The notes under the pieces are model-generated. The model did not search any database and was not told the origin of the DNA. It worked only from the letters and a program-made list of their open reading frames with translations. DNA of 64,000 nt from assembly GCA_020848075.1 (NCBI GenBank), contig JADLAV010000037.1:26072-90071 (forward strand). The letters are read 5' to 3'. Made by a program: the position numbers and the translations under genes. This document shows, piece after piece, positions 1 to 64,000 of the stretch. How positions within the stretch are numbered: the stretch's first letter is position 1; the number at the start of each line of letters is the position of its first letter. Source of the stretch: Burkholderiales bacterium. Its GTDB lineage: Bacteria > Pseudomonadota > Gammaproteobacteria > Burkholderiales > SG8-39.

Positions 1-908
1 TAGGCCACCAGCCACGGCGTGCGCACCGCGCGCGCGGGCAACCCGGCAACGCTGGTGAAGGTCACGATGTCCTCGGGCTTCGCCTCGGCCAGCACGCGCT
101 TGAAGTTCACGTGCGCGTCGGCCTCCTCGGTCACCGCGAACGCCGTCCCGAGCTGGACCGCTGCGGCGCCGAGCGCAAGCATCTCTCGCATGTCTGCGTG
201 CGAGCCGATGCCGCCGGCAACGACGATCGGCATACGCTCGCGCGCGATGCCGAGCTCGTCCAGCGATGCGTGAACCCCCTTGATTACAGTCGCGAAGTCG
301 AAGCGGGGGTCCGCGACGTCCGCGACGCTCGCGGCACCGAGGTGCCCACCCGCGCGGGCGGGATGCTCGATCACGACCGCATCGGCCAGCCGCCCCTTGC
401 GCAGCCACTTCTTCAACACTACGCCGACGCCACGAGCGTCCGAGAGAATCGGGATGAGCGCGACGTGCGGGTAATCGGCGGTGAGCTCGGGCAGATCCAG
501 CGGTAGGCCGGCACCCACGACGATCGCCTGTGCCCCGCTCGCGCAGGCTTGGCGCACGTAGTCCGCATACTGTGAGACGGCGCGCATGACGTTCACCGCT
601 ACGAGGCCGCGCCCCTCGGCGAGCGCGAGCGCGGCGCGCACCTCGCGGTCAAGCGCCTCCAGATTGGCCGCATCGATCGCCTGTCTGTCGCGCTTGCTTT
701 CGGTACGCTCCATCAGATCTGCGTGATGACGCCGCAGGTCGACGCTCGAGATCGTGCCCACGGCGCCCAGCCAGGCAACGCTGCCGGCGAGTCGGTGCGC
801 TGAGACGCCGACACCCATCCCGCCCTGGACGACCGGCAGGAGCGCGCGTCCGCGGATGCGGAGTGGGGGAAAGTCCGAGGGGAGCAAGCGGACGTCGGCG
901 GGAATCAA
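1..908 (-). CDS. Nitronate monooxygenase / 2-nitropropane dioxygenase family protein, 3' end cut by the window edge
   Basis: This reading frame is open at the left edge and so is missing from the ORF track. I translated it from the reverse complement. It reads PVVQGGMGVGVSAHRLAG near the N-terminus, then IVVAGGIGSHADMREMLAL and AAAVQLGTAFAVTEEADAH, which is the FMN TIM-barrel of the nitronate monooxygenase (NPD) family. Known members oxidise alkyl nitronates using FMN, and many homologues act on unknown substrates. The start is unclear: no ATG sits before the conserved PPLRIRG segment, and the TTG at 908 is only the best of poor options, with no good Shine-Dalgarno. It is probably not part of the paaK transcript, because a repeat-bearing gap of 300 bases separates the two. 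Family confident, substrate unknown. Confidence 0.8.
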   Translation of the reverse strand, partial: MIPADVRLLPSDFPPLRIRGRALLPVVQGGMGVGVSAHRLAGSVAWLGAVGTISSVDLRRHHADLMERTESKRDRQAIDAANLEALDREVRAALALAEGRGLVAVNVMRAVSQYADYVRQACASGAQAIVVGAGLPLDLPELTADYPHVALIPILSDARGVGVVLKKWLRKGRLADAVVIEHPARAGGHLGAASVADVADPRFDFATVIKGVHASLDELGIARERMPIVVAGGIGSHADMREMLALGAAAVQLGTAFAVTEEADAHVNFKRVLAEAKPEDIVTFTSVAGLPARAVRTPWLVA

Positions 909-1003
909 TCGCGCACAGTGCGCGCCGGCCGGCGCGGGCGCCTTGATACAGATTAAGTTGACGCGCCCCCCGGGCGTCCGAGCCATCCCCTCTTCTTCGA
1001 CGA

Positions 1004-1160
1004 GTGTCACGCGAAGCGTGACGGGGCGGTGTTCTGCCTGGGCTTGCGTGGTTCTTCGCAGATCCACTCCTTTTCAAGGGGTGCCGGCGCAGCCGGCGGG
1101 GTGGTTGCGGCGCCGGCAGAATGCAGCACCACCCCGTCACGCTTCGCGTGACACCCCTCC
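1004..1160. repeat. Dispersed palindromic repeat, copy 1, flanked by long inverted arms
   Basis: This is the 302-base gap between the nitronate monooxygenase and paaK. It has two inverted arms, about 1004-1037 and 1115-1154. Each contains the small hairpin GTCACGCGAAGCGTGAC. Between and overlapping them, 1066-1160 closely matches 63803-63897 near the other end of the window (shared cores TTTTCAAGG and GTGCCGGCGCAGC, then GGCGGGGTGGTTGCG). Nothing here looks coding. It resembles a REP/MITE-like intergenic element. Confidence 0.75.
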
Positions 1161-1209
1161 TCGCGGAGGAGGGGAAAGAGCCTTGCGGCACCAGAAGCCC
1201 GCCGCGTGC

Positions 1210-2526
1210 TTACTTCGGCCGCCGATCGACCACGCGCTTCGCCTTGCCGATCGAGCGCTCGATTTCTCCGGTCGGACGCACCTTCACGTGGACGGTGACA
1301 CCGACCATCGACTTGACGTGGTGCTGGAGCTCGCGTGCGGCCGCATCGCGCACCGCCTGGTCGGCATGCGCGAACTCCGGCCTCATCTCCACCAGGACGT
1401 CGAGCTGATCGAGATGGCGGTCGTTGCGCCACAGCTCGAGCTGGTAATGCGCGCCGAGGCGTGGCTGGCGGAACAGGATCTCCTCGATCTGGCTCGGAAA
1501 GACGTTCACCCCGCGGATGATCAGCATGTCGTCGGAGCGGCCGGCGACCTTGGCCATCCGTCGCATCGCCGGCCGCGCGGTGCCGGGCAGGAGCCGCGTG
1601 AGATCACGCGTGCGGTAGCGGACGACCGGCATCGCCTCCCGGGTGAGCGAGGTGAAGACGAGTTCGCCCGGCTCGCCGTCGGGCACCGGCGTCCCGGTCT
1701 CGGGGTCGATCACTTCCGGGTAGAAGTGGTCCTCCCAGATGTGCGGGCCGTCCTTCGTCTCGGCGCACTCGCACGCCACGCCCGGTCCCATCACCTCGGA
1801 GAGTCCGTACAGATCGATCGCGGACAGCCCGAAGCGATCCTCGATCTCGCGCCGCATCTCGTTCGTCCAGGGCTCGGCCCCGAGAATCGCGACGCGCAGG
1901 CGCGTCGATCGGCTGTCGACGCCGAGGCGGTCGAACTCCTCGGCGAGCGCGAGCAGATACGAGGGCGTCGTGGTGATGACGGTCGCGCCGAAGTCCATCA
2001 GGAGCTGAACCTGTCGCTCGCTCTGGCCGCCCGCAATCGGCACGACCGCCATGCCGAGGCGCTCGGCCCCGTAGTGGTATCCGAGCCCGCCGGTGAAGAG
2101 CCCGTACCCGAGCGCGTTGTGACAGATGTCGGTCGCGCGCCCGCCGGCGGCATAGATCGAGCGCGCCATGACCTCCGACCACGTGTCGATGTCGCGCTGC
2201 GTGTAGCCGACGACGGTGGGCCTGCCCGTGGTACCGCTCGATGCGTGCACCCGGACCACCTCGTGCATCGGCACGGCGAACATGCCGAAGGGGTAGTTCG
2301 CCCGCAGATCCTGCTTCGACGTGAACGGAAATCGCGCGAGATCGGCCAGGGACTCGAGGTCCTCCGGGCGGACGCCCGCGGCCTCGAACTTGGCCCGGTA
2401 GTGCGGAACGTTGGCGAAGGCGTGTTCGAGGGTCGCCCGGAGCCGCTCGAGCTGCAGGGCGGCCAGCTCATCCCGGCTGGCGGTTTCGATCGGGTCTCTC
2501 GAGGCGAATCGCGCTGGCAGGCCCAT
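1210..2526 (-). CDS. paaK: Phenylacetate-CoA ligase
   Basis: AMP-forming ligase making phenylacetyl-CoA from phenylacetate, ATP and CoA in the cytoplasm (EC 6.2.1.30 family). The N-terminal DPIETASRDELAALQLERL, the P-loop HASSGTTGRPTVVGYT, the adenylate motif DLYGLSEVMGPGVACE and the C-terminal RSDDMLIIRGVNVFPSQIEE are all typical PaaK. The ORF track starts at a TTG (2565). I prefer the ATG at 2526, which gives 438 residues, the usual family length. The gene is divergent from the thioesterase-padBCD operon, whose enzyme uses phenylacetyl-CoA, so it should supply that substrate. Related aryl-acid ligases are hard to exclude from sequence alone. Confidence 0.9.
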   Translation of the reverse strand: MGLPARFASRDPIETASRDELAALQLERLRATLEHAFANVPHYRAKFEAAGVRPEDLESLADLARFPFTSKQDLRANYPFGMFAVPMHEVVRVHASSGTTGRPTVVGYTQRDIDTWSEVMARSIYAAGGRATDICHNALGYGLFTGGLGYHYGAERLGMAVVPIAGGQSERQVQLLMDFGATVITTTPSYLLALAEEFDRLGVDSRSTRLRVAILGAEPWTNEMRREIEDRFGLSAIDLYGLSEVMGPGVACECAETKDGPHIWEDHFYPEVIDPETGTPVPDGEPGELVFTSLTREAMPVVRYRTRDLTRLLPGTARPAMRRMAKVAGRSDDMLIIRGVNVFPSQIEEILFRQPRLGAHYQLELWRNDRHLDQLDVLVEMRPEFAHADQAVRDAAARELQHHVKSMVGVTVHVKVRPTGEIERSIGKAKRVVDRRPK

Positions 2527-2694
2527 CTCTGTCGGTTCCCCCGTTCCACGTGCTGCGATCTGCAACGCGCCGAGCGACGCCGTGCGTCGTCAGCGCCGCG
2601 GCCGGCGCCGCGATGAAGGCCGCGAACGGGCGCATCCTACATTCGGGCCGAGCCCTCTGCCCGTTGCCCGCATCAAACGTACGGCCATTTCGGC

Positions 2695-2722
2695 TTGGCC
2701 AATGTGATGCAACCAATGTGAT
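2695..2722 (+). promoter_or_regulatory. Possible sigma-54 -24/-12 element with a duplicated CCAATGTGAT box, upstream of the pad operon
   Basis: The 343-base gap between paaK and the thioesterase gene holds TTGGCCAATGTGATGCAA, with GG and GC ten bases apart as in -24/-12 promoters. The match is imperfect (CA for AC, ATGC for TTGC). The decamer CCAATGTGAT occurs at 2699 and again at 2713, a 14-base direct repeat that could instead be an activator site. I see no clear sigma-70 pair and nothing coding in the rest of the gap. Confidence 0.35.
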
Positions 2723-2869
2723 ACAGAATCTGTTACCATGATCGCTCTGTTTGAATCACGACTTGCGCGGTGCTGCGCATCGGCGCGCTGCGGCCATCGT
2801 GCATACTTCATCGATCATCATGGCCACCGGCAGTCGAGGTGGCGCGGACCACGGATGGAGGAATGAAGG

Positions 2870-3274
2870 ATGAAGTCTGGCCTCGCAGTCGGCACCACCG
2901 CAACGCGCCAAGTCCTCATCGACCGGCCGCGTACCGTCGACTTTCTCGGCGAGAACCTGCGCGTCTACGCGACCCCCGAGCTCGTGCGCGATTTCGAGAT
3001 CGCGTGCCGCGAGTTCCTGCTCCAGTACTGCGAGCCCGGCGAGGACTCGGTCGGGACCGGGATCGGCGTGACGCACGGCGGCGCGACGTTGCTCGGCGCG
3101 ACAGTCGAGATCACCATCACGGTGAAGGCGGTCGACGGCCGGCGCGTGACCTTCGATCTCGTCGCGCGCGACCAGGCGGAGGAGGTATCGCGCGGCGAGC
3201 ACGGCCGCTTCATCGTCGAGGTCGAGAAGCTGCGCGCGCGCGTGGCCGCGAAGGCGCAGAAATCCGCGGGCTAG
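2870..3274 (+). CDS. FlK-like hotdog-fold acyl-CoA thioesterase
   Basis: A 134-residue single-domain protein. VGTGIGVTHGGATLLGATV followed by VDGRRVTFDLVARD and GEHGRFIV matches the hotdog family of fluoroacetyl-CoA thioesterase FlK and its many uncharacterised relatives, which hydrolyse small or activated acyl-CoAs. An ATG at 2870 is preceded by GGAGGAATGAAGG. It lies 40 bases before padB and is very likely co-transcribed. PadBCD yields phenylglyoxylate plus free CoA, so a thioesterase here could release a phenylglyoxylyl-CoA intermediate or clear a dead-end CoA ester. That role is inferred from position; the family call is firmer. Confidence 0.75.
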   Translation: MKSGLAVGTTATRQVLIDRPRTVDFLGENLRVYATPELVRDFEIACREFLLQYCEPGEDSVGTGIGVTHGGATLLGATVEITITVKAVDGRRVTFDLVARDQAEEVSRGEHGRFIVEVEKLRARVAAKAQKSAG

Positions 3275-3314
3275 CCGAGGCCTGCGGTCCCCTTCCACCC
3301 TGACGGAGGCGCCG

Positions 3315-6032
3315 ATGGCGGCCGATGTCCGCAAGGTTCCAGAGTACTGCTACCAGTGCGTCGCCGGGCCCGACCTCTTGCAGGTCAAGGTCGAGAACGG
3401 CGTCGCCACCGAGGTCGAGCCGAACTTCCGCGCTGCGGAAGTGCACCCGGGCGGGGGCAAGTGCTGCGTCAAGGCGTATGGGCTGGTGCAGAAGACATAC
3501 AACCCGAACCGGCTCCTCACTCCCATGAAGCGCACCAACCCGCAGAAGGGGCGCGAGCACGATCCGAAGTTCGTGCCGATCTCGTGGGACGAGGCGTTCG
3601 ACCTCGTTGCGGGAAAGCTGAACGAGCTGCGTGCGAAGGGGCTCCTCGACGAGGTCGGCTATCCGCGCATTGCCGCGAGCTTCGGCGGCGGCGGCACGCC
3701 GACCTACTACATGGGCACTTTCCCGGCGTTTCTCTCGGCCTGGGGACCGGTGGACTTCAGCTTCGGCAGCGGGCAGGGCGTCAAGTGCTACCACTCCGAG
3801 CATCTCTACGGCGAGCTCTGGCATCGCGCGTTCACCGTGTGCGCGGACACCCCGACCACGCGCTACGTGCTCTCGCTCGGCGCGAACACCGAGGCCTCGG
3901 GCGGGGTGGTCGCCGCGTGGCGCCACGCCGAGGGGCGCATGAATCGCCACCTGAAGCGCGTGCAGGTCGAGCCGCACCTCTCGATCACCGGCGCGTGCTC
4001 GGCAGAGTGGGTGCCGATCCGGCCGAAGACCGACCCGGCGTTCCTGTTCGGCATCATTCACGTGCTGCTGCACCGGCACCCGCGCGAGGCGCTCGACGTG
4101 CCGTTCCTCAAGGACCACACCGGGTCGCCGTATCTCGTCGGCCCCCACGGCTACTACCTGCGCGAGCCGCAGACGCAGAAGCCGCTGCTGTGGGATCTCC
4201 GCCGCAACGCGGCGGTGCCGTTCGATGCGCCGGACACCGACCCGGCGCTCGAAGGCGAGTTCACGCTCGACGCGCTGGAGCTCGGGGCCGACGGGGAGAC
4301 CTGGAACCATACCGGCGTACGCGCCGAGACCGCGTTCGCGAAGCTCGTCAGGCACATGGCGCAGTACACGCCCGAGTGGGCCGACAAGGTCTGCGACATC
4401 CGCCCGGGCACGGTCCAGCGCATCGCGGACGAATTCCTCGCGCACGCCCAGGTCGGCGCGACGGTCGACATCGACGGCGAGACGCTGCCGCTCCGTCCGG
4501 TCGCGATCACGCTCGGCAAGACGGTGACGAACGGCTGGGGCGGCTACGAGAGCTGCTGGGGGCGCACCCTCCTCGCTTGCCTCGTCGGCGCCCTCGAGGT
4601 GCCGGGCGGCACGCTCGGTACGACGGTGCGGCTGAATCGGCCGGCGACTTCGCGGCAGGCGAGCGTGCGGAAGGGGCGCGACGGGTTCATGGAATACCCG
4701 ATGAACCCCACGGACAAGGCGCACTGGGCCGAGCGGCCGACCGTGCGGAACGCCTACTCGACCCTCGTTCCGCTCTCGGCGAACTCCCCGTGGAGCAACG
4801 CGCTCGGGCCGACGCATCTTGCATGGCTCTTCCGCGACGGCTCGCCGGAGCACTGGCCCGAGGTCACGCCGCCCGACCTCTGGTTCGTCTATCGGACGAA
4901 CCCGACGATCTCGTTCTGGGACACCGCGGCAATTGCCCGCCGCATCGCCAAGTTTCCGTTCATCGTGGCCTTCGCCTACACGATCGACGAGACCAACTGG
5001 ATGGCCGACGTGCTGTTGCCGGAAGCGACGGATCTCGAGAGCATGCAGCTCATCCGCATCGGCGGCACGAAGTTCGTCGAGCAGTTCTGGGACCATGAGG
5101 GCTTCGCGCTGCGGCAGCCGGCGGTGGCTCCGCAGGGCGAGGCGCGCGACTTCACCGACATCGCCACCGAGCTCGCGGCGCGCACCGGGTTGCTGGAGAA
5201 GTACAACCGCGCGATCAACCGCGGCGCCGCATGCGCACCGCTCTCCGGCGAAGGCTACGACTTCCAGCTCGCGATCGATTGCAAGCACACCTCCGAGGAG
5301 ATTTGGGACCGCGTTTGCCGGGCGGCGAGCGCGGAGGTGACCGGCGGCGCGGCGACCGACGGGCTCGACTGGTTCCGCGCAAACGGCTATCGGACCCGGC
5401 CGATCTCACGGCGCATCTGGTACCTCTTCCTGGAGCTGCGCAAGCAGGGCATCCGCTTCGAGATGCCGTTCCAGGAGCGGCTCCTCCGCCATGGCGTCGA
5501 GCTCGGCAACCGCCTGCACGAGCACGGCATCAAATGGTGGGACACCCAGCTCGGCGAGTACCAGGCGCTGCCGGCCTGCAAGGATTTCCCGGGGATCTGG
5601 GAGAAGGACGCAGCGCTGCATGCGAAAGGCGCGGAGTACCCGTTCTGGCTGGTGACGACGCGCTCGATGCAGTACGTATGGGGCGGCAACGCCGGCATCC
5701 AGCTGATGGACGAGGTCTCGCGCAACATGCGCGGCCACGGCGGCGTCGTGATCAACACGCGGACGGCCGAGCGGCTCGGCATCGCCGAAGGCGACCTCGT
5801 CGAGGTCCGCTCCTACCTGCACGACACGCAGGGGCCGGCGATCCTGCGCGAGGGCATCCGTCCCGACACGCTGCTGATGATCGGGCAGTTCGACCACTGG
5901 GCGACGCCCTACGCCAAGGACATGAAGGCGCCGAGCATGAACTCGCTGGTGCCGATGTCGATCGATCTCACCGACGCGACCGGCTCGGCCGCGGACCTGG
6001 TGCGCGTCTCCGTGCGGAAGATCGCCGCATGA
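3315..6032 (+). CDS. padB: Phenylacetyl-CoA:acceptor oxidoreductase, molybdopterin catalytic subunit
   Basis: A 905-residue DMSO-reductase-family protein. It starts YCYQCVAGPDLLQVKVENG, the Fe-S/molybdopterin entry region, with VPISWDEAFDLVAGKL, TLGKTVTNGWGGYESCWGR and a C-terminal pterin-binding region. There is no twin-arginine signal, as expected for an enzyme acting on a cytosolic CoA ester. With the four-cluster and NrfD-type subunits directly downstream, it matches PadB, which with PadCD performs the four-electron alpha-oxidation of phenylacetyl-CoA to phenylglyoxylate, passing electrons to quinone. Odd point: beside C12, C15 and the CC pair near residue 50, the usual third cysteine of the CxxCxxxC pattern is not seen. 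A different aryl-CoA substrate is possible. Confidence 0.87.
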   Translation: MAADVRKVPEYCYQCVAGPDLLQVKVENGVATEVEPNFRAAEVHPGGGKCCVKAYGLVQKTYNPNRLLTPMKRTNPQKGREHDPKFVPISWDEAFDLVAGKLNELRAKGLLDEVGYPRIAASFGGGGTPTYYMGTFPAFLSAWGPVDFSFGSGQGVKCYHSEHLYGELWHRAFTVCADTPTTRYVLSLGANTEASGGVVAAWRHAEGRMNRHLKRVQVEPHLSITGACSAEWVPIRPKTDPAFLFGIIHVLLHRHPREALDVPFLKDHTGSPYLVGPHGYYLREPQTQKPLLWDLRRNAAVPFDAPDTDPALEGEFTLDALELGADGETWNHTGVRAETAFAKLVRHMAQYTPEWADKVCDIRPGTVQRIADEFLAHAQVGATVDIDGETLPLRPVAITLGKTVTNGWGGYESCWGRTLLACLVGALEVPGGTLGTTVRLNRPATSRQASVRKGRDGFMEYPMNPTDKAHWAERPTVRNAYSTLVPLSANSPWSNALGPTHLAWLFRDGSPEHWPEVTPPDLWFVYRTNPTISFWDTAAIARRIAKFPFIVAFAYTIDETNWMADVLLPEATDLESMQLIRIGGTKFVEQFWDHEGFALRQPAVAPQGEARDFTDIATELAARTGLLEKYNRAINRGAACAPLSGEGYDFQLAIDCKHTSEEIWDRVCRAASAEVTGGAATDGLDWFRANGYRTRPISRRIWYLFLELRKQGIRFEMPFQERLLRHGVELGNRLHEHGIKWWDTQLGEYQALPACKDFPGIWEKDAALHAKGAEYPFWLVTTRSMQYVWGGNAGIQLMDEVSRNMRGHGGVVINTRTAERLGIAEGDLVEVRSYLHDTQGPAILREGIRPDTLLMIGQFDHWATPYAKDMKAPSMNSLVPMSIDLTDATGSAADLVRVSVRKIAA

Positions 6033-6676
6033 CGCGCTGGGCGATGGCCATCGACCTGCGCGCTTGCGTGGGCTGCCAGACATGCACGACGGCGTGCCGG
6101 CACACCAACGCCACGCCGCCCGGGGTGCAGTGGCGCAAGGTGCTCGACCTCGAGCAGGGCGAGTTCCCGGACGTCAAGCGAACCTTCGTGCCGGTCGGCT
6201 GCATGCACTGCGCCGACCCGCCGTGCATGCACGTCTGCCCCTCGACCGCGACCAAGCAGCGGGCCGACGGCATCGTCACGATCGACTACGATCTCTGCAT
6301 CGGCTGCGGCTATTGCGCCGTGGCCTGCCCGTACCAGGCGCGCCACATCGTGCACGAGCGCGAGTTCGCGTACGCCGACGGCCCGACCAAGTCCGAGGAG
6401 GCGCGCTTCGACGAGAAGCGCATGTCGGTGGCGACCAAGTGCACGTGGTGCGTCGACCGCATCGACAGCGGACTCGCCAAGGGGCTCAAGCCCGGCGTCG
6501 ATCCGGACGCGACGCCCGCCTGCGTGAACTCCTGCATCGCGAACGCTTACACGTTCGGCGATCTCGACGATCCGCAGAGCAACGTCTCGCAGAAGGTGCG
6601 CGGGACGACGTGGTTCCGGATGCACGAGGAGCTCGGCACCGATCCGCACATCTTCTACGTCTGGGACGAGAAATGA
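6029..6676 (+). CDS. padC: Phenylacetyl-CoA:acceptor oxidoreductase, four-cluster Fe-S subunit
   Basis: A 215-residue DmsB/NrfC-type electron-transfer subunit. Four cysteine groups are visible in order: ACVGCQTCTTACRHTN, GCMHCADPPCMHVCP, LCIGCGYCAVACPY, and CTWC with CVNSC near the C-terminus. This is enough for four [4Fe-4S] clusters. It would carry electrons from the molybdopterin subunit to the membrane subunit. Its ATG overlaps the padB stop (ATGA) and its own stop overlaps padD, so translation is coupled. Confidence 0.88.
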   Translation: MTRWAMAIDLRACVGCQTCTTACRHTNATPPGVQWRKVLDLEQGEFPDVKRTFVPVGCMHCADPPCMHVCPSTATKQRADGIVTIDYDLCIGCGYCAVACPYQARHIVHEREFAYADGPTKSEEARFDEKRMSVATKCTWCVDRIDSGLAKGLKPGVDPDATPACVNSCIANAYTFGDLDDPQSNVSQKVRGTTWFRMHEELGTDPHIFYVWDEK

Positions 6677-7569
6677 ACCGGAACCAGCCCGCGAGCGTCA
6701 AGCCCTGGCACCAGACCAACTGGGACTGGCGCGCGGCGCTCAATTTCATCTGCGGCGGCACCGGGACCGGGCTGCTCGTCGCCGCGGCGCTGTTCGGCGG
6801 CGCAGCCTATCCCTGGCTCGCGCTCGTGGCACTCGCGTTCGTCGGCTTCGGGCTGTTCTGGGTGTGGATGGAGATCGGCAAGCCGTGGCGGGCGATCAAC
6901 GTCTTCTTCCATCCGCACACGTCCTGGATGACGCGCGAATCGATCGTCGCGGGCCCGCTGTTTCTCGCGGCGCTCGCAGCCGCCGCGACCGGGAAGGGAT
7001 GGCTCATCGTGCTGGCGGCGCTGCTCGCGCTGGCGTTCCTCTACTGCCAGGGCCGCATCCTGAAGGCGTCCAAGGGGATCCCCGCGTGGCGCGCGCCCGC
7101 GATCGTCCCGCTCGTGATCGCCACCGGCCTCACCGAGGGCATGGGCGTCGCGGCGGCGGCACTCGCCGCAGCCGGCGGTCTCGCAGACCGCACGCCGATC
7201 ATCGTGCTCGTCGTGCTGCTCGTTGCGCGCGAGATCGCGTGGCGCCGCTACCGGAGCGCGCTCGCGGCGAGCGGCGCGCCGAGGGGCACGCTCGACGTGC
7301 TCGGACGCATGCATCGGCCGTTCAGCGTTGCCGGTAACTGGGCGCCGGCCCTGTTGCTCGCCGCGTCGCTGCTCGTGCAGAGCGGCGCGGGCGGACTCAC
7401 GATCATTGCCGGCGCCGCTGCAGCGCTCTTCGGCTGGTACGCGAAGTTCACCATCGTCGCGCGAGCGGCCTTCAACCAGGGTTTCGCGTTGCCGGTGCTG
7501 CCGATTCGCGGGAAGGGCGAGCGTGTGCCGGGAGCGAAACCCGGCTGGCAGAAGCCCGCAGGCGGTTGA
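6673..7569 (+). CDS. padD: Phenylacetyl-CoA:acceptor oxidoreductase, membrane anchor / quinone subunit
   Basis: A 298-residue DmsC/NrfD-like integral membrane protein with roughly eight hydrophobic helices, for example LLVAAALFGGAAYPWLALVA and APALLLAASLLVQSGAGG. WHQTNWDWRAALNFICGGTG at the N-terminus and TSWMTRESIVAGP are typical of this anchor family. It should hand electrons to the quinone pool. Start and stop are tightly coupled to padC (ATGA overlap). The last 15 residues are a basic cytosolic tail. The operon seems to end here: 195 bases and an FNR-like box precede the next gene. Confidence 0.85.
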   Translation: MNRNQPASVKPWHQTNWDWRAALNFICGGTGTGLLVAAALFGGAAYPWLALVALAFVGFGLFWVWMEIGKPWRAINVFFHPHTSWMTRESIVAGPLFLAALAAAATGKGWLIVLAALLALAFLYCQGRILKASKGIPAWRAPAIVPLVIATGLTEGMGVAAAALAAAGGLADRTPIIVLVVLLVAREIAWRRYRSALAASGAPRGTLDVLGRMHRPFSVAGNWAPALLLAASLLVQSGAGGLTIIAGAAAALFGWYAKFTIVARAAFNQGFALPVLPIRGKGERVPGAKPGWQKPAGG

Positions 7570-7618
7570 TGGGCAATTCCCTCGCCGTGCTGCGCTGCGG
7601 TCTCGCGTCGCAGGCGCT

Positions 7619-7632
7619 TTGATCTCGATCAC
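7619..7632 (+). promoter_or_regulatory. FNR/ANR-type box upstream of the hemerythrin gene
   Basis: TTGATCTCGATCAC matches TTGAT-N4-ATCAA at nine of ten defined bases. It sits 133 bases before the hemerythrin start in the intergenic gap. This suggests oxygen- or NO-responsive control of the hemerythrin and NnrS-like pair. Confidence 0.5.
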
Positions 7633-7764
7633 GATGCGAAATGCGAGTGTGGGGAGTGTCCACGTCGCGTCAAGCGACGTTTAAGATTCATCAAAGAACC
7701 AGAGGCGGTGCGTCGGAAAGAATCGGCCTGATCGAAGGCCGAGACCCGCACACCGGAGGGCGTA

Positions 7765-8208
7765 ATGGCGAGCATCGAGGAATTCATGGCCCAGCACCAC
7801 AAGGCGTGCGACGCGCGCTTCGCCGAGGCGGAAGCGGCCGCGGGCGGCGGCGACTGGACGGTGGCCGGACGCCTGTTCAAGGCGTTCGAGAAGGAGATGG
7901 CGCACCACTTCGAGATGGAGGAGGCGGTGCTCTTCCCCGCCTTCGAGGAGCGCACAGGCATGGACGGCGGTCCCACTTACATGATGCGCGAGGAGCACGA
8001 GCAGATGCGCCAGATCCTCGCGGCGATGACGGCGGCCGCCGAGGCGCAGGATGCCGACGAGTATCTGGGCCAGGCGGAAACGCTGAACATCCTCATGCAG
8101 CAGCACAACCTCAAGGAAGAGCAGGTGCTCTACCGGATGATGGATCAACAGTTCGGGGGTGAGGCCGACATGCTGCTCGCTCGCTTCGACGAGGTCGGCG
8201 CGGCCTGA
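7765..8208 (+). CDS. Hemerythrin HHE-domain protein
   Basis: A 147-residue four-helix protein. Ligand-like motifs are QHHKACD near residue 11, MAHHFEMEEAVLFPAFEE near 50-65, REEHEQM near 75 and QQHNLKEEQVLYRMMD near 112-125, which together supply the usual His and Glu/Asp set for a di-iron site. Such proteins bind O2 or NO, or buffer iron. An FNR-like box lies upstream and a heme-copper-like membrane protein downstream, so NO or O2 handling beside an anaerobic pathway is plausible. Substrate is not determinable from sequence. Confidence 0.85.
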   Translation: MASIEEFMAQHHKACDARFAEAEAAAGGGDWTVAGRLFKAFEKEMAHHFEMEEAVLFPAFEERTGMDGGPTYMMREEHEQMRQILAAMTAAAEAQDADEYLGQAETLNILMQQHNLKEEQVLYRMMDQQFGGEADMLLARFDEVGAA

Positions 8209-8268
8209 CGCCGGCCTGCACGCGGCGCGCCGTACTCCGCGGGCCGCCCGGCGAGATCTCGGGGGCTC

Positions 8269-9570
8269 ATGCTCCAGCCCGGACTGAAGTTCGAGCAGGC
8301 GCCGCCGATCTCGGTGCCGTTCCGGTTCTTCCTCTCGGCGCCGGTGTTCGGCCTCGCCTGCGCGGGCCTGATCCTGTGGCAGGGGCCCGAACTCTTCGCG
8401 TCGCGCTGGACGCCATCTGCGCTTGCCGCCACGCACCTGCTCACCCTGGGCTTCCTGGCCTCCGCGATGATCGGCGCAATGATGCAGATCCTGCCCGTCC
8501 TGGTCGGTGCGGCGATGCCCGCGCCGCGGGTGGTGGCGGCGGTCACGCACGTCCTGCTCGTGCTGGGAACGCTCGCACTCACCGGCGGATTCCTGCTGCT
8601 CCAGCCGGTCTCCCTGCAGGCGGCCGTCGTTCTGCTGAGTACCGCGTTCGCAGTCTTCGCCGCCGCCGTCGGAGCGAGCCTCGCGCGTGTGCGCACCTGG
8701 AATACGACCGTGGGCGTGATGGCGCTCGCGACGATCGCGCTGGCGGCCGCCGTCGCGCTCGGAGCGACCTTGGCCGCCAGTCTCGGCTGGGGCCTCGCGC
8801 TCCCGAGCGCGTCGATCCACGACCTGCACCCGGTCTGGGGTCTTCTCGGATGGATCGGCGTGCTCGTCATCGGCGTCGCGTACCAGGTCGTGCCGATGTT
8901 CCAGATGACGCCCGCATACCCGAGCGCGCTCACGCGGTGGCTTACCTGGACCATCTTCGCGGTGCTCGTCCTCTGGTCGGGCGCCCGGCTTGCCCTGGGC
9001 GAGGCCGGCGCACCGCTTGCCTCGGCGCTCGGTCTCGCGCTGATCGTCGCGTTCATCGCGTTCGCGCTGGTCACGCTCGGTCTGCAACGCCAGCGCCGGC
9101 GCCGGCAGGCGGACGTGACGCTCGACTTCTGGCGGGTCGGCATGGCCTGCCTGGTCGCGGCGGGCGCGTGCTGGGCCGCCCGTTTGCTCGTGCCCGAGCG
9201 GTTGCCGGACGGTTTCGACGTCTTTCTCGGGGTGCTGGCGATCGCCGGGGTCGCGCTCTCCGTGATCAACGGCATGATGTACAAGATCACCCCGTTCCTC
9301 GTCTGGTTTCACCTTCAATCGATCGTGGCGCGACGCACCACGGTGCCGCACATGCGCAAGATCCTCGGCGAGCGGGAGCAGCGCGCGCAGTTGCGCGCGC
9401 ATCTCGCGGCGCTCGCATTGCTGTTTGCCTCCCCGTGGTGGCCGTTGCTCGCCTACCCCGCCGGGCTTGCCCTCGGCGTCTCGATGGCCTTGCTGCTGCG
9501 CAATCTGATCGCGGTCGTGCGCGCGTATCGCGAGACCGTCGATCGGGTCACGGTCTCGAGCAGCGGTTAG
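8269..9570 (+). CDS. NnrS-like / heme-copper-oxidase-subunit-I-like polytopic membrane protein
   Basis: A 433-residue protein with about twelve hydrophobic segments. Conserved-looking histidines and aromatic motifs occur in or near helices: ATHLLTLGFLASAMIGAMMQ, IHDLHPVWGLLGWIG, GVAYQVVPMFQMTPAYP and NGMMYKITPFLVWFHLQ. This layout recalls NnrS and other orphan heme-copper-oxidase subunit I homologues, which are often found beside hemerythrins and NO-response genes. It lies 60 bases after the hemerythrin gene in the same direction. Function is inferred only; it could be a heme/copper membrane protein of unknown role. Confidence 0.6.
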   Translation: MLQPGLKFEQAPPISVPFRFFLSAPVFGLACAGLILWQGPELFASRWTPSALAATHLLTLGFLASAMIGAMMQILPVLVGAAMPAPRVVAAVTHVLLVLGTLALTGGFLLLQPVSLQAAVVLLSTAFAVFAAAVGASLARVRTWNTTVGVMALATIALAAAVALGATLAASLGWGLALPSASIHDLHPVWGLLGWIGVLVIGVAYQVVPMFQMTPAYPSALTRWLTWTIFAVLVLWSGARLALGEAGAPLASALGLALIVAFIAFALVTLGLQRQRRRRQADVTLDFWRVGMACLVAAGACWAARLLVPERLPDGFDVFLGVLAIAGVALSVINGMMYKITPFLVWFHLQSIVARRTTVPHMRKILGEREQRAQLRAHLAALALLFASPWWPLLAYPAGLALGVSMALLLRNLIAVVRAYRETVDRVTVSSSG

Positions 9571-9580
9571 CGCAAGACCT

Positions 9581-9597
9581 CGCCGGCGGAGCCGGCG
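9581..9597. terminator. Hairpin between convergent genes
   Basis: CGCCGGC-GGA-GCCGGCG forms a perfect 7-bp stem in the 105-base gap between the NnrS-like gene and the end of the fusion gene. There is no T-tract on either strand, so it is at best a weak or Rho-assisted terminator. Confidence 0.4.
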
Positions 9598-9675
9598 TAC
9601 GCCGCTCGCACATGGTGCGCAAGCCGATCGGCTGGCGAGCGCGCGGGCGCGATCCGGAAGGGCCGAGCGCGCCGT

Positions 9676-12432
9676 TCAGCCCCGCTTCAGTCGTTGGCGG
9701 TCGATCTTGCCAGTGCCGGTCTTCGGCAGCTCGTCCAGATACTCGACCCGGCGCGGATACTTGTAGGGCAGGAGCGCCTGCTTCACGAAGTCCTGCAGTG
9801 CCTTCGTCGCCGCGGCGCCCGGCGCATGCCCGGGGCGCAGCGCGACGTACGCCTTGAGCGTCATCAGCCGGTTCTCGTCCTCGACTGCCAGGACGGCGCA
9901 CTCGCGCACCGTCGGGTGCTCGGCGAGCGCCCGCTCGACCTCGAGCGGATGCACCCATTGGCCGCTCACCTTCACCAGATCGTCCGCGCGGCCTTCGAAC
10001 CAGTAGAAGCCGTCGGCGTCCACGCGGAACCGGTCGCCGGTGCAGATCCAGCCTTCGCGCATCGTCTCGCGCGTCCGGTCGGGCCGGTTCCAGTAGAAGG
10101 GGGCGTTCGAGTCGCCACGCACCCACATGATGCCGGACTCGCCGTGCGGCACCGTCCGTCCATCTGGATCGCAGAGCTTGATCTCGTAGCCCGGGACTGC
10201 CGCGCCGCTCGCGCCGGGCTTCTGCCGTTCGGGCCGGTTGGAGAGATAGATGTGCAGCACCTCGGTCGAGCCGAGCCCTTCCACGATCCGCAGGCCGTAG
10301 CGGCGCTCCCACTCGCCGAACATCTCCTGCGAGAGTGTCTCCGCCGCGGAGAGGCATAGGCGCAGGCTCGAGAGAACGCGCTGCCCGGACCCCGGGTGGA
10401 CGACCAACGCGTTGTAGAGGGTCGGCAGGCCGAAGAGGAGGGTCGGTCGATGCCGCTCGATCACGCCGAATACCGCCTCTGGGTCTGGCCGCCCCGGGTG
10501 CAGCACCACGGTGGCCCCGACCGAGAACGGAAAAGTGATCGCATTGCCGAAGCCGTACGCGAAGAAGATCTTCGGCGGCGAGAAGGCGACGTCGGTCTCG
10601 CGGATGCCGAGGACGCGCTTGCCGTACGACTCGTGCGTGTAGGGCGCGTCATGGTGCAGGTGTACGACGCCCTTCGGCCGCCCGGTGCTGCCGGAGCTGT
10701 ACATCCAGAACGCCATCTCGTCCGGATGCGTCGCCGCCTCGGCGAGCTCGGTGCACGCGGCTTGCGTCCACGCCTTCCAGTGCACGATCTCGATCAGCTC
10801 GAGGGGCGGCGGCTCGCCCGCGCCGACGAGGACCAGGCTGCGCAGGCGGCTCGCGCCGACTCCGGGATGATCCAGCAGCCCGGCGAGCGAACCGTGCACG
10901 ATCGCGGCTTCGGCGCCGCTGTCGGCGAGGTAGTAAGCGACGAGCTCGGCGGGGGAGAGCGTGTTGACGAGGACCGGTACGAAGCCGGCGCGCATCGCGC
11001 CGAAGATCGCCGCCACGTACTCGGGCGAGTCGAGCATGACGAGCAGCACGCGGCTGCCGCGCGCGAGGCCCAGGTCGGCGAGGGCGTTCCCCACCCGGCA
11101 GGCGAGCGCCGCGAGCTCGCCATAGCTCAACGTGCGGTCTTCGCAGATCACCGCCGGCTTGCCGCCGCGTCCGGCCGCGAGGTTGTCGAACAGGATGCGT
11201 GAAGCGTTGTAGCGCTCGGGCACGCGCCAGCCGATCTCGCGCGCCCCCGGAACGTCCGCCCCGCACGGGTCGGGCTGCCGCTCCGGATGTGCGGCGCGGG
11301 GATCGGCGCTTCGCTCGCGGTCCACGCGCGCCATGAACCGCGGCGCGAGCGCGCGCAGCCGCTCGTCGCTCATGCGCCCGCTGCGCGCCATGTAGTCGTA
11401 GGCGAGCTGCCAGGGCGCGAGCTTCATCTTGTCGGCGATCCGCTCGTACCAGAGCGAGCTTGCATTCGCCGCATCCACGAGCTTCTCGGCGATCGGCTTG
11501 CGGTCGCGCTCGAACGCGGCGAGGCCCTGCGCGACGTCCTCGCCGTGCGCCGCAAGGGCGGCCGCGAGCGCGATCGAGTCCTCCATCGCGAGGCGCGTCC
11601 CCGAGCCGATCGAGAAGTGCCCCGTGCGCACCGCGTCCCCGATGAGTGCGACGTTGCCGGCCGTCCATTGCTGCGTCCACAGGAGCGGAAAGTTGCGCCA
11701 GATCGAGCGGTTGGACACGAGCGGCCGCCCGTCGAGATCCGGCACGAAGACCCGCTCGCAGTAGGCGCGGCTCTCGTCGTCGCTCATCCGGTCGAGCCCC
11801 GCACGGTGCCAGGTCGCCGCGTCGCACTCGACGATGAAGGTGCTCATGTCGGGTGCGTACCGGTAGTGGTGCGCGACGAAGTGGCCGTGTGCGTCCTCGC
11901 GGAAGGTGAGCGTCAGGCACTCGAATGGCTTCGCCGTCCCATACCATGCGAACTTGTTGCTCAGGTACCCGATGCGGGGTTGCAACTGCTCGGCGAGCGT
12001 CCGGCGCACCATCGAGTTGACGCCGTCGGCGCCCACCACGAGGTCGAACCCGGCGAGCTCGTCGAGCGCGCGCACCGTCCGGCCGTATTCGACGCGCACG
12101 CCCGCGGCCTCGGACAGCCGCTGCAGCATGACGAGGAGCTTCAGCCGGCCGATCGCCGAGAAGCCATTGCCATCGACGAGGACGGCCTCGTCGCGATGCA
12201 CGATCTTCTGCTCGGGCCAGTGTTCCATCCCGGCCTCGATCTCGGCGAAGATCGCGGGCTCGCCCGCCCGCAGGAACTCGAGGGCGCCGGCAGAGAAGAC
12301 CACGCCGAAACCGAACGTCGCGCCGCGCGCGTTCTGTTCGATGACGAGGACTTCGTCGTGCGGGCGGCGGCGCTTCAGGAGCAGGCCCAGGAAGAGCCCG
12401 GCCGGGCCGCCGCCGATGATCGCAGATCTCAT
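9676..12432 (-). CDS. Fusion protein: aryl-CoA FAD monooxygenase joined to a benzoate-type CoA ligase
   Basis: One uninterrupted 918-residue frame. Residues 1 to about 385 form a class A flavin monooxygenase: GGGPAGLFLGLLLKRR (FAD), LVVGADGVNS, and GDAVRTGHFSIGSGTRLAME. This variant is typical of 2-aminobenzoyl-CoA monooxygenase and salicylyl-CoA 5-hydroxylase. From about 405 to the end is an AMP-forming ligase of the benzoate/2-aminobenzoate-CoA ligase type: ERYNASRILFDNLAAGRG, MYSSGSTGRPKGVVH, EGLGSTEVLHIYLSN and the terminal PKTGTGKIDRQRLKRG with the conserved lysine. The protein could activate an ortho-substituted benzoate to its CoA ester and hydroxylate it. Usually these are separate genes. 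It is last in an operon with a dienoyl-CoA-reductase-type flavoenzyme. Both domains look intact; the substrate is unknown. Confidence 0.85.
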   Translation of the reverse strand: MRSAIIGGGPAGLFLGLLLKRRRPHDEVLVIEQNARGATFGFGVVFSAGALEFLRAGEPAIFAEIEAGMEHWPEQKIVHRDEAVLVDGNGFSAIGRLKLLVMLQRLSEAAGVRVEYGRTVRALDELAGFDLVVGADGVNSMVRRTLAEQLQPRIGYLSNKFAWYGTAKPFECLTLTFREDAHGHFVAHHYRYAPDMSTFIVECDAATWHRAGLDRMSDDESRAYCERVFVPDLDGRPLVSNRSIWRNFPLLWTQQWTAGNVALIGDAVRTGHFSIGSGTRLAMEDSIALAAALAAHGEDVAQGLAAFERDRKPIAEKLVDAANASSLWYERIADKMKLAPWQLAYDYMARSGRMSDERLRALAPRFMARVDRERSADPRAAHPERQPDPCGADVPGAREIGWRVPERYNASRILFDNLAAGRGGKPAVICEDRTLSYGELAALACRVGNALADLGLARGSRVLLVMLDSPEYVAAIFGAMRAGFVPVLVNTLSPAELVAYYLADSGAEAAIVHGSLAGLLDHPGVGASRLRSLVLVGAGEPPPLELIEIVHWKAWTQAACTELAEAATHPDEMAFWMYSSGSTGRPKGVVHLHHDAPYTHESYGKRVLGIRETDVAFSPPKIFFAYGFGNAITFPFSVGATVVLHPGRPDPEAVFGVIERHRPTLLFGLPTLYNALVVHPGSGQRVLSSLRLCLSAAETLSQEMFGEWERRYGLRIVEGLGSTEVLHIYLSNRPERQKPGASGAAVPGYEIKLCDPDGRTVPHGESGIMWVRGDSNAPFYWNRPDRTRETMREGWICTGDRFRVDADGFYWFEGRADDLVKVSGQWVHPLEVERALAEHPTVRECAVLAVEDENRLMTLKAYVALRPGHAPGAAATKALQDFVKQALLPYKYPRRVEYLDELPKTGTGKIDRQRLKRG

Positions 12433-12500
12433 GACCGCTTCCGAGACCAGCAGGTTGATACAAATGGGGCCACACCCCCTTTTGAATCCCCAATTTCAGC

Positions 12501-12576
12501 GATGCAAAACGCCAATTCCCCTCGGACCAACGGCTGTCTCAAGGTTTCGGGCACACGAGTTTCCGCGTTTTGCATC
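12501..12576. promoter_or_regulatory. Paired 12-bp inverted repeat in the leader of the fusion gene
   Basis: GATGCAAAACGC (12501-12512) and its exact reverse complement GCGTTTTGCATC (12565-12576) lie 52 bases apart in the 193-base gap before the fusion gene. They could be two operator half-sites or the base of a long stem. Their presence hints that the fusion gene has its own control within the operon. Confidence 0.45.
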
Positions 12577-12625
12577 ACGTTGCTGGCTGCGTCCCGCGGG
12601 ACGATACCAGCGCGCTAGCGGCGTG

Positions 12626-12844
12626 TCACGAGGCGCCCGGTGCCAGCGGGTCCGTGCGGTCGCCAGGCCGGCCACCGCGCCGCGCGAACTCGGCGAGCGC
12701 TGCGCGGAATGCAGCGAGCTCGGCCTCCGGCACCGGCGCGCCGCACTCGTAGCAGCAATTCGTCATGCGATCGAACCAGCGGCAGCCGCACTCGTCGCAG
12801 GCGAGCTCGGGCGCGCCAGAGGGGTTGGCGAAGATCACCGGCAT
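12626..12844 (-). CDS. Small zinc-ribbon protein
   Basis: A 72-residue protein beginning MPVIFANPSGAPELACDECG. Two CxxC pairs, CDEC near residue 17 and CYEC near 32, make a rubredoxin-like zinc ribbon; the remainder is an acidic-basic helical tail. The ATG at 12844 overlaps the last ten bases of the upstream orphan gene, which supports translational coupling. The track ORF 12626-13153 is only an upstream extension of this frame. No function can be named; a role as a partner or metal-binding adaptor for the operon's flavoenzymes is a guess. Confidence 0.6.
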   Translation of the reverse strand: MPVIFANPSGAPELACDECGCRWFDRMTNCCYECGAPVPEAELAAFRAALAEFARRGGRPGDRTDPLAPGAS

Positions 12845-13311
12845 GCCCCCATGAACGCGAGGCCGAGCGAGTCGAGGAAGTCCTCGTAGCCCGCTCGGGC
12901 GAGCTCGGCGCGGGTGCGGAAGGTGCAGAGCATCACGTCGCCGCGGCGAATTCGGCGCTTGAGCCGCCCGAGCGCATCCCCCTCGAGCGCTGCGTAGGCC
13001 TCGGCGATCGACTGTGCGTCGGCGAGGAGCAGGAAATCGGCGCGCGCCTCGCCGAAGCCGCCGATCTGCTCGCAGCGCGCGTGCATCCGGCCCTCGGCCG
13101 CTTCCCACGCGAGGAATGGTGCGCCGGCGGTGCCGAACCGCGCATCGCGCCAACCAGCCGGCTGCCGCCCGGGCGCGAACCCGGTTGGCTCGCGCGGGAG
13201 GATGCCGATGCGCGCGCCCGGAGCGAGCTCGGTGAAGAGCTCGGCATGGCGATCGAGCATGCGCTGCCAGCCGGCGACGTCGGCGAGCATCGTGTTCGCG
13301 TCGGACACCAT
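12835..13311 (-). CDS. Orphan protein of 158 residues
   Basis: I do not recognise the family. The frame lies 40 bases after the flavoenzyme gene and overlaps the zinc-ribbon gene, so it is part of the same operon. The protein looks soluble and alpha/beta, with segments MLDRHAELFTELAPGARIG, GAPFLAWEAAEGRMHARCE and GDVMLCTFRTRAELARAGYE; there is no signal peptide or membrane helix. Codon use resembles the neighbours. It may be a subunit or accessory factor specific to this pathway. Confidence 0.6.
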   Translation of the reverse strand: MVSDANTMLADVAGWQRMLDRHAELFTELAPGARIGILPREPTGFAPGRQPAGWRDARFGTAGAPFLAWEAAEGRMHARCEQIGGFGEARADFLLLADAQSIAEAYAALEGDALGRLKRRIRRGDVMLCTFRTRAELARAGYEDFLDSLGLAFMGACR

Positions 13312-13351
13312 GTCGGCAATCGGATCTGCGCGACCGCGGGCGGGTGCGGCG

Positions 13352-15328
13352 CTAGATCCTCGCCCCGAGCCGGTAGCCTTCGTGGATCGCCGCGTCGATG
13401 CCGCGCGGAATGAGGGCGTCGCCGCACCCGTGCAGCTCGTCGATCATCCACTCGAACTCGTGGAAGAGCTCCTGGTTCGATCGGCGTGGCGCGGTGGCGA
13501 TCACCGTGTCGGCCGGGACGAGACGCGTCTCGCCCTTCGCGTTCACCACGGTGCAGCCATCGTCCGCCACGCGCGTCACCCGGCTCAGCGTGAGCGTCGT
13601 GATCTCGAGCTCGTCGACCCAGGCAGTGTGGCGCCACTTGAAGGAGGGCATCACGTCGCCGGCGATGCGCTTCTCCGCCTCGACGATGGTGACCTCCGCC
13701 CCGCCCTTGCGCAGCGACTCGGCGAGCGTGAGACCCACCTTGCCGCCGCCGATCACCACGATCCTGCTGCCGACGCTCACCGCACCCTGCGCGACCGCCA
13801 GCCCGTCGAGGATCCGCTCGTGGCCCTCGATGCCGCGCAGCGCTTCGCGGTCGACGCGCGCGCCGACTGCCACGACCGCCACGTCATACTGGTGCAGGAT
13901 GCTGCGCATCAGCTTCGCGTTGGCCTCGGTGCCGAGCCTGAGCTCGACGCCGAGCTTGCGCGCCATCAGCTCGTAGTGGCGCACGATGCTCTCCAGATCG
14001 TCGGGGCGCGCGAGATCGCGCGCCGCGTAGCCGCGGAGGTTGCCGCCGACGTGGTCGGACTTCTCGAAGACCGTCACCTGGTGGCCGCGCTTTGCGGCCG
14101 TGATCGCGCACTCCATGCCGGCAGGGCCGGCGCCGATCACCATCACGCGCTTCTTCACCGCGGCGGGGGTCACGTGGTACTCGGGCTCGACCTCGTGGCC
14201 GAGCGCGGGGTTCATGGTGCAGGTGTAGGGGAGGTCGCGGAAGAGCCGCGAGAGGCAGTTGAGCGAGCCGATGCAGCGGCGCACCTCGTCCAGGCGATCC
14301 TCGGCGGCCTTGTGCACGAGCTCGGGATCCGCCAGCAGCGGCCGGCAGACCTCCCAGAAGTCGAACTCGCCGTCGGCGATGCACTGGTTCGCCATGCGCG
14401 GATCGGGCAGCCGCACGCCGAAGGTGATCGGGACGTTCGGCAGCAGCCTCTTCGCGCGGGCAGCGAGGTAGTTCCAGTGGCCGGGCTGGATGTCGCGGCC
14501 GATCGAGGAGTCGGGCGCCTCCTGCCAGCCCACGGTCACGCTGATCATGTCGACGCCGCAATCGGCGGCCTGCTGCATCAGCTCGAAGCACTCGTCTTCG
14601 GTGTTGCCGCCCCAGCGGTCCATCAGCTCGGCGCCGTTCAGGCGGACGATGAGCGGGTGCTCCGGCGTCGCCTGCTTGATCGCGTCGATCAGCTCGCGCA
14701 TGAAGCGGCCGCGGTTCTCGAGCGATCCGCCGTACTCGTCGGTGCGCTGGTTCGTGAACTTGGAGTTGAAGGTGGCGAGCAGATAGCCCATGAAGCTCGT
14801 CACCTCGGTTCCGTCGAAGCCGGCCTTGATGGAGCGCTTCGCCGCATCGGCGTGCTGGCGCACCATCTCGCGGATCTCCTCCTTGGTGAGCACGCGCGGC
14901 GGGCGGAAGTGCGGGAGGGTCTGCGGTACGTCCGAGGGCTGGACGCAGTAGCCGAGATCGATGCCGCCGTAGCGCCCGGCGTGCAGGATCTGCTGAATCC
15001 CGATCGCGCCCGCGTCGCGGATGTCGCGCGCGATCTCCTCGAACTGCGGCAGGAACTTGTCGTCGTAGATCGCGACCTGACGGAAGTACGCCTTGCCCTC
15101 GCCGAGCGGGTCGGGATAGGCCCCCTGGTTGGTGATGATGCCGCAGCCGGTCCGCGCGATGACGCGCATGCGGGCGAGCTCGCGCGCGGTGATGAAGCCA
15201 TCGCGCGTGTTGTAGTTCGAGACGCAGCAGGCGCCGTACTTGATGCGGTTCGCGCTGGTGAAGCGGCCGATCCGGCCGGTCTGAAAGAGATTCCGGAGCT
15301 TCAACTCCCCGGGTCGTGGCGTGGTCAT
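13352..15328 (-). CDS. 2,4-dienoyl-CoA-reductase-like FMN/FAD Fe-S oxidoreductase (Old Yellow Enzyme superfamily)
   Basis: A 658-residue protein with the FadH architecture: an OYE-type TIM barrel (residues 1-370, with LHAGRYGG and TNQRTDEYGGSLENRGRFM), a Fe-S loop and a pyridine-nucleotide-disulfide region (MVIGAGPAGMECAITAAKRG at about 395; VVIGGGKVGLTLAESLRKG at about 540). Family members reduce dienoyl-CoA or enone substrates with NAD(P)H. The Fe-S loop reads CIGSLNCLSRLF...YTCTMNP, whereas FadH-type loops have CxxC-x3-C-x11-C; here one cysteine is replaced by serine and the spacing is one residue shorter. First gene of the operon leading to the fusion protein, so it may reduce the hydroxylated aryl-CoA. 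Substrate unproven. Confidence 0.8.
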   Translation of the reverse strand: MTTPRPGELKLRNLFQTGRIGRFTSANRIKYGACCVSNYNTRDGFITARELARMRVIARTGCGIITNQGAYPDPLGEGKAYFRQVAIYDDKFLPQFEEIARDIRDAGAIGIQQILHAGRYGGIDLGYCVQPSDVPQTLPHFRPPRVLTKEEIREMVRQHADAAKRSIKAGFDGTEVTSFMGYLLATFNSKFTNQRTDEYGGSLENRGRFMRELIDAIKQATPEHPLIVRLNGAELMDRWGGNTEDECFELMQQAADCGVDMISVTVGWQEAPDSSIGRDIQPGHWNYLAARAKRLLPNVPITFGVRLPDPRMANQCIADGEFDFWEVCRPLLADPELVHKAAEDRLDEVRRCIGSLNCLSRLFRDLPYTCTMNPALGHEVEPEYHVTPAAVKKRVMVIGAGPAGMECAITAAKRGHQVTVFEKSDHVGGNLRGYAARDLARPDDLESIVRHYELMARKLGVELRLGTEANAKLMRSILHQYDVAVVAVGARVDREALRGIEGHERILDGLAVAQGAVSVGSRIVVIGGGKVGLTLAESLRKGGAEVTIVEAEKRIAGDVMPSFKWRHTAWVDELEITTLTLSRVTRVADDGCTVVNAKGETRLVPADTVIATAPRRSNQELFHEFEWMIDELHGCGDALIPRGIDAAIHEGYRLGARI

Positions 15329-15412
15329 GCCGTCCTCCTCGGTGCCGTCGCCCCGGGGCGCTCCCCCCGTGACGTCCAGCGCCGATGCTCGCCCGGAGGC
15401 GCGGCGCCGGCC

Positions 15413-15426
15413 TTGATTCCCGTCAA
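15413..15426 (-). promoter_or_regulatory. FNR/DNR-type box upstream of the flavoenzyme-fusion operon
   Basis: TTGATTCCCGTCAA matches TTGAT-N4-ATCAA at nine of ten defined bases. It lies 85 bases before the dienoyl-CoA-reductase-like start and overlaps the stop codon of the Rrf2 gene. It suggests oxygen-responsive control of the operon. Confidence 0.45.
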
Positions 15427-15869
15427 ACGACGGCCGGCACGGGTGCGGCAGGGCGCACGCTTCGGCGCCCGCGTTCGACCAGCTTGAGCATGGTATCGAT
15501 GGTGATCGAGCGGAAGGTGGCCCGTGCGATTTCGTCGATCTCGGTGAGCACGCGGTCGAGCGCGCGGCCGACTTCGGTCGCGGCCGTGCCCTTGTCCTCC
15601 GCGGCGCCGGCGCTGATGTCCTCGAACAGCTCGATCACGTCCATCAACGTCAGGCGGCGCGCGTTGCCGGCGAACCGATAGCCGCCGCCGACGCCGCGCG
15701 CGGACTCCATGATCCCGGCGCGCCCGAGCTCGCGCAGCACCTTGGCGAGGTGGTGCGGGGACACGCCGTACTTCTCGGCGATCTCGGCCGCGGCGATCTG
15801 GCGCTCGGGGTGCGCGGCCGCCTCGAGGACGCTCACGAGGGCAAGGCCGGTGCTCTTCTGGAGCTTCAT
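15423..15869 (-). CDS. Rrf2-family transcriptional regulator without cysteines
   Basis: A 148-residue Rrf2-type winged-helix protein: IAAAEIAEKYGVSPHHLAKV is the recognition region and ESARGVGGGYRFAGNARRLT the wing. The three cysteines that hold the Fe-S cluster in IscR or NsrR are absent; the protein has no cysteine at all. It therefore probably senses a ligand other than through an Fe-S cluster, or acts constitutively. It lies just upstream of the flavoenzyme operon and 4 bases from a GNAT gene in the same direction. Candidate local regulator; target unproven. Confidence 0.85.
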   Translation of the reverse strand: MKLQKSTGLALVSVLEAAAHPERQIAAAEIAEKYGVSPHHLAKVLRELGRAGIMESARGVGGGYRFAGNARRLTLMDVIELFEDISAGAAEDKGTAATEVGRALDRVLTEIDEIARATFRSITIDTMLKLVERGRRSVRPAAPVPAVV

Positions 15870-15873
15870 TCGC

Positions 15874-16395
15874 TCAGTCGATGTCGCTCTCGAGGGCGAT
15901 GAAGGGGGCCGCCATCATGCCCTGGCTGCGGAAGAACGAGAGGACGAGGTGGTTATCGCGCGCGACCAGCGTGCGGGCCTTCGTGACGCCCGCCGCGCGG
16001 AACGCGGAGTGCAGCGCCTCGAGCAGGCGCGAGCCGATGCCCGCGAGACGCGCTTCGGGCCGCACCGCAACGCCGAACACCCAGCCGCAGGGCGGCTCGC
16101 CGAACTCCCAATCCCGCACCTCGCCGACGACGAATCCCTCGACCGCGCCGTCGAGCTCGGCGACGAAAAAGAAACGCTGCCGCCCGCCGCGGGTGCCGTA
16201 GCGATGGAAGACCTCGTACCAGTAGTCCGTCTTCTCGACGCCGGTGACGCGCGCGTCGATCGCGATCACCTGGTCGAGGTCCGCGGTTTGCACCTGCCGT
16301 ACGCGCAGGGTCTCCGTCGCTGCCTCCGACCCAACAGTCGCCCGGGCCATCCCCCCTTCCGGTTCGGAGCGTGCCTCGGTGGTCGAAATCGGCAT
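15874..16395 (-). CDS. GNAT-family N-acetyltransferase
   Basis: A 173-residue single GNAT domain. VFGVAVRPEARLAGIGSRLLEALHSAF is the acetyl-CoA pyrophosphate-binding loop (motif A), followed by TLVARDNHLVLSFFRSQGM. Its opening DLDQVIAIDARVTGVEK strongly resembles both halves of the divergent tandem-GNAT protein. It is followed within 4 bases by the Rrf2 gene. Protein-lysine acetyltransferases of this family regulate aryl-CoA ligases in some aromatic degraders, so this is a possible role, but the acceptor is unknown. Confidence 0.8.
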   Translation of the reverse strand: MPISTTEARSEPEGGMARATVGSEAATETLRVRQVQTADLDQVIAIDARVTGVEKTDYWYEVFHRYGTRGGRQRFFFVAELDGAVEGFVVGEVRDWEFGEPPCGWVFGVAVRPEARLAGIGSRLLEALHSAFRAAGVTKARTLVARDNHLVLSFFRSQGMMAAPFIALESDID

Positions 16396-16450
16396 TTGGA
16401 TACGATATTACACGCTCGCGGCATGACCGCGGGCGATTAACCCCAGTAGG

Positions 16451-16484
16451 TTGACAGGAATTTCAAAATCGGTATTATAGTACC
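16451..16484 (+). promoter_or_regulatory. Sigma-70-like promoter with a dyad over the -10, for the tandem-GNAT gene
   Basis: TTGACA (16451) and TATTAT (16473) are separated by 16 bases. The -10 lies inside GGTATTATAGTACC, an imperfect 14-bp dyad (GGTAnTATAnTACC). This is the divergent region between the two GNAT genes, and its AT-richness stands out. The overlap suggests repression. Confidence 0.6.
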
Positions 16485-16562
16485 AAATTGCCTGAAACCG
16501 CGCAAGACGACCGCTGCTGATTGGCGGATGATTGCGGCGTAGCGTTCGAACAGGAGGCGAAC

Positions 16563-17720
16563 GTGGTCAAAACCCCAGCCAAGGCGAAAGCCAAATCCCG
16601 CGGCAAGTCGTCGGCACCACGGGCGAAACCACCGGCGAAAGCGCGCACGCGCTCGGCTCGCGCGGTGGCGCCAGGACGCCTACGCGCCCCGAGCCGGTCG
16701 GCCCGGAGTGCGGTCCCGGCCGCGGCGGCGCTCAAGGTGCGGCGACTCACGCCAAGGGATCTCGACCAGGTGGTCGAGATCGACGCGTCGATCATGGGCC
16801 GGTCGCGACGGGTCTATCACGAGCGCCGCCTGGGCGCTGCGCGGCAGCAACCCGGTTTGCATGTGCAGTTCGGCATCGACGGACCGAAGGGCCTCGCCGG
16901 CTACCTGCTTGCGCGGAAGCTGCACGGCGAATTCGGCCGCGCGGTGCCCGCGTTCCGGCTGGAGATGATGGCGGTGGCCGGGAGCGCCCAGGGGCGCGCC
17001 GTCGGCACGGCGCTCATGCGCGCGCTCGAGGCCGAAGCGCGCAAGCAGGGCGTCCCGGAACTCTGGACGAGCGCCGCGTGGAAGCGCCACGACATGCTGC
17101 GGTTCCTGGACCATGCGGGTTTCGAGATCGGGCGCAACGTGATCGTCGACTGTTCGGTGCACTCCGGCCCGCTGGCGAGTCGCGACTCGCCAGCGGTCGC
17201 TGCGCCCGAGGCGACGCGCTGGTCCCAGGAGATCGACTACAGCGCGCAGCGGGAGAACGACTACGAGGCGCTCGAGCGCGACCAGGCCGACGTGCGCACG
17301 CTCAGCATCGACGACCTCTCCGATCTCGTGCGGATCGACCGGCGCGTCACCGGACAGGATCGCGCCGCCTACGTGAGGCAGCTCGTCGACGAGGCGCTGC
17401 ACGATTCGGCGGTGCGGGTCTCGCTCACCGCGCGCGTGGACGGCATCTCCGCCGGATTCGTCGCCGCCCGCGCCGACTTCGGCGACTTCGGCCGCACCGA
17501 GCCGGTCGCGGTGCTCGACACGATCGCCGTGGATCCCGACTACGCGCACCAGGGCGTCGGCCGCGCGCTGCTGTCGCAGCTCTTCGCCAACCTGCAGGCG
17601 CTCCGCGTGGAACGCGTCGAGACCGTCGTCTCGCGCGGGAATTTCGCGCTGCTCGGCTTCCTGTACAAGGTCGGCTTCGAGCAATCGGAGCGGCTCAGCT
17701 TCGTCAAGGGCGTCGCCTGA
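16563..17720 (+). CDS. Tandem-domain GNAT acetyltransferase with a lysine-rich N-terminal tail
   Basis: I place the start at GTG 16563, five bases after AGGAGG, rather than the track's ATG at 16521. The protein then begins VKTPAKAKAKSRGKSSAPRA, a basic Ala/Lys/Pro tail of about 55 residues. Two GNAT domains follow (about 60-200 and 235-385). The second has a clear acetyl-CoA loop, VDPDYAHQGVGRALLSQLFA; the first has GSAQGRAVGTALMRALEAEA. Both open with the DLDQVVEIDAS / DLSDLVRIDRRVTG motif shared with the divergent single-domain gene, so duplication is likely. The linker is encoded partly by a 28-bp perfect palindrome. The tail could bind nucleic acid or be a self-acetylation target. Confidence 0.8.
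   Translation: MVKTPAKAKAKSRGKSSAPRAKPPAKARTRSARAVAPGRLRAPSRSARSAVPAAAALKVRRLTPRDLDQVVEIDASIMGRSRRVYHERRLGAARQQPGLHVQFGIDGPKGLAGYLLARKLHGEFGRAVPAFRLEMMAVAGSAQGRAVGTALMRALEAEARKQGVPELWTSAAWKRHDMLRFLDHAGFEIGRNVIVDCSVHSGPLASRDSPAVAAPEATRWSQEIDYSAQRENDYEALERDQADVRTLSIDDLSDLVRIDRRVTGQDRAAYVRQLVDEALHDSAVRVSLTARVDGISAGFVAARADFGDFGRTEPVAVLDTIAVDPDYAHQGVGRALLSQLFANLQALRVERVETVVSRGNFALLGFLYKVGFEQSERLSFVKGVA
17169..17196. repeat. 28-bp perfect palindrome inside the tandem-GNAT gene
   Basis: CCGCTGGCGAGTCG followed immediately by CGACTCGCCAGCGG is a perfect palindrome with no spacer. It encodes PLASRDSPA in the linker between the two acetyltransferase domains. It keeps the frame. It may be an inserted palindromic repeat element. 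Confidence 0.8.
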
Positions 17721-17790
17721 GACGCAGCGGGCCGGCCCCCCGGCCTCGCACCGGGTGCGATCGATCGACCTGCCGGATGGAGGAGACGCA

Positions 17791-19179
17791 ATGTCGGACG
17801 CACTGAGCCACGTCCTCGGGAAGTCGGCGCGCGAGAGCAGGTTCTGGAACGCGCATGCCGAGACCATGCCGCGCGCGCAGCTCGACGCCCTGCACCTGCA
17901 GCGGCTGCAGAAGCTCGCGCACTACGCGTACGAACGCAGCCCGTTCTACCGCCGGAAGTTCGACTCGGTCGGGTTGAAGCCCGGGGACATCCGCAGCCTC
18001 GAGGACTTCAAGCGCAAGGTGCCGCTCACCGACAAGAGCGAGTTCATCGACGAGCAGCTCGAGTCGCCGCCCTACGGCCCCACCGTCGCGCTACCGGACG
18101 ACTTCATCGTGCATCACTGCGAAACCTCGGGCTCGACCGGCAAGCCGCTCGCGATCCCGTACTCGATGTACGACACGATCCGCTACGGCGAATCGTGGGC
18201 GTTCGGCTACTGGGCGCTCGGCATTCGGCCGAGCGACTCCTTCTACTTCGCGTTCAGCTGGGGAAATTTCGCGGGGTTCTGGAGCGCGTATTGGGGCGCG
18301 CGTCGTCTCGGCTGTCGCGTGATCTCCGGCGGCGGGCTGGACACCAAGGGCCACATCCAGGCGATCCTTCGCACCCGGCCGACGGTGCTCATCTCGACCC
18401 CGACCTTCGCGCTGCGCATGGCCGCGGTCGCGGCGGAGATGGGGGTCGACGCCGCGAACTCCTCGATCAAGTTCACCTATCACGCAGGCGAGCCTGGCCC
18501 GACCGCTCTGCCGGCGATGTGCAGGCAGATCGAGGAGGCGTGGGGCGCCAAGGCCGGCGAGCTGCTGGGGATCGCCGAGGTCAACGCTTTCGCGCCCGGC
18601 TGTCCGAACGGCGACGGCGTGCACGTGAACGAACTCGACAGCTTCACCTGGTCGATCGATCCGCAGACGCTGGAGGAGGTCGCCGAAGGCGAGATCGGCG
18701 AGAACGTGATCACGAGTTTCTCCAACGTGGCCCAGCCGCTGCTCAACTACCGCAGCCATGACCTCGTGCGACGCCGCGTCGGGTGCACGTGCGGCCGCAC
18801 CTGGGTCAAGTTCGAGGGCTCGGTGCTCGGGCGCACCGATTTCATGGTGACCGTCCGCGGCACCAACGTCTACCAGACCGCGGTGGAGCACCTGATCGGA
18901 CAGATCCCGGAGGTGAGCAGCGCCTACGAGCTGCTGCTCACGCGCGAGGACGAGAACGACGTGATGACGATCCGCTTCGAACCGGTCAAGTCGCTGGCGA
19001 GCGACCGCGACGCCTGGGGCGCAATCGAGCGGCGATTGAGCGACCACATCCACAAGGCGTTGCACGTCCGGCTCAAGACGGTGGCCGTGTCGCCGGAGAG
19101 CCTGCCGCGCTACGAGCTGAAGACCAAACGGATCATCGACCAGCGGCCGAAGGAGTTCCGCCGCGCGCTCGATCGCTGA
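17791..19179 (+). CDS. PaaK-like AMP-forming acyl/aryl-CoA ligase
   Basis: A 462-residue phenylacetate-CoA-ligase-superfamily protein. HHCETSGSTGKPLAIPYSM is the nucleotide P-loop, LLGIAEVNAFAPGCPNG the second adenylate motif, and GRTDFMVTVRGTNVYQTAVE the C-terminal hinge. The start is ATG 17791 after GGAGGAGACGCA, not the track's 17755. It diverges from classical PaaK (P-loop, and a CTCGRTW segment that may bind zinc), so the substrate need not be phenylacetate. It heads the cluster of crotonases, acyl-CoA dehydrogenases and thiolase and presumably activates the acid degraded by them. Confidence 0.8.
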   Translation: MSDALSHVLGKSARESRFWNAHAETMPRAQLDALHLQRLQKLAHYAYERSPFYRRKFDSVGLKPGDIRSLEDFKRKVPLTDKSEFIDEQLESPPYGPTVALPDDFIVHHCETSGSTGKPLAIPYSMYDTIRYGESWAFGYWALGIRPSDSFYFAFSWGNFAGFWSAYWGARRLGCRVISGGGLDTKGHIQAILRTRPTVLISTPTFALRMAAVAAEMGVDAANSSIKFTYHAGEPGPTALPAMCRQIEEAWGAKAGELLGIAEVNAFAPGCPNGDGVHVNELDSFTWSIDPQTLEEVAEGEIGENVITSFSNVAQPLLNYRSHDLVRRRVGCTCGRTWVKFEGSVLGRTDFMVTVRGTNVYQTAVEHLIGQIPEVSSAYELLLTREDENDVMTIRFEPVKSLASDRDAWGAIERRLSDHIHKALHVRLKTVAVSPESLPRYELKTKRIIDQRPKEFRRALDR

Positions 19180-19189
19180 GGGGATTCCG

Positions 19190-19390
19190 ATGCAGATGCA
19201 AGAGCTGATCGCGAAGATACAGGCTGCGCGCACGCTGATGCAGGCCGCGATGGCCGATTGCGACGCGCCGCAGATCGAGATGATGCTGCGCAACGCCGAC
19301 ATGGAGCTGCACTGGGCACTGTGGAATCTTGGCGAGCCGGTCGAGCTGCGGCCGGAGGTCGAGTATCCCCAGGCGACGCGGTCGCGGTGA
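19190..19390 (+). CDS. Small hypothetical protein
   Basis: A 66-residue frame, MQMQELIAKIQAARTLMQAA, mostly helical and possibly coiled-coil, with C24. It begins 10 bases after the ligase stop with GAGGGGATTCCG before the ATG, which supports real translation. I recognise no family. It is not PaaB-like in sequence. It lies between the ligase and the operator of the PaaA-like gene. Confidence 0.5.
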   Translation: MQMQELIAKIQAARTLMQAAMADCDAPQIEMMLRNADMELHWALWNLGEPVELRPEVEYPQATRSR

Positions 19391-19394
19391 GGGG

Positions 19395-19423
19395 GCAAGG
19401 CGTGGCTTGACGCCACGCCTTGC
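19395..19423. terminator. 12-bp stem hairpin after the small ORF
   Basis: GCAAGGCGTGGC-TTGAC-GCCACGCCTTGC is a perfect stem, 4 bases after the small gene's stop. No T-run follows. Its loop also carries the -35-like TTGACG of the next promoter, so termination and initiation may be linked here. Confidence 0.5.
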
Positions 19424-19447
19424 GGCAAGATACTATCTGGACAGTAT
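19407..19447 (+). promoter_or_regulatory. Promoter and palindromic operator of the first PaaA-like gene
   Basis: TTGACG (19407) and TACTAT (19431) are 18 bases apart. The -10 is embedded in ATACTATCTGGACAGTAT, whose core ACTATCTGGACAGT (19432-19445) matches ACTATCCGGATAGT before the second PaaA-like gene at 36992-37005. The placement fits repression, perhaps by the TetR protein encoded at 22741. Confidence 0.65.
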
Positions 19448-19491
19448 GTAAAGCGCTGTCCCGCCCGCTGCCCGACCGCCAGGAGGCCCCA

Positions 19492-20220
19492 GTGGAAACC
19501 GCCGCCGCCCCGCCCAGAACCTATTCGGCGAACGACCCCGGCATGCCGGCCGAGTTCCGCGAGCTGCTCGTCAAGCTGCTGCTGGACGAGCACCTCGAGA
19601 ACAACGGCAACCCGGAGTACCGGAAGATCCTCGCCAACATCGCGAACGCGGGGCTGCGATTCGCGCCCGACGGCCGCGCGATGGAGATCGAGGCCGAGAT
19701 CGTCAAGCAGGAGGTCCATCACGGCAAGATCGTCGCGGAGCTGATCGAGGGCCTCGGCGCCAACCCGAATCAGGTGCGTGCGATCAAGCAATACGCGTTC
19801 CACATTCCGCTGGAGGACTGGATCGATCTCGCGTGGTTTCACGCCCTGATCGACCGCGTGGGGCTCTACGTCGGGGTGGAGTGGACCGGCAGCCCCTACG
19901 AGCCGCTCGCGACGGTCGCACCGCGCCTGGAGGCGGACGAGCGGTTCCACACGCGTGCCGGCTTCGCGCATCTGCGGGCGATATGCGCGACGCCCGAGGG
20001 CAAGGCCGCCGCGCAGGCGCGCCTCAGGAAGTGGTGGCCGGCGGCGCTCGACATGTTCGGCCGCTCCGACTCGAAGAACTCCCCGCTCTACGTGAGGTGG
20101 GGCATCAAGACCCACGAGAACGAGATGCTGCGGCAGAAGTACATCGCCGAGGCGGTACCCGAGATCACCAGGCTCGGGCTCGAGGTTCCCGACAATCTCG
20201 CCAATCGGCGGTTCCTCTAG
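19492..20220 (+). CDS. PaaA-like di-iron oxygenase-family protein (copy 1)
   Basis: A 242-residue ferritin-like protein of the PaaA/PaaC (phenylacetyl-CoA epoxidase) family. Start is GTG 19492 after AGGAGG; the track's TTG start would put the operator inside the gene. KQEVHHGKI and EADERFHTRAG give two E-x2-H motifs, and VGVEWTGSPYEP and LLLDEHLENN supply further acidic residues for a di-iron site. The C-terminal WWPALDMFGRS, WGIKTHENEMLRQKYI and LGLEVPDN are close to PaaA. PaaA works in a PaaABC(D)E complex, but none of those partners is here. It may hydroxylate or epoxidise an acyl-CoA alone or with the copy at 36.1 kb. Confidence 0.8.
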   Translation: METAAAPPRTYSANDPGMPAEFRELLVKLLLDEHLENNGNPEYRKILANIANAGLRFAPDGRAMEIEAEIVKQEVHHGKIVAELIEGLGANPNQVRAIKQYAFHIPLEDWIDLAWFHALIDRVGLYVGVEWTGSPYEPLATVAPRLEADERFHTRAGFAHLRAICATPEGKAAAQARLRKWWPAALDMFGRSDSKNSPLYVRWGIKTHENEMLRQKYIAEAVPEITRLGLEVPDNLANRRFL

Positions 20221-20231
20221 GGGCGGGCGCA

Positions 20232-21005
20232 ATGAGCGTGGATTTCGCAATCGAGGAGGGCGTCGGCGTCATCTCGCTCAACCGCGCGCCCGCCAACGCC
20301 TACGACTGGGAGATGCTGCGCGGCTTGACCGATGCGGTGCGCCGGGCGCGCGAGGATCCGGCGGTGCGCGTCGCGGTGGTGCGCAGCGTGGTGCCTAAGT
20401 TCTTCTGCTCCGGGGCCGACATCTCGACCCTGCGCGGTTCCGACCGGACGCAGTTCGCCAACTTCCTCGCGGTCGCGCACGAGTGCGTCGAACTGATCAC
20501 GCGCACCCCGAAGCTCTTCATCGCCGCGATCGCCGGGCACTGCATCGGCGGCGGCCTGGAGATCGCGCTGGCATGCGACTTTCGCTACGCGAGCGCCGGC
20601 AGGTACCGCTTCGGCCTCGCCGAGGTCAACCTCGGGCTCGCGCCGGGCATGGGCGGCACGCAGCGCCTGCCTCGGCTCATCCCGAAGAGCCGCGCGCTGC
20701 ACATGATGGTGACGGGGGAGATGCTCGGACCGGACGAGGCGCTGCAAGCCGGTATCGTCGATCGGATCTACCCCGAGGACTCCTTCTGGAGCGAGGTGAC
20801 GGGTGCGGCGCGCAAGCTCGCTGCGGGGCCGACCATGGCGCAGGGCTACATAAAGATGTCGGTCAACGCGGGGCTGGAGACCAGTCTCGCCGAGGGGCTG
20901 GCAATCGAGCGCGCGCATCAGAACATGCTGTTCGCGTCGGACGACGCCGCCGAGGGCGTGAAGGCGTTCCTCGAGAAGCGGCCGGCGAACTTCTCCGGTA
21001 AATGA
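20232..21005 (+). CDS. Enoyl-CoA hydratase (crotonase family), both catalytic glutamates present
   Basis: A 257-residue crotonase. The oxyanion-hole and active-site region reads IAGHCIGGGLEIALACDF and FGLAEVNLGLAPGMGGTQRL, so both glutamates of rat enoyl-CoA hydratase (E144 and E164 equivalents) are kept. It should hydrate a 2-enoyl-CoA. It begins 11 bases after the PaaA-like gene and is followed by two more crotonases, as in ring-oxidation or beta-oxidation operons. Confidence 0.85.
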   Translation: MSVDFAIEEGVGVISLNRAPANAYDWEMLRGLTDAVRRAREDPAVRVAVVRSVVPKFFCSGADISTLRGSDRTQFANFLAVAHECVELITRTPKLFIAAIAGHCIGGGLEIALACDFRYASAGRYRFGLAEVNLGLAPGMGGTQRLPRLIPKSRALHMMVTGEMLGPDEALQAGIVDRIYPEDSFWSEVTGAARKLAAGPTMAQGYIKMSVNAGLETSLAEGLAIERAHQNMLFASDDAAEGVKAFLEKRPANFSGK

Positions 21006-21045
21006 TGCGCGCCGGAGCGCCGAAGGGGAAACGGGTCTCGGTCAA

Positions 21046-21846
21046 GTGAGCGCCGGAGCGTCTTACGAGTTCCTCGGGCTGGAGCGGGACGGGGGCGTCG
21101 CCACCCTCACGTTGAACCGCCCGGCCGCGCTGAACGCCTGGCACCGGCAGATGCGCGCAGAGCTGCGGGAGGCGGTGCGCGCACTGGTCGAGGACGAGGA
21201 GCTTCGGGTACTGGTGATCACTGGCGCCGGGCGTGCGTTCTCGGCCGGCGAGGATGTGCGCGGGATGCAGGGGCTCGCCGAGATCGGCACGCGCGGCTTC
21301 CGCCGCGTGGCGCGCGCCATCCATAACGTGTTCGACGAGCTGGAAGCAATCGAGGTGCCGGTGATCGCGGCGATCAATGGCGTCGCGGCGGGCGGCGGCT
21401 TGGAGCTCGCCCTGTCGTGCGATTTCCGATTGGCCGCGAGCGGCGCCAAGCTCGGCTTCCCGGAGAACAACGTCGGGCTGATTCCCGGCTCGGGCGGATG
21501 CTCGCGGCTGGTGAAGCTGGTCGGACTGGCCCAGGCGAAGCGCCTGGTGATGACCGGCGACATGATCACCGCCGAGCGCGCGCTCGAACTCGGCCTGGTC
21601 GAGGAGGTGCTTGCGCCCGAGCGCCTGATGGATCGCGCCCGGGAGCTCGCCGGACAGCTCGCCGGCAAGGCGCCGCTCGCCCTCGGGCTCGCGAAGGTGA
21701 TCCTGAACGCCTGCGTGAATGTGGACCCGGAGACTGGCCGCGACCTCGAGCGCCTTGGACAGAGCATCCTGAAGAAGACCGAGGATCATCTCGAGGGCGC
21801 ACGGGCTTTCGTCGAGAAGCGCAAGCCGCGCTTCCAGGGCCGCTGA
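21046..21846 (+). CDS. Enoyl-CoA hydratase/isomerase, second copy
   Basis: A 266-residue crotonase that starts with GTG 21046. AGGGLELALSCDFRLAA and FPENNVGLIPGSGGCSRLVK retain both catalytic glutamates, so hydratase activity is plausible. The C-terminal EDHLEGARAFVEKRKPRFQG is a normal family end. It is only about as similar to its neighbours as to general crotonases, suggesting distinct steps instead of recent duplication. Part of the same transcript. Confidence 0.82.
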   Translation: MSAGASYEFLGLERDGGVATLTLNRPAALNAWHRQMRAELREAVRALVEDEELRVLVITGAGRAFSAGEDVRGMQGLAEIGTRGFRRVARAIHNVFDELEAIEVPVIAAINGVAAGGGLELALSCDFRLAASGAKLGFPENNVGLIPGSGGCSRLVKLVGLAQAKRLVMTGDMITAERALELGLVEEVLAPERLMDRARELAGQLAGKAPLALGLAKVILNACVNVDPETGRDLERLGQSILKKTEDHLEGARAFVEKRKPRFQGR

Positions 21847-21900
21847 GTCTCGGCGCGTCCGGCCCGGCGCACGATCGCCCGAGCGGGCGAGGAGGAATAG

Positions 21901-22710
21901 GTGCCGTACCAGCAGGTGCTCTACGACGTACGGGATGCGATCGCGACGGTCACGCTGAATCGGCCGGAGCGCCACAACGCGTGGACCGACGTCATGGCGG
22001 GCGAGTTGTACGACGCGGTGCGCGCCGCGGCGGCCGATCGCGCGGTGCGCGTGATCGTGCTCGCGGCGGCCGGCAAGGCGTTCAGTGTGGGCGCCGACGT
22101 GGATGCGCTCGCGAGCCTCGATCCCGACGCGCTCCTCACCAAGCTGCCGCGACCGCTCGACATGCGGATCCGGGCCGACTATCAGACCCGCTGCGCGTTT
22201 CCGGCGGCGGTGCCCAAGCCGATCGTGGCCATGCACCAGGGGGTGACCGCCGGGATCGCGCTCATGCACGCGCTCTTCTGCGACGTGCGCTTCGCTGCCG
22301 AGGACGCTTTTTTCACCACTGCTTTCGCCAGGATCGGGCTCGGCGCCGAGTACGGCGCCGCGTGGATCCTGCCGCGCATCGTCGGGCACGCGAACGCGCT
22401 CGACATGCTCCTCTCCGGCCGCCGCGTGGATGCGCGCGAGGCGCTGCGCATGGGACTCGTCAATCAGGTGCATCCCGCCGACAGGCTCGCCGAGGCGACA
22501 TACGCCTACGCACGCGAGATCGCCGAGCGCGTCTCTCCGCGCTCGGCACGAGCGATCAAGCACCAGGTGTGGGAGGCGCCGTTCCAGACCCTTGCCGAGG
22601 CAGTCAATCTCGCCGCCGCCGATATGCTGGAAGCGGTGCGCAGCGCCGACTTCCGGGAGGGCCTCGCGGCTTTTCGCGAGAAGCGATCGCCGCGTTTTCC
22701 CGGGGAGTAG
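21901..22710 (+). CDS. Crotonase-family protein lacking both catalytic glutamates
   Basis: A 269-residue crotonase with GTG start 21901 after GAGGAGGAATAG. The active-site stretch reads VTAGIALMHALFCDVRFAAED and AFARIGLGAEYGAAWILPR: the two glutamates of hydratases are replaced by hydrophobic or other residues. It is unlikely to be a standard hydratase. An isomerase, hydrolase or decarboxylase role, or a non-catalytic one, is possible. It sits just before the TetR gene. Confidence 0.78.
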   Translation: MPYQQVLYDVRDAIATVTLNRPERHNAWTDVMAGELYDAVRAAAADRAVRVIVLAAAGKAFSVGADVDALASLDPDALLTKLPRPLDMRIRADYQTRCAFPAAVPKPIVAMHQGVTAGIALMHALFCDVRFAAEDAFFTTAFARIGLGAEYGAAWILPRIVGHANALDMLLSGRRVDAREALRMGLVNQVHPADRLAEATYAYAREIAERVSPRSARAIKHQVWEAPFQTLAEAVNLAAADMLEAVRSADFREGLAAFREKRSPRFPGE

Positions 22711-22740
22711 CGCGAGCGCTGCGATCACCGAGCCCGGCAC

Positions 22741-23436
22741 GTGAAGGAGACCCGCAAGAGCGTGCGGTCGCAGAGCGCGACCACGAAGCGCGCACAGCGC
22801 CAGGCGAGCACCGAGCGACTGCTCGAGGCCGCCCAGGGCCTGTTCGTCTCGCAGGGCTACCGGCAGACCAATCTCGATCAGATCGCGAGCGCGGCGGGCC
22901 TCACCAAGGGCGCGGTGTACTTCTACTTCCGCAGCAAGGAGACCGTGCTCCTCGAGCTGCTCAAGCAGGTCCAGGCGATCGTCGTCGAGCGTGCGCTCAA
23001 GGCCACGGCGAGCGCCGGTCCCCGCGCAATCGACCGTCTGGTTGCATTCCTGCATCATCAGAGCAAGCTCGGCGTCACGCATCGCGACGCGGTGCTGCTC
23101 CTCATCCTGATGTCGCTCGAGTTTAGCGAGCGCAAAGGTCCGGTGCGCAACATGCTGCGCCGGGTCTATCGAGAGCTGTACGATGCGGTCGAACGGCTGA
23201 TCCGGGACGGCCAGCGCACGGGCGAGATCAGGACCGACGTCAGAGCCCGCGAGCTCTCGGCGATCGTCATGGCGATCCACGACGGCACGTTCCTCGAATG
23301 GTACCGGCGCTCGCCGACGCTGCGCGGGCCGGAAGTGGTGCGCGCGTTGCGCGGCGTGCTGCTGACGGGCGTCTCCGGGCAACCGGCGCACGCGTTTGCC
23401 AGTCGCGCGCGGCGCACGCGGGCGCGGGTGGCGTGA
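22741..23436 (+). CDS. TetR-family transcriptional regulator
   Basis: A 231-residue TetR protein, GTG start 22741. The helix-turn-helix is TNLDQIASAAGLTKGAVYFYF followed by RSKETVLLELL, at about residues 38-62; the C-terminal ligand domain is HHQSKLGVTHRDAVLLLIL onward. In-operon TetR proteins of this kind usually repress their own cluster and are released by a CoA ester. The palindromic boxes at 19432 and 36992 are the obvious candidate sites. Its stop overlaps the next gene (GTGA). Confidence 0.88.
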   Translation: MKETRKSVRSQSATTKRAQRQASTERLLEAAQGLFVSQGYRQTNLDQIASAAGLTKGAVYFYFRSKETVLLELLKQVQAIVVERALKATASAGPRAIDRLVAFLHHQSKLGVTHRDAVLLLILMSLEFSERKGPVRNMLRRVYRELYDAVERLIRDGQRTGEIRTDVRARELSAIVMAIHDGTFLEWYRRSPTLRGPEVVRALRGVLLTGVSGQPAHAFASRARRTRARVA

Positions 23437-24581
23437 GCTTCCTCGGCCTCGCGCACCGCACCCTGCCGCCGCAGACCGAGGGGCTGCGGCGCGAAGTGCG
23501 CGAGTTCCTGAGCGAGGCGCTTGCCGGGCGGAGCGCCGCCAGTCGCGCGCAGTCGTGGGACGGGTTCGATCCCGAGTTCAGCCGCAGCATCGGCGCGCGC
23601 GGATGGATCGGCATGACTTGGCCCAAACAGTACGGCGGCGCGGAGCGCAGCGCGCTCGAGCGCTATGTGGTGATCGAGGAGATGCTCGCTGCCGGCGCGC
23701 CGGTCTCGGCGCACTGGTTCGGCGACCGGCAGACCGGCCCGCTCCTTCTGCGCTATGGCACCGAGGCGCAGCGCAGAAGCATCCTGCCGTCGATCGCGCG
23801 CGGCGAGCTATGCGTGTGCATCGGCATGAGCGAGCCGGATGCCGGCTCGGACGTCGCTGCGATCCGCTCGCGCGCACGCAAGGTACCCGGCGGCTGGGAG
23901 ATCACCGGCGCGAAGGTCTGGACCACCAACGCGCATCGCGCGCATTACATGCTCGGCCTGTTTCGCACGGTGCCGGAGCCGTCGGAGCGGCACGCGGGGT
24001 TGTCCCAGTTCCTGGTGGACATGCGCTCGCCGGGGATCAGCGTTCGACCGATTCCCGACATCGCCGCACGCGAGCATTTCAACGAGGTGCGGTTCGACCA
24101 GGCGTTGGTGCCGGAATCGGCGCTGGTCGGCAAGGAAGGCGACGGCTGGACGCAAGCGATGGCCGAGCTCGCGTACGAGCGCAGTGGGCCGGAGCGCTAC
24201 CTGAGCAGCGTGCAACTCCTGCTCGAGCTGGTGCGCGCCGTGGGCGCGGCTCCCGGCGAGCGCGTCCGCGTCGCAGTGGGGAAGGCGGTGGCGAGCATGG
24301 CGACGCTGCGGCAGATGTCGCTGGCCATTGCGGGCATGCTCGACTCGGGCGCCAATCCGGCGCTGGAGGCGGCGATCGTCAAGGATCTCGGCACCGCGTT
24401 CGAGCAGAGCCTGCCCGAGATCGTGCACGATCTGCTCGGCACGGAGCCGGACCGCGCCGCCGTTGCCGACCTCGGCCGCGTCCATGCGCTGCTTCTCGAG
24501 CTCGCGCCGTGCTTTTCGCTGAGGGGCGGCACCCGCGAGGTGCTGCGCGGCATCGTGGCGCGCGGCCTCGGGCTGAGATGA
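23433..24581 (+). CDS. Acyl-CoA dehydrogenase, subunit 1
   Basis: A 382-residue acyl-CoA dehydrogenase. I place the start at GTG 23433, overlapping the TetR stop, giving VSFLGLAHRTLPPQTEGLRR; the track's 23298 start lies inside TetR. MSEPDAGSDVAAIRSRAR, GWEITGAKVWTTNAHRAHY and the C-terminal RGGTREVLRGIVARGLGL are family signatures for FAD and substrate binding. It is paired with a second, more divergent dehydrogenase gene about 90 bases downstream, so a heteromeric enzyme is likely. Confidence 0.82.
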   Translation: MSFLGLAHRTLPPQTEGLRREVREFLSEALAGRSAASRAQSWDGFDPEFSRSIGARGWIGMTWPKQYGGAERSALERYVVIEEMLAAGAPVSAHWFGDRQTGPLLLRYGTEAQRRSILPSIARGELCVCIGMSEPDAGSDVAAIRSRARKVPGGWEITGAKVWTTNAHRAHYMLGLFRTVPEPSERHAGLSQFLVDMRSPGISVRPIPDIAAREHFNEVRFDQALVPESALVGKEGDGWTQAMAELAYERSGPERYLSSVQLLLELVRAVGAAPGERVRVAVGKAVASMATLRQMSLAIAGMLDSGANPALEAAIVKDLGTAFEQSLPEIVHDLLGTEPDRAAVADLGRVHALLLELAPCFSLRGGTREVLRGIVARGLGLR

Positions 24582-24674
24582 ATCCGATGCGGCAGGTGCG
24601 GCGCTCTCCGGCTTCCGCGTGCACGAGGGCGCGGCGGGAGGCGGCGCTGCCGCGTCACGCCGCGAAGGACTGAG

Positions 24675-25763
24675 ATGAGCGAGATGCGGGCGTTCGTCGG
24701 CGAAACCGTCGAGCGCATTCTGCGCGACGCGGTGGACGAGCGGCTGCTCGCCGACGCAGAGCGGGGCGAATGGCCGGAGGCGCTGTGGCGCACCGTCGTC
24801 GCGAGCGGCCTCGCCGGCGTGCTGTCGGCGGAGAGCGCATCGCTCGGAGCGGGCTGGCCCGAGGCGTTCGACATCGTGGCGGCGGCGGGGCGTCACTGCG
24901 CGCCGCTGCCGCTCCCCGAGGCGATCGGTGCCGTCTGGCTGCTCTCTCTCGCGGGCATTGAATCCCCTGTCGGCCCGATCACGCTGGCAGCGGCCGGAGG
25001 CGACGAGGACTTGCGCCTCGCGCGACAGGGTCACGGCTGGCGACTTGCCGGCACGGCCGCGCGGGTGCCGTGGGGCGGACGGGCGACGCACGTCGTGCTC
25101 ACGGCTGACGTCGGCGCCGAGCCGCACGTGGCTTGCGCGCCGACCTCCGGCTGCCGCATCACCCCGGGCGAGAATCTTGCGGGCGAGCCGCGCGACACGC
25201 TCGAGTTCTCCGGCGAAGGCGTGATCGCGGCGCCGGTGCCGGCCCCGCACGGTCGCGTCGACGCCGGCGCGCTCGGCGCGCTGTTGCGCTCGGCCCAGAT
25301 CGCCGGCGCAGCGCAGGCCGTGCTCGATCTCTCGTTGAGCTACGCGAACACGCGCCGGCAATTCGACCGCCCGATCGGCCGCTTTCAGGCCGTGCAGCAG
25401 AGTCTCGCCGTGCTCGCCGCCGAGGCGGTGGCGGCGCGCATGGCTGCCGAGCATGCGTTCTTCCTGGCCGGCTCCGGCGGCCGCATGGAGGACGCCGCAG
25501 CAATCGCGAAGATCCGCGCCGGCGAGGCCGCCGGGCGCGCGGCCGCCATCGGGCACCAGGTGCACGGGGCGATCGGCTTCGCCCGCGAGCATCGGCTGAA
25601 CCTTCTCACGCGCCGGCTGTGGTCGTGGCGGGCGGAGTTCGGCGCCGAAACCGTCTGGGCCGATCGGCTCGGCCGCGACGCCGTCGCGCGCGGCGCGGAC
25701 GGACTGTGGCCATGGATCACCGGCGAGCTGTCGGGTGCGCGAGGCGAAGAGGTGAAGACATGA
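24675..25763 (+). CDS. Acyl-CoA dehydrogenase, subunit 2 (divergent, small)
   Basis: A 362-residue acyl-CoA dehydrogenase-fold protein. TRRQFDRPIGRFQAVQQSLA and HQVHGAIGFAREHRLNLLTR are the conserved C-terminal helical-domain motifs that bind FAD across a dimer; the N-terminal and middle domains are short and divergent. Pairs like this form alpha2-beta2 enzymes for bulky ring-bearing acyl-CoAs, as in steroid degradation. Its stop overlaps the next crotonase by ATGA. Confidence 0.78.
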   Translation: MSEMRAFVGETVERILRDAVDERLLADAERGEWPEALWRTVVASGLAGVLSAESASLGAGWPEAFDIVAAAGRHCAPLPLPEAIGAVWLLSLAGIESPVGPITLAAAGGDEDLRLARQGHGWRLAGTAARVPWGGRATHVVLTADVGAEPHVACAPTSGCRITPGENLAGEPRDTLEFSGEGVIAAPVPAPHGRVDAGALGALLRSAQIAGAAQAVLDLSLSYANTRRQFDRPIGRFQAVQQSLAVLAAEAVAARMAAEHAFFLAGSGGRMEDAAAIAKIRAGEAAGRAAAIGHQVHGAIGFAREHRLNLLTRRLWSWRAEFGAETVWADRLGRDAVARGADGLWPWITGELSGARGEEVKT

Positions 25764-26548
25764 GCGGCTTTCTCCTGCGGGAACTGCGAGACGGGGTGGC
25801 TACCTGGACGATGAACCGTCCGGACGAGCGCAACGCGCTCGGCGGCGAAGATCAGTTCGACGAATTCGTCGCCGCCTGCCGCGAGGCGAACGCCGATGCG
25901 TCCACGCGCGTGGTGATCCTGACCGGCACCGGCCCGGCGTTCTGCGCCGGTGGCAACGTCAAGGACATGGCGGAGCGGGCCGGGATGTTCGGCGGCGGCC
26001 CGGAGCAGGTGCGCGCCAGCTACCGCTCCGGGATCCAGCGCATCCCGCTCGCCATGGACTCACTCGAGGTGCCGATCATCGCCGCGGTGAACGGGCCGGC
26101 GATCGGCGCTGGCTGCGATCTCGCGTGCATGTGCGACATCCGCATCGCGTCCACTCGCGCGACGTTCGGCGAGGTGTTCGTGAAGCTCGGGCTGATCCCG
26201 GGCGACGGCGGGGCGTGGTTCCTGCAGCGGGCCGTCGGCTTCGCCAAGGCGGCCGAGATGACTTTTTGCGGCGAGCCGATCGACGCCGGCGAGGCGCTCG
26301 CCTGCGGCCTGGTGTCGAGAGTGGTCGCCCCGGAAAAGCTGCTCGACGAGGCGCGCGCGCTCGCCGGTCGGATCGCGGCGAACCCGACCGGGGCGGTCCG
26401 CATGGCGAAGCGCCTGATGCGCGAGGCGCGGCATGCCGGGCTCGCGGGCGTGCTCGAGCTCTCGGCTGCATTCCAGGCGATCGCCCACCACACCGACGCG
26501 CACGAGCAGTCGCTACGACGGCTGGCGCCGCGCGGTGAGCCGCGATGA
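25760..26548 (+). CDS. Enoyl-CoA hydratase/isomerase-family protein, fourth crotonase
   Basis: A 262-residue crotonase. GPAIGAGCDLACMCDIRIAS and FGEVFVKLGLIPGDGGAWF show the CoA-binding fold; the first catalytic glutamate is aspartate, and the second position (normally PE) is phenylalanine. That pattern is common in enoyl-CoA isomerases of the PaaG type. Start and stop overlap the neighbours by ATGA at both ends. Isomerase or hydratase cannot be decided here. Confidence 0.78.
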   Translation: MSGFLLRELRDGVATWTMNRPDERNALGGEDQFDEFVAACREANADASTRVVILTGTGPAFCAGGNVKDMAERAGMFGGGPEQVRASYRSGIQRIPLAMDSLEVPIIAAVNGPAIGAGCDLACMCDIRIASTRATFGEVFVKLGLIPGDGGAWFLQRAVGFAKAAEMTFCGEPIDAGEALACGLVSRVVAPEKLLDEARALAGRIAANPTGAVRMAKRLMREARHAGLAGVLELSAAFQAIAHHTDAHEQSLRRLAPRGEPR

Positions 26549-28038
26549 GCGGAGGAACGGCGCTCGGAATCGCGGCCTGCGGCGGGTATGTCCCGCGGCT
26601 GCGGCTCGCGCGGCGCGCGATCGTCGAGGCCAACGCCTGGTTCAATCCCGGCCTGAAATCGCATGCTGCCGGCGCTCGCGCGATCTGCAACTGGGACGAG
26701 GACGCCATGACGATGGCGGTCGAGGCAGCGCGTGACTGCCTGGCGAGCGACGGCGTGCCCGAGATCGACACCCTGCTACTCGCGTCGACGACGCTGCCCT
26801 TTCTGGAGCGGCACAACGCCGGCGTCGTGCGCGCCGCGCTGGCGCTCCCGGAGCACATGATGACGCTCGACGTCACCGCGTCGCAGCGCGCCGCCACCTC
26901 CGCGCTGATCACCGCGCTGCAGGCGCGACGCGGACGCCCCGGCGGCGCCCTGGTGGTCGCCGCGGAACAGCGGCGCGCCAGGACCGCGAGCGCGCAGGAG
27001 TTGAGCTACGGCGACGCGGCGGCGGCCTTGGTCATCGCGGAAACGACCACGCCGATCGCCGAGTTCATCGGCGCGCACCAGGTGGCGGTCGATTTCGTCG
27101 ACCATTACCGCGGGCAGCACGCGCCCTTCGACTACCAGTGGGAGGAGCGCTGGATCCGCGACGAGGGCTACCTGAAGATCGTGCCGAGGACGCTGCGCGG
27201 GCTCGCCGCGGCCACCGGGCTCGCCGCGGCGCAGATCGGCCGCCTGGTGATCCCGGTCGGACGCAGCGCAGCGCAGGCCATCGCCAAGGCGATCGGCGCG
27301 CCGCCGCAAAGCGTGTGCGACGATCTGTCGCAGGGCGTCGGGGATAGCGGTGCGGCGCATCCGCTCGTCATGCTCGCGCACGCGCTCGAGCACGCAGTAG
27401 CGGGCGAGATCATCGTTGCGGTCGGCTGGGGCCAGGGCTGCGACGCGATCGCGTTCCGCGCCACCGGCGCGGCGGCGCATCGGCGCGTGGGCGGCGGCAT
27501 CGGGCAGAGCATCGCGCGCGGCGTGGCGGACGCGAACTACATGCGCTACCTTGCCTTCAACCGCCTGGTCGAGCAGGAGCAGGGCATGCGCGCCGAGGCG
27601 GACCGTCAGACCGCGCTCAGCGCCTTCTACCGCCACCGCGACATGGTCACGGCGCTCGTCGGCGGGCGCTGCGTGCGCTGCGGGACGCCGCAGTTTCCGC
27701 CGAGCAGCGTGTGCGTCAATCCAGAGTGCCAGGCGCGCGGCGAGCAGGAGCCGTTCCGGTTCGCCGATGCCCCCGCACACGTGCAGAGCTGGACCGCGGA
27801 CAACCTGACCTACTGCCCCGATCCCCCGCAGTACTTCGGCATGATCGTGTTCGAGGGCGGCGGGCGCATGATGGTGGACTTCACCGACGTCGATCGCGAG
27901 ACCATCGCTACCGGCGCCCCGGTGCGAATGGTGTTTCGCGTGAAGGAGCGCGACTCGCGGCGCGGCTTCGTGAAGTATTTCTGGAAGGCGGTCCCGGGGC
28001 GCGCCCGGGCGGAGGAGGACCGTGGCGACGGGCATTAG
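26545..28038 (+). CDS. HMG-CoA-synthase-like domain fused to a DUF35 zinc-ribbon/OB-fold domain
   Basis: A 497-residue protein. Residues 1-360 have the thiolase-fold layout of 3-hydroxy-3-methylglutaryl-CoA-synthase-like proteins (GIAACGGYVPRLRLARRAI, VCDDLSQGVGDSGAAHP). Residues 375-490 form a DUF35 domain, with CVRCGTPQFPPSSVCVNPEC as the zinc ribbon and an OB-fold acyl-CoA-binding part. The nucleophile position reads LDVTASQRAATSAL: glutamine 114 stands where the catalytic cysteine would be. The synthase domain is therefore probably structural or altered. The gene overlaps the thiolase gene by 17 bases. The benzoylsuccinyl-CoA thiolase BbsAB and archaeal thiolase/HMGS complexes also use a DUF35 partner, so this should be the thiolase's partner. 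Confidence 0.8.
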   Translation: MSGGTALGIAACGGYVPRLRLARRAIVEANAWFNPGLKSHAAGARAICNWDEDAMTMAVEAARDCLASDGVPEIDTLLLASTTLPFLERHNAGVVRAALALPEHMMTLDVTASQRAATSALITALQARRGRPGGALVVAAEQRRARTASAQELSYGDAAAALVIAETTTPIAEFIGAHQVAVDFVDHYRGQHAPFDYQWEERWIRDEGYLKIVPRTLRGLAAATGLAAAQIGRLVIPVGRSAAQAIAKAIGAPPQSVCDDLSQGVGDSGAAHPLVMLAHALEHAVAGEIIVAVGWGQGCDAIAFRATGAAAHRRVGGGIGQSIARGVADANYMRYLAFNRLVEQEQGMRAEADRQTALSAFYRHRDMVTALVGGRCVRCGTPQFPPSSVCVNPECQARGEQEPFRFADAPAHVQSWTADNLTYCPDPPQYFGMIVFEGGGRMMVDFTDVDRETIATGAPVRMVFRVKERDSRRGFVKYFWKAVPGRARAEEDRGDGH

Positions 28039-29221
28039 GGACAAGGTGGTGGTGCTCGGCATGGGATGCAGCCGCTTCGGCGAACGCTGGGACCAGGACG
28101 CCGAGGATCTGATGCTCGAGGCATTCGACGAGTGTCTCGCCGACGCCGGGATCGAGACCGCACGCATCGACGCCGCCTGGTTCGCCACGGCCATGGACGA
28201 GGTGAACGTCGGCAAGTCGGCGATGCCGCTCGCGATGGCGTTGCGGCTACCGCTCATTCCGGTGACGCGCGTCGAGAACCTGTGCGCGAGCGGCACCGAG
28301 GCGTTTCGCGGCGCGGTCTACGCGGTGGCTTCGGGCGCAGCCGATATCGCGCTCGCGCTCGGCGTGGAGAAGCTGAAGGACACCGGTTACGGCGGGCTGC
28401 CACAGCGCGCCCGCGGCGTGACCAATTCGCTGTTCATTCCGAACCTCTCCGCCCCCGGCTGTTTCGCGCAGCTCGCGACCGCCTATGCCGCGCGCCACCG
28501 GGTGGCGCCGGCCGACCTCAAGCGCGCGATGGCGCAGATCTCAGTGAAGAGCCACGACAACGCGCTCGAGAACCCGCGCGCGCATCTGCGCCGCAAGATC
28601 GACATCGAGGCGGTGCTGCGCGCGCCGATCGTCGCGGAGCCGCTCGGGCTCTACGACTGCTGCGGGGTGAGCGATGGTGCGGCTGCGGCGATCGTGACGA
28701 CGCCGGAGCTCGCCCGCAGCCTGGGCAGGACCGACCTGGTCTCGGTGAAGGCCCTGCAGATCGCGGTGTCGAACGGACAGGAAGCGGGTCACAATTCCTG
28801 GGACGGCAGCTACATCCTCACGACGCGGCGCGCCGCGGCGCGTGCCTACGCCGAGGCGGGTCTCCGCGACCCGGCTGCGGAGCTCTCGATGCTCGAGTGC
28901 CACGACTGCTTTTCGATCACCGAGCTCGTCACCCTCGAGGATCTCGGCCTGTCGCCGGGCGGAAGGGCCTGGCATGATGCGCTCGAGGGGCGCTACAACG
29001 CGGACGGCGCACTGCCGTGCCAGATCGACGGCGGCCTCAAGTGCTTCGGGCATCCGATCGGCGCCTCGGGCCTGCGCATGCTCTACGAGATGTACAGCCA
29101 GCTCCTCGGCAGGGCGGGAAAGCGCCAGCTCGCGTCCCCGCGGCTCGGGCTCACGCACAATCTGGGCGGCTTTCCCTACCAGAACATCTCGAGCGTATGC
29201 GTCGTCGGCCTGCTCGCGTGA
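28022..29221 (+). CDS. SCP2/BbsB-type thiolase
   Basis: A 399-residue thiolase, GTG start 28022 after GGAGGACC. RVENLCASGTEAFRG gives nucleophile C88, SMLECHDCFSITELV the HDCF motif, and KCFGHPIGASGLRM the catalytic histidine motif. It should cleave a beta-ketoacyl-CoA with CoA; SCP2-type enzymes with a DUF35 partner handle bulky ring substrates. Last core gene of the beta-oxidation cluster: dehydrogenation, hydration and thiolysis are present, but no dedicated 3-hydroxyacyl-CoA dehydrogenase is in this operon (one lies at 51.9 kb). Confidence 0.87.
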   Translation: MATGIRDKVVVLGMGCSRFGERWDQDAEDLMLEAFDECLADAGIETARIDAAWFATAMDEVNVGKSAMPLAMALRLPLIPVTRVENLCASGTEAFRGAVYAVASGAADIALALGVEKLKDTGYGGLPQRARGVTNSLFIPNLSAPGCFAQLATAYAARHRVAPADLKRAMAQISVKSHDNALENPRAHLRRKIDIEAVLRAPIVAEPLGLYDCCGVSDGAAAAIVTTPELARSLGRTDLVSVKALQIAVSNGQEAGHNSWDGSYILTTRRAAARAYAEAGLRDPAAELSMLECHDCFSITELVTLEDLGLSPGGRAWHDALEGRYNADGALPCQIDGGLKCFGHPIGASGLRMLYEMYSQLLGRAGKRQLASPRLGLTHNLGGFPYQNISSVCVVGLLA

Positions 29222-29296
29222 CCCGCCCTCGGCCGGTTAAGATTCGGTCGCGCTCCGCCGCGACGAGGCTCGCAACCAAGGACTCGAGAATGCGAA

Positions 29297-30415
29297 ATGA
29301 GTGAATCCCTGCACCGCGCCACGCAGCCGCGTCCCCACGGCCGCACGGGCGTGCGCCCGCCGAGCACCATCACCAGCGCCTACGTGAAGGAGCGCGCGCT
29401 CGCGCTCGGCGCACACCTGGTGGGCGTCGCGAGTGCGGCAAAGCTCAACGCCTTTCCGCCCGATCCGCGCTGGCCGCAGACGCCTGAGCGGATCTCGCCG
29501 TACTGCAAGTCGGTGATCGTGATCGTGAGCCGTATCCCGGCGGGCGCGTTCCGCTGCAAGAGCAACGTGCCGGTGCAGTATCTCGACATGCTGGTCATGC
29601 GGCGCATGGACAAGATCTCCTATGTGCTCGCCCAGGAGCTCGAGGCGGCCGGGCATCCGAGCTTCGTGACGGCGGCGCAGGAGACCGACTGGAGCTACAA
29701 GCGCGCGAGCTACGGGCGGCTGTCGACGCGTCACCTCGGGGTCGAAGCGGGGCTCGGCACGCTGGGGCTCGAGGTGAACCTCCTCACGCCCGAGTACGGT
29801 CCGCGCCTCTATCTCACCGGAATCCTCACCGAGCTCGAGCTCGAGCCGGATGTACCGATGGCCGAGCAGGTGTGTATCGGCGAGTCCTGCAGCCGCTGCC
29901 TGCACGCGTGCCCGGCGGACGCCGTGCTGCACTTCGGCATCGACAAGCGCGCCTGCGCGACGGAAGCGCAAGAGTTCGGCTTCGCGCAGATCCTACGGTT
30001 CCTGGACGGCCTCGTGGACGGCGCGCACCCGGATCTCGCTGCCGCGTTCCGCTCGCGCGACTTCTTCGGTTTCTGGCAGGGGCTCCTGCGCGTGGTCGGC
30101 TCGTTCGGCGACTGCCCGCGCTGCCTGGCGGTCTGCCCGGTGGGGAACGATTATCACGCGCACCTCGCCGACGTTCAGAAGGCGATCCCGGAAAAGACGC
30201 CGGAGAAGGTCGCACTCGGCAAGAAGTACAAGGACCTGCGCGCCCAGCACGATGGCGGTGCGCTCGAGGCGCCGGGACTGAGCGAGTGGAATCGCCGCTG
30301 GGTCGGACCGCTCGGCTACCAGGGCATCGTCGCGCGGCAGCTGCAGGCCTTCAAGGCGGCGCAACGCGAGCGCGCGGCGCCAGCGGCAACGACGGACGTA
30401 TCGGACGGGGAGTAG
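29297..30415 (+). CDS. QueG/reductive-dehalogenase-like double 4Fe-4S protein, copy 1
   Basis: A 372-residue soluble protein without signal peptide. The N-terminal half has the fold pattern of epoxyqueuosine reductase and reductive dehalogenases (LGVEAGLGTLGLEVNLLTPEYGPRLYL), and the C-terminal half two [4Fe-4S] motifs, CIGESCSRCLHACPADAV and DCPRCLAVCPVGNDY. It is far too short for a fused self-sufficient dehalogenase and is not in a tRNA-modification context. The paralogue follows after 3 bases. The pair sits right after an aromatic/beta-oxidation cluster. A corrinoid- or Fe-S-dependent reductive step on an aromatic substrate is possible; I see no proof that corrinoid is bound. Confidence 0.7.
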   Translation: MSESLHRATQPRPHGRTGVRPPSTITSAYVKERALALGAHLVGVASAAKLNAFPPDPRWPQTPERISPYCKSVIVIVSRIPAGAFRCKSNVPVQYLDMLVMRRMDKISYVLAQELEAAGHPSFVTAAQETDWSYKRASYGRLSTRHLGVEAGLGTLGLEVNLLTPEYGPRLYLTGILTELELEPDVPMAEQVCIGESCSRCLHACPADAVLHFGIDKRACATEAQEFGFAQILRFLDGLVDGAHPDLAAAFRSRDFFGFWQGLLRVVGSFGDCPRCLAVCPVGNDYHAHLADVQKAIPEKTPEKVALGKKYKDLRAQHDGGALEAPGLSEWNRRWVGPLGYQGIVARQLQAFKAAQRERAAPAATTDVSDGE

Positions 30416-30418
30416 CGA

Positions 30419-31399
30419 ATGGTGGGGATGTTCACGGCGCCGATCACGGCGGAGGCGGTAAAGGAGAAGGCGCGCGCGCTTGGTGCGGACCTCGTCGGGA
30501 TCGCCGACGGCGCGACACTCGACGCCCACCCGTGGGATCCTGCCGACCCGCGCGGCCCGAAGGACATCACGGAGGTCGACAGCGGGCGCGTCATCGTGAT
30601 GTCGAAGCGGCTGAGCGCGGGCGTCTCGCGTATCGTGTCGTGGAGCGATCGGCACAAGTACTACAACGACGAGCTCACCCTGACGCTGCTCGAGGAGACT
30701 TCGCTCGAGCTCGTGTACTGGCTCGAAGACCAGGGCTATCCGGCGATCGCGGTGCCGCCGACGCACGTCGACCCGTGGCGCTACCAGGGCGATCCGCGCC
30801 AGCACATGACCCCGCTGCTCTCGCTGCCGCACGCCGCCGTCGAGGCGGGGCTCGGGACGCTCGGTCTGAACCTGCAGCTCATCACGCCCGAATACGGGCC
30901 GCGCGTGATGCTCGCCGCCGTGCTCGCGTCGATTCCGGTCGAATGCGATCGGCGCATGGAGCAGGCGCTGTGCCGCGGGCCGAAATGCGGCCGCTGCCTG
31001 AAGGCGTGCCCGGCCGATGCGGTCCGGCACTGGGAACGCGACTGGCCGGCATGCGACGAGTACCGCTCGCCCCACGGCTTCGCCAAGCTCACCGATCACG
31101 TCGAGCGCATCATCGCGGCCGAGGGCGCCGAGCAGAAAAAGACGCTGATTCGATCCGAGGCGAGCTTCTACCTGTGGCAGAGCATCCTGCGCGGCGCCGG
31201 CGCAATCACCGGTTGCCGGCGCTGCGCCGACGTCTGTCCGGTCGGTGCCGACTACGAGGCGATGCTCGCGGATGCGCTCGACGCGATTCCCGAAGATACG
31301 CCGGCGAAGGCCGAGCGCCTTTCCGGGATGGTCGCGCGGGAAGCCGGCGGCGAGACCGGCGGACGTACGGCCCAGGAGCGTTGGATCGGCAAGCGCTAG
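30419..31399 (+). CDS. QueG/reductive-dehalogenase-like double 4Fe-4S protein, copy 2
   Basis: A 326-residue paralogue of the previous gene: VEAGLGTLGLNLQLITPEYGPRVML, CRGPKCGRCLKACPADAV and GCRRCADVCPVGADY align with its motifs, while the N-terminal regions differ. It probably forms a heterodimer or a two-step pair with copy 1. Its TAG stop overlaps the stop of livM on the other strand by three bases. There is no membrane anchor gene (RdhB type) nearby. Confidence 0.7.
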   Translation: MVGMFTAPITAEAVKEKARALGADLVGIADGATLDAHPWDPADPRGPKDITEVDSGRVIVMSKRLSAGVSRIVSWSDRHKYYNDELTLTLLEETSLELVYWLEDQGYPAIAVPPTHVDPWRYQGDPRQHMTPLLSLPHAAVEAGLGTLGLNLQLITPEYGPRVMLAAVLASIPVECDRRMEQALCRGPKCGRCLKACPADAVRHWERDWPACDEYRSPHGFAKLTDHVERIIAAEGAEQKKTLIRSEASFYLWQSILRGAGAITGCRRCADVCPVGADYEAMLADALDAIPEDTPAKAERLSGMVAREAGGETGGRTAQERWIGKR

Positions 31400-32349
31400 G
31401 GGATGCGCACCCCGAGGAGCTTGCGCAGCATCGCGACCAGGCCGTGCCGGAACGTCACGACCAGGAGGATCATGAGCACGCCGTAGACCATGACGTTCAA
31501 GCGTCCGAGCGGCCGCACGATCTCGTCGAGGACGGTGAACACGACGCCTCCAAGGACCGGTCCGAGCAATGAGCCCATGCCGCCGAGGAGCAGGGTGACC
31601 AGCACCGCGATGTCCACGCTGACGAGCGAGTACACGGTGGGGCTGATGAATCCGCTGTAATAGGCGTAGATCGTGCCCACCACGCCGAGGAGCGCCGAGC
31701 CCGCGGTTGCCGCGAGCACCTTGTAGAACGTGACGTCGATGCCGGCGAGCTCGGCGGCGAGCTCGTCGTCGGCAATCGCCTGGAAGGCCTTTCCCGCGCG
31801 CGACCGCAGCAACAGGTGGTACACGAGCAGCGCGAGCACCAGGACGGCGAGCACCACGTAATAGCTCGCCGGCGAGCTTGCGAGGATTCCGGGGCCCGCC
31901 CCTTTCGTCTCGATGCCCGTCTCGCCGTTGGTGAGCCCGCGCATTCCGAGGACGAGGTTGTGAAAGATCATGGAGAAGACGAGCGTCACGATCCCGACGA
32001 AGATCACGCCGAGCCCCCTGCGCACCGAGACGTAGCTGAAGACTCCGCCGAGCAGCGCCGCGCAGGCGATGCCGAGCGGCATCGACAGCCACGCAGTCAA
32101 CCCGAACTTGACCGTCAGCACGACCGAGACGTAGCCCGAGGCGCCGGCGAGCGCACCCAGGCACAGGAAGAGCTGCCGCGTATGGCCGAAGATGACGTTG
32201 AACGCCACGGCGTACGCCATGTAGATCAGCATCAGCGTGGCGATTCGCATGAAGTAGGCGCTGTCGCCCACGGCGAGGGGCACGAGCCCGAGGGCTGCGG
32301 CCACGACGACGAGCGCGACCCAGTCGGCGCGATGGCGGCCGCGTTTCAT
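31396..32349 (-). CDS. livM: Branched-chain amino acid-type ABC transporter permease LivM
   Basis: A 317-residue polytopic protein, start ATG 32349 (the 424-residue track ORF is an artefact extending into livH). HTRQLFLCLGALAGASGYVS and LLLGGMGSLLGPVLGGVVF are typical of LivM. Overlaps livH by ATGA. Last gene of the five-gene uptake operon. In aromatic-degrading bacteria such transporters often import aromatic or dicarboxylic acids, so amino acids need not be the substrate. Confidence 0.85.
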   Translation of the reverse strand: MKRGRHRADWVALVVVAAALGLVPLAVGDSAYFMRIATLMLIYMAYAVAFNVIFGHTRQLFLCLGALAGASGYVSVVLTVKFGLTAWLSMPLGIACAALLGGVFSYVSVRRGLGVIFVGIVTLVFSMIFHNLVLGMRGLTNGETGIETKGAGPGILASSPASYYVVLAVLVLALLVYHLLLRSRAGKAFQAIADDELAAELAGIDVTFYKVLAATAGSALLGVVGTIYAYYSGFISPTVYSLVSVDIAVLVTLLLGGMGSLLGPVLGGVVFTVLDEIVRPLGRLNVMVYGVLMILLVVTFRHGLVAMLRKLLGVRIP

Positions 32350-33203
32350 GTGCGGTGCGCGAACAGCCCGTGAGGGCGGAGCAGAATGGTGAACGCCGCG
32401 GTGGCGAGCAGGATGAGCAGCGTGAGGTAGGCGCCGACGTGGTAGCTCGCGAAAGCGTTTACGATCCCCAGCAATACGCCCGCCACCAGCGTCCCGTTGA
32501 TGCTTCGTACGCCGCCGACCACGGCGACGATGAGCGCGAAGCTCGTGAGCTCGTTCCCCATCTCGGTCCCGACCGACGAGAACAGGCCCTGCGCGATTGC
32601 GCCCAGACCGGCCATCATGGCGCTCAGGACGACGATCAGGGTGCGGATCTTCCCCGAGTTGATTCCGCACAGCCCGGCCCCGACCTCGTTCTGGATGATG
32701 GACCGGATCACCTTGCCGAGCAGCGTTCCCTTCAGGAAGGCGAAGAGAAGCGCGAACGCGACGATCGCGACCAGGGCGGCGGCGGCGCTCGCCGTCCGGA
32801 TGACGACGCCGCCGACGCTGAACGACGGCGTCGGCAGGCTGAGCGTGAGTGCGACATCCGGGTACTTGAAGTCGAGGTATCCGTTGACGACGAAGGACAG
32901 TCCGAGCGTGATCAGCAATCCGAGGAGCAGCCGCTCCTCACCGGTGGAGCGGTAGGCGGGGATGAGCAACGTGCGGTCGACGATGAGGCCGACGACTCCC
33001 GCGGTCAGGACCCCGAGCGCGCACGCCGCCCAGGGGTTCAGGCCCTCGCCGATGAAGAGCGCGGCGGCGATGCCGCCCACGACGGCGATCTGCCCGTGGG
33101 CGAGATTGAGCACGCCGCCGAGACCGAAGATGAGGGTGATGCCCACCGCCATCAGCGAGAGCTGCAGCCCTTGAACGATCCCGTCCACCAGGATGGCGAT
33201 CAC
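32346..33203 (-). CDS. livH: Branched-chain amino acid-type ABC transporter permease LivH
   Basis: A 285-residue inner-membrane permease with about eight hydrophobic segments. GLQLSLMAVGITLIFGLGGV near the start and LNLAHGQIAVVGGIAAALF are hallmarks of LivH. It is followed by livM with a 4-base overlap and preceded by livF with three bases between. Forms the channel with LivM. Confidence 0.88.
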   Translation of the reverse strand: MIAILVDGIVQGLQLSLMAVGITLIFGLGGVLNLAHGQIAVVGGIAAALFIGEGLNPWAACALGVLTAGVVGLIVDRTLLIPAYRSTGEERLLLGLLITLGLSFVVNGYLDFKYPDVALTLSLPTPSFSVGGVVIRTASAAAALVAIVAFALLFAFLKGTLLGKVIRSIIQNEVGAGLCGINSGKIRTLIVVLSAMMAGLGAIAQGLFSSVGTEMGNELTSFALIVAVVGGVRSINGTLVAGVLLGIVNAFASYHVGAYLTLLILLATAAFTILLRPHGLFAHRT

Positions 33204-33206
33204 GGC

Positions 33207-33917
33207 TCAGGCCACTCCCAGGTAGGACTTCTGGATCTCGGGATCCCCGAGCAGATCCCGTGATTGGCCGGACAGGCGGATCCGCCCGTTCTCCAGAACG
33301 TAGGCGCGCTCGGTGAACGACAGCGCGTGCGGCACCTGCTGTTCGGCGAGCAGGATGGTGAGCCCCTCTTGCTTGAGGCGGGCGAGCTGCCGGTACATCT
33401 CGCTCACGAAGAAGGGTGCGAGCCCGGTGGATGGCTCGTCCAGCAGCAGGATCCGGGGCCGCGCCATCAACCCACGGCTGATGGCGAGCATCTGCTGCTC
33501 GCCGCCGCTCAGGGTGCCCGCCATCTGCTTTCTCCGCTCCCGCAGCCTCGGGAAGAGGCCGAGGACGAAGCTCAGGCGCTCGGCGCGCGACTTGTAGCTC
33601 ACGTACGCCCCGAGCTCCAGGTTCTCGAGCACGCTCATTTGCGGGAAGAGCTCGCGCTCGGCGGGCACGTAGACCACGCCGCGCCTGACGGTCTCGTAGT
33701 GACGAAGTCCGTCGATCCGGTCGCCCTGGTACCGGACCTCGCCGCCGCACGGGCGGAGCACGCCCGCGATCGCCTTGAATAGCGTTGTCTTGCCGGCGCC
33801 GTTCGGGCCGATGACCGCCACCGCCTCGCCTTCGTGGATGTCGAGGCTCACGCCCCGCACCACTGGGATATCCGCATAGGAGACCTCGAGACGGGCGACT
33901 CCGACGAGCGCGCTCAC
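33207..33917 (-). CDS. livF: ABC transporter ATP-binding protein LivF
   Basis: A 236-residue ATPase. Walker A GPNGAGKTTLFK, signature LSGGEQQMLAISRGL and Walker B ILLLDEPSTGLAP are intact. ATG overlaps the livG stop by 4 bases. Powers the LivHM channel. Confidence 0.92.
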   Translation of the reverse strand: MSALVGVARLEVSYADIPVVRGVSLDIHEGEAVAVIGPNGAGKTTLFKAIAGVLRPCGGEVRYQGDRIDGLRHYETVRRGVVYVPAERELFPQMSVLENLELGAYVSYKSRAERLSFVLGLFPRLRERRKQMAGTLSGGEQQMLAISRGLMARPRILLLDEPSTGLAPFFVSEMYRQLARLKQEGLTILLAEQQVPHALSFTERAYVLENGRIRLSGQSRDLLGDPEIQKSYLGVA

Positions 33918-34660
33918 TCGGCCCGACCCAGGTACGCGTCGATCACTGCCTGATCGCGGGCCACCTCCGCGGGCGTCCCCATCGCGATCAGCTGGCCGAA
34001 GTTGAGCACCAGCACCCGTTCGGCCACGCCCATGATCGCCTTCATCACGTGCTCGACCCAGATGATGGCGACGCCAAGCTCGTCGCGTATCCGGCGGATC
34101 AGGACCATTGCCCGTTCCATCTCCGTGGGATTCAAGCCGCTCATCGCCTCGTCGAGCAGGAGCAGATCCGGCCGCGTCGCCAGCGCGCGCGCGAGCTCGA
34201 GCATCCGCTTCTCCTGCAGGGTGAGGCCCGCGAGCGGCAGATCCTTCTTGTCCAGCAGACCCATCAGCTCGAGGAAGTATTCCGGGTCATCACGGCCGGA
34301 GGCACTCGCCTGCGCGCGATCTCTTCCGGCGAACAACGATCCGATCGCCACGTTGTCGAGGACGCTCATGCTGGGAAAAGGCCGGGGGGTCTGCAGCACC
34401 CGCGCGACCCCCCGATGTGCGATCTCGTGGGGCCGCAGCCCCGTCACGTCGCGGCCCATGAAGCGCACCCTGCCTCGACTCGGGCGGAAGATGCCGCTCA
34501 CGAGATTCAGCAGGGTCGACTTGCCTGCGCCGTTCGGGCCGATCAGCCCGAGGATCTCACCGCGCTCGACCGCGAAGGTGACGTCCCTCAGCGCGGGCAA
34601 CCCTCCGAAGTATCGTGTCAGTGCCTCCGTCTCGAGCAGCGCCTCAGTCCTTCGGGACAT
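33914..34660 (-). CDS. livG: ABC transporter ATP-binding protein LivG
   Basis: A 248-residue ATPase. Walker A is GPNGAGKSTLLNLVSG. The ABC signature is atypical, LTLQEKRMLELARAL where most LivG have LSYGQQR, and Walker B reads LLLLDEAMSGLNP instead of DEP. A subset of LivG proteins appears to share this pattern, so it is probably functional with LivF. It overlaps the end of livK by 17 bases. Confidence 0.88.
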   Translation of the reverse strand: MSRRTEALLETEALTRYFGGLPALRDVTFAVERGEILGLIGPNGAGKSTLLNLVSGIFRPSRGRVRFMGRDVTGLRPHEIAHRGVARVLQTPRPFPSMSVLDNVAIGSLFAGRDRAQASASGRDDPEYFLELMGLLDKKDLPLAGLTLQEKRMLELARALATRPDLLLLDEAMSGLNPTEMERAMVLIRRIRDELGVAIIWVEHVMKAIMGVAERVLVLNFGQLIAMGTPAEVARDQAVIDAYLGRAE

Positions 34661-35834
34661 ACGCCTGCACCGGAGGCGAGCGGAAGATGATCTTCGTCCG
34701 CCAATTCGCTCCGGCGTTGACCGGTCCGGGATCGCCCTTCTCGTAGGTGTAGAGGATCGGCTTCGCCCCCTTCATCTCGCCCCACTCGGTGTACGAGAGC
34801 GGCCAGCCGTAGCCCGGCTGATCGAACGTTCCCGTGCGAATCGCCTCGGCGATCGCCTTCGGATCGGCCGACTTCGTCCGCTGCATCGCATCGGCCACCA
34901 TCCGCACCATCACGTAACCGGAGAAGGCGTTGTTGTCGAGCATGCGCTTGTACGCCTTGTTGTACTTCTCCGCGAGTTGTTTGTACGCCGGGCTCTCGAA
35001 ATCGACGCAGCTGTAATCCACGTACTGCCCGAACATCGACTCGCCGACGCGTTGCACCATGAACTCGGTCGGATACCAAGGCCCGATGATGAGCGCCTTC
35101 ATGCCGAGCTCGATCGCCTGCCGCGTGATCGTCGGTGCGCCCGGAGGATGCCCCAGGGCGACGATCATCTCGGGATCCAGCCCCTGGAGCTTGCGCAGAT
35201 AGGGCGTGAAGTCCTTCTCCGGCACCGGGGCCACCTCCATCTGCAGCCTGACGCCCGGCAGCGGTTTGATCTGGGCGTCGATCGCATCGCGCGTCGAGTG
35301 CCCCCACGCATAGTCGGCCACGATGGCGCCGACCCGCGTGTACTTCCGATCCTTGATCATGGCCGCCACCGCCTCGACATCGGCCGGTGCCGGCAGCAGG
35401 CAGGTCCGAAAAGTGAACCGGCTGCTCTTCTTCAGGATCTCGGCGGCACCCGACATCGTGAGAAAGTAGGGGACGTACAGGGACTCCGCCTCCCGGCCAA
35501 GTGCGAGCCCGACGTCGCTCGAGATCACGCCGCCGGCGGCGACGACGCCCTCGCGCTCCACCATGTAGCGGAACGCGGTGACCCCCTCGTTCGGGTTGTT
35601 CTTGTCGTCCCGCTCGATCACCTCGAGCTTGCGCCCGAGGACGCCGCCCTTCTCGTTGATCTCCTCGACGGCCATCTTCATGCCGTCGCGCACCTGGATG
35701 CCCCAGGGTGTGAAAGGACCGCTCAGCGACGTCACCATGCCGAACTTGATCGGCGCCTGTGCGAGGACTGCGTCGGATAGCGCAAACGCCGACACCGCTG
35801 CGAAGCACAGCGGCGCAATTCGTTTCCCCAACAT
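34644..35834 (-). CDS. livK: Periplasmic substrate-binding protein of the Liv transporter
   Basis: A 396-residue protein from ATG 35834, chosen for CGGAGGAGG nine bases upstream; the track ORF starts too early. A signal peptide MLGKRIAPLCFAAVSAFALS ends near VLAQA. The mature protein, IKFGMVTSLSGPFTPWG and onward, is a type I periplasmic binding protein. It would deliver the substrate of livGFHM. Position among aromatic genes suggests an aromatic or related acid, which is inference. Confidence 0.88.
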   Translation of the reverse strand: MLGKRIAPLCFAAVSAFALSDAVLAQAPIKFGMVTSLSGPFTPWGIQVRDGMKMAVEEINEKGGVLGRKLEVIERDDKNNPNEGVTAFRYMVEREGVVAAGGVISSDVGLALGREAESLYVPYFLTMSGAAEILKKSSRFTFRTCLLPAPADVEAVAAMIKDRKYTRVGAIVADYAWGHSTRDAIDAQIKPLPGVRLQMEVAPVPEKDFTPYLRKLQGLDPEMIVALGHPPGAPTITRQAIELGMKALIIGPWYPTEFMVQRVGESMFGQYVDYSCVDFESPAYKQLAEKYNKAYKRMLDNNAFSGYVMVRMVADAMQRTKSADPKAIAEAIRTGTFDQPGYGWPLSYTEWGEMKGAKPILYTYEKGDPGPVNAGANWRTKIIFRSPPVQAYVPKD

Positions 35835-35978
35835 TGCACACCTCCTCCGTTGCCCGGTTATTCGAACTTTCGCTTGCGTCTCCTTCCACGGCCACGGACG
35901 CCGCGAACGCGACAATCCGTGGCGCGAGTGCGCACTGCCGTGCACCGTGTTCCCGGCGCGACATGAAGCAGCGAGGCT

Positions 35979-36007
35979 ACTCTAATCAGGCACATACCGA
36001 GAGTCAA
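35979..36007 (-). promoter_or_regulatory. Sigma-70-like promoter of the livKGFHM operon
   Basis: On the minus strand TTGACT (36007-36002) is followed after 17 bases by TAGAGT (35984-35979), about 145 bases before livK. The 299-base gap between livK and the second PaaA-like gene holds no gene; this is the only good promoter match I see in it. Confidence 0.55.
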
Positions 36008-36133
36008 GGACGCAGACCGGGGTTTTCGCGGTTCGCACGATTCGCGCCGCTGCAAGGATCGGTGCTCGCCGACCGTTTGCCCGCTCAGATCCCGGCTCAG
36101 GCGCGAGCGGACCGGCGCACACGCCCGATCCGG

Positions 36134-36907
36134 TCAGCGGATCCGCCGGCGATCGTCCGGATTCGGGACGCGGAGGCCGAGCTTCTCGATCTGCGGGTCG
36201 ATGTCCTTGCGCCACATCTCGCGCAGCTCCTCGTTGCCCCAGCGTCGGATGCCGTGGGAGACGGCGAGCTCGCTGAACTTGGACCCGGCCGACCCGAACG
36301 TGTCCATCGCGTGCGGGTACCACTTGTCGATCGCCCGCTGCGCGTCATCCGGTCCTGCGCGCGCGAGATCCTGGTAGCGCGAGTCGCGCACCAGATCCTT
36401 GATGCGTCGCGCGCCGAAGGAAGCGTGGAACTTCTCCTCGCCCACCATGGTGGTCATCTCGCGCGCGAGCGGCGCGTAGCTGCAGTCCTCCATGGCGCGC
36501 AGGTGGTGCCAGGCGACGAGATCCATGCAGAAGCAGAAGCCGACGACTTCGGTCCAGCTCTCCATGGGGACGTTGAAGGCGGCGATCGGATGCTCGCCCA
36601 TGCGCAGCGTCAGGAGCTTGTCGGCCATCTCCTCGCCGTCGGAGCCGAATTGGCGCAGCATGCGGCAGTCGATGAATCCCTGGTGCGCCTCGTCGGCCGC
36701 GATCTGCGCCTGGATGAAGCGGTCCTCGGCGGTCGGCCCCTGGTTGATCCAGGGCTGGTGCTGCTCGACCGATGCGAACTCGGTGGAGGCGAGCGCGTAG
36801 ACGATCTTGAGCAGCGTCGCGCGGTACTCGTCGGTCATCTGCTCCGGGGTCTCGACCTTCCGCATGCCGGTCAACGAGCCCCACTGGACCGAACGCGAGA
36901 CGCGCAT
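36134..36907 (-). CDS. PaaA-like di-iron oxygenase-family protein (copy 2)
   Basis: A 257-residue ferritin-like protein of the PaaA/PaaC family. Start ATG 36907 follows GAGGAGGAAGCCAGCC; the 322-residue track ORF is too long. AADEAHQGFI and GEEKFHASFGARRIK give two E-x2-H motifs, with E from TEFASVEQH and CSYAPLAREM helices. WYPHAMDTFGS, WGNEELREMWRKDI and LGLRVPNPDD match PaaA ends. The PaaBCE subunits are absent from the window. Its operator matches that of copy 1, so the two may form one enzyme or belong to one regulon. Confidence 0.82.
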   Translation of the reverse strand: MRVSRSVQWGSLTGMRKVETPEQMTDEYRATLLKIVYALASTEFASVEQHQPWINQGPTAEDRFIQAQIAADEAHQGFIDCRMLRQFGSDGEEMADKLLTLRMGEHPIAAFNVPMESWTEVVGFCFCMDLVAWHHLRAMEDCSYAPLAREMTTMVGEEKFHASFGARRIKDLVRDSRYQDLARAGPDDAQRAIDKWYPHAMDTFGSAGSKFSELAVSHGIRRWGNEELREMWRKDIDPQIEKLGLRVPNPDDRRRIR

Positions 36908-36991
36908 GGCTGGCTTCCTCCTCGATCGATTGCGGCGATCTGCCGCGATGGCTCTCAGGCTCCTGGCGAAACCCGGCGCCAGACGGTACTG

Positions 36992-37029
36992 ACTATCCGG
37001 ATAGTATTTACCGCGGCTAGGCGTGTCAA
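36992..37029 (-). promoter_or_regulatory. Promoter and palindromic operator of the second PaaA-like gene
   Basis: On the minus strand TTGACA (37029-37024), 17 bases, then TACTAT (37006-37001). The -10 overlaps the perfect 14-bp palindrome ACTATCCGGATAGT (36992-37005), shared with the 19.4-kb site. The remaining gap 37030-37286, before the TonB gene, shows no further clear feature. Confidence 0.7.
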
Positions 37030-37286
37030 CTTGCGGAGGTACCACCCATACTCCGCGTGCAGCGCCGTCCACGGCGCGGGGGTACGCCGCGTAGGTCAGC
37101 ACCTAGCCGACCCGGGTTGTTGCATGATACAGTGCACTAGGCTCCGAAGTTGATTCCAAATATGTTCTTGCTTCTGATGGGCTTCGCGCTTGATCGGTCG
37201 AGCCGCTTGCGTGCCGAGCCGCGGGTGCGGCCGGATCGAGTGTCGTCCGAGTAGCACGGCTTCGTTGAGCGGGGCGGAGTCACGCG

Positions 37287-39356
37287 ATGCCGAAAGGGCG
37301 GGCAGCGTTTCTGACCGCGACCATGATCGCGGTCGCAGCCTCTGCCGCACCTGGTGCGCTGGCGCAGGAGCCGGCGCTACGGCTGCAGGAGGTGCAGGTT
37401 ACAGCGCCGGCCGCGACATTCGACGGCACTGCCGACGCCGCGAGCCAGGGCGAGTACCCCGGCCGGCGGTTCGAGGTCCGACCGCTCCTGCGCACCGGCG
37501 AGATGATCGAGGTGATCCCGGGTGTGATCGCGACCCAGCATAGCGGCGGCGGCAAGGCCAACCAGTACTTCGCACGGGGCTTCAATCTGGACCACGGCAC
37601 CGACTTCCGTTTCACGCTCGACGGTGTACAGATCAATTTCACGACTCACGCACACGGCCAGGGCTTCACGGACCTGAACTTCATCATTCCCGAGCTCGTG
37701 GAGCGCATCGACTACCGGATGGGAACCTACGCAGCCCAGGACGGCGACTTCGCGGTTGCCGGTGCGGCAGACTTTCGGCTCTATCGGAAGCTTCCCGCCG
37801 ACATCGCGCAGGTGGGCGCCGGTAGCGACGGCTACTACCGGACGCTTCTGGCGGGCTCTCCGCAGGTCGGTCCGGATTCGCGCAGCCTCCTGTACGGCAT
37901 CGAGTACTACCATGACGACGGGCCGTGGGTGAGTCCCGACGGATTCCGGCGAATCAACGCGATCGTGGGTGTCGCCGACGGCACGCGCGACGAAGGATGG
38001 TCGGGCACGGCCATGTTCTACACGGGCCAGTGGCATGCGAGCGACCAGATCCCGGCCCGAGCGGTCTCTGACGGGAGGCTATGCCGCTTCTGCACGGTCG
38101 ACGATACCACCGGTGGACGCACCCGCCGTTACAGCGTGGCCGGGAATTGGGCCCGGACCGGCGCGAGCACGGTCACCCGCGCCAATGCCTACGCGCTCGG
38201 CTACCAGCTCGATCTGTGGTCAAACTTCACCTACTTCCTCGAGGATCCGGCGCACGGTGACCAGTTCGAGCAGCGCGACCGCCGGACGACGTATGGCGGC
38301 CAGGTGAGCCACTTGATGCTGGGAAGTCTCGGTGGGCGCGAGATGCAGAACGAAGTCGGCGTCCAAGTCCGCTACGACGATATCGACGAGGTGGGATTGT
38401 TCAAGACCGTCCGCCGCGCCCGCCTGTCCACGGTGCGAAGGGACACGGTGCGAATTCCCTCCGGAGGCCTCTACTGGGAGAACCGGGTGCCCTGGACGTC
38501 GTGGTTGCATAGCGTGGCGGGACTGCGCTATGACCGAGTCGGGGCGGAGGTGAGAAGCGACAACCCCGTCAATTCGGGCCGGGTGCACGATGGCATCTGG
38601 AGCCCCAAATTCTCCATGGTGTTTGGCCCGTGGAAGAATACGGAACTGTACGTCAACTACGGCCAGGGCTTCCACTCGAACGACGTCCGTGGCGGCACCA
38701 TTTCGATGGATCCGGCCACCGGCGAGCCGGCCGCGCGAGTCCCGCTGCTGGTGAAAGCGAGAGGCAGCGAGGTCGGCGCACGCACGAAGGTGCTGGACAA
38801 CGTCGAGTCCACGCTGTCGCTATGGCAGTTGGCGCTCGGCTCGGAGCTCGTCTACATCGGCGACGCCGGCACGACCGAGCCGAGCTACGGCAGCCGTCGC
38901 CATGGTGTGGAATGGGCGACGACCTGGTTCCCCATGCCTTGGCTGTCGCTGACGGCGAACCTCGCCTGGTCACACGCCGAGTTCCGGGACAATCCGGCCG
39001 GAACGCAAATCCCGGGTGCGATCGCGCGCTCCGCGTATCTCGAGGCGGCCGTCGATGGCTACGCGGGCTGGTTCGGCAGCGTCAACCTGCGCTACTTCGG
39101 CCGGCGCCCGTTGACCGAGGACGGGACGGTCGTCTCTTCGCCCGCGACGCTGCTCAACGGTCGCGTCGGCTACCGGATCAGCAAGCAGGTCCGGGCATGG
39201 CTCGATGTCTTCAACCTGCTCGGCCGCGAGGTGAACGACATCGAGTACTTCTACATCTCCCGCTTGATCGGGGAGCCCGCGTCCGGTGTCGCCGATCGGC
39301 ACTTCCACCCGGCCGAGCCGCGGCGATTTCGCATCGCAATGCAGCTGGAGTACTGA
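37287..39356 (+). CDS. TonB-dependent outer-membrane receptor
   Basis: A 689-residue outer-membrane protein. A signal peptide (MIAVAASAAPGALAQ) is followed by the TonB-box-like LQEVQVTAPA, a plug domain (LLRTGEMIEVIPGVIATQHS, ARGFNLDHGTDFRFTLDGVQ) and a beta-barrel ending in QLEY, the usual aromatic C-terminus. The ligand is unknown; ferric siderophores are common, but such receptors also import aromatic or other organic molecules. The gene is monocistronic and convergent with the bcr operon's fdx. Confidence 0.85.
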   Translation: MPKGRAAFLTATMIAVAASAAPGALAQEPALRLQEVQVTAPAATFDGTADAASQGEYPGRRFEVRPLLRTGEMIEVIPGVIATQHSGGGKANQYFARGFNLDHGTDFRFTLDGVQINFTTHAHGQGFTDLNFIIPELVERIDYRMGTYAAQDGDFAVAGAADFRLYRKLPADIAQVGAGSDGYYRTLLAGSPQVGPDSRSLLYGIEYYHDDGPWVSPDGFRRINAIVGVADGTRDEGWSGTAMFYTGQWHASDQIPARAVSDGRLCRFCTVDDTTGGRTRRYSVAGNWARTGASTVTRANAYALGYQLDLWSNFTYFLEDPAHGDQFEQRDRRTTYGGQVSHLMLGSLGGREMQNEVGVQVRYDDIDEVGLFKTVRRARLSTVRRDTVRIPSGGLYWENRVPWTSWLHSVAGLRYDRVGAEVRSDNPVNSGRVHDGIWSPKFSMVFGPWKNTELYVNYGQGFHSNDVRGGTISMDPATGEPAARVPLLVKARGSEVGARTKVLDNVESTLSLWQLALGSELVYIGDAGTTEPSYGSRRHGVEWATTWFPMPWLSLTANLAWSHAEFRDNPAGTQIPGAIARSAYLEAAVDGYAGWFGSVNLRYFGRRPLTEDGTVVSSPATLLNGRVGYRISKQVRAWLDVFNLLGREVNDIEYFYISRLIGEPASGVADRHFHPAEPRRFRIAMQLEY

Positions 39357-39372
39357 CGAGGCTCCGCCTGCC

Positions 39373-39615
39373 TCAGCTGTGCAGCGCCTCGTACTTTGCC
39401 TGCAGCTCCTCGCGGCTCTCGGCGAAGTCCGGGTTCGGGACGATGCAATCGGCCGGACAGACGAGCTTGCACTGGGGTTCGTCGTGAGCGCCGACGCACT
39501 CGGTGCACTTCAGCGAGTCGATCACGTAGGGGCTGCCCGCGGTGATCGCATCGTTGGGGCAGACCGAGGGGCACGCGTCGCAGGACGTGCAGTCCATGGT
39601 GATCATCAAAGCCAT
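39373..39615 (-). CDS. fdx: 2[4Fe-4S] ferredoxin, electron donor to benzoyl-CoA reductase
   Basis: An 80-residue ferredoxin from ATG 39615 (the longer track ORF starts upstream). MDCTSCDACPSVCPNDAI and KCTECVGAHDEPQCKLVCP carry eight cysteines with the Alvin-type insertion between the clusters. The same kind of ferredoxin, reduced by KorAB, supplies electrons to class I benzoyl-CoA reductases and is encoded next to bcr genes in Thauera. It is the last gene of this operon. Confidence 0.9.
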   Translation of the reverse strand: MALMITMDCTSCDACPSVCPNDAITAGSPYVIDSLKCTECVGAHDEPQCKLVCPADCIVPNPDFAESREELQAKYEALHS

Positions 39616-39676
39616 GTGTCTCTCCTTGGTGGGCGGGGCATGGCCCGCCCGGCAGGTCACCCGAATACGCGGTCGA

Positions 39677-40519
39677 TTACGCAGCGGCGCGCGTCTGCAG
39701 GTCGTGCAGCCGCTCGTGCCGGAAGGCGCCCCACAGCGCGGCGCCGATCGCGCCGGCGTAGATCGAGTCCGGATGGTTGGTCGCGTCCAGGTTGACCTTC
39801 TCGTTCGTCATCTCCTCCTGGATCGCGGCCAGGAGGCCCGTGTCCAGCGCGAGACCGCCGGTGAGCAGCACCCTGCCGCTCGTGATGCCGGTCGCCTTGA
39901 GCAGCTTCACCACCCGCGAGGCCATCGAGATATGGATTCCCTTGAGGATGTCCGGGGTCGCGATCCCGCGCGAGACCATGTTGATCACGTCGGTCTCGGC
40001 CAGCACCGCGCAGATCGAGCTCACCTTCTCCGGATCCTGCGAAGTCTGCGACAGCGACCCGATCTCCTCGACCGCGACGCCCAGATAGCGCGCGATGTTC
40101 TCGAGGAATTGCCCCGAGCCCGACGCGCACTGGCTGGTCATCTTGTAGCCGAGCACCTTGCCGCGCTCGTCGACGCGGATGGCCCGGCCGTTCAGCGCGC
40201 CGATGTCCATCACGGCCCGCGCCTCGGGATGGAGGAAGACGCCCCCGCGCCCGTGCGTGGTCATCGAGTAGAAGTGGCCCGTGGAGAACTTGACGTTCTC
40301 GCCCTCGCCGGTGGTGGCGATGTAGGCAACGTCGTTCGCGGCGAGCTTCGCATCCGCGAGCACGTCGTCCAGACCCTGCTGCGCGAGCTCCATCGGGTCG
40401 CGCCGGCGGATCCGCTCGACGCGTTTCGCGAGCCACTCGTGCCGGCCGCCGTCGTTCCTGAAGAGCACCGTTTTCACGGCGCCCGAGCCGATGTCGATGC
40501 CAACCGTGTGGATCTTCAT
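39677..40519 (-). CDS. bcrD: Benzoyl-CoA reductase subunit D
   Basis: A 280-residue ASKHA-fold ATPase subunit: GIDIGSGAVKTVLFRNDGG for nucleotide binding, SQCASGSGQFLENIARYLG and SSICAVLAETDVIN with cysteines for the [4Fe-4S] cluster shared at the BcrA/BcrD interface. It forms with BcrA the activator module that drives ATP-dependent electron transfer. The start codon overlaps the bcrA stop by one base. Length equals that of known BcrD/BadG proteins. The track ORF 39677-41095 is an artefact extending into bcrA. Confidence 0.93.
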   Translation of the reverse strand: MKIHTVGIDIGSGAVKTVLFRNDGGRHEWLAKRVERIRRRDPMELAQQGLDDVLADAKLAANDVAYIATTGEGENVKFSTGHFYSMTTHGRGGVFLHPEARAVMDIGALNGRAIRVDERGKVLGYKMTSQCASGSGQFLENIARYLGVAVEEIGSLSQTSQDPEKVSSICAVLAETDVINMVSRGIATPDILKGIHISMASRVVKLLKATGITSGRVLLTGGLALDTGLLAAIQEEMTNEKVNLDATNHPDSIYAGAIGAALWGAFRHERLHDLQTRAAA

Positions 40520-41853
40520 TATCGCGCCTCCGCAGTCTTGCCTTCCTCGACCACCGCGCGCCAGGCGAACGTCGCGCCGCCGAGCGCGCCGGTGTAGATC
40601 GAATCGGGGTTGATGTTGATAGTCATCTCGCCGTAGTTCTCGAAGATCAGATCGCGCAGCGCCTTCACCGCCGCCTCGTTCTTGGCGACCCCGCCGGTGA
40701 AGGTGAACTCGTTGCGGATGCCGCCAGAGCGTGCGAGGATCGACATCGCGCGCAGGACGATCGCGCGGTGCAGGCCGGCCATGATGTCCTCGCGCTTGTC
40801 GCCGATCGAGAGCCGGTCCCGGAGCTCCGCGCCCGCGAACACCGTGCAGGTCGAGTTGATCTTGATCGTCTTGGTGGACTTCATCGCCATCGGCCCGAGC
40901 TCGTGCAGGCCGAGGTTCATCTCGTCGGCGATGTAGCCGAGGTAGCGTCCGCAGCCGGCCGCGCAACGGTCGTTCATCTGGAAGCTCTCGACGATGCCGG
41001 CCTTGTCGACCTGGATCGCCTTGGTGTCCTGGCCGCCGATGTCGAGCACGGTCGCGGTCCGGGGGTACATCACGTGCGCGCCGAGTCCGTGGCACAGGAT
41101 CTCCGAGCGGATGTGCTCCTTGGAGAAGGGCAGGCGCGCCCGGCCGTAGCCGGTGCCCACCGTGTAGGTTTCCTCCATGGGGGTGTCGAGCACGCCCTTG
41201 ATCGGCGCGCTGATCTTCGCGCGCTTGGTCGTCGTCTCGGGGAGCGCCTTGAACGTCCGCTCGAGTCCCGCCAGCAGGTGCCGGCTGACCGAGTCGTTGT
41301 ACACCCGGTTTTCTACCTCGATGATCGAGCGGTCGAAGACGTTGAGCAGGTTGTCGTAGTGGACGCCCGCGTCCCTGGCGACCTCCTCGCCGAGCGCCAG
41401 GTACCGGCTGCCCGCGATGTCGCGGAAGAAGTCGCTCTTCCTCTTGGCGCCCGGCGCGAAGAGCTCCGGGGCTTCCGCCTGCAAGCGCTTGAACGTCTCG
41501 CCGAGCGCCGCCTGCACGGCCTTCGTCTCGCCGCCGAACCGGCCCTCGGCGTTGCGCTGGCAGACCTCTTCGAGGTCGGTGAGCTGCTCGAGGAACTGCT
41601 CGAGCCGGAAGTCGCGCTCGAGCTGCTCGATGAACGCGTCCAGACCGCCGTTCAGCGCCTTGGACCTGCCGAGCGCCTCGCGGAACAGCTGGAAGCGCGC
41701 ATTGACGAGCGCCTCGGTCTTGGCCACTGTTGCGGCGGTGTCGTAGTTCGAGCGCGAGTTGGTGATGCCGCGCCCGAGCACGTTGCGGTCCTCGTCGATC
41801 ACCACCGCCTTGGTGGTGGTCGAGCCGAGGTCGATGCCGATGAAGAGTCGCAT
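40519..41853 (-). CDS. bcrA: Benzoyl-CoA reductase subunit A
   Basis: A 444-residue ATPase subunit. [20 protein letters not shown] binds [22 protein letters not shown] and [15 protein letters not shown] hold the bridging cluster cysteines. Compared with BcrD it carries a longer middle segment, as in BcrA/BadF of Thauera and Rhodopseudomonas. With BcrD it hydrolyses two ATP per two electrons delivered to BcrBC. Ten bases separate it from bcrB. Confidence 0.93.
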
Positions 41854-41863
41854 TGCGTGCCCC

Positions 41864-43219
41864 TCAGTGCGCCGCCGCCGGTTCCGCGGAGCCCGCGCGG
41901 CGCTTCTGGTTGATCATCTGGAAGTAGCTCTCCAGCCGATTCTTGATGTTCGCCCCCGAGAAATAGCGCGGATCGACGAGGTCGGATTCGACGAACGCCG
42001 CCGGCTTGCCGGTGCGCTTCTCGACTTCGCGCAGCATCAGGAGCTGCCCCGCCGAGAAGCTGTTGCAGCTCTTGATCGAGTTGATCAGCAGCCCGTCGGC
42101 CTGGTACTCGTCAATGTACTTGCAGATCATGTCGATGCGCTGCGGGAAGTTGAGGTTCGTGTAGCAGCCGAGGCAATAGCGCGCGAGCGACTCGAGCGGG
42201 TGATCCGCGTCGTGGCGGAAGCCGAAGTCGTAGACGCCGCCAACCTTCGAGTAGGTGGAGGCGACTACCACGGCGCCGTCGTCGTAGAACATCTTCCAGA
42301 AGTCGCGGAAGCTGGTCCAGTTCGGCGGCCCCTCGGTCACCAGGCGGTACTTCTCCTCGCCCATCTCGCCTTCGGGGGTGATCGGGCCCTTCTTCAGGCG
42401 CACGCGCTCCTCGATCTCGCCCCGCAGCACGCTGTAGAACTTGGTCGCCTCGCGCGTCCCGCGAAACGCCGTGAACATCGGCCCGATGTAGTAGACCCCG
42501 CCGAAGTAGCCGTCGATCGGGCTCGGCCGGTTCTTGGCCGACTGCAGGACCGCGACCAGATCCTCCTCGGCCTTCACCGACTCCTTCATGTACTCGCGCA
42601 GGCGGTCGATGTCGAACTTCACGCCGGAGACGCGCTCGAGCGTCGGGATCATCTCCTCCTTGAGTTGCTTCACGACGTACTGGACCATGTTGTCGCTGAT
42701 CTTGCCGTCGCCCTGGTACGGGACGTGCAGCATGGTCGTCTCGCAGTCGTACTTCTGCCGGATGAGCTCGAACCACTTCATGAACGTGAAGCAGCCAGTG
42801 TAGGAGAGCACCAGGACGTCCGGCACCGGCAGCTTCTCGCCGGTCGGCCCGATCTGGCCCGCCTGCATCATGCCGAGGTCGGCCTTGACGTAGGTGCACA
42901 CGTCCTCCGAGTGCCCCTCGCGCTCGGCGTCCATGATCATCTTGCCGGACTTCTTGCGCATGCCGTTCTGCAGGGCGTTCGTCTCCGGCAGGCTGCGCGC
43001 GAAGTCGAAGCACATCAGGAGCTCGTTCAGGTTGCCGGGCACGAACGTGGCCGAGACCTTACGGCCAACGTCGTGCGCGATGGCGAGGTCGTGGTAGTTC
43101 CCGTTGATCATCTCCTTCTGCAGCCACATGGAGTCCTCTTTCAGGACTTCCTTCTTCGGCTTCGCGGCGGCGGGTTGCGCGACGGGTCGCGGGGTCGGCG
43201 GATTGTGCGGTGTGGTCAT
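41864..43219 (-). CDS. bcrB: Benzoyl-CoA reductase subunit B
   Basis: A 451-residue subunit of the substrate-binding BcrBC module (HgdB-like dehydratase superfamily). Cysteines in [27 protein letters not shown] and [14 protein letters not shown] are candidate cluster ligands. An Ala/Pro/Lys-rich N-terminal tail of about 28 residues precedes [19 protein letters not shown]. It overlaps bcrC by ATGA. Confidence 0.93.
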
Positions 43220-44382
43220 GCTGCGCTCCAGAGCTTGATCGAATCGGCAAAGGTTCCGGCCTGCTCCCGGATCGGGGCCATCTGGCCGGTGTTCTCGGCG
43301 AACTTGAACGCGGTGTACGGAATCCCGTGCTTGTCGAGGATCTCGAGCAGCATCGGCCGCTCAAGGAGCGCCGGATCGCAGAACGAGGCGGCGGCGAAGA
43401 CGACGCCCTCGGCGCCCGACTTGCGCACCGAGTCGACCACGAACTTGCCCTTGTCCTCGCGGCGCTCGGTGTACTTGGACGGCGTGTCGGCCGAGCGGTG
43501 CAGGAAACCCTTGGAGAGATTCCACAGCGGGTTGCCGTCCACCTCCACGTCGTCGAGGTGCCAGCGCGTGACGAGGTGGAAATCGTCGTCCACGATGTAG
43601 CAGCCGGCCATCTCGATCGACTTGATCAGGCCGAGCGGCGGCTGCTCGCAGAACGATCCGGTCAGGACCACCCGCGCGTTGTCGCGCTTCGGCCGGCTCT
43701 CCGCCTCGGCCGCGGCGATGTACTCGCGCACGAGCCTGGTGTGCTCCTCGGGCGGCAGCACCATGCCGGCGCGCATCACCAGGTAGACCTCGGAGGTCGG
43801 CGCCTGCCACGGCTTCTGCGAGCGGTAGCGGTAGAGGTCGCGCACCGCCCTGCGGTTCTCGTTGTAGACCTTGATCGAGTTCCTGAGGTCATCGTCGGTC
43901 ACCTCGCGGCCGGCGAGCTTCGCGAGATCGTCGCGCAGGATCTCCATCTCGTGCACGTAGTACTCGCCCCCGATCGCATCCTTGAAGTTCTGCGGGACGT
44001 CGAAATAGCGTACGTACTTGTCCTTGAACATGATCTGCCACATGCCGGAGAGGTTGCGGATCACGTCGCAGATCGACGGGAAGAGCATCCCGTCCAGGCT
44101 GTCGAGGCGGCCGGTCACGCCGAGCTCGATGGTCGAGCGCGGGATGCGGCAGATGTAGCTCTGGTAGTAGGCGTCGCCCTGGATCACCTCGATCTGGTCG
44201 CCGCCGCCGAAGATCCCGACCGGCAGCATCCCGGCCGCGTGGATGATCTCGCGCGGGACGTAGATCGGCATGAATCCGATCGCCTTGCGGCCGGGCTGCG
44301 CCGCCTTCCAGTCGCGGACCGCATTGAAGTGCAGGTCCTCGAAGAGCGCCTGGCAGCGCTCGACGACTTCTTTCAGAGGCAT
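43216..44382 (-). CDS. bcrC: Benzoyl-CoA reductase subunit C
   Basis: A 388-residue subunit of the same superfamily, partner of BcrB, together binding benzoyl-CoA and reducing the ring to cyclohexa-1,5-diene-1-carbonyl-CoA. IGFMPIYVPREIIHAAGMLP at the start is diagnostic. Cysteines in LFPSICDVIRNL, LTGSFCEQPPLG and AASFCDPALLERP match cluster-ligand positions. The order bcrCBAD-fdx is as in Thauera aromatica. Confidence 0.94.
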   Translation of the reverse strand: MPLKEVVERCQALFEDLHFNAVRDWKAAQPGRKAIGFMPIYVPREIIHAAGMLPVGIFGGGDQIEVIQGDAYYQSYICRIPRSTIELGVTGRLDSLDGMLFPSICDVIRNLSGMWQIMFKDKYVRYFDVPQNFKDAIGGEYYVHEMEILRDDLAKLAGREVTDDDLRNSIKVYNENRRAVRDLYRYRSQKPWQAPTSEVYLVMRAGMVLPPEEHTRLVREYIAAAEAESRPKRDNARVVLTGSFCEQPPLGLIKSIEMAGCYIVDDDFHLVTRWHLDDVEVDGNPLWNLSKGFLHRSADTPSKYTERREDKGKFVVDSVRKSGAEGVVFAAASFCDPALLERPMLLEILDKHGIPYTAFKFAENTGQMAPIREQAGTFADSIKLWSAA

Positions 44383-44428
44383 GTGCCTTTCCTCCTCGTT
44401 TGCCCGCGTCGCCGCGGGCGCTTTCCGG

Positions 44429-45199
44429 TTAACCGTGCCGCCACTCCGGCACGCGCTTGGCGAGGAACGCCCGCAGGCCCTCGATCGCGTCGTGCGTCGC
44501 CATCGTCTGCTCCAGATACATCTGCTCGACCGCCGCGAAGCGGCGCCGCGCCTCGCCGAGCATGCCCGCGCGCGCGGCCCGCACGGCGACGCCGAGCGCT
44601 GCCGCGCTCTTGCCTGCGAGCTGGGCGTCGAAGTACGCGAGCGCGGCCGCCTCCGGGTCGTCGGCCGTGAACGAGACGAGGCCGAGCGCCTTCGCTTCGG
44701 CGCCGCTCACCGAGCGTCCGGAGAGCAGCAGATCCTCGGCGGTGGACTGGTTCACCCGGAAGGGGAGCAGGGACGAGGCCGCCGGCGCGAACACCCCGAG
44801 CTTGATCTCGGGCTGGCCGAACTGCGCCTCCGGCGCGGCGAAGATCAGGCTGCCGGCCAGCGCGAGCTCGACACCGCCGCCGAGGCATTGCCCGCGCACC
44901 GCGACCAGGATCGGCCGCGGCCACTCGAGCATCGTGATCAGCAGCGCATGCAGTCCCCGCAGCATATCCGCGCATTGCCCGGGCAGATGTTCCTCGACGC
45001 TCGCGCCGAAGCTGAAGTGCGGCCCCTCCGCGTCGACGAGCGCCGCGCGGATCGGTCCCGGTTCGCGACGCTCGGCGATCGCCGCCGCGATCGCCGCGAT
45101 CATGGCGGCATCGATGATGTTCGCCTTGGGCCGGGCGAGGCGCAGCCGCAGCAGCGCGCCGTCGCGATCGAGCCAGACTTTGAGGGGGGATTCGCTCAT
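44429..45199 (-). CDS. dch: Cyclohexa-1,5-diene-1-carbonyl-CoA hydratase
   Basis: A 256-residue crotonase very close to Thauera Dch as I recall it: SPLKVWLDRDGALLRLRLAR, DAEGPHFSFGASVEEHLPGQ, RGQCLGGGVELALAGSLIFA and GQPEIKLGVFAPAASSLLP. It adds water to the dienoyl-CoA made by benzoyl-CoA reductase, giving 6-hydroxycyclohex-1-ene-1-carbonyl-CoA. It lies between oah and bcrC in one operon, with a hairpin repeat between it and oah. Confidence 0.92.
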   Translation of the reverse strand: MSESPLKVWLDRDGALLRLRLARPKANIIDAAMIAAIAAAIAERREPGPIRAALVDAEGPHFSFGASVEEHLPGQCADMLRGLHALLITMLEWPRPILVAVRGQCLGGGVELALAGSLIFAAPEAQFGQPEIKLGVFAPAASSLLPFRVNQSTAEDLLLSGRSVSGAEAKALGLVSFTADDPEAAALAYFDAQLAGKSAAALGVAVRAARAGMLGEARRRFAAVEQMYLEQTMATHDAIEGLRAFLAKRVPEWRHG

Positions 45200-45240
45200 C
45201 TCCGCTTTTCGTCAGTGCCTCGTGCGTTCGCCATTGCTCC

Positions 45241-45287
45241 TGGATCCCCGCATACGCGGGGATGACGGCGCGCGCTGCGCGCCGTCA
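45241..45287. repeat. Two hairpins between oah and dch, one a dispersed REP-like element
   Basis: ATCCCCGCATACGCGGGGAT (45244-45263) is a 7-bp stem hairpin. The 25 bases from 45241 recur, reverse-complemented with one mismatch, at 61836-61860. A second hairpin, GACGGCGCGC-GCT-GCGCGCCGTC (45264-45286), abuts the oah stop. Both could attenuate transcription or stabilise the had-oah part of the mRNA. Confidence 0.7.
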
Positions 45288-46385
45288 CTTCTTCTTCGCC
45301 TTCGGCTGGATCTCGTCATGCAGCGAGCCGATCCAGCTCTGACCCTGCGCGAGCTTCTGTCGCAGCAGCACGAAGTCGACTTCCCGATCGTCCTTGGCGC
45401 CCTCGTTGAAGGCGGTGAAGCCGGAGCGCCCCTCGGTCAGCATGTTGAGAGCGAGCCAGGCGCGGTGGTTCTCCTTGTTCCGGTTCCACGCCTCGAGCTT
45501 CGGCTTGCGCAGCTCCTCGATCGACTTGATCGTGCACTCGGGGAAGGTGAGGAGGAGTCGCGCGCAGTACTCCTCCACCTTGGCGTCGAGCAGCGACAGG
45601 TCGACCGTGCCCCTGGCCATCAGCGCCTTGCCTTCCTTCGCGGCGTCGCCCGTCTTGAAGTCCCCGTAGACCATCCGGCCGTACTCGTCGGTGAAGCGCT
45701 GCGTCTCGACGAGCGGGTTGGCGACGAACTTGCCGTCGACTTTCAGCGCCGGAACGATCTCCACCAGCATGCCCCATTGGTGCGCCTTGTGGGCCGAGAA
45801 GGGCTCGCACATCACGCACGCCCACATCGCGCGGTCGGCGCCCATGATCGGCGGGAGGAAGTCGGTGGCGCCGCCGATCGGCGCCGAGCCGTGCTTGGGG
45901 CCGGCCTGGCCGAAGCGGGCGAGGTCCTGGGCGATCGAGAAGTCGCAGGCGAGGCCGATCTCCTGGCCGCCGCCGATGCGCATGCCGTTCACGCGGCAGA
46001 TCACCGGCTTGTCGCAGGCGAGGATCGCGCTCACCATGTCGTTGAACACGCGCATGTACTGGCGGTATTCCTGCGGGTGGCCGGCGTAGTACTCCGCGTA
46101 CTCCTTGGTGTTGCCGCCGGTGCAGAACGCCTTGTCGCCCCCGCCGGTGAACACGACGCAATTGACGTCGCGCGCGTTGGACGCGGCGCGGAAGGCGAGG
46201 ATCACGCCCTTCGCCATCTCGGCGGTGTACGAATTGAACTGGGTCGGGTTGTCGAGCGTGATCCAGGCGTTGTAGAGCCCCGCTGCCACCTTGCCGTCCG
46301 GCGTCCGCGCCGGGCGCTTCTCGAAGCGCACGCCGGGCTTGGAGAAATCCTCGACGAGATTATGGTTCTTGAACTCGCGTGCCAT
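45285..46385 (-). CDS. oah: 6-oxocyclohex-1-ene-1-carbonyl-CoA hydrolase
   Basis: A 366-residue long crotonase, the usual size for Oah/BamA. VFTGGGDKAFCTGGNTKEYA, RIGGGQEIGLACDFSIAQD, GSAPIGGATDFLPPIMGADR and NPLVETQRFTDEYGRMVYGD are diagnostic. It adds water and hydrolytically opens the ring to 3-hydroxypimelyl-CoA. It is 22 bases downstream of the frameshifted had. The C-terminus is lysine-rich. Confidence 0.94.
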   Translation of the reverse strand: MAREFKNHNLVEDFSKPGVRFEKRPARTPDGKVAAGLYNAWITLDNPTQFNSYTAEMAKGVILAFRAASNARDVNCVVFTGGGDKAFCTGGNTKEYAEYYAGHPQEYRQYMRVFNDMVSAILACDKPVICRVNGMRIGGGQEIGLACDFSIAQDLARFGQAGPKHGSAPIGGATDFLPPIMGADRAMWACVMCEPFSAHKAHQWGMLVEIVPALKVDGKFVANPLVETQRFTDEYGRMVYGDFKTGDAAKEGKALMARGTVDLSLLDAKVEEYCARLLLTFPECTIKSIEELRKPKLEAWNRNKENHRAWLALNMLTEGRSGFTAFNEGAKDDREVDFVLLRQKLAQGQSWIGSLHDEIQPKAKKK

Positions 46386-46407
46386 CGGTTCTGCTCCTCA
46401 GTAGCGT

Positions 46408-47476
46408 TCAGGGAACGAGGATCGCACGGCGCTTGATGGTGCGCGAGTGCACGGCCTCGAAGACGTGGTTGATCTCGGCGAGCGGCTGCGTCTCGACGAA
46501 CGGCTTGAGCGACACCTTGCCGTCGAGCACCAGGTCGAGCGCGGCCGGGTAGAGCTCGGGCGGGCAGCCCCAGTTGCCGATCGCGCGAGCATCGAATGCC
46601 ATCAAATTAGAGAGCCGGATCTCGACCTTGTCCATCGTGAAACCCACGACCGAGAGCGTGGCGCCGTGCACCAGGAGGCCGTACGCCGTCTGCTGGCCCG
46701 CGGCCGTTCCCGAGCACTCGAAGATAAACCATTCGGCCGCCGGCAGGCCCTGCTCTCTTGCGAGGCCGCTCACCGCCGACTTGAGCGCCCTGCCGTCCAG
46801 CTCGCGCGCGTTCATTCAACGTGAGGGCGGCGCCGGCGGCCTTGATCGCGGCGAGCTTGTCGGCGTCCACGTCGATCGCCACGACCGTGGCACCGAAGGC
46901 GCGTGCGACCTGCGCGCAGTAGCCGCCGACCCCGCCCACGCCGACCACGACCGCCAGGCTGCCGGGCGCGACCCCGGCGCGCACGACCGCCTGGTACGGG
47001 GTCGTGACCGCGTCGGCGACGACCGAGACCTCGGGAAGCGTCAGGCCGGCCTTCGCGAGGCGGGCCTCGTCAACCTTGCACAGCCCACGGCTCGGCACGA
47101 CGATATGGGACGCGAATCCGCCCTGGATATCGTTGCCCGGCATCTTCTGATTGCGGCAGATGTTGGGGCGTCCGCGCTTGCATGGCCCGCACTCGCCGCA
47201 CGGGATCACTGCCGGGACGATGACGGCCTGGGACACCCATTGCTCGGCGCCGGCGCCCGCGGCGGTGACCCGGCCGCTCACTTCATGGCCGAGCGCCAGG
47301 GGCAGCGCATGATTCACCCGGACGCCGTCGTAGAAATAGCCAAGGTCCGTGTGACAGACGCCGCACCCGGCCACCTCGATCACCACTTCCCCGGGTTGCG
47401 GCGACGGGTCGAATGCCTCGCGCACCATCGGTGCGTTGGGCGCTGTCATCAACCAACGATGTGCTGGCGCGGCCAC
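46408..47476 (-). pseudogene. had: 6-hydroxycyclohex-1-ene-1-carbonyl-CoA dehydrogenase, frameshifted by a TGAA duplication
   Basis: Two frames together make one Had. The first (GTG 47476 after AGGAGG) reads [51 protein letters not shown] (structural zinc) and [20 protein letters not shown] (NAD), then goes off frame after ALTLN. The second resumes as [39 protein letters not shown] and ends [10 protein letters not shown]. At the junction the minus strand reads TTGAATGAACGCG; removing one TGAA (46811-46818 is TTCATTCA) restores [13 protein letters not shown]. The enzyme oxidises 6-hydroxycyclohex-1-ene-1-carbonyl-CoA. All other genes of the pathway are intact, so this may be a sequencing error, a recent mutation or phase-variable slippage. 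The duplication also creates an ATG at 46815. Confidence 0.85.
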
Positions 47477-47536
47477 CAAGCCTCCTCTACGATCTCCCGC
47501 CCACTCCGGGCGGGATCGCCCGGTCCGCCGTGCCAC

Positions 47537-47617
47537 TTGACTTCCGGGGCAGCCTTAATCTAGCATTACGGTACCAGAATACGAAAATCGAGTCAAGCAA
47601 GAATCGAGTCAAGCAGG
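47537..47617 (+). promoter_or_regulatory. Divergent control region between had and korA: promoter and 16-bp tandem repeat
   Basis: TTGACT (47537) and TAGCAT (47561) are 18 bases apart on the plus strand. Downstream, AATCGAGTCAAGCAAG (47586-47601) is repeated at once as AATCGAGTCAAGCAGG (47602-47617). A CCCGCCC-ACTCC-GGGCGGG hairpin lies at about 47499-47517. The repeat could be a dimeric regulator site controlling both operons. Confidence 0.5.
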
Positions 47618-47691
47618 ATCGCAAGGCAAACCAGGCGGGGAATCGACACCGGATCCCAGGCGGCGTCTTGCAGTCTGGGCAGGAGGATGTG

Positions 47692-49467
47692 ATGGCGAGC
47701 GGGGAAACACACGGCGCCGGCAGACCGGACGCGGGCGGACCCGGGCAAGGGGAGTTGCGCAACAGCGTCTCGGTCGCGATCGCCGGAAGCGGCGGCGCAG
47801 GGGTCATGACCGCCGGCAACATGCTGCTCGAGGCGGCGGCGCAGGCGGGCTACTACGCGCTGATGACGCGCTCGAGCGGCCCGCAGATCCGGGGCGGGGA
47901 GGCCGCGGCCATGATCCGGATCGCCACCCACCCGATCGACGGGACCGACGACCGTTACGATCTGCTGATCGCCCTCGATTGGATGAACATCAACCGCTTC
48001 GCCGCGGAGATTCCGCTCGGGCCGCAGAGCGTGCTCGCCGGCGACCCCGACCAGGGAGAGCCGCCCGAGGTATTCGTCAAGACCGGCGCGCGCTACACGC
48101 CGGTCCCGTTCAAGGCGGCGGCGAAGAAGATCCCGAACGGCTGGCCGAACATGATCGCGTTCGGCCTCGTCGGGGCGCTCGTCGGCCTCGCCGAGGACGC
48201 GCTCGTCAAGACCGTGCAGAAGTCGATGAAGAAGGGCGGCGACGCGCTCGCCGGCAGTCTCGCCGCGGTGCGCGCGGGAATCGAGGCGGCTGCCGGGATC
48301 TCCGGCGTTCCGCGCATCGGCTCGCCGCCGCCGCAGAGCCCGCGCTGGCTCGTCACCGGGAACCAGGCCGCGGGCTACGGTGCGATCCGCGGCGGCGTGC
48401 GCTTCGTGGCGGCCTATCCGATCACGCCCGCGACCGAGCTACTCGAATGGATGGCGCCCGCGCTCAAGAAGGTGGGCGGCGCGCTGGTGCAGGCCGAGGA
48501 CGAGCTCGCTTCGATCAACATGATCCTGGGGGCCTCGTACGGGGGCGTGCCGGCGCTCACCGCCACCTCGGGCCCCGGCCTCTCGCTCATGATCGAGTCG
48601 ATCGGCCTCGGCATCACGGCCGAGGTGCCGATCGTGATCGTCGACGTGATGCGCGTCGGACCCTCGACGGGGATCGCGACGAAGAGCGAGCAGAGCGACG
48701 TCAACATCGCGCTCTACGGCATGCACGGCGATGCCCCGCACGTGGTCGTCGCGCCGAACTCGGTCGCCGACTGCCTGATGACGACGCAGTGGGCCGTGCA
48801 TCTCGCCGAGACGCTGCAGGTGCCCGCGATCGTGCTCGCCGACCAGTTTTTCGGCCAGGCGCGCGCGGTGGTCGAGCGGCCGGCGGACGTTGCTTTCGCG
48901 GGGGAGCGCCGGACCGCGACGGCAGGCGACGAAGGCTACCAGCGCTACGCGCTCACCGAGTCGGGGGTGTCGCCGATGGCGATCCCGGGCACGCCCGGGA
49001 TCACGTACACGGCCGATGGGCTCGAGCACAACGAGCGCGGCACGCCCTCGTCGCAGGCGGCCGACCACATCGCGCAGCTCGAGAAGCGCGCGCGCAAGCT
49101 GGCGTTGCTCGACTGCGGCAGCCACTGGGCGGACGTCGAGGGCGAGGGCGACGTGGCGGTGATCACCTTCGGCTCGTGCACCGGACCCGTGCGCGAGGCC
49201 TTCGCGCGCGCGGCCGCCGATGGCGTGCGCGCTCGGCTCGTCTCCCTGCGGTTGCTCGCGCCGGCGCAGCCGGCACGGCTCGCCGCCGCGCTGGAAGGCG
49301 TCAGGCGGGTGCTGGTCGTCGAGCAGAATCACACTGGGCAGCTCTACCGCTTTCTGCGCGCAGAGTACGATCTGCCGGGTGAAGTCTCGAGCTTCCGCCG
49401 TCCAGGCCCGCTGCCGATGCGGCCGGACGAGATCCATCGGCAACTCATCGAATGGAGCCGCGCATGA
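47692..49467 (+). CDS. korA: 2-oxoacid (2-oxoglutarate):ferredoxin oxidoreductase, fused gamma-alpha subunit
   Basis: A 591-residue subunit from ATG 47692, five bases after AGGAGG; the 684-residue track ORF starts too early. An N-terminal gamma domain (IAGSGGAGVMTAGNMLLEAA, SSGPQIRGGEAAAMI) is fused to the alpha domain (GAIRGGVRFVAAYPITPATE, ATSGPGLSLMIESIGLG). In Thauera KorAB oxidises 2-oxoglutarate and reduces the ferredoxin used by benzoyl-CoA reductase. Its place, divergent from the bcr operon, supports that role; other 2-oxoacids cannot be excluded. Confidence 0.88.
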   Translation: MASGETHGAGRPDAGGPGQGELRNSVSVAIAGSGGAGVMTAGNMLLEAAAQAGYYALMTRSSGPQIRGGEAAAMIRIATHPIDGTDDRYDLLIALDWMNINRFAAEIPLGPQSVLAGDPDQGEPPEVFVKTGARYTPVPFKAAAKKIPNGWPNMIAFGLVGALVGLAEDALVKTVQKSMKKGGDALAGSLAAVRAGIEAAAGISGVPRIGSPPPQSPRWLVTGNQAAGYGAIRGGVRFVAAYPITPATELLEWMAPALKKVGGALVQAEDELASINMILGASYGGVPALTATSGPGLSLMIESIGLGITAEVPIVIVDVMRVGPSTGIATKSEQSDVNIALYGMHGDAPHVVVAPNSVADCLMTTQWAVHLAETLQVPAIVLADQFFGQARAVVERPADVAFAGERRTATAGDEGYQRYALTESGVSPMAIPGTPGITYTADGLEHNERGTPSSQAADHIAQLEKRARKLALLDCGSHWADVEGEGDVAVITFGSCTGPVREAFARAAADGVRARLVSLRLLAPAQPARLAAALEGVRRVLVVEQNHTGQLYRFLRAEYDLPGEVSSFRRPGPLPMRPDEIHRQLIEWSRA

Positions 49468-50303
49468 CGACCCCCGTGAAAGCGCAGGCGGCGGTCACGC
49501 CGCAAGCCTTCAAGTCCGACTACAAGCCGGTGTGGTGCCCCGGCTGCGGCGACTTCTCGGTGCTCTCGTCCATCACCAAGGCGTTCGCGCTGCTCGCCCT
49601 GCAGCCCGAGAACATCGCCATCGTCTCGGGCATCGGGTGCTCGTCCCGGATTCCCGCCTACACGACGTGCTACGGCTTCCACGGCGTGCATGGCCGTGCG
49701 CTCCCCGCGGCGACCGGGCTCAAGCTGGCGCGTCCGGAGCTGACGGTCGTTGCCGCCGGGGGCGACGGGGACGGTTACTCCATCGGGGGCAACCATTTTC
49801 TTCATGCGTGCCGGCGCAACGTCGACATGACCTACGTGGTCATGGACAATCACGTGTACGGCATGACCAAGGGACAGCCCTCGCCGACCACCGAGCCCGA
49901 CTGGGATTCGAAGCTCTCGCCCGGCGGCACCGGGATGCGCGCGTTCAACCCGCTGGTGATCGCGCTTGCGGCCGGCGCCAACTTCATCGCGCGCGGATTC
50001 GCCGGCGACCCGAACACGACGGCGACGCTGATCGCCGAGGCGATCAGCGCGCCGGGCTTCTCGTTCGTCGAGGTGCTGTCGCCGTGCGTGACCTTCCGGC
50101 CCGAGCAGCGCGAATGGAAGCAGATGGTCCGACCGGCGCCGGTGCAGTCGACCGACGACCCTGGGCGCGCGGCGCGCAGGCTGATGACCGACGATGGAAT
50201 GAACGTCGGTGTACTCTACAAAGGAAGCCGCGCGGCCTATCGCACCGCGATCGCCAAGGCGCAGCGGCGCCCAGCGGAACTGGAGGAGGAGTTCAAGATA
50301 TGA
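49464..50303 (+). CDS. korB: 2-oxoacid:ferredoxin oxidoreductase, beta (TPP) subunit
   Basis: A 279-residue subunit. KPVWCPGCGDFSVLSSI and GIGCSSRIP provide cysteines for the Fe-S cluster and AAGGDGDGYSIGGNHFLHAC is the thiamine-diphosphate/Mg motif, with MDNHVYGMTKGQPSPT after it. I chose the ATG overlapping korA's stop (ATGA); an upstream in-frame ATG at 49452 adds four residues. Its stop overlaps the rubrerythrin-like gene. Confidence 0.9.
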   Translation: MTTPVKAQAAVTPQAFKSDYKPVWCPGCGDFSVLSSITKAFALLALQPENIAIVSGIGCSSRIPAYTTCYGFHGVHGRALPAATGLKLARPELTVVAAGGDGDGYSIGGNHFLHACRRNVDMTYVVMDNHVYGMTKGQPSPTTEPDWDSKLSPGGTGMRAFNPLVIALAAGANFIARGFAGDPNTTATLIAEAISAPGFSFVEVLSPCVTFRPEQREWKQMVRPAPVQSTDDPGRAARRLMTDDGMNVGVLYKGSRAAYRTAIAKAQRRPAELEEEFKI

Positions 50304-50956
50304 GTCCCGCCCGAAAGCCGATCAGGCGCGGTGCAGCGGTTGCGAAGAAGCCGGCCAAGAAGGCCGGACGCAAGGCGCCGCCGGCGACGAGCGCCCGCCG
50401 GGCGCAGCTCAAGGTCGTGCCCGCCGCGGTCGCCGCGCATTCCGCGCCGCCCATCAAGGATGTCGAGGGCCTGATGGCGTATGCCTATGCCCTCGAGGCC
50501 GAGGCGTCGGAGCGTTACAACGAGTTCGCCGACGTGATGGAGACGCACAACAACCGCGAAGTAGCGGAGCTCTTCCGCAAGCTCGCGCGCATCGAGAACA
50601 TCCACGCCGAGCACATCCTCGAGGAGATGGGCTGGACGAGCCCGCCGCCCCCGCCGGCCGGCGGCTGGCGCTGGGAGAGCGTGGAGGGGCCGGAGACGGC
50701 CGATTTCACGGATCTGCACTACCTGATGCAGCCGTATCACGCCCTGCAGATCGCGCTTCACAACGAGAAGCGCGCCGAGGCCTTTTTCAGGGACCTCGTG
50801 CAGCGGGCGCCGAGCGGCAAGGTGCGCACCGCGGCGAAGGAGATGGCGGCCGAGGAGGCCGAGCACGTGCAGCTCGTCGAGGAATGGCTGAAGCGCACGC
50901 CCGAACCGGAGTCGGACTGGGCGCACGATCCGGATCCGCCGCGCTGGTCCGATTGA
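50300..50956 (+). CDS. Rubrerythrin-like di-iron protein with a basic N-terminal tail
   Basis: A 218-residue protein. The first 45 residues (KPIRRGAAVAKKPAKKAGRK) are a Lys/Ala tail resembling that of the tandem-GNAT protein. The rest is a four-helix ferritin-like domain: YALEAEASERYNEFADVMET, RIENIHAEHILEEMG and EMAAEEAEHVQLVEEW supply the two E-x2-H motifs. There is no rubredoxin domain. It overlaps korB (ATGA), so it is made with an oxygen-sensitive Fe-S enzyme and may scavenge peroxide or oxygen for it. Confidence 0.82.
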   Translation: MSPARKPIRRGAAVAKKPAKKAGRKAPPATSARRAQLKVVPAAVAAHSAPPIKDVEGLMAYAYALEAEASERYNEFADVMETHNNREVAELFRKLARIENIHAEHILEEMGWTSPPPPPAGGWRWESVEGPETADFTDLHYLMQPYHALQIALHNEKRAEAFFRDLVQRAPSGKVRTAAKEMAAEEAEHVQLVEEWLKRTPEPESDWAHDPDPPRWSD

Positions 50957-51036
50957 GGCGTGACGCACGCAGCCGCCAGGTGCAGGGCCGCGACGCCATC
51001 GCAATTTCGCATCCGCCGCAATTTCGAGGCACGAAA

Positions 51037-51891
51037 ATGGGCGTATCGGAGCGCGTGATCCCGGGCGGCATCCTGGGCGACATCGCGGCCCAGGTGCGCG
51101 CTGCGCTCGGGCCGCGGCTCGATGAGCTCGCGGTCGAGCGCGCGGTGCTGGGACTCTTCTTCACCGGCGTGAAGCTCTCCGACGGGTCGGGCGGAATCTG
51201 CGCGACGCTCACCCAGGACATGCCGGAAGCGGTGTGCTGTCCGAGCTCGTCCGCGCAGATCAACACGCCCGGCAAGCTGCGCGGACGCAAGGCCGTCACC
51301 TTTCTCGACGACCTGGTAGCGCGATCGCCGCTGAAGCGCATTCTCGCGGTGGCCGTGCTGTCGGCGCTCTGCGCGACGGCGCGCAAGATCGGGCCGCCGG
51401 CCGGGTACACGATCCGTCGGGGCGTCGATGCGCTGGACGCGGTCGAGGTGCCGCCGGACGCGCACGTGGTGATCGTCGGGGCGTTCGTGCCGGTGATCAA
51501 GGCGATGAAGGCACGCGGCCGGTCGTTCTGCATCCTGGAGAAGGATCCGGCAACGCTGAAGGCCGACGAGCTGCCGTTCTACGCGCCGGCGGAAGCCGCG
51601 CCCGTCGAGGTGCCGAAAGCCGATGTGCTCTTCATCACGGGCACCACGCTCATCAACGACACCCTCGAAGGGATCCTGGCGTCGGCGAAGGCCGGCGCGC
51701 GCGTCGTCGTCGTCGGCCCGACCGCGAGTCTCGCGCCGGAGGCGCTCTTCCGCCGCAGCGTGTCGATCGTCGGCGGCGTGGACATCACCGATCCCGATCT
51801 CCTGCTCGATCTCCTGGCCGAGGGCGGCTCGGGCTATCACTTCTTCGGGCGCGCGGCCGATCGCATCGTCATGGCGCCGGCCGCGGCCTGA
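51037..51891 (+). CDS. DUF4213/DUF364-type putative heavy-metal-chelation protein
   Basis: A 284-residue protein. The N-terminal part (VLGLFFTGVKLSDGSGGICA) fits DUF4213, and the C-terminal part (HVVIVGAFVPVIKAMKARGR, DVLFITGTTLINDTLEGILA, GPTASLAPEALFRRSVSIVG) fits DUF364, a Rossmann-like domain suspected to bind metal or cofactor. It lies 80 bases after the rubrerythrin-like gene in the same direction. A cofactor-related role for the Fe-S enzymes is a guess. Family call moderately sure. Confidence 0.72.
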   Translation: MGVSERVIPGGILGDIAAQVRAALGPRLDELAVERAVLGLFFTGVKLSDGSGGICATLTQDMPEAVCCPSSSAQINTPGKLRGRKAVTFLDDLVARSPLKRILAVAVLSALCATARKIGPPAGYTIRRGVDALDAVEVPPDAHVVIVGAFVPVIKAMKARGRSFCILEKDPATLKADELPFYAPAEAAPVEVPKADVLFITGTTLINDTLEGILASAKAGARVVVVGPTASLAPEALFRRSVSIVGGVDITDPDLLLDLLAEGGSGYHFFGRAADRIVMAPAAA

Positions 51892-51925
51892 GCGCCAGCG
51901 GAAAACGGGGCCAACTGCTTGGGGC

Positions 51926-52900
51926 TCAGGCGCCCGGCGGGCGCAGCAACCCGAAGTGTCTAAGCAGCGCCACGAACGCGCCGAGCCGCTCGCGCCGGTA
52001 GGCGTCGATGTCCATGCCCGAGAAGTCGTAGAAGCCCTTGCCGGCACGCAGTCCGATGCGCCCCGCGTGCATGTTGTCCTCGACGATGCGTGGCGCGGCG
52101 AACCGCTCGTCGTGCAGCGCCTCGCGCAGGTAGCGACTGGCGTAGTAGAGGATGTCGCCACCGCCCCAGTCGATGAACTCGACCAGGCCGAGGACGGCGT
52201 AGCGCAGCCCGAAGCCGTACTTGACCGCACGGTCGACGTCGGCGGCGCTCGCGACGCCCTCCTCGACCAGGCGCGCCGCCTCGTTCATCGCGAGCGCCTG
52301 GATGCGCGGCACGATGTAGCCGGGGCTCGCCTTGCACACCACCGGCACCTTGCCGATGCGCTCGAGGAGTTGCCGCAGCCGGTCGACGACGGCCGGGTCG
52401 GTGCGCGCTCCGGGGCTCACCTCGACGAGCGGAACCAGATACGCGGGATTGAGCCAGTGCGCGTTGAGGAAGCGTCCGGGCGGGTCCACCATCGCCTGCA
52501 GCTCGTCTGAGAGTATCGTCGAGGTCGTCGAGGCGACGATCGCATCGGCGCGCGCCGCGCGCGAGATCGCCGCGAGCGCTTCGCGCTTCGCCGCGCGCGT
52601 TTCCGGCACGCCCTCGAAGATGACGTCGGCGTCCCCGAGCGCCGCCGGGCCGGCGTGGTACGAGATGCGCGCCGCGATCGGATCGATCGATTCGCGCGCC
52701 ATGACGCCGAGCTCGGCGAGGGTCGCGAGCGCGGCGCGGATCTCGCATGCCGCGTCCCGCGCCGTCTCCGCGGCGTCCGCCGCGCCGCGCGGCTTCAGGT
52801 CGACGAGGCGGACGTCGTGACCGGCGTAGGCGAACACGATCGCGATGCCCCGGCCCATGCGGCCGGCGCCGGCGGCGGCGATGATCTCGCGCCCGGTCAT
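51926..52900 (-). CDS. 3-hydroxyacyl-CoA dehydrogenase family protein
   Basis: A 324-residue NAD-dependent dehydrogenase. AAAGAGRMGRGIAIVFAYAG is the Rossmann motif; FLNAHWLNPAYLVPLVEVSP contains the catalytic H-N region and VVCKASPGYIVPRIQALAMN the conserved domain junction. The C-terminal dimer domain is present (FGLRYAVLGLVEFIDWGG). It could oxidise a 3-hydroxyacyl-CoA of the beta-oxidation cluster, but variants of this family also act on hydroxy acids such as L-gulonate. Overlaps the opine-dehydrogenase-like gene by ATGA. Confidence 0.82.
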   Translation of the reverse strand: MTGREIIAAAGAGRMGRGIAIVFAYAGHDVRLVDLKPRGAADAAETARDAACEIRAALATLAELGVMARESIDPIAARISYHAGPAALGDADVIFEGVPETRAAKREALAAISRAARADAIVASTTSTILSDELQAMVDPPGRFLNAHWLNPAYLVPLVEVSPGARTDPAVVDRLRQLLERIGKVPVVCKASPGYIVPRIQALAMNEAARLVEEGVASAADVDRAVKYGFGLRYAVLGLVEFIDWGGGDILYYASRYLREALHDERFAAPRIVEDNMHAGRIGLRAGKGFYDFSGMDIDAYRRERLGAFVALLRHFGLLRPPGA

Positions 52901-53985
52901 TGGAGGCCGTCTGCGAGGAGCCGGCGCATGGCGGCGCGGTCGAGTCGGGCGAGGCGAAGCCCCTCGAGCGTCCGGCCGTCGGCGCGGAAGTCCTCGCCGC
53001 AGATGGCGGAGCCGATCGTGAGCAGCGCACGCGCGACCGGCGCCGCGGCGCCCGCCCACTCGGCGACCGAGACGAGGAAGGCGAGCCCGCACGCGACATC
53101 CTCCCGCATGTACCGGTGCTCGGTGAGCACGAGGCGCTCGCGCCAGTCCCCGGACTGCACGAGGCGCTCGTGCGCGAGATTGCCGTACATCCACTCGTCG
53201 CCGGCCGCGTCGTAGTGGTCGCGCAAGGGGAAATGCGGCGCGCCGTAGCCGAGCGCCGCGCGCACCGCGATGCGCTCGGCGTCGAGCGCGTCGGTCACGC
53301 GGCGGATCGCGGGCGTGGTGCCCTCGTCGTGGATGTCCCAGTGGTCGAAGTGCTCGATCGGCCCGGCGTTCATCGTGATGAGCGGCGGATGGATGATGGG
53401 CCCCGCGTTCAGGAGCGCGGCCGAGAGCGCGTCGCCCGCATTCTCGACGCTCGGGTAGGCCTGGCGGATCACGGTGAGCGCACGTTCCTTCTCGGCGAGC
53501 GGAAACACTCCGGTCGGCAGGCGGGTGGCACGCGTCGTGACCGCGATCGTCCCCTCGCCGTGCCTGCGCGTGAGATAGGGCAAGGTGCCGGCTTCGGCAA
53601 ACGCGACGCGCGCACGGCTCCCGCGGTCGCGAACCACGCGCGCCATCACGTAGCTGCCGAACGTTCCGGGCGGCAGGAACACCACCTGCCCGTCCGCGAC
53701 ATGCTCGGCCATGCGCGCGGCGATCGCCTCGTGCGCGAAGGCCGGCGCCGGACACACCACGAGGTCGGCGCCGCGGACGGCCGCCCCGATGTCGCCGGTG
53801 ACGACCGCGATCTCGACCGGTCGCTCGCCGCGATGGTCCTTCAGGGTGAGCCGGTTTCCGGTGCGATTGAGCGCGGCGACGCCGCCGGTGTCACGACGCC
53901 AGAAGCGCACGCGATGTCCGGCCTCGGTGAGATCGGCGGCGGCCGCGTGCGCGCCGTTGCCGCCCCCGAGCACCGCGATATCCAT
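52897..53985 (-). CDS. Opine/octopine dehydrogenase-like NAD(P)-binding protein
   Basis: A 362-residue protein. MDIAVLGGGNGAHAAAADL is the Rossmann motif of the octopine/nopaline dehydrogenase family, and the C-terminal domain (LNAGPIIHPPLITMNAGPIE, HFDHWDIHDEGTTPAIRRV) fits it too, with the catalytic His region. Opine dehydrogenases couple an amino acid and a 2-oxoacid reductively; many bacterial members have unknown substrates. First gene of a two-gene operon with the hydroxyacyl-CoA dehydrogenase-like gene. Confidence 0.75.
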   Translation of the reverse strand: MDIAVLGGGNGAHAAAADLTEAGHRVRFWRRDTGGVAALNRTGNRLTLKDHRGERPVEIAVVTGDIGAAVRGADLVVCPAPAFAHEAIAARMAEHVADGQVVFLPPGTFGSYVMARVVRDRGSRARVAFAEAGTLPYLTRRHGEGTIAVTTRATRLPTGVFPLAEKERALTVIRQAYPSVENAGDALSAALLNAGPIIHPPLITMNAGPIEHFDHWDIHDEGTTPAIRRVTDALDAERIAVRAALGYGAPHFPLRDHYDAAGDEWMYGNLAHERLVQSGDWRERLVLTEHRYMREDVACGLAFLVSVAEWAGAAAPVARALLTIGSAICGEDFRADGRTLEGLRLARLDRAAMRRLLADGLQ

Positions 53986-54099
53986 GGTATGCGCGCCGAG
54001 ATCGTGGATCCGGCGCAGTCTACACTACGGCCACCGCCTGTCCTCGCACGCGTGCGCGCACGCCCCGCGCCGAGGTTCCGCTTGCTGCTAGACTGAATC

Positions 54100-54714
54100 A
54101 TGTTCTCGCTGTTCCTCGTCTTCGACGAGCGCCTGCCGATCGACGACGCGCTCCTCGCATCGACGGGAATGCGCAAGGCGCACGTGTACACGCCGGTGCG
54201 CGCCTCCGATCCGCTCCTCGACGAAGCCGCGCCCCCGCCGCTCGTGCTGCAGGTCTATTTCGACGAGCTGACGGGACTGGAAGCGGCGTGCCGCGGACCG
54301 TTCGCGCGGCTCGGGGGCAGCGTCATCGCGCAGGCGATGGCGGTGCGCCGCTATCCCGTTCCGGTGCCGGCGGATCCCAAGTGCACCTATCTCGTCGCCT
54401 ACGACGGGCCGGCCGAGGACGAGCGCGCCTGGCTCGCGCACTACCTCGCGCATCATCCGCCGCTGATGGCGCGGCTGCCCGGCATCCGCGAGCTCGAGAT
54501 CTACATCCGGGTCGACTGGGTTGCGCCGGCAGCGTGGCGGCGCGCGACCTGCATGCAGCGGAACAAGGTCGCGTTCGACAGTGCGGGCGCGCTGGCCGCT
54601 GCCCTCAGCTCCCCGATCCGCCTGGAGATGCGCGCCGATTTCCGGAGCCTGCCGCCATTTTCCGGGGCGGTCACGCACTACCCGATGGCGACGCGCGTCG
54701 TGCGACCGGCCTGA
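54100..54714 (+). CDS. EthD-like dimeric alpha/beta-barrel protein
   Basis: A 204-residue protein that seems to have two ferredoxin-like halves: the C-terminal one (CTYLVAYDGPAEDERAWLAH, YLAHHPPLMARLPGIRELEI) has the HxPL-type motif of EthD-domain proteins. These small proteins bind or transform aromatic or polyketide-like molecules, and some aid monooxygenases. It stands alone between a divergent and a convergent gene. Function unknown. Confidence 0.6.
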   Translation: MFSLFLVFDERLPIDDALLASTGMRKAHVYTPVRASDPLLDEAAPPPLVLQVYFDELTGLEAACRGPFARLGGSVIAQAMAVRRYPVPVPADPKCTYLVAYDGPAEDERAWLAHYLAHHPPLMARLPGIRELEIYIRVDWVAPAAWRRATCMQRNKVAFDSAGALAAALSSPIRLEMRADFRSLPPFSGAVTHYPMATRVVRPA

Positions 54715-54718
54715 CGGC

Positions 54719-54738
54719 CGGCCGGCGCCTGCCGGCCG
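54719..54738. terminator. Hairpin between convergent genes
   Basis: CGGCCGGC-GCCT-GCCGGCCG is a perfect 8-bp stem, 5 bases after the EthD-like stop and ahead of the end of the 2-hydroxyacid dehydrogenase gene. No T-run follows; a weak bidirectional terminator is plausible. Confidence 0.45.
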
Positions 54739-54755
54739 CACGGGCCGCGTCTTCG

Positions 54756-55739
54756 TCAGGTGCGCGCGCCCAGCGCTTCCGGATTCACGACGTTGATCGG
54801 CGCGCCGGCCGCGTAGGCGAGGATCTGCTCGAAGATCTTGCCGAACATGATCTCGAGCTGGCCCCGCTCGACGTAGCCGAGGTGCGGCGTGCAGACCACG
54901 TTGTCCAGCGCGAGCAGGGGATGGCGCGCGCCGAGCACCGGCTCCTCCTCGTAGACATCGACTGCCGCCATGCCCGGCCGGCCGGCCGCCAGCGCAGCCT
55001 CGAGAGCGCCTGGCGCGATCAGCCCGGCGCGGCTCGTATTGACGATGAGCGCGGACGGCTTCATCCGCGCAAGGTCGGCGGCGGTGACCAATCCGCGCGT
55101 CGCCTCGACCAGCCGCAGGTGCAGCGTCACCACATCCGACCGCGCGAAGAGCTCGGCCTTGCTGTCGGCGATCGCGTAGCTGTCCGCGCGCGCCCTCGCG
55201 ATCGTCGTCTCGCGCCCCCAGACCAGCACGTCCATGCCGAACGCCCTGCCGTATCCGGCCACGACGGCGCCGATCCCCCCGTAGCCGAAGACGCCGAGCG
55301 TCTTGCCGCGCAGGCCGATTCCGACCGTCGCCCCTTGCCATCGGCCGGCCTTGAGCGCGGCCGTCTCCTGCGGAATGCGTCGCATCGCGGCGATGATGAG
55401 GCCCCACGCGAGTTCGGCGGTCGCGTACGAGGGCTGGGCCGGGGCCATGCAGGATGATAGGAGAACGCCGCGCCGCGTGCACGCTGCCACGTCGATGTGC
55501 GGATAGGCGCTCATCTGGCTGATCAGGCGCAGCCGGTCGAGCCGCTCGAGCAGCAGGGCGCCGATCGGCGTCCGCTCGCGGATGAGCGCGAGCGCCTCGG
55601 CGTCCCGCAGCCGCTCGGCGAGGATCTCGACGTCCTCGGTGTGGTCGCGCCAGATCGTCACGTCGTGCCCGGCGACCGTGCCGAAGCAGGCGAGGGTGCG
55701 CACCGTGTCCTGGTAGTCGTCGAGAATCGCGATGTTCAT
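54756..55739 (-). CDS. D-isomer-specific 2-hydroxyacid dehydrogenase
   Basis: A 327-residue NAD-dependent enzyme. [20 protein letters not shown] is the NAD-binding loop; [20 protein letters not shown] carries the catalytic Arg region, the Glu is in [20 protein letters not shown], and the His in [18 protein letters not shown]. Substrate is unknown; in an aromatic context aryl-pyruvate or aryl-glyoxylate reduction is possible. It is followed upstream by a remnant of an FAD-linked oxidase, an enzyme class that catalyses the opposite conversion. Confidence 0.82.
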
Positions 55740-55754
55740 CGGGCGTCCCGTAGC

Positions 55755-56045
55755 TCAGAGCACGACGACCTTGCCCGGGTCGAGCAGGTCGTCGGGGTCG
55801 AGCGCGCGCTCGATGTCGCGCATGACCGCCACCGCATCCGGCGCGATCGGCGGAAAATGTGATTCGTCGGGGCCGTGATGCTCGCGCACCTCGCGCGAGC
55901 GCGTGAAGCGATCGCGGAGCAGGGTGGCGAGCGCCGCGACGAATGCCTGGTCGAGTCCTTGTCCCAATCTCGCCTCCGAGGGTGCGGCGCGGTGCCTCGA
56001 GTCTAGGTGGCCCTTGCCGGCGGTGCATGGATGAGCGGCATTCAT
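55755..56045 (-). pseudogene. Internally deleted FAD-linked oxidase (GlcD/D-lactate dehydrogenase type)
   Basis: A 96-residue frame joins the two ends of a much longer family. VAALATLLRDRFTRSREVRE followed by HHGPDESHFPPIAPDAV is the usual N-terminal opening, and MRDIERALDPDDLLDPGKVV is the C-terminal end. The roughly 400 residues in between, which hold the FAD-binding and substrate domains, are gone, and the junction lies at PDAV/AVMRDIE. The frame is intact, so a single internal deletion is most likely. The product could not bind FAD. Confidence 0.75.
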
Positions 56046-56181
56046 CGCGAAGCGGCGCTCATACCAATGTTAGCGTGGCCTCACTTTTCGCTCTTGGGGC
56101 TGTCCGGCTGGCCGCCCCCCCGTCGCCTTCTTCGCCTGCATCACGGATTTCGCGGCGCAGCGTGACTTCCGGACGTTACGG

Positions 56182-56198
56182 ATGTATACGGTACACAT
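56182..56198 (+). promoter_or_regulatory. GntR-type operator palindrome upstream of the GntR gene
   Basis: ATGTATACGGTACACAT is a near-perfect 17-bp dyad (ATGTnTACnGTAnACAT), about 55 bases before the regulator start. FadR-subfamily GntR proteins bind short dyads of this sort; autoregulation and control of the downstream five-gene run is likely. Confidence 0.6.
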
Positions 56199-56252
56199 TC
56201 GTTCGCGACCGTATGCCGAAAGGTCGCGGACGCGTTTTCCATGGAGGAGAGG

Positions 56253-56942
56253 ATGGACCGGGCGCTCAAGCCCCTCGACCGGCCGGTCGCGCTGGCCGAC
56301 CAGGTCTACCAGACCGTGCGCGAGCAGCTGCGCACCGGGCGCATCGCTCCGAACCAACGGTTGCAGGAGGTGATGCTCGCCACCCGGCTCGGGGTTTCGC
56401 GCACCCCCGTGCGCGAGGCGCTCGCACGGCTCGCGAGCGAAGGTCTGGTGGAAGCCGACGGCCGCAGCTTTGCGGTGCCTGGCCTCACTCCGGGCGACGT
56501 CGACGACATCTACGAGGTGCGCGGTCTGCTCGAGCCCGAGGCGATGCGCCATGCGGCGAGGCGTGCTGCGGATCGGGCTGCGCGGGTGCCGCTCGAACGC
56601 GCCTTGGCCGACGCTATCTCGGCGCATGCCGCCGAGGACTCCGATCGATTCATCGCGGCGAACGGCCGTTTTCGCGAAGCGTGGCTCGCGCTCGTGGCCA
56701 ACCGGCGGCTGGTGCGCGCGATCGGGCTGTACGCCGACCACGTGCGTTACCTGCGCGCGCTCACCCTCGCCGATTCCGATGTGCGCGCCGGGGCGCTTGC
56801 AGGGATGCGCGAGATCGCGGCGGCGCTCCGTGCAGGTGATGCGGCGGAGGCCGCGCGTGCCATGCAGGCCCAGCTGGAGCGCGCGAAGCGCGCGCTGCTG
56901 CCGCATGCGCGGGCCGACGCGCCTGCGACGGGCGTCAAGTGA
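56253..56942 (+). CDS. GntR-family (FadR-type) transcriptional regulator
   Basis: A 229-residue regulator. The winged helix is QVYQTVREQLRTGRIAPNQR to TRLGVSRTPVREALARLASEG, followed by an all-helical FCD ligand domain (DIYEVRGLLEPEAMRHAARR). I prefer the ATG at 56253, which has GGAGGAG nine bases upstream; the track uses 56241. It lies 26 bases before the thiolase gene and probably controls thiolase, ligase and hyuAB. The effector would be an organic acid or CoA ester. Confidence 0.87.
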   Translation: MDRALKPLDRPVALADQVYQTVREQLRTGRIAPNQRLQEVMLATRLGVSRTPVREALARLASEGLVEADGRSFAVPGLTPGDVDDIYEVRGLLEPEAMRHAARRAADRAARVPLERALADAISAHAAEDSDRFIAANGRFREAWLALVANRRLVRAIGLYADHVRYLRALTLADSDVRAGALAGMREIAAALRAGDAAEAARAMQAQLERAKRALLPHARADAPATGVK

Positions 56943-56968
56943 GCTGAATCGAACGAGAGGAGACCACG

Positions 56969-58174
56969 ATGCAATACAAGGCCCAGATTCCCTACGGCGC
57001 CTACTGGAGCACCCCATTCGTACGCTGGCAGGGCAGCTTTGCGAACCTTCACTCGATCGAGTTCGCCGCGCACGTCGCGAAGCGCGAGCTCGCGAAGCGC
57101 AAGATCGCGCCCGACGAGTTCGACCATGCCGTGCTTGGCATCTCCGTGCCGCAAAAGCACGCTTTCTTCGCCACGCCATGGTTCACCGGGCTCGTGGGGA
57201 TGGGGCGCGTGGGCGGGCCGACGATCATGCAGGCCTGCGCGACCGGCGTTCGCGTGCTCGCCACGGCCGCCCATGAGATCGAGAGCGGGATCGCGCGCAC
57301 GGCGCTCGCCGCGACTTGCGACCGCACCTCGAACGGCCCGCATCTCTACTACCCGAATCCGAAGGGGCCCGGCGGCACCGGCGCGCACGAGGATTGGGTG
57401 ATGGACAGCTTCGGCTGCGATCCGCTCGGTCAGCACTCGATGATCCAGACCGCCGAAAACGTCGCGGCGCGCCACGGCTTCGCGACCGCCGCGCAGCACG
57501 CGGTCGTCCTGCGCCGCGAGGAGCAGTACCGCATGGCGACCGCCGACGGCAGCGCTTTTCTGAAGCGCTACATGACGCTCCCATTCGAGGTGCCGGCGCC
57601 GGGCTTCAAGAAGACGGCAGGCATGCTGGAGGGCGACGAGGGGATCAATCAGTCGACCGCCGAGGGTCTCGCGAAGCTGAAGCCGGTCGTGCCGAACGGC
57701 ACGGTCACGTTCGGCGGGCAGACCCACCCGGCCGACGGCAACGCCGCGATCGTGCTCGCGACGGCCGAGCGCGCGCGCGAGCTCGCGTGCGATCCGAAGA
57801 TCGCGGTGCGCATCCACGGCTTCGGGCAGGCGCGCGCCGAGCTCGCCTACATGCCGGAGGCGGTGGCGCCTGCGGCCGAACGCGCGCTTCAGCAAGCCGG
57901 CCGCACGATCAAGCAGATGGACGCGATCAAGACGCACAACCCGTTCGCCGTGAACGATCTGCTCTTCGCCAAGGCGACCGGCATCGACGTGATGCAGATG
58001 AACAACTACGGCTCGTCGCTCGTCTGGGGCCACCCGCAGGCGCCGATGGGCACGCGCGCTGTGATCGAGCTCGTCGAGGAGCTCGCGCTGCGCGGCGGCG
58101 GCTGGGGGCTCTTCTCCGGCTGCGCGGCCGGCGACACCGGCATGGCGATCGTGCTGGAAGTGGGCGACGCCTGA
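56969..58174 (+). CDS. Thiolase-family acetyl-CoA acyltransferase
   Basis: A 401-residue thiolase-fold protein. C90 in GGPTIMQACATGVRVL is the nucleophile; NNYGSSLVWGHPQAPMGTR and FSGCAAGDTGMAIVLE are the His and Cys motifs. It is not closely similar to the SCP2-type thiolase at 28.0 kb. Next to a CoA ligase and a carboxylase-like pair, it could cleave the beta-ketoacyl-CoA they make, e.g. benzoylacetyl-CoA to benzoyl-CoA and acetyl-CoA. Substrate inferred. Confidence 0.82.
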   Translation: MQYKAQIPYGAYWSTPFVRWQGSFANLHSIEFAAHVAKRELAKRKIAPDEFDHAVLGISVPQKHAFFATPWFTGLVGMGRVGGPTIMQACATGVRVLATAAHEIESGIARTALAATCDRTSNGPHLYYPNPKGPGGTGAHEDWVMDSFGCDPLGQHSMIQTAENVAARHGFATAAQHAVVLRREEQYRMATADGSAFLKRYMTLPFEVPAPGFKKTAGMLEGDEGINQSTAEGLAKLKPVVPNGTVTFGGQTHPADGNAAIVLATAERARELACDPKIAVRIHGFGQARAELAYMPEAVAPAAERALQQAGRTIKQMDAIKTHNPFAVNDLLFAKATGIDVMQMNNYGSSLVWGHPQAPMGTRAVIELVEELALRGGGWGLFSGCAAGDTGMAIVLEVGDA

Positions 58175-58181
58175 GGCGCCG

Positions 58182-59711
58182 ATGGACCTCGCGCGCTGGA
58201 TCCACGCGAACGCGAGCTTCTCCCCGGGGAAGGCCGCGCTCCGCTACGAGGGGCGCGACATCTCGTACGCGGCGCTCGCCCGCAGGATCGACGCGCAGGC
58301 GCAGGCGCTCACCACGGCGGGCATCCAGCCGGGCGACCGCGTCGCGTTCCTCGGCCTGAACAACCCAGAGGCGCTCGGGCTCCTCTTCGCCTGCGCGCGC
58401 CTCGGCGCGATCTTCGCGCCGCTCAACTGGCGTCTCGCGCCGCCGGAGCACCAGGCCGCGCTCGCCGATTGCGCGCCGCGGCTCCTCGTCGCGGAACCGG
58501 CGTTCGCCGCCGGGATCGACGGCGTGCGAGCGGGGCTCCCGCCGATGCGCTTCCTGTCGCCGGGAGCGGCCGCAGGATGGGAATCCTACGACGCGTTCCT
58601 CGCGGCGGGCGCGGACCACACGGCGGCGCACGCCGACGCCCGCGACCACCCCGTGCTGATCTCGTACACGTCCGGGTCGACCGGGCACCCGAAGGGCGTG
58701 GTGCTCACGCAGGGGGCGCTCTTCTACAACGCGGTGAACAGCACGCACATGCACGACCTCGCCAGCACCGATCGCGTGCTGACGACCCTGCCGCTCTTCC
58801 ATGTCGGCGGCCTGAACATCCTCACGCTGCCCGCGCTGCACGCGGGCGCGACCGTCACGCTGCATCCGAAGTTCGACCCCGGCGCGACCCTCGAGGCGAT
58901 CGAGCGCGAGCGGATCACCCTCACGGTGCTCGTTCCGGCGCAGATCGATGCGCTCGCCGCGCACCCGCGGTGGAGCGACGCCGACCTCGGGAGCCTGCGC
59001 ATGATCACCACCGGATCGCAGATCGTGCCGCCGCGCGACTACGCGCGCATGCATGCGCGCGGCGTGCCGCTCGTATCGGTCTACGGCTCGACCGAGACGG
59101 CGCCGATCGCGACCTACGTGCGCGCAGCGGAGGCCCGGCGCAAGGCCGGATCGGCGGGCCAGCCCGCCCTGCACTGCGAGTGCCGGGTGGTGGACGAGGC
59201 CGGACGCGAGGTCGCGGCGGGTGTGAGCGGCGAGATCGTGGTGCGCGGGCCCAATGTCATGGCGGGCTACTGGGGCAACCGTGAAGCCACCGCGGCCGCG
59301 CTGCGCAACGGCTGGTTCCACTCGGGCGACGTCGGACACTTCGACGACGAGGGCTGGCTCGTGGTGGACGGCCGCATCAAGGACATGATCATCTCGGGCG
59401 GCGAGAACGTGTACCCCGCGGAGATCGAGAACGTGCTCGGCGAATCGGATGCCATCGCCGAGGTGGCCGTCGTGGGACGCCCGGACGAGCGCTGGGGCGA
59501 GGCGGTGGTCGCCGTGGTCGTGCCGAAGGCGGGTCGCAGGCCGACCGAGCGCGACGTGCTCGCCTTGCTGGAGGGAAGAGTCGCGCGCTACAAGCACCCG
59601 CGCGAGGTGATCTTCGTCGAGGTGCTGCCGCGCACCGCGCTCGGCAAGGTGCAGAGGGCCGAGGTGCGCGAGATCGCCGTCCGCCGGACCGGCAAGGGAG
59701 TGACGGCATGA
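58182..59711 (+). CDS. AMP-forming acyl-CoA ligase
   Basis: A 509-residue class I adenylate-forming enzyme. LISYTSGSTGHPKGVVLTQG is the P-loop, VYGSTETAPIATY the adenylate motif, IKDMIISGGENVYPAEIENV the hinge, and PRTALGKVQRAEV the C-terminal catalytic lysine. Overlaps hyuA by ATGA and follows the thiolase by seven bases. Given the neighbours, a benzoylacetate-CoA-ligase-like role is attractive. Confidence 0.85.
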   Translation: MDLARWIHANASFSPGKAALRYEGRDISYAALARRIDAQAQALTTAGIQPGDRVAFLGLNNPEALGLLFACARLGAIFAPLNWRLAPPEHQAALADCAPRLLVAEPAFAAGIDGVRAGLPPMRFLSPGAAAGWESYDAFLAAGADHTAAHADARDHPVLISYTSGSTGHPKGVVLTQGALFYNAVNSTHMHDLASTDRVLTTLPLFHVGGLNILTLPALHAGATVTLHPKFDPGATLEAIERERITLTVLVPAQIDALAAHPRWSDADLGSLRMITTGSQIVPPRDYARMHARGVPLVSVYGSTETAPIATYVRAAEARRKAGSAGQPALHCECRVVDEAGREVAAGVSGEIVVRGPNVMAGYWGNREATAAALRNGWFHSGDVGHFDDEGWLVVDGRIKDMIISGGENVYPAEIENVLGESDAIAEVAVVGRPDERWGEAVVAVVVPKAGRRPTERDVLALLEGRVARYKHPREVIFVEVLPRTALGKVQRAEVREIAVRRTGKGVTA

Positions 59712-61825
59712 GCCTGAAAATAGGTATCGACGTCGGGGGGACGTTCACCGACTTCATCGTGACGCGGGAGGGTGCCGAGCCCGCGATCCACAAGACGCTC
59801 TCGACCCCCGCCGACCCCTCGATTGCCGTGATCGAGGGCCTCGCCGAGATCGCGGCGAGCCAGGATCCGCCGCAGACGCTCGCGGCCTTCGCACCGGCGA
59901 TCGACGCGATCGTGCACGGCACGACGGTCGCGACCAACGCGGTGCTCACGCGTACCGGCGCGAAGTGCGGGCTGATCACGACGCGCGGCGTGCGCGACGC
60001 GCTCGAGATGCGGCGCGGCATCCGCGAGGAGCAGTACAACAACCGTTACACCAACGTCGCGCCGCTCGTCCCCCGCTGGCTGCGCGTGGGGGCCGGCGGC
60101 CGTCTCGACCGCGCCGGGCGCGAGGTGGAGCCGCTCGCGGTCGGCGACGTGAAGGCGGCGGTCGAACTCTTCCGCGCCGAGGGCGTCGAGGCGATCTCGA
60201 TCTGCTTCATGAACGCCTTCGCGAACCCTGCCCACGAGCGCGCCGCCGCGGAGCTCGTGCGCGAGACTCTGCCCGGGGCCTATCTCACGGTCTCGACCGA
60301 TCTCCTGCCCTCGATCCGCTTCTACGAGCGGGTGTCCACCACCGCGCTCAACGCGTACGTCGGGCCGAAGCTGAACCGGTACCTCGACCAGCTCGTCGGC
60401 CGGTTGAAGGCTTCGGGTTTTCGCGGCGTGCTGCTCGTCATGCAGTCGAACGGCGGCGTCGTGACGCCGCAGGTCGCGCGCGAGAAGGCGGCGCTCACGC
60501 TGCTCTCGGGGCCAGCTGGCGGCCCGGGCGCAGGGCTCTTCTACGCCGGCGCCCACGGGCAGGACAAAGCGATCACCGTCGACATGGGCGGCACCAGCTT
60601 CGAGGCCTCCGTCGCGGTGGGCGCGCCGATGCTCGTCACCGAGGGCGAGATCGCCCGCCTCAAGACGGCGCTGCCGATGCTCGACATCCGCACGATCGGC
60701 GCAGGCGGCGGCTCGATCGGGTGGATCGACGAAGGCGGACTGCTCCGCATGGGGCCGGCGAGCGCCGGCGCCGATCCGGGGCCGGCGTGCTACGGCAAGG
60801 GCGGCGAGCTGCCGACCACCACCGACGCGAACGTCGTGCTCGGCTATCTCGACCCGGAATACTTCGCGGGCGGCAGGATGAAGCTCGACCCGGCCGCAGC
60901 ACGGCGGGCGATCGAGCGTCACATCGCCGGACCGATGGCATTCACGGTCGAGGAGGCCGCGGCCGGCATGTACCGCGTCGTGTGCAACAACATGGCGCAG
61001 GGCGTGCGCGAGGTGACGATCAAGCGCGGCTTCGATCCGCGTGAGTTCCCGCTGATCGCGGCCGGCGGTGCCGGGCCGATCCATTCGTGCCTGATCGCCT
61101 CCGAGCTCGAGATCCCGCTGCAGATCGTTCCACGCGAAAGCTCCGTGCTGTGCGCGTTCGGCATGCTGCTCTCGGACCTGAAGCACGATTTCGTGCGCAC
61201 CTTCGTCGGGCGGCTGGCGGCGCTCGATTGGGCGCGCCTCGCGGCGCTCGTGGACGCGATGGCCGCCGAGGGCGAGGGGCTGCTCGCCGAGGAGGGCGTG
61301 CCCGAGGCGCGGCGGCAGACGGCGGTCAAGCTCGACTGCCGCTACATCAAGCAGTATCACGAGGTGTCGTTCGCGGTGCCCGAGGGGGCGATCGCGCGGC
61401 GTGACGCGGAGGCGATCGCGCGCGCGTTCCACGCCGAGCACGAGCGTCTCTACGGCTACGCGCTCGCCGAGGAGGGGACGCCGGTCGAGATCATCAACGT
61501 GCGCGTCCAGGCGATCGGCCGGACAATGCGGCCGCGCTATCGCGAGGAAGCGTGGGGCGGGGAGGATGCGGCGCACGCGCGCAAGGGCCGGCGCAGCATG
61601 TACATTCCGGAGACCGTGTCGTTCCAGCCGGTGACGGTCTACGACGGGCACCGGCTCCGCTACGGCAACCGGATCGCCGGCCCGGCGCTGATCGAGGAGA
61701 TCACGACCGCGGTCTTCGTATCGGCGGGCTACGACTGCGCTATCGATGCGCTCGGCTCGTTCGCCGTGTATCGCAAGGGCCGCGAGGACCTGGTGCGCCT
61801 GCGCGCGGAGGAGACCGTAGCGTGA
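59708..61825 (+). CDS. HyuA-family (hydantoinase A / acetophenone carboxylase-like) ATP-dependent subunit
   Basis: A 705-residue ASKHA-related protein. GIDVGGTFTDFIVTREGAEP is the nucleotide motif; DAIVHGTTVATNAVLTRTGA, SGPAGGPGAGLFYAGAHG, TVDMGGTSFEASVAVGAP and FPLIAAGGAGPIHSCLIASE are conserved HyuA motifs. Members include N-methylhydantoinase, 5-oxoprolinase, and the carboxylases for acetone and acetophenone. It is paired with hyuB, and with a ligase and thiolase, which favours a carboxylase; the other acetophenone carboxylase subunits are not seen. Confidence 0.85.
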   Translation: MSLKIGIDVGGTFTDFIVTREGAEPAIHKTLSTPADPSIAVIEGLAEIAASQDPPQTLAAFAPAIDAIVHGTTVATNAVLTRTGAKCGLITTRGVRDALEMRRGIREEQYNNRYTNVAPLVPRWLRVGAGGRLDRAGREVEPLAVGDVKAAVELFRAEGVEAISICFMNAFANPAHERAAAELVRETLPGAYLTVSTDLLPSIRFYERVSTTALNAYVGPKLNRYLDQLVGRLKASGFRGVLLVMQSNGGVVTPQVAREKAALTLLSGPAGGPGAGLFYAGAHGQDKAITVDMGGTSFEASVAVGAPMLVTEGEIARLKTALPMLDIRTIGAGGGSIGWIDEGGLLRMGPASAGADPGPACYGKGGELPTTTDANVVLGYLDPEYFAGGRMKLDPAAARRAIERHIAGPMAFTVEEAAAGMYRVVCNNMAQGVREVTIKRGFDPREFPLIAAGGAGPIHSCLIASELEIPLQIVPRESSVLCAFGMLLSDLKHDFVRTFVGRLAALDWARLAALVDAMAAEGEGLLAEEGVPEARRQTAVKLDCRYIKQYHEVSFAVPEGAIARRDAEAIARAFHAEHERLYGYALAEEGTPVEIINVRVQAIGRTMRPRYREEAWGGEDAAHARKGRRSMYIPETVSFQPVTVYDGHRLRYGNRIAGPALIEEITTAVFVSAGYDCAIDALGSFAVYRKGREDLVRLRAEETVA

Positions 61826-61835
61826 CGGAGACGAG

Positions 61836-61950
61836 TCATCTCCGCGTATGCGGGGATCCAGTGCGGGGATCCACGAACCGGCGACGCAGCTGGATTCCCG
61901 CCCCCGATGAGAACATCCGGGGGTGCCGACTTTGCGCGGGAATGACGATG
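61836..61950. repeat. Compound REP-like repeat between hyuA and hyuB
   Basis: The 142-base gap holds TCATCTCCGCGTATGCGGGGATCCA (the inverse of 45241-45265, one mismatch) and then a second type of repeat, GGATTCCCGC, CCCCCGATGAGAACATCCGGGGG (a hairpin) and GCGCGGGAATGACGATG. An intergenic bacterial mosaic element is the simplest reading. It may affect hyuB mRNA or translation. Confidence 0.65.
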
Positions 61951-61967
61951 CAACGAGGGACGGCCGC

Positions 61968-63641
61968 ATGAAGATCGATCCGATCCTGCTCTCCGTCTAC
62001 GCGCGGACCTTCAAGTCGATCACCGACGAGATGTCGATCTCGATGGAGAAGACCACGCGCTCGCCGATCCTGTGCGAGGCGAAGGACTACGTGACCGGGC
62101 TCTACGATGCGCACGGGCGGATGCTCGAGCAGACGGAGAACCTGCCGATCCTCGCGTTCTCGCTCGCGCCGGTGTGCAAGTACATCATCGAGTACTTCGG
62201 CGACGACATCCATCCCGGCGACGTCATCTTCCACAACGATGTCTTCAGCCTCGGCAACCAGAACAACGACGTGGCCGTGTACGCACCGGTGTTCCACGAC
62301 GGCCGGCTCGTCGCCTGGACGGCGGTCAAGGGTCACCAGGCCGACATCGGCGGCGCGGTGCGCGGCGGCTACAACCCGAATGCGGTCGAGGTCTGGCAGG
62401 AGGCGCTGCGCATCCCGCCGGTGAAGGTCTACGAGAAGGGCAGGCTGCGCAAGGACGTCTGGGATCTCATCTTCGCCAACATCCGGCTCGACATCGTGCA
62501 GCACGACATGAAGGCCGAGGTCGGCGCGTGCAAGGTGGGCGAGCGGCGGGTGGTAGAGCTCATCCGCAAGTACGGGGTGGAGAGCTTCGCGGCGCACAAG
62601 CAGGCGCTGTTCGAGGCGACGCGCCGGATGATGGAGGCCGAGATCGAGAAGATTCCGAACGGGCGCTACTCGGGCGAGGGCTACGTCTACTACGACGGCC
62701 GCCACCCCGGGACCAAGTTCACCATTCGGGTCGACATCGACGTGCGGGACCGGCGCATCCGGTTCGACTACTCGCGCACCGACGCGCAGACGAACGGCTT
62801 CGTGAACGGCACGTTCACCTCCAGCGCCTCGGCGACGATCCTCACCCTGCTGCAGATGGTGAACCCCGACATCCCGCACAACGAGGGGATGGTCGAGCCG
62901 GTCGAGATCGTGATCCCGGAGGGCACGGTCCTCAACGCGGCGTATCCCAAGGCGACGACCTTCGGCAACCACCTGTGCCCGCCGAATGCAGACGCGATCC
63001 AGCGCGCGCTCGCGCCGGCGATGCCCGACCGCGTCACCGCAGGCTGGAACAATCTGCTCTGCTCGCTCACCACCGGACTCGATCCGGAGCGGAAGGAGCA
63101 GTACGTCGACATCGGCTTCATGGGCTTGAAGGGCGGTTCGGGCGCGATGCAGGGCACCGACGGCTACGACCATATCGGCATGATCGACGCCTCGGGCGGC
63201 GTGCTCGACCAGGACTACGAGATGTTCGAGCAGCAGACCCCGCACCGGCTCCTGCGGCACGAGTACATCACCGACTCGGCCGGCGCTGGCCAGTGGCGCG
63301 GCGGGCTCGGTGTCGAGACCATCTTCGAGATCGGTTCGGACGACACGCAGCTCGTCACGTTCGGCGACGGCGACTTCGAGCCGGCGTTCGGGCTGTTCGG
63401 CGGCGGCAACGGGACGCTCAACTTCATCAAGCTCAGGCTTCCCGACGGCCGCGAGGTCACGCCGAAGAACAAGGATCTCATCACCGGCGTGCCGAAGGGC
63501 ACGGTCTATCACCAGCAGGCCGGCGGGGGCGGCGGCTACGGCGATCCGAAGAAGCGCGATCGTGCGCGGGTGCGCGAGGAAGTGCGGAACGGCGTCGTCT
63601 CCGATCGCGCAGCGCGCGAGATCTACGGCTTGAAGGAGTGA
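61968..63641 (+). CDS. HyuB-family (hydantoinase B / acetophenone carboxylase-like) subunit
   Basis: A 557-residue protein from ATG 61968 with GAGGGA upstream. GDVIFHNDVFSLGNQNNDVA is the metal-binding HxD-type motif; NPNAVEVWQEALRIPPVKVY, GGLGVETIFEIGSDDTQLVT and VYHQQAGGGGGYGDPKKRD are conserved HyuB features. Partner of HyuA. It ends directly at a tandem heptamer repeat. The two-subunit size (about 76 and 62 kDa) is smaller than five-subunit acetophenone carboxylase. Confidence 0.87.
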   Translation: MKIDPILLSVYARTFKSITDEMSISMEKTTRSPILCEAKDYVTGLYDAHGRMLEQTENLPILAFSLAPVCKYIIEYFGDDIHPGDVIFHNDVFSLGNQNNDVAVYAPVFHDGRLVAWTAVKGHQADIGGAVRGGYNPNAVEVWQEALRIPPVKVYEKGRLRKDVWDLIFANIRLDIVQHDMKAEVGACKVGERRVVELIRKYGVESFAAHKQALFEATRRMMEAEIEKIPNGRYSGEGYVYYDGRHPGTKFTIRVDIDVRDRRIRFDYSRTDAQTNGFVNGTFTSSASATILTLLQMVNPDIPHNEGMVEPVEIVIPEGTVLNAAYPKATTFGNHLCPPNADAIQRALAPAMPDRVTAGWNNLLCSLTTGLDPERKEQYVDIGFMGLKGGSGAMQGTDGYDHIGMIDASGGVLDQDYEMFEQQTPHRLLRHEYITDSAGAGQWRGGLGVETIFEIGSDDTQLVTFGDGDFEPAFGLFGGGNGTLNFIKLRLPDGREVTPKNKDLITGVPKGTVYHQQAGGGGGYGDPKKRDRARVREEVRNGVVSDRAAREIYGLKE

Positions 63642-63769
63642 GGAGTGAGGAGTGAGGAGTGAGGGGTGAGGAGTGAGGAGTGAGGAGTGAGGGGTGAGGG
63701 GTGAGGGGTGAGGGGTGAGGGGCGAGGAGTGAGGAGCGAGGGGTGAGGAGTGAGGAGTGAGGAGTGGCA
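63631..63769. repeat. Heptamer tandem repeat (GAGGAGT / GAGGGGT)
   Basis: About 19 tandem copies of GAGGAGT with variants GAGGGGT and single-base changes run from the last codons and stop of hyuB into the intergenic region. The stop TGA (63639-63641) is itself inside the array, so copy-number change could alter the C-terminus. It is purine-rich on one strand and a likely variable-number locus. Confidence 0.85.
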
Positions 63770-63802
63770 TTGAGGATTGAAGCGCGGCAGCGGGCCATCC
63801 CC

Positions 63803-63897
63803 TCCTTTTCAAGGAGGGGTGCCGGCGCAGCTGGCGGGGTGGTTGCGACGCCAGCAGAACGCAGACACCACCCCGGCTGCTTCGCAGCCACCCCTCC
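63803..63897. repeat. Dispersed palindromic repeat, copy 2
   Basis: This matches 1066-1160 along most of its length (TTTTCAAGGAGGGGTGCCGG, GCGGGGTGGTTGCGACGCC, CACCACCCCG). It carries the internal hairpin GCTGCTTCGCAGC where copy 1 has GTCACGCTTCGCGTGAC. The outer ends CCCCTCCTTTTCAAGGAGGGG and CACCCCTCC pair. Bases 63898-64000 show nothing I can name. Confidence 0.7.
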
Positions 63898-64000
63898 TTC
63901 TATGAGGGGCCGGTTTGTCAAGGTCTCTGGACCGTCCAGGGGTGTGAATGATCTGGCTGGGGCGTTTCGTTGAGCGACCGGGAAACCCAAGTGCTCCACC

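Follow-up and report, generated by a model that had tools for sequence, protein, structure and literature searches.

Which pathway does a monooxygenase::CoA-ligase fusion serve, and do the genes beside it belong to that pathway? The window, the whole stretch of 64 kb of DNA that was analyzed, carries on its minus strand a gene for such a fusion, downstream of genes for an OYE-type flavoenzyme, an orphan, and a zinc-ribbon-like protein. An earlier note on this DNA had proposed that these genes form a new CoA-dependent aromatic route, by which an ortho-substituted benzoate would be activated, hydroxylated, and reduced in one system.

Architecture of the 918-residue protein

The fusion (918 aa; positions 9676 to 12432, minus strand) is one open frame with the Pfam-type domains FAD_binding_3, AMP-binding, and AMP-binding_C. 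The monooxygenase half (about residues 1 to 375; 11308 to 12432, minus strand) has intact GGGPAGL, GADGVNS, and GDAVRTGHFSIGSGT motifs. Residues 1 to 378 correspond to the N-terminal half (model positions 1 to 388 of 768) of NF006101, a model for bifunctional salicylyl-CoA 5-hydroxylase/oxidoreductases of the type of 2-aminobenzoyl-CoA monooxygenase/reductase (ACMR), matched with 371.7 bits against a cut-off of 1078. The CoA-ligase half (about residues 406 to 918; 9679 to 11217, minus strand) has intact YSSGSTGRPKG, GRADD, and PKTGTGKI motifs, and residues 406 to 917 matched TIGR02262 end to end with 544 bits, above the cut-off of 375. The frame, its coordinates, and the intact FAD monooxygenase and benzoate-type ligase are thus as the earlier note had described them. 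Unlike ACMR, in which a similar monooxygenase is joined to an OYE half, the fusion carries a full-length ligase instead, and domain and profile searches of its chain found no OYE domain.

The closest solved structure to the monooxygenase half was VioD (8gqr and 3c4a; TMt 0.86, 34% identity), an enzyme whose substrate is a violacein precursor and not a CoA ester. The ligase half was nearest to benzoate-CoA ligases (4eat, 4rlf, and 2v7b) and to the anthranilate-CoA ligase AuaEII (4wv3). It shares with AuaEII and the TIGR02262 family the fold, the P-loop, the C-terminal lysine motif, and the scaffold of the pocket, but differs from them in being fused and in having altered pocket motifs (FSPPKIFFAYGFGN, FGLPT, and SAAE), which are common to the fused form and to relatives encoded by two genes. 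The corresponding motifs of the box ligase encoded in the same genome are FSAAKLFFAYGLGN, YGVPT, and SAGE. The AuaEII pocket signature (FALAKLFFTFG and SASE) is absent, and the fusion resembles the benzoate type.

The two halves are connected by a linker (about residues 376 to 406; 11215 to 11289, minus strand, for residues 382 to 406) that is predicted to be disordered and lies where the two genes overlap in the two-gene relatives. A structure model of the fusion agreed with the domain assignment and left residues 382 to 406 disordered; built from an alignment of 15 rows and with a pTM of 0.51, it is uninformative on contact between the domains. The linker is probably flexible, so that the gain from fusion would likely be fixed stoichiometry and proximity rather than a proven channel.

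Two-gene relatives and the gentisate route

Orthologs of the two halves are encoded by separate genes, in the same order, at 69 loci, and in 58 of these the stop codon of the monooxygenase gene and the start codon of the ligase gene overlap by 4 bp (ATGA). Gene neighborhoods were counted for the 65 two-gene loci of at least 9 kb. Gentisate 1,2-dioxygenase was encoded in 54 of them and a MaiA-type isomerase in 48, and smaller numbers had an FAA hydrolase (10/65), a 4HBT-type thioesterase (8/65), or a relative of aromatic-acid transporters (6/65). Genes for maleylpyruvate isomerase or hydrolase were frequent beside the dioxygenase gene, and some loci also encoded an aromatic acid/H+ symporter. 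The dioxygenases of three such loci (L062, L014, and L043) scored 561, 549, and 629 bits, respectively, against a cut-off of 442. In L062, the genes for a regulator, the monooxygenase, the ligase, the dioxygenase, and a hydrolase are consecutive, and the same gene set can be read from the plasmid annotations of Rhizobium sp. AB2/73 and Agrobacterium vitis. One genome of the window's own class likewise has monooxygenase, ligase, and dioxygenase genes together.

This synteny is that of a described pathway. The sdg route of Streptomyces sp. WA46, as cited in PMC13215587, consists of the salicylyl-CoA ligase SdgA, the salicylyl-CoA 5-hydroxylase SdgC, and the gentisate dioxygenase SdgD; conversion of salicylyl-CoA to gentisyl-CoA by SdgC is stated in both PMC13215587 and PMC6460240. 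The fusion combines the same two kinds of enzyme: a flavin monooxygenase like SdgC and the N-terminal part of ACMR, whose FAD motifs are intact, and as its partner an aryl-CoA ligase whose catalytic motifs are likewise intact. It differs in holding both in one chain and in having no dioxygenase gene in the window. Its ligase belongs to the benzoate-CoA ligase family, unlike the AMP-ligase-like SdgA. In the WA46 work, salicylyl-CoA was reportedly made by SdgA, and gentisyl-CoA is said to break down to gentisate.

Because the two-gene orthologs sit with gentisate genes, the fusion most likely carries out steps one and two of the sdg route already described. We consider it probable that the protein joins a salicylate-type CoA ligase to an aryl-CoA 5-hydroxylase. 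In this scheme, the C-terminal half would convert an acid, ATP, and CoA to an aryl-CoA thioester, which the N-terminal half would hydroxylate para to an ortho hydroxyl (or amino) group, using FAD, NAD(P)H, and O2. Salicylate is the most likely acid, and gentisyl-CoA (2,5-dihydroxybenzoyl-CoA) would be the product; its hydrolysis, spontaneous or by a thioesterase, would yield gentisate for the gentisate ring-cleavage pathway. By orthology and gene order, the protein is the fused version of a widespread two-gene pair, and most likely one of a known degradation route; the new route that the earlier note had suggested is not supported and gives way to an sdg-type salicylate route. Should salicylate be confirmed as the substrate, the enzyme would be of relevance to a plant hormone. 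As a Rosetta-stone link, the fusion would also place in a CoA-dependent salicylate/gentisate route the very common gene pairs 'benzoate-CoA ligase family' plus 'FAD-dependent monooxygenase' of rhizobia, Bradyrhizobium among them.

The source genome encodes further enzymes for aromatic acids. A full ACMR (1104 bits, cut-off 1078) adjoins a CoA-ligase gene, a benzoate-CoA ligase is encoded close to boxC on a contig other than that of the fusion, which lies outside the boxABC neighborhood, and a MaiA protein is also encoded. Judging by their families, anthranilate and benzoate would each have a dedicated activating system, which makes salicylate (or 3-hydroxybenzoate) the likelier task of the fusion. 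Within the window, a class I benzoyl-CoA reductase cluster (39373 to 46815) encodes BcrA and BcrB, both over their cut-offs, a dienoyl-CoA hydratase, and a 6-oxocyclohexene-carbonyl-CoA hydratase; anaerobic benzoyl-CoA degradation is probably also within the organism's capacity.

Were anthranilate the substrate, it would be converted to 2-aminobenzoyl-CoA and then to 5-hydroxy-2-aminobenzoyl-CoA, an ACMR-like step without ring reduction, the reductase possibly being encoded elsewhere. Homology between the monooxygenase half and the N-terminal half of ACMR is attested by the NF006101 match and by 36% identity to the ACMR copy of the same genome, and the ligase half is equally near to AuaEII and to benzoate-CoA ligases (408 and 413 bits). 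The ACMR and adjoining ligase gene already present in the genome led us to reject anthranilate as first choice, and the gentisate dioxygenase of the orthologous two-gene loci and the benzoate-like pocket motifs, without the AuaEII signature, also speak against it. We therefore regard anthranilate as an unlikely substrate.

Some observations on the fused carriers speak against the gentisate reading and leave room for a second alternative. Gentisate genes were found neither within the window nor, in the neighborhoods read, near any fused beta- or gammaproteobacterial copy. The source genome does encode a gentisate dioxygenase on another contig (519.7 bits, cut-off 442), which is weak evidence since 74 of the 98 family genomes encode such an enzyme with a score over the cut-off; genome-wide co-occurrence was for that reason rejected as support. 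Outside the genus, a dioxygenase was found in the fused carriers G344, G373, and the genome of L010, and G373 gave the same match as the genome of L019. No TIGR02272 match at E ≤ 1e-80 was found in G179 (listed as 97% complete) or in the genomes of L011, L013, and L017 (the last a chromosome-level record). This is not decisive, since divergent dioxygenases would be missed at that threshold: the enzyme of L091 reaches only 3e-79. In the fused clade, the enzyme might then have left the gentisate route, and carriers without a dioxygenase would keep the hydroxylated thioester for another CoA-dependent ring opening or reduction, with the ligase half of the fusion handing its thioester on to the hydroxylase half. 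We find such a departure doubtful.

The two-gene synteny with gentisate dioxygenase would fit 3-hydroxybenzoate as well as salicylate, since hydroxylation of 3-hydroxybenzoyl-CoA at C6 would also give gentisyl-CoA and lead into the same lower pathway. The second-best ligase model was indeed HbdA, a 3-hydroxybenzoate-CoA ligase (379.9 bits), but this is far from its cut-off of 1000 bits, and the box ligase of the same genome has about the same score (376 bits), so the match is not specific. Characterized relatives of the monooxygenase half, moreover, hydroxylate para to a hetero-atom that is ortho to the carbonyl. Of 3-hydroxybenzoate as the substrate we think it improbable, and salicylate remains the preferred acid.

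The OYE-containing module

The first of the genes upstream of the fusion encodes a 658-aa OYE-type FMN/FAD flavoenzyme with the architecture of naphthoyl-CoA and dienoyl-CoA reductases (13352 to 15328, minus strand). It is followed by the orphan (158 aa; 12835 to 13311, minus strand) and, overlapping the orphan gene, by the gene for the zinc-ribbon-like protein (72 aa; 12626 to 12844, minus strand). Neither small protein matched a Pfam or NCBIfam family, and FYDLN_acid gave a sub-threshold match for a single zinc-ribbon ortholog; both are encoded by real, conserved genes. The three genes were compared in the window (12626 to 15328) and in loci L106 to L116 and L118. Of 98 genomes of the family, 25 carry the orphan, and they represent 12 of its 26 genera. 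In all loci read, the OYE gene directly precedes it, with 74 to 78% protein identity outside the genus, and the zinc-ribbon gene follows wherever the locus extends far enough. Searches for OYE orthologs outside the family found none in 300 genomes of the order (E ≤ 1e-220) or 369 genomes of the class (E ≤ 1e-150). A shorter second orphan copy (131 aa) stands in tandem between the OYE and orphan genes in the genus member G044 (L129, 9081 to 9476; also L018), and L112 has a similar tandem pair.

The earlier note had placed the OYE gene at the head of one operon with the fusion, and a split ACMR pathway could be imagined, with the fusion supplying a hydroxylated aryl-CoA for reduction by the OYE and the small proteins as specific parts. 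The genes are on the same strand, module and fusion are adjacent in three of four members of the genus, the gap between the zinc-ribbon gene and the fusion is only 38 bp in G044 (193 bp in the window), and the closest solved relatives of the OYE are CoA-ester reductases. In G043, however, about 5 kb with opposite-strand genes separates fusion and module. The fusion occurs in one of the 26 genera of the family against 12 for the module, and the module was not found in the fetched stretch of any fusion carrier outside the genus. As each occurs apart from the other, ring reduction by the OYE and a role of the small genes as specific parts of the fusion's pathway are unsupported, and the single-operon reading, which we hold to be very improbable, was rejected. 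What is supported of the earlier proposal is that activation and hydroxylation of an ortho-substituted benzoate, as its CoA thioester, are joined in one chain. By its distribution, the trio of OYE, orphan, and zinc-ribbon genes is a separate unit, which would act on a different substrate than the fusion. The two may be co-transcribed in this genus; a shared pathway is not supported. A literature search found no description of the module.

The gap in the window also holds a MITE-like dispersed repeat of about 140 bp (12447 to 12586, minus strand), which counts against a single operon as well. Seven other copies, full or partial, occur in the genome with 82 to 87% identity. The terminal inverted repeats (CCAGCA..TGATGCAAAA) are imperfect; an inner inverted repeat of 12 bp (12501 to 12512 and 12565 to 12576) is perfect. 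The element is no part of the enzyme system.

The best solved relative of the OYE was the 2-naphthoyl-CoA reductase NCR (6qkg), matched over the whole length with 417 bits; dienoyl-CoA reductase gave 239 bits. NCR uses Y197 as its proton donor, assisted by H284 (PMC6502838). The OYE shares with NCR the three-domain organization and the proton-donor tyrosine (Y182, aligned to Y197), but has Gln269 at the position of His284, as do the orthologs read. The cluster cysteines C352, C358, and C370 are kept, whereas the second cysteine is replaced by Ser355 (motif CIGSLNC...C); this position is serine, or alanine in L109, in every ortholog in which the motif was read. The OYE thus lacks the four-cysteine [4Fe-4S] set of type III aryl-CoA reductases. 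A cluster held by three cysteines, or the absence of one, would perhaps be more unusual than the fusion itself.

Distribution of the fusion

The search covered three other members of the genus, and each has a single-frame relative with 80 to 86% identity, although in G045 the match stops at residue 722. Further MAGs encode fused proteins with 65 to 77% identity. In a tree of 82 rows, the eleven fused beta- and gammaproteobacterial rows, two of which (L019 and L100) are identical, form one clade with full SH-aLRT support. The fused proteins of Rhizobium leguminosarum (L093) and Bradyrhizobium archetypum (L016) fall outside this clade. The supported branches require at least three changes between the fused and two-gene states in this quick tree, drawn without bootstrap and rooted at the midpoint. 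Only for B. archetypum, nested deep among two-gene Bradyrhizobium, can one tell which way the state changed. The fused copy of L017 loses homology after residue 622, probably through an indel, and that of G179 has one in-frame stop. Although a single indel in the 4-bp overlap of the two-gene form would join the frames, ten distinct fused sequences, in one supported clade and with an alignable linker, leave an assembly or sequencing artefact with practically no probability. The search for the fusion in other genomes, which the earlier note had proposed as a check, thus shows a genuine protein and not a mis-assembly.

The genes that face the fusion in the window (2870 to 9570) encode a molybdopterin oxidoreductase, an FeS subunit, a membrane-subunit-like protein, a hemerythrin, and a 433-aa protein without a family. 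They are kept beside the fusion in the genus and are probably unrelated to it. A literature search found no paper naming such a monooxygenase/CoA-ligase fusion. On R. leguminosarum plasmids, the fusion is a single ORF (L093, 9947 to 12676) whose annotation reads 'benzoate-CoA ligase family protein' and leaves the monooxygenase half unnamed.

Follow-up and report, generated by a model that had tools for sequence, protein, structure and literature searches.

Two kinds of class III B12 enzymes have been characterised, RdhA, the reductive dehalogenases that act on pollutants, and QueG, the epoxyqueuosine reductase that completes a tRNA base. In the study of the QueG structure the class was described as having no diagnostic B12 motif, and it was pointed out that other class III enzymes may exist without a motif by which they could be found (PMC4646009). 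In the same work the cluster ligands of Streptococcus thermophilus QueG were assigned to C184/187/190+243 and C194/210/236/239 (PMC4646009). The gene pair described below is a concrete candidate for a further class III kind, which always consists of two paralogues and usually lies beside a CoA ligase expected to make the substrate; if this is true, B12 chemistry extends to CoA-thioester catabolism.

The pair, ORF A and ORF B, lies in the window, i.e., the whole stretch of 64,000 nucleotides that was analysed, together with the following genes.

17755..19179, + strand: PaaK-like AMP-forming CoA ligase, 474 aa; 75%-identical relative in the A-B operon of loci L038/L131
19420..20220, + strand: PaaA-like diiron protein carrying two EX2H motifs; related genes occur near A/B in L035, L036, L038, and alphaproteobacterial L046 (57%)
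21046..21846, + strand: enoyl-CoA hydratase/isomerase (ECH), kept near A/B in L035, L036, and L038
22741..23436, + strand: TetR regulator; immediate upstream neighbour of A in L038/L131 (61%), also close to the cassette in L046 (52%)
28022..29221, + strand: thiolase of PRK06157 type, ending 75 bp before A; neighbour of A in the same genus alone (L035, L036)
29297..30415, + strand: ORF A, predicted class-III-B12-like reductase subunit, 372 aa, 8 invariant Cys, CX4CX2CX3CP and CX2CX3CP
30419..31399, + strand: ORF B, paralogous subunit, 326 aa, 8 invariant Cys, AlphaFold model matching RdhA/QueG/MMACHC
31396..35945, − strand: convergent ABC transporter of Liv type with two permeases, two ATPases, and a substrate-binding protein; a link to A/B is seen also in L035, L036, L038, and L041
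36134..37102, − strand: PaaA/PaaC-family protein; its gene comes right after B in L131 (the same as L038) and L133 (the same as L041)

Both ORFs lie where the preliminary description had placed them and are separated by 3 bp. Their third-position GC content is of coding type (GC3 of 0.89 for A and 0.88 for B), and comparison with the nearest relative, the same-genus locus L035, gave dN/dS values of 0.10 and 0.17, respectively, similar to the 0.08 of the adjoining thiolase. A and B share 41% identity, their profiles align with each other at an E-value of 1.5e-69 (hhalign), and they are confirmed as real paralogues under purifying selection.

The view of the two products as proteins with two [4Fe-4S] motifs each was borne out by eight invariant cysteines apiece: C193, 198, 201, 205, 220, 273, 276, and 280 in an alignment of 35 A sequences and C185, 190, 193, 197, 212, 266, 269, and 273 in an alignment of 34 B sequences. 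The order of all eight is that of the QueG/RdhA ligands (scheme from PMC4646009), and the VEAGLGTLGL-type motif claimed for both was found in A and in B as VEAGLGTLGL-TPE(Y/F)GPR. The spacing differs, however: the first cluster motif is invariably CX4CX2CX3CP in A/B and CX2CX2CX3CP in every compared QueG and RDH, while about 53 residues separate the lone fifth cysteine from the second motif versus 26 in QueG, i.e., A/B carry an insertion of about 27 residues ahead of the second cluster motif. Many residues beyond the Fe-S domain are also invariant in A and B. No tyrosine of either protein fell on the catalytic Tyr of RdhA/QueG in any profile-profile alignment, the nearest invariant candidates being Y95 of A and Y82 of B, several residues upstream of that register, and the most conserved helix reads VQYxDM in A versus YYNDEL in B.

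Judged by curated models, A and B are neither QueG nor RdhA. The TIGR00276 (QueG) scores were 55.2 bits for A and 39.5 bits for B with a cut-off of 200, and the TIGR02486 (RdhA) scores were 35.2 and 33.4 bits with a cut-off of 160.35. Pfam yielded weak ferredoxin matches only, and DUF1730 (PF08331), the C-terminal HEAT, and Dehalogenase (PF13486) were all absent, in a search where the QueG of the same genome gave DUF1730 and HEAT and the RDH controls gave PF13486. Against PDB sequences the only significant relatives of the family profiles were QueG and RdhA, with QueG 5d08 as the best match of A (E-value 8e-14). Profile-profile comparison placed both proteins closer to RDH (1e-23 for B, 1.6e-21 for A) than to QueG (2e-10 and 3e-15, respectively). 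A rapidly computed tree gave one clade each for A, for B, and for A+B with a third paralogue (T3), with SH-aLRT of 99, 99, and 98, and a separate one for QueG; its long branches make the deeper joins uncertain. Taken together, trees and profiles suggest that A and B with the third paralogue form a clade of their own, nearer to RdhA than to QueG.

The preliminary description had allowed that one copy might be a housekeeping QueG missing elsewhere in the genome. This was checked and excluded, as a full, true QueG of 490 bits is encoded on another contig (G000:C88:7486-8493). QueG above the cut-off is also present in 13 of the 16 A/B-positive genomes of the window's family, the three without it being 60–85% complete; among 23 further genomes with A/B, 18 have it. 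At a threshold of 1e-15 TIGR02486 matches nothing in the window's genome, and a search for plasmid-borne relatives returned QueG-like matches only. The pair is flanked by the thiolase on one side and the convergent Liv permease on the other, no rdhB was present among the adjacent genes read, and neither a TAT-type N-terminus nor a reductase fusion was seen in A/B.

Of 98 genomes from the window's family, 16 contain A, mostly together with B, several of the positives being fragmentary, while among 399 evenly drawn Pseudomonadota genomes it occurred only in the window's own. A scan of genome contigs gave 31 named-contig loci from alpha-, beta-, and gammaproteobacteria, all of them in metagenome-assembled genomes (MAGs), a lack of isolates that should be read with the reach of the scan, which covers close relatives only. 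As no cultivated host was found, the family may have been missed until now, and in open-licence papers we found nothing relevant on the A/B pair or on a ligase-RDase operon. In every one of the 31 loci A is directly followed by B, with a median gap of 1 bp. Two genomes contain second A/B pairs (L143, L153), T3 follows the cassette in L047 (7722-8645), L049, L054, and L060 (13377-14306), and the L060 genome has in addition two tandem genes of this clan that have diverged and share the motif spacing (L146:9811-11732, − strand); in view of these cases pairing looks like a rule of the clade.

Several features of these additional genes can be mentioned separately. T3 has a long insertion within its first cluster motif and no Pfam match at all. 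The diverged L146 pair adjoins a three-gene set that, by reading of the sequences, is of molybdenum-hydroxylase type, as well as a URO-D-like protein. The genomes of L044 (G549) and L060 (G565) each contain about 12 more QueG/RdhA-like genes below the QueG cut-off, and those examined were mostly of cytosolic RDH type, some in tandem.

A third recurrent gene was missed in the preliminary description, namely a PaaK-like AMP-forming CoA ligase (C), which adjoins A-B in 25 of 36 loci with a readable flank: 20 of the 31 named-contig loci, L056/L148, where the contig ends inside the ligase, and L134, L135, L136, and L138. The C copies are 55–66% identical to that of L037. The window clade has no C; in L038/L131 a relative of the window ligase at 17755-19179 belongs to the same operon as A-B, and another AMP-forming ligase lies beside the pair in L064 and L153, while three of the 31 loci (L059, L061, and L062) have no ligase despite visible flanks. 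Since the window's whole genome contains only six C-like genes, the adjacency is far from chance, though the loci share descent. The adjoining ligase points to a CoA thioester.

The pair does lie behind a CoA-ester degradation cluster, as had been noted, the last gene of which is the thiolase upstream of A; because this cluster adjoins A only in the same genus, it is not a conserved partner. The conserved partners are the ligase, the PaaA-like protein, ECH, TetR, and the transporter. In L131 the operon runs PaaA-like, ECH, ECH, TetR, A, B, PaaA/PaaC-like, PaaK-like, and Liv transporter, and the window contains the same set, except that an acyl-CoA dehydrogenase/thiolase block separates TetR from A and the transporter is inverted. 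In further loci the neighbours include kynureninase (L044, L046, L064), tryptophan 2,3-dioxygenase (L064), a salicylyl-CoA 5-hydroxylase/oxidoreductase-type enzyme (L064, 1285 bits; its relative in L048), Rieske dioxygenase subunits (L047/L049/L054), a cupin protein (L065), and UbiD (L134). Overall, these neighbourhoods, with their aromatic-acid oxygenases, kynureninase, Liv transporters, and beta-oxidation genes, point to aromatic acids. No single substrate emerges from shared neighbours, as kynurenine/anthranilate, salicylate/gentisate, Rieske-dioxygenase, and Paa-like contexts alternate by lineage.

The window itself also encodes a class I benzoyl-CoA reductase cluster (39373-46815, − strand; bcrA 705 bits) with ferredoxin and ECH-family genes, after which comes a 2-oxoacid:ferredoxin oxidoreductase (47413-49467). 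A general link of the pair to this anaerobic cluster was rejected, bcrA being present in 5 of 16 genomes of the family that have A/B and in 37 of 82 that lack them. Two fusion products were observed elsewhere in the window: a 918-aa ORF (9676-12432, − strand) in which a salicylyl-CoA-5-hydroxylase-like FAD monooxygenase half is fused, unusually, to a complete benzoate-CoA ligase domain, and a protein (26545-28038, + strand) that joins an HMG-CoA-synthase/KAS III-like part with a zinc ribbon of ChsH2 type and an OB domain. In L044, L046, L047, L049, and L054 the cassette has a gene for a transglutaminase-like protein next to it.

The AlphaFold model of B (pLDDT 83.7, pTM 0.85) was compared with the PDB by Foldseek, and the best 46 matches were all RdhA, NpRdhA, or QueG (E≤4.3e-6), followed by MMACHC, a B12-binding protein without Fe-S. 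The TM-scores were only 0.4–0.5 with high rmsd, so the similarity is at the level of fold. In this model B retains the nitroreductase-like B12-binding fold; the model of A was poor (pLDDT 55.6), and A probably has the same fold by homology to B. Binding of B12 by A/B is thereby suggested. Corrinoid is used by the host, given that its genome encodes QueG and also the B12 activation domain of the B12-dependent methionine synthase (MetH); no cobalamin riboswitch was found near the pair or in the genome.

The reading that we prefer, with a probability of about 60%, is that A and B each provide one subunit of an undescribed class-III reductase, soluble and heteromeric, that would use cobalamin and [4Fe-4S] clusters and have a CoA-activated acid as its substrate; the binding of B12, the heterodimer, the CoA-thioester substrate, and the reaction are what we infer. 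The PaaK-like AMP-forming ligase would convert an imported acid, probably aromatic or otherwise ring-bearing, into its CoA thioester, and electrons from a low-potential donor would pass through the outer [4Fe-4S] and the inner cluster to base-off cobalamin. Co(I) of the A-B heteromer would then reductively break or reduce a bond in the acyl-CoA, after which oxygenation and beta-oxidation could proceed. A wider proposal, to which we hold only tentatively and would give less than even odds, is that the pair represents a two-subunit class III B12/[4Fe-4S] branch, spread across uncultivated Proteobacteria and partnered by a PaaK-like ligase of its own, which would reduce aromatic or alicyclic acids in their CoA-activated form; reductive cleavage of a C-O or C-N bond is one example. 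To our knowledge the reduction of such CoA-activated acids is a reaction type assigned to no known B12 enzyme.

QueG reduces an epoxide with B12 (PMC4646009), and it is conceivable, though unlikely, that A/B are a QueG-like deoxygenase whose substrate, an epoxyacyl-CoA, comes from the PaaA/PaaC-like diiron proteins; the reduction would be a regular step of the pathway or a rescue from a toxic epoxide. PaaA/PaaC-family genes indeed flank the pair in the window clade, a PaaA-like gene lies near it in L046, and the commonest neighbour is a PaaK-like ligase; however, most alphaproteobacterial loci have no PaaA-like gene nearby, the profiles are nearer to RdhA than to QueG, and the DYH motif and the catalytic Asp (D187 Y188 H189, D217), invariant in 16 QueGs, are not conserved in the A/B alignments.

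The preliminary description had spoken of a two-component reductive system, for example, for dehalogenation. Its general part is supported, namely a soluble, two-component reductive system of class-III-B12 type set among catabolic genes, with a pair that is inseparable in all loci. Dehalogenation in particular has no specific support: both proteins score below the cut-off of the RdhA model, the adjacent genes read included no RdhB, no halogen-specific gene was seen, and the catalytic Tyr is unaligned. Catabolic aerobic RDases do exist, PceA and NpRdhA are among the nearest relatives of solved structure, and the profile E-values favour RDH over QueG; nevertheless it is improbable that A/B form a soluble reductive dehalogenase with halogenated aromatic acids, or the CoA esters of these, as substrates, in view of 35/33 bits against a cut-off of 160, the missing PF13486, the lack of a visible TAT-type N-terminus and of a reductase fusion, CX4C instead of CX2C in the first motif, the insertion before the second, and the lack of any halogen-linked gene in the neighbourhoods read. 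There is likewise little probability that A/B are an iron-sulfur pair without cobalamin that serves some oxygenase or reductase encoded nearby, in electron transfer or as a scaffold, as the displaced cofactor-site Tyr and the dissimilar helices might suggest, because the B model keeps the B12-enzyme fold, including its likeness to cluster-free MMACHC, many invariant residues lie outside the Fe-S domain, and no constant redox partner adjoins A-B.

Compared with known systems, the proposed cobalamin reductase shares with the phenylacetyl-CoA (Paa) hybrid aerobic pathway, as far as the window clade is concerned, the PaaK-like ligase and the PaaA/PaaC-family proteins near the pair, but the ligase is only remotely PaaK-like (NF041878 145 bits versus a cut-off of 700), and we know of no Paa pathway with QueG/RdhA-like proteins. 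MMACHC (CblC) has in common with B the B12-binding fold, in a weaker match (E-value 4e-3 only), and differs in having no ferredoxin domain and in its B12-processing role. QueG (TIGR00276, PF08331; PDB 5d08, 5d6s) is soluble like A/B and has the same layout of the redox chain, whereas A/B have no DUF1730, C-terminal HEAT, DYH, or D-S-A-P motifs and stand in a catabolic operon context. The RdhA/NpRdhA/BhbA enzymes (TIGR02486, PF13486; PDB 4ras, 4uqu, 8q4h) have the best profile-profile score of the known systems and resemble A/B in the fold of B, the eight-cysteine order of two [4Fe-4S] clusters, and the aGLG...TPE(F/Y)GPR loop; unlike them, A/B score below the TIGR02486 cut-off, lack PF13486 and any visible RdhB or reductase domain, have a CX4C first motif and a longer inter-cluster insert, and are built as two paralogous subunits instead of one, with linkage to a CoA ligase.
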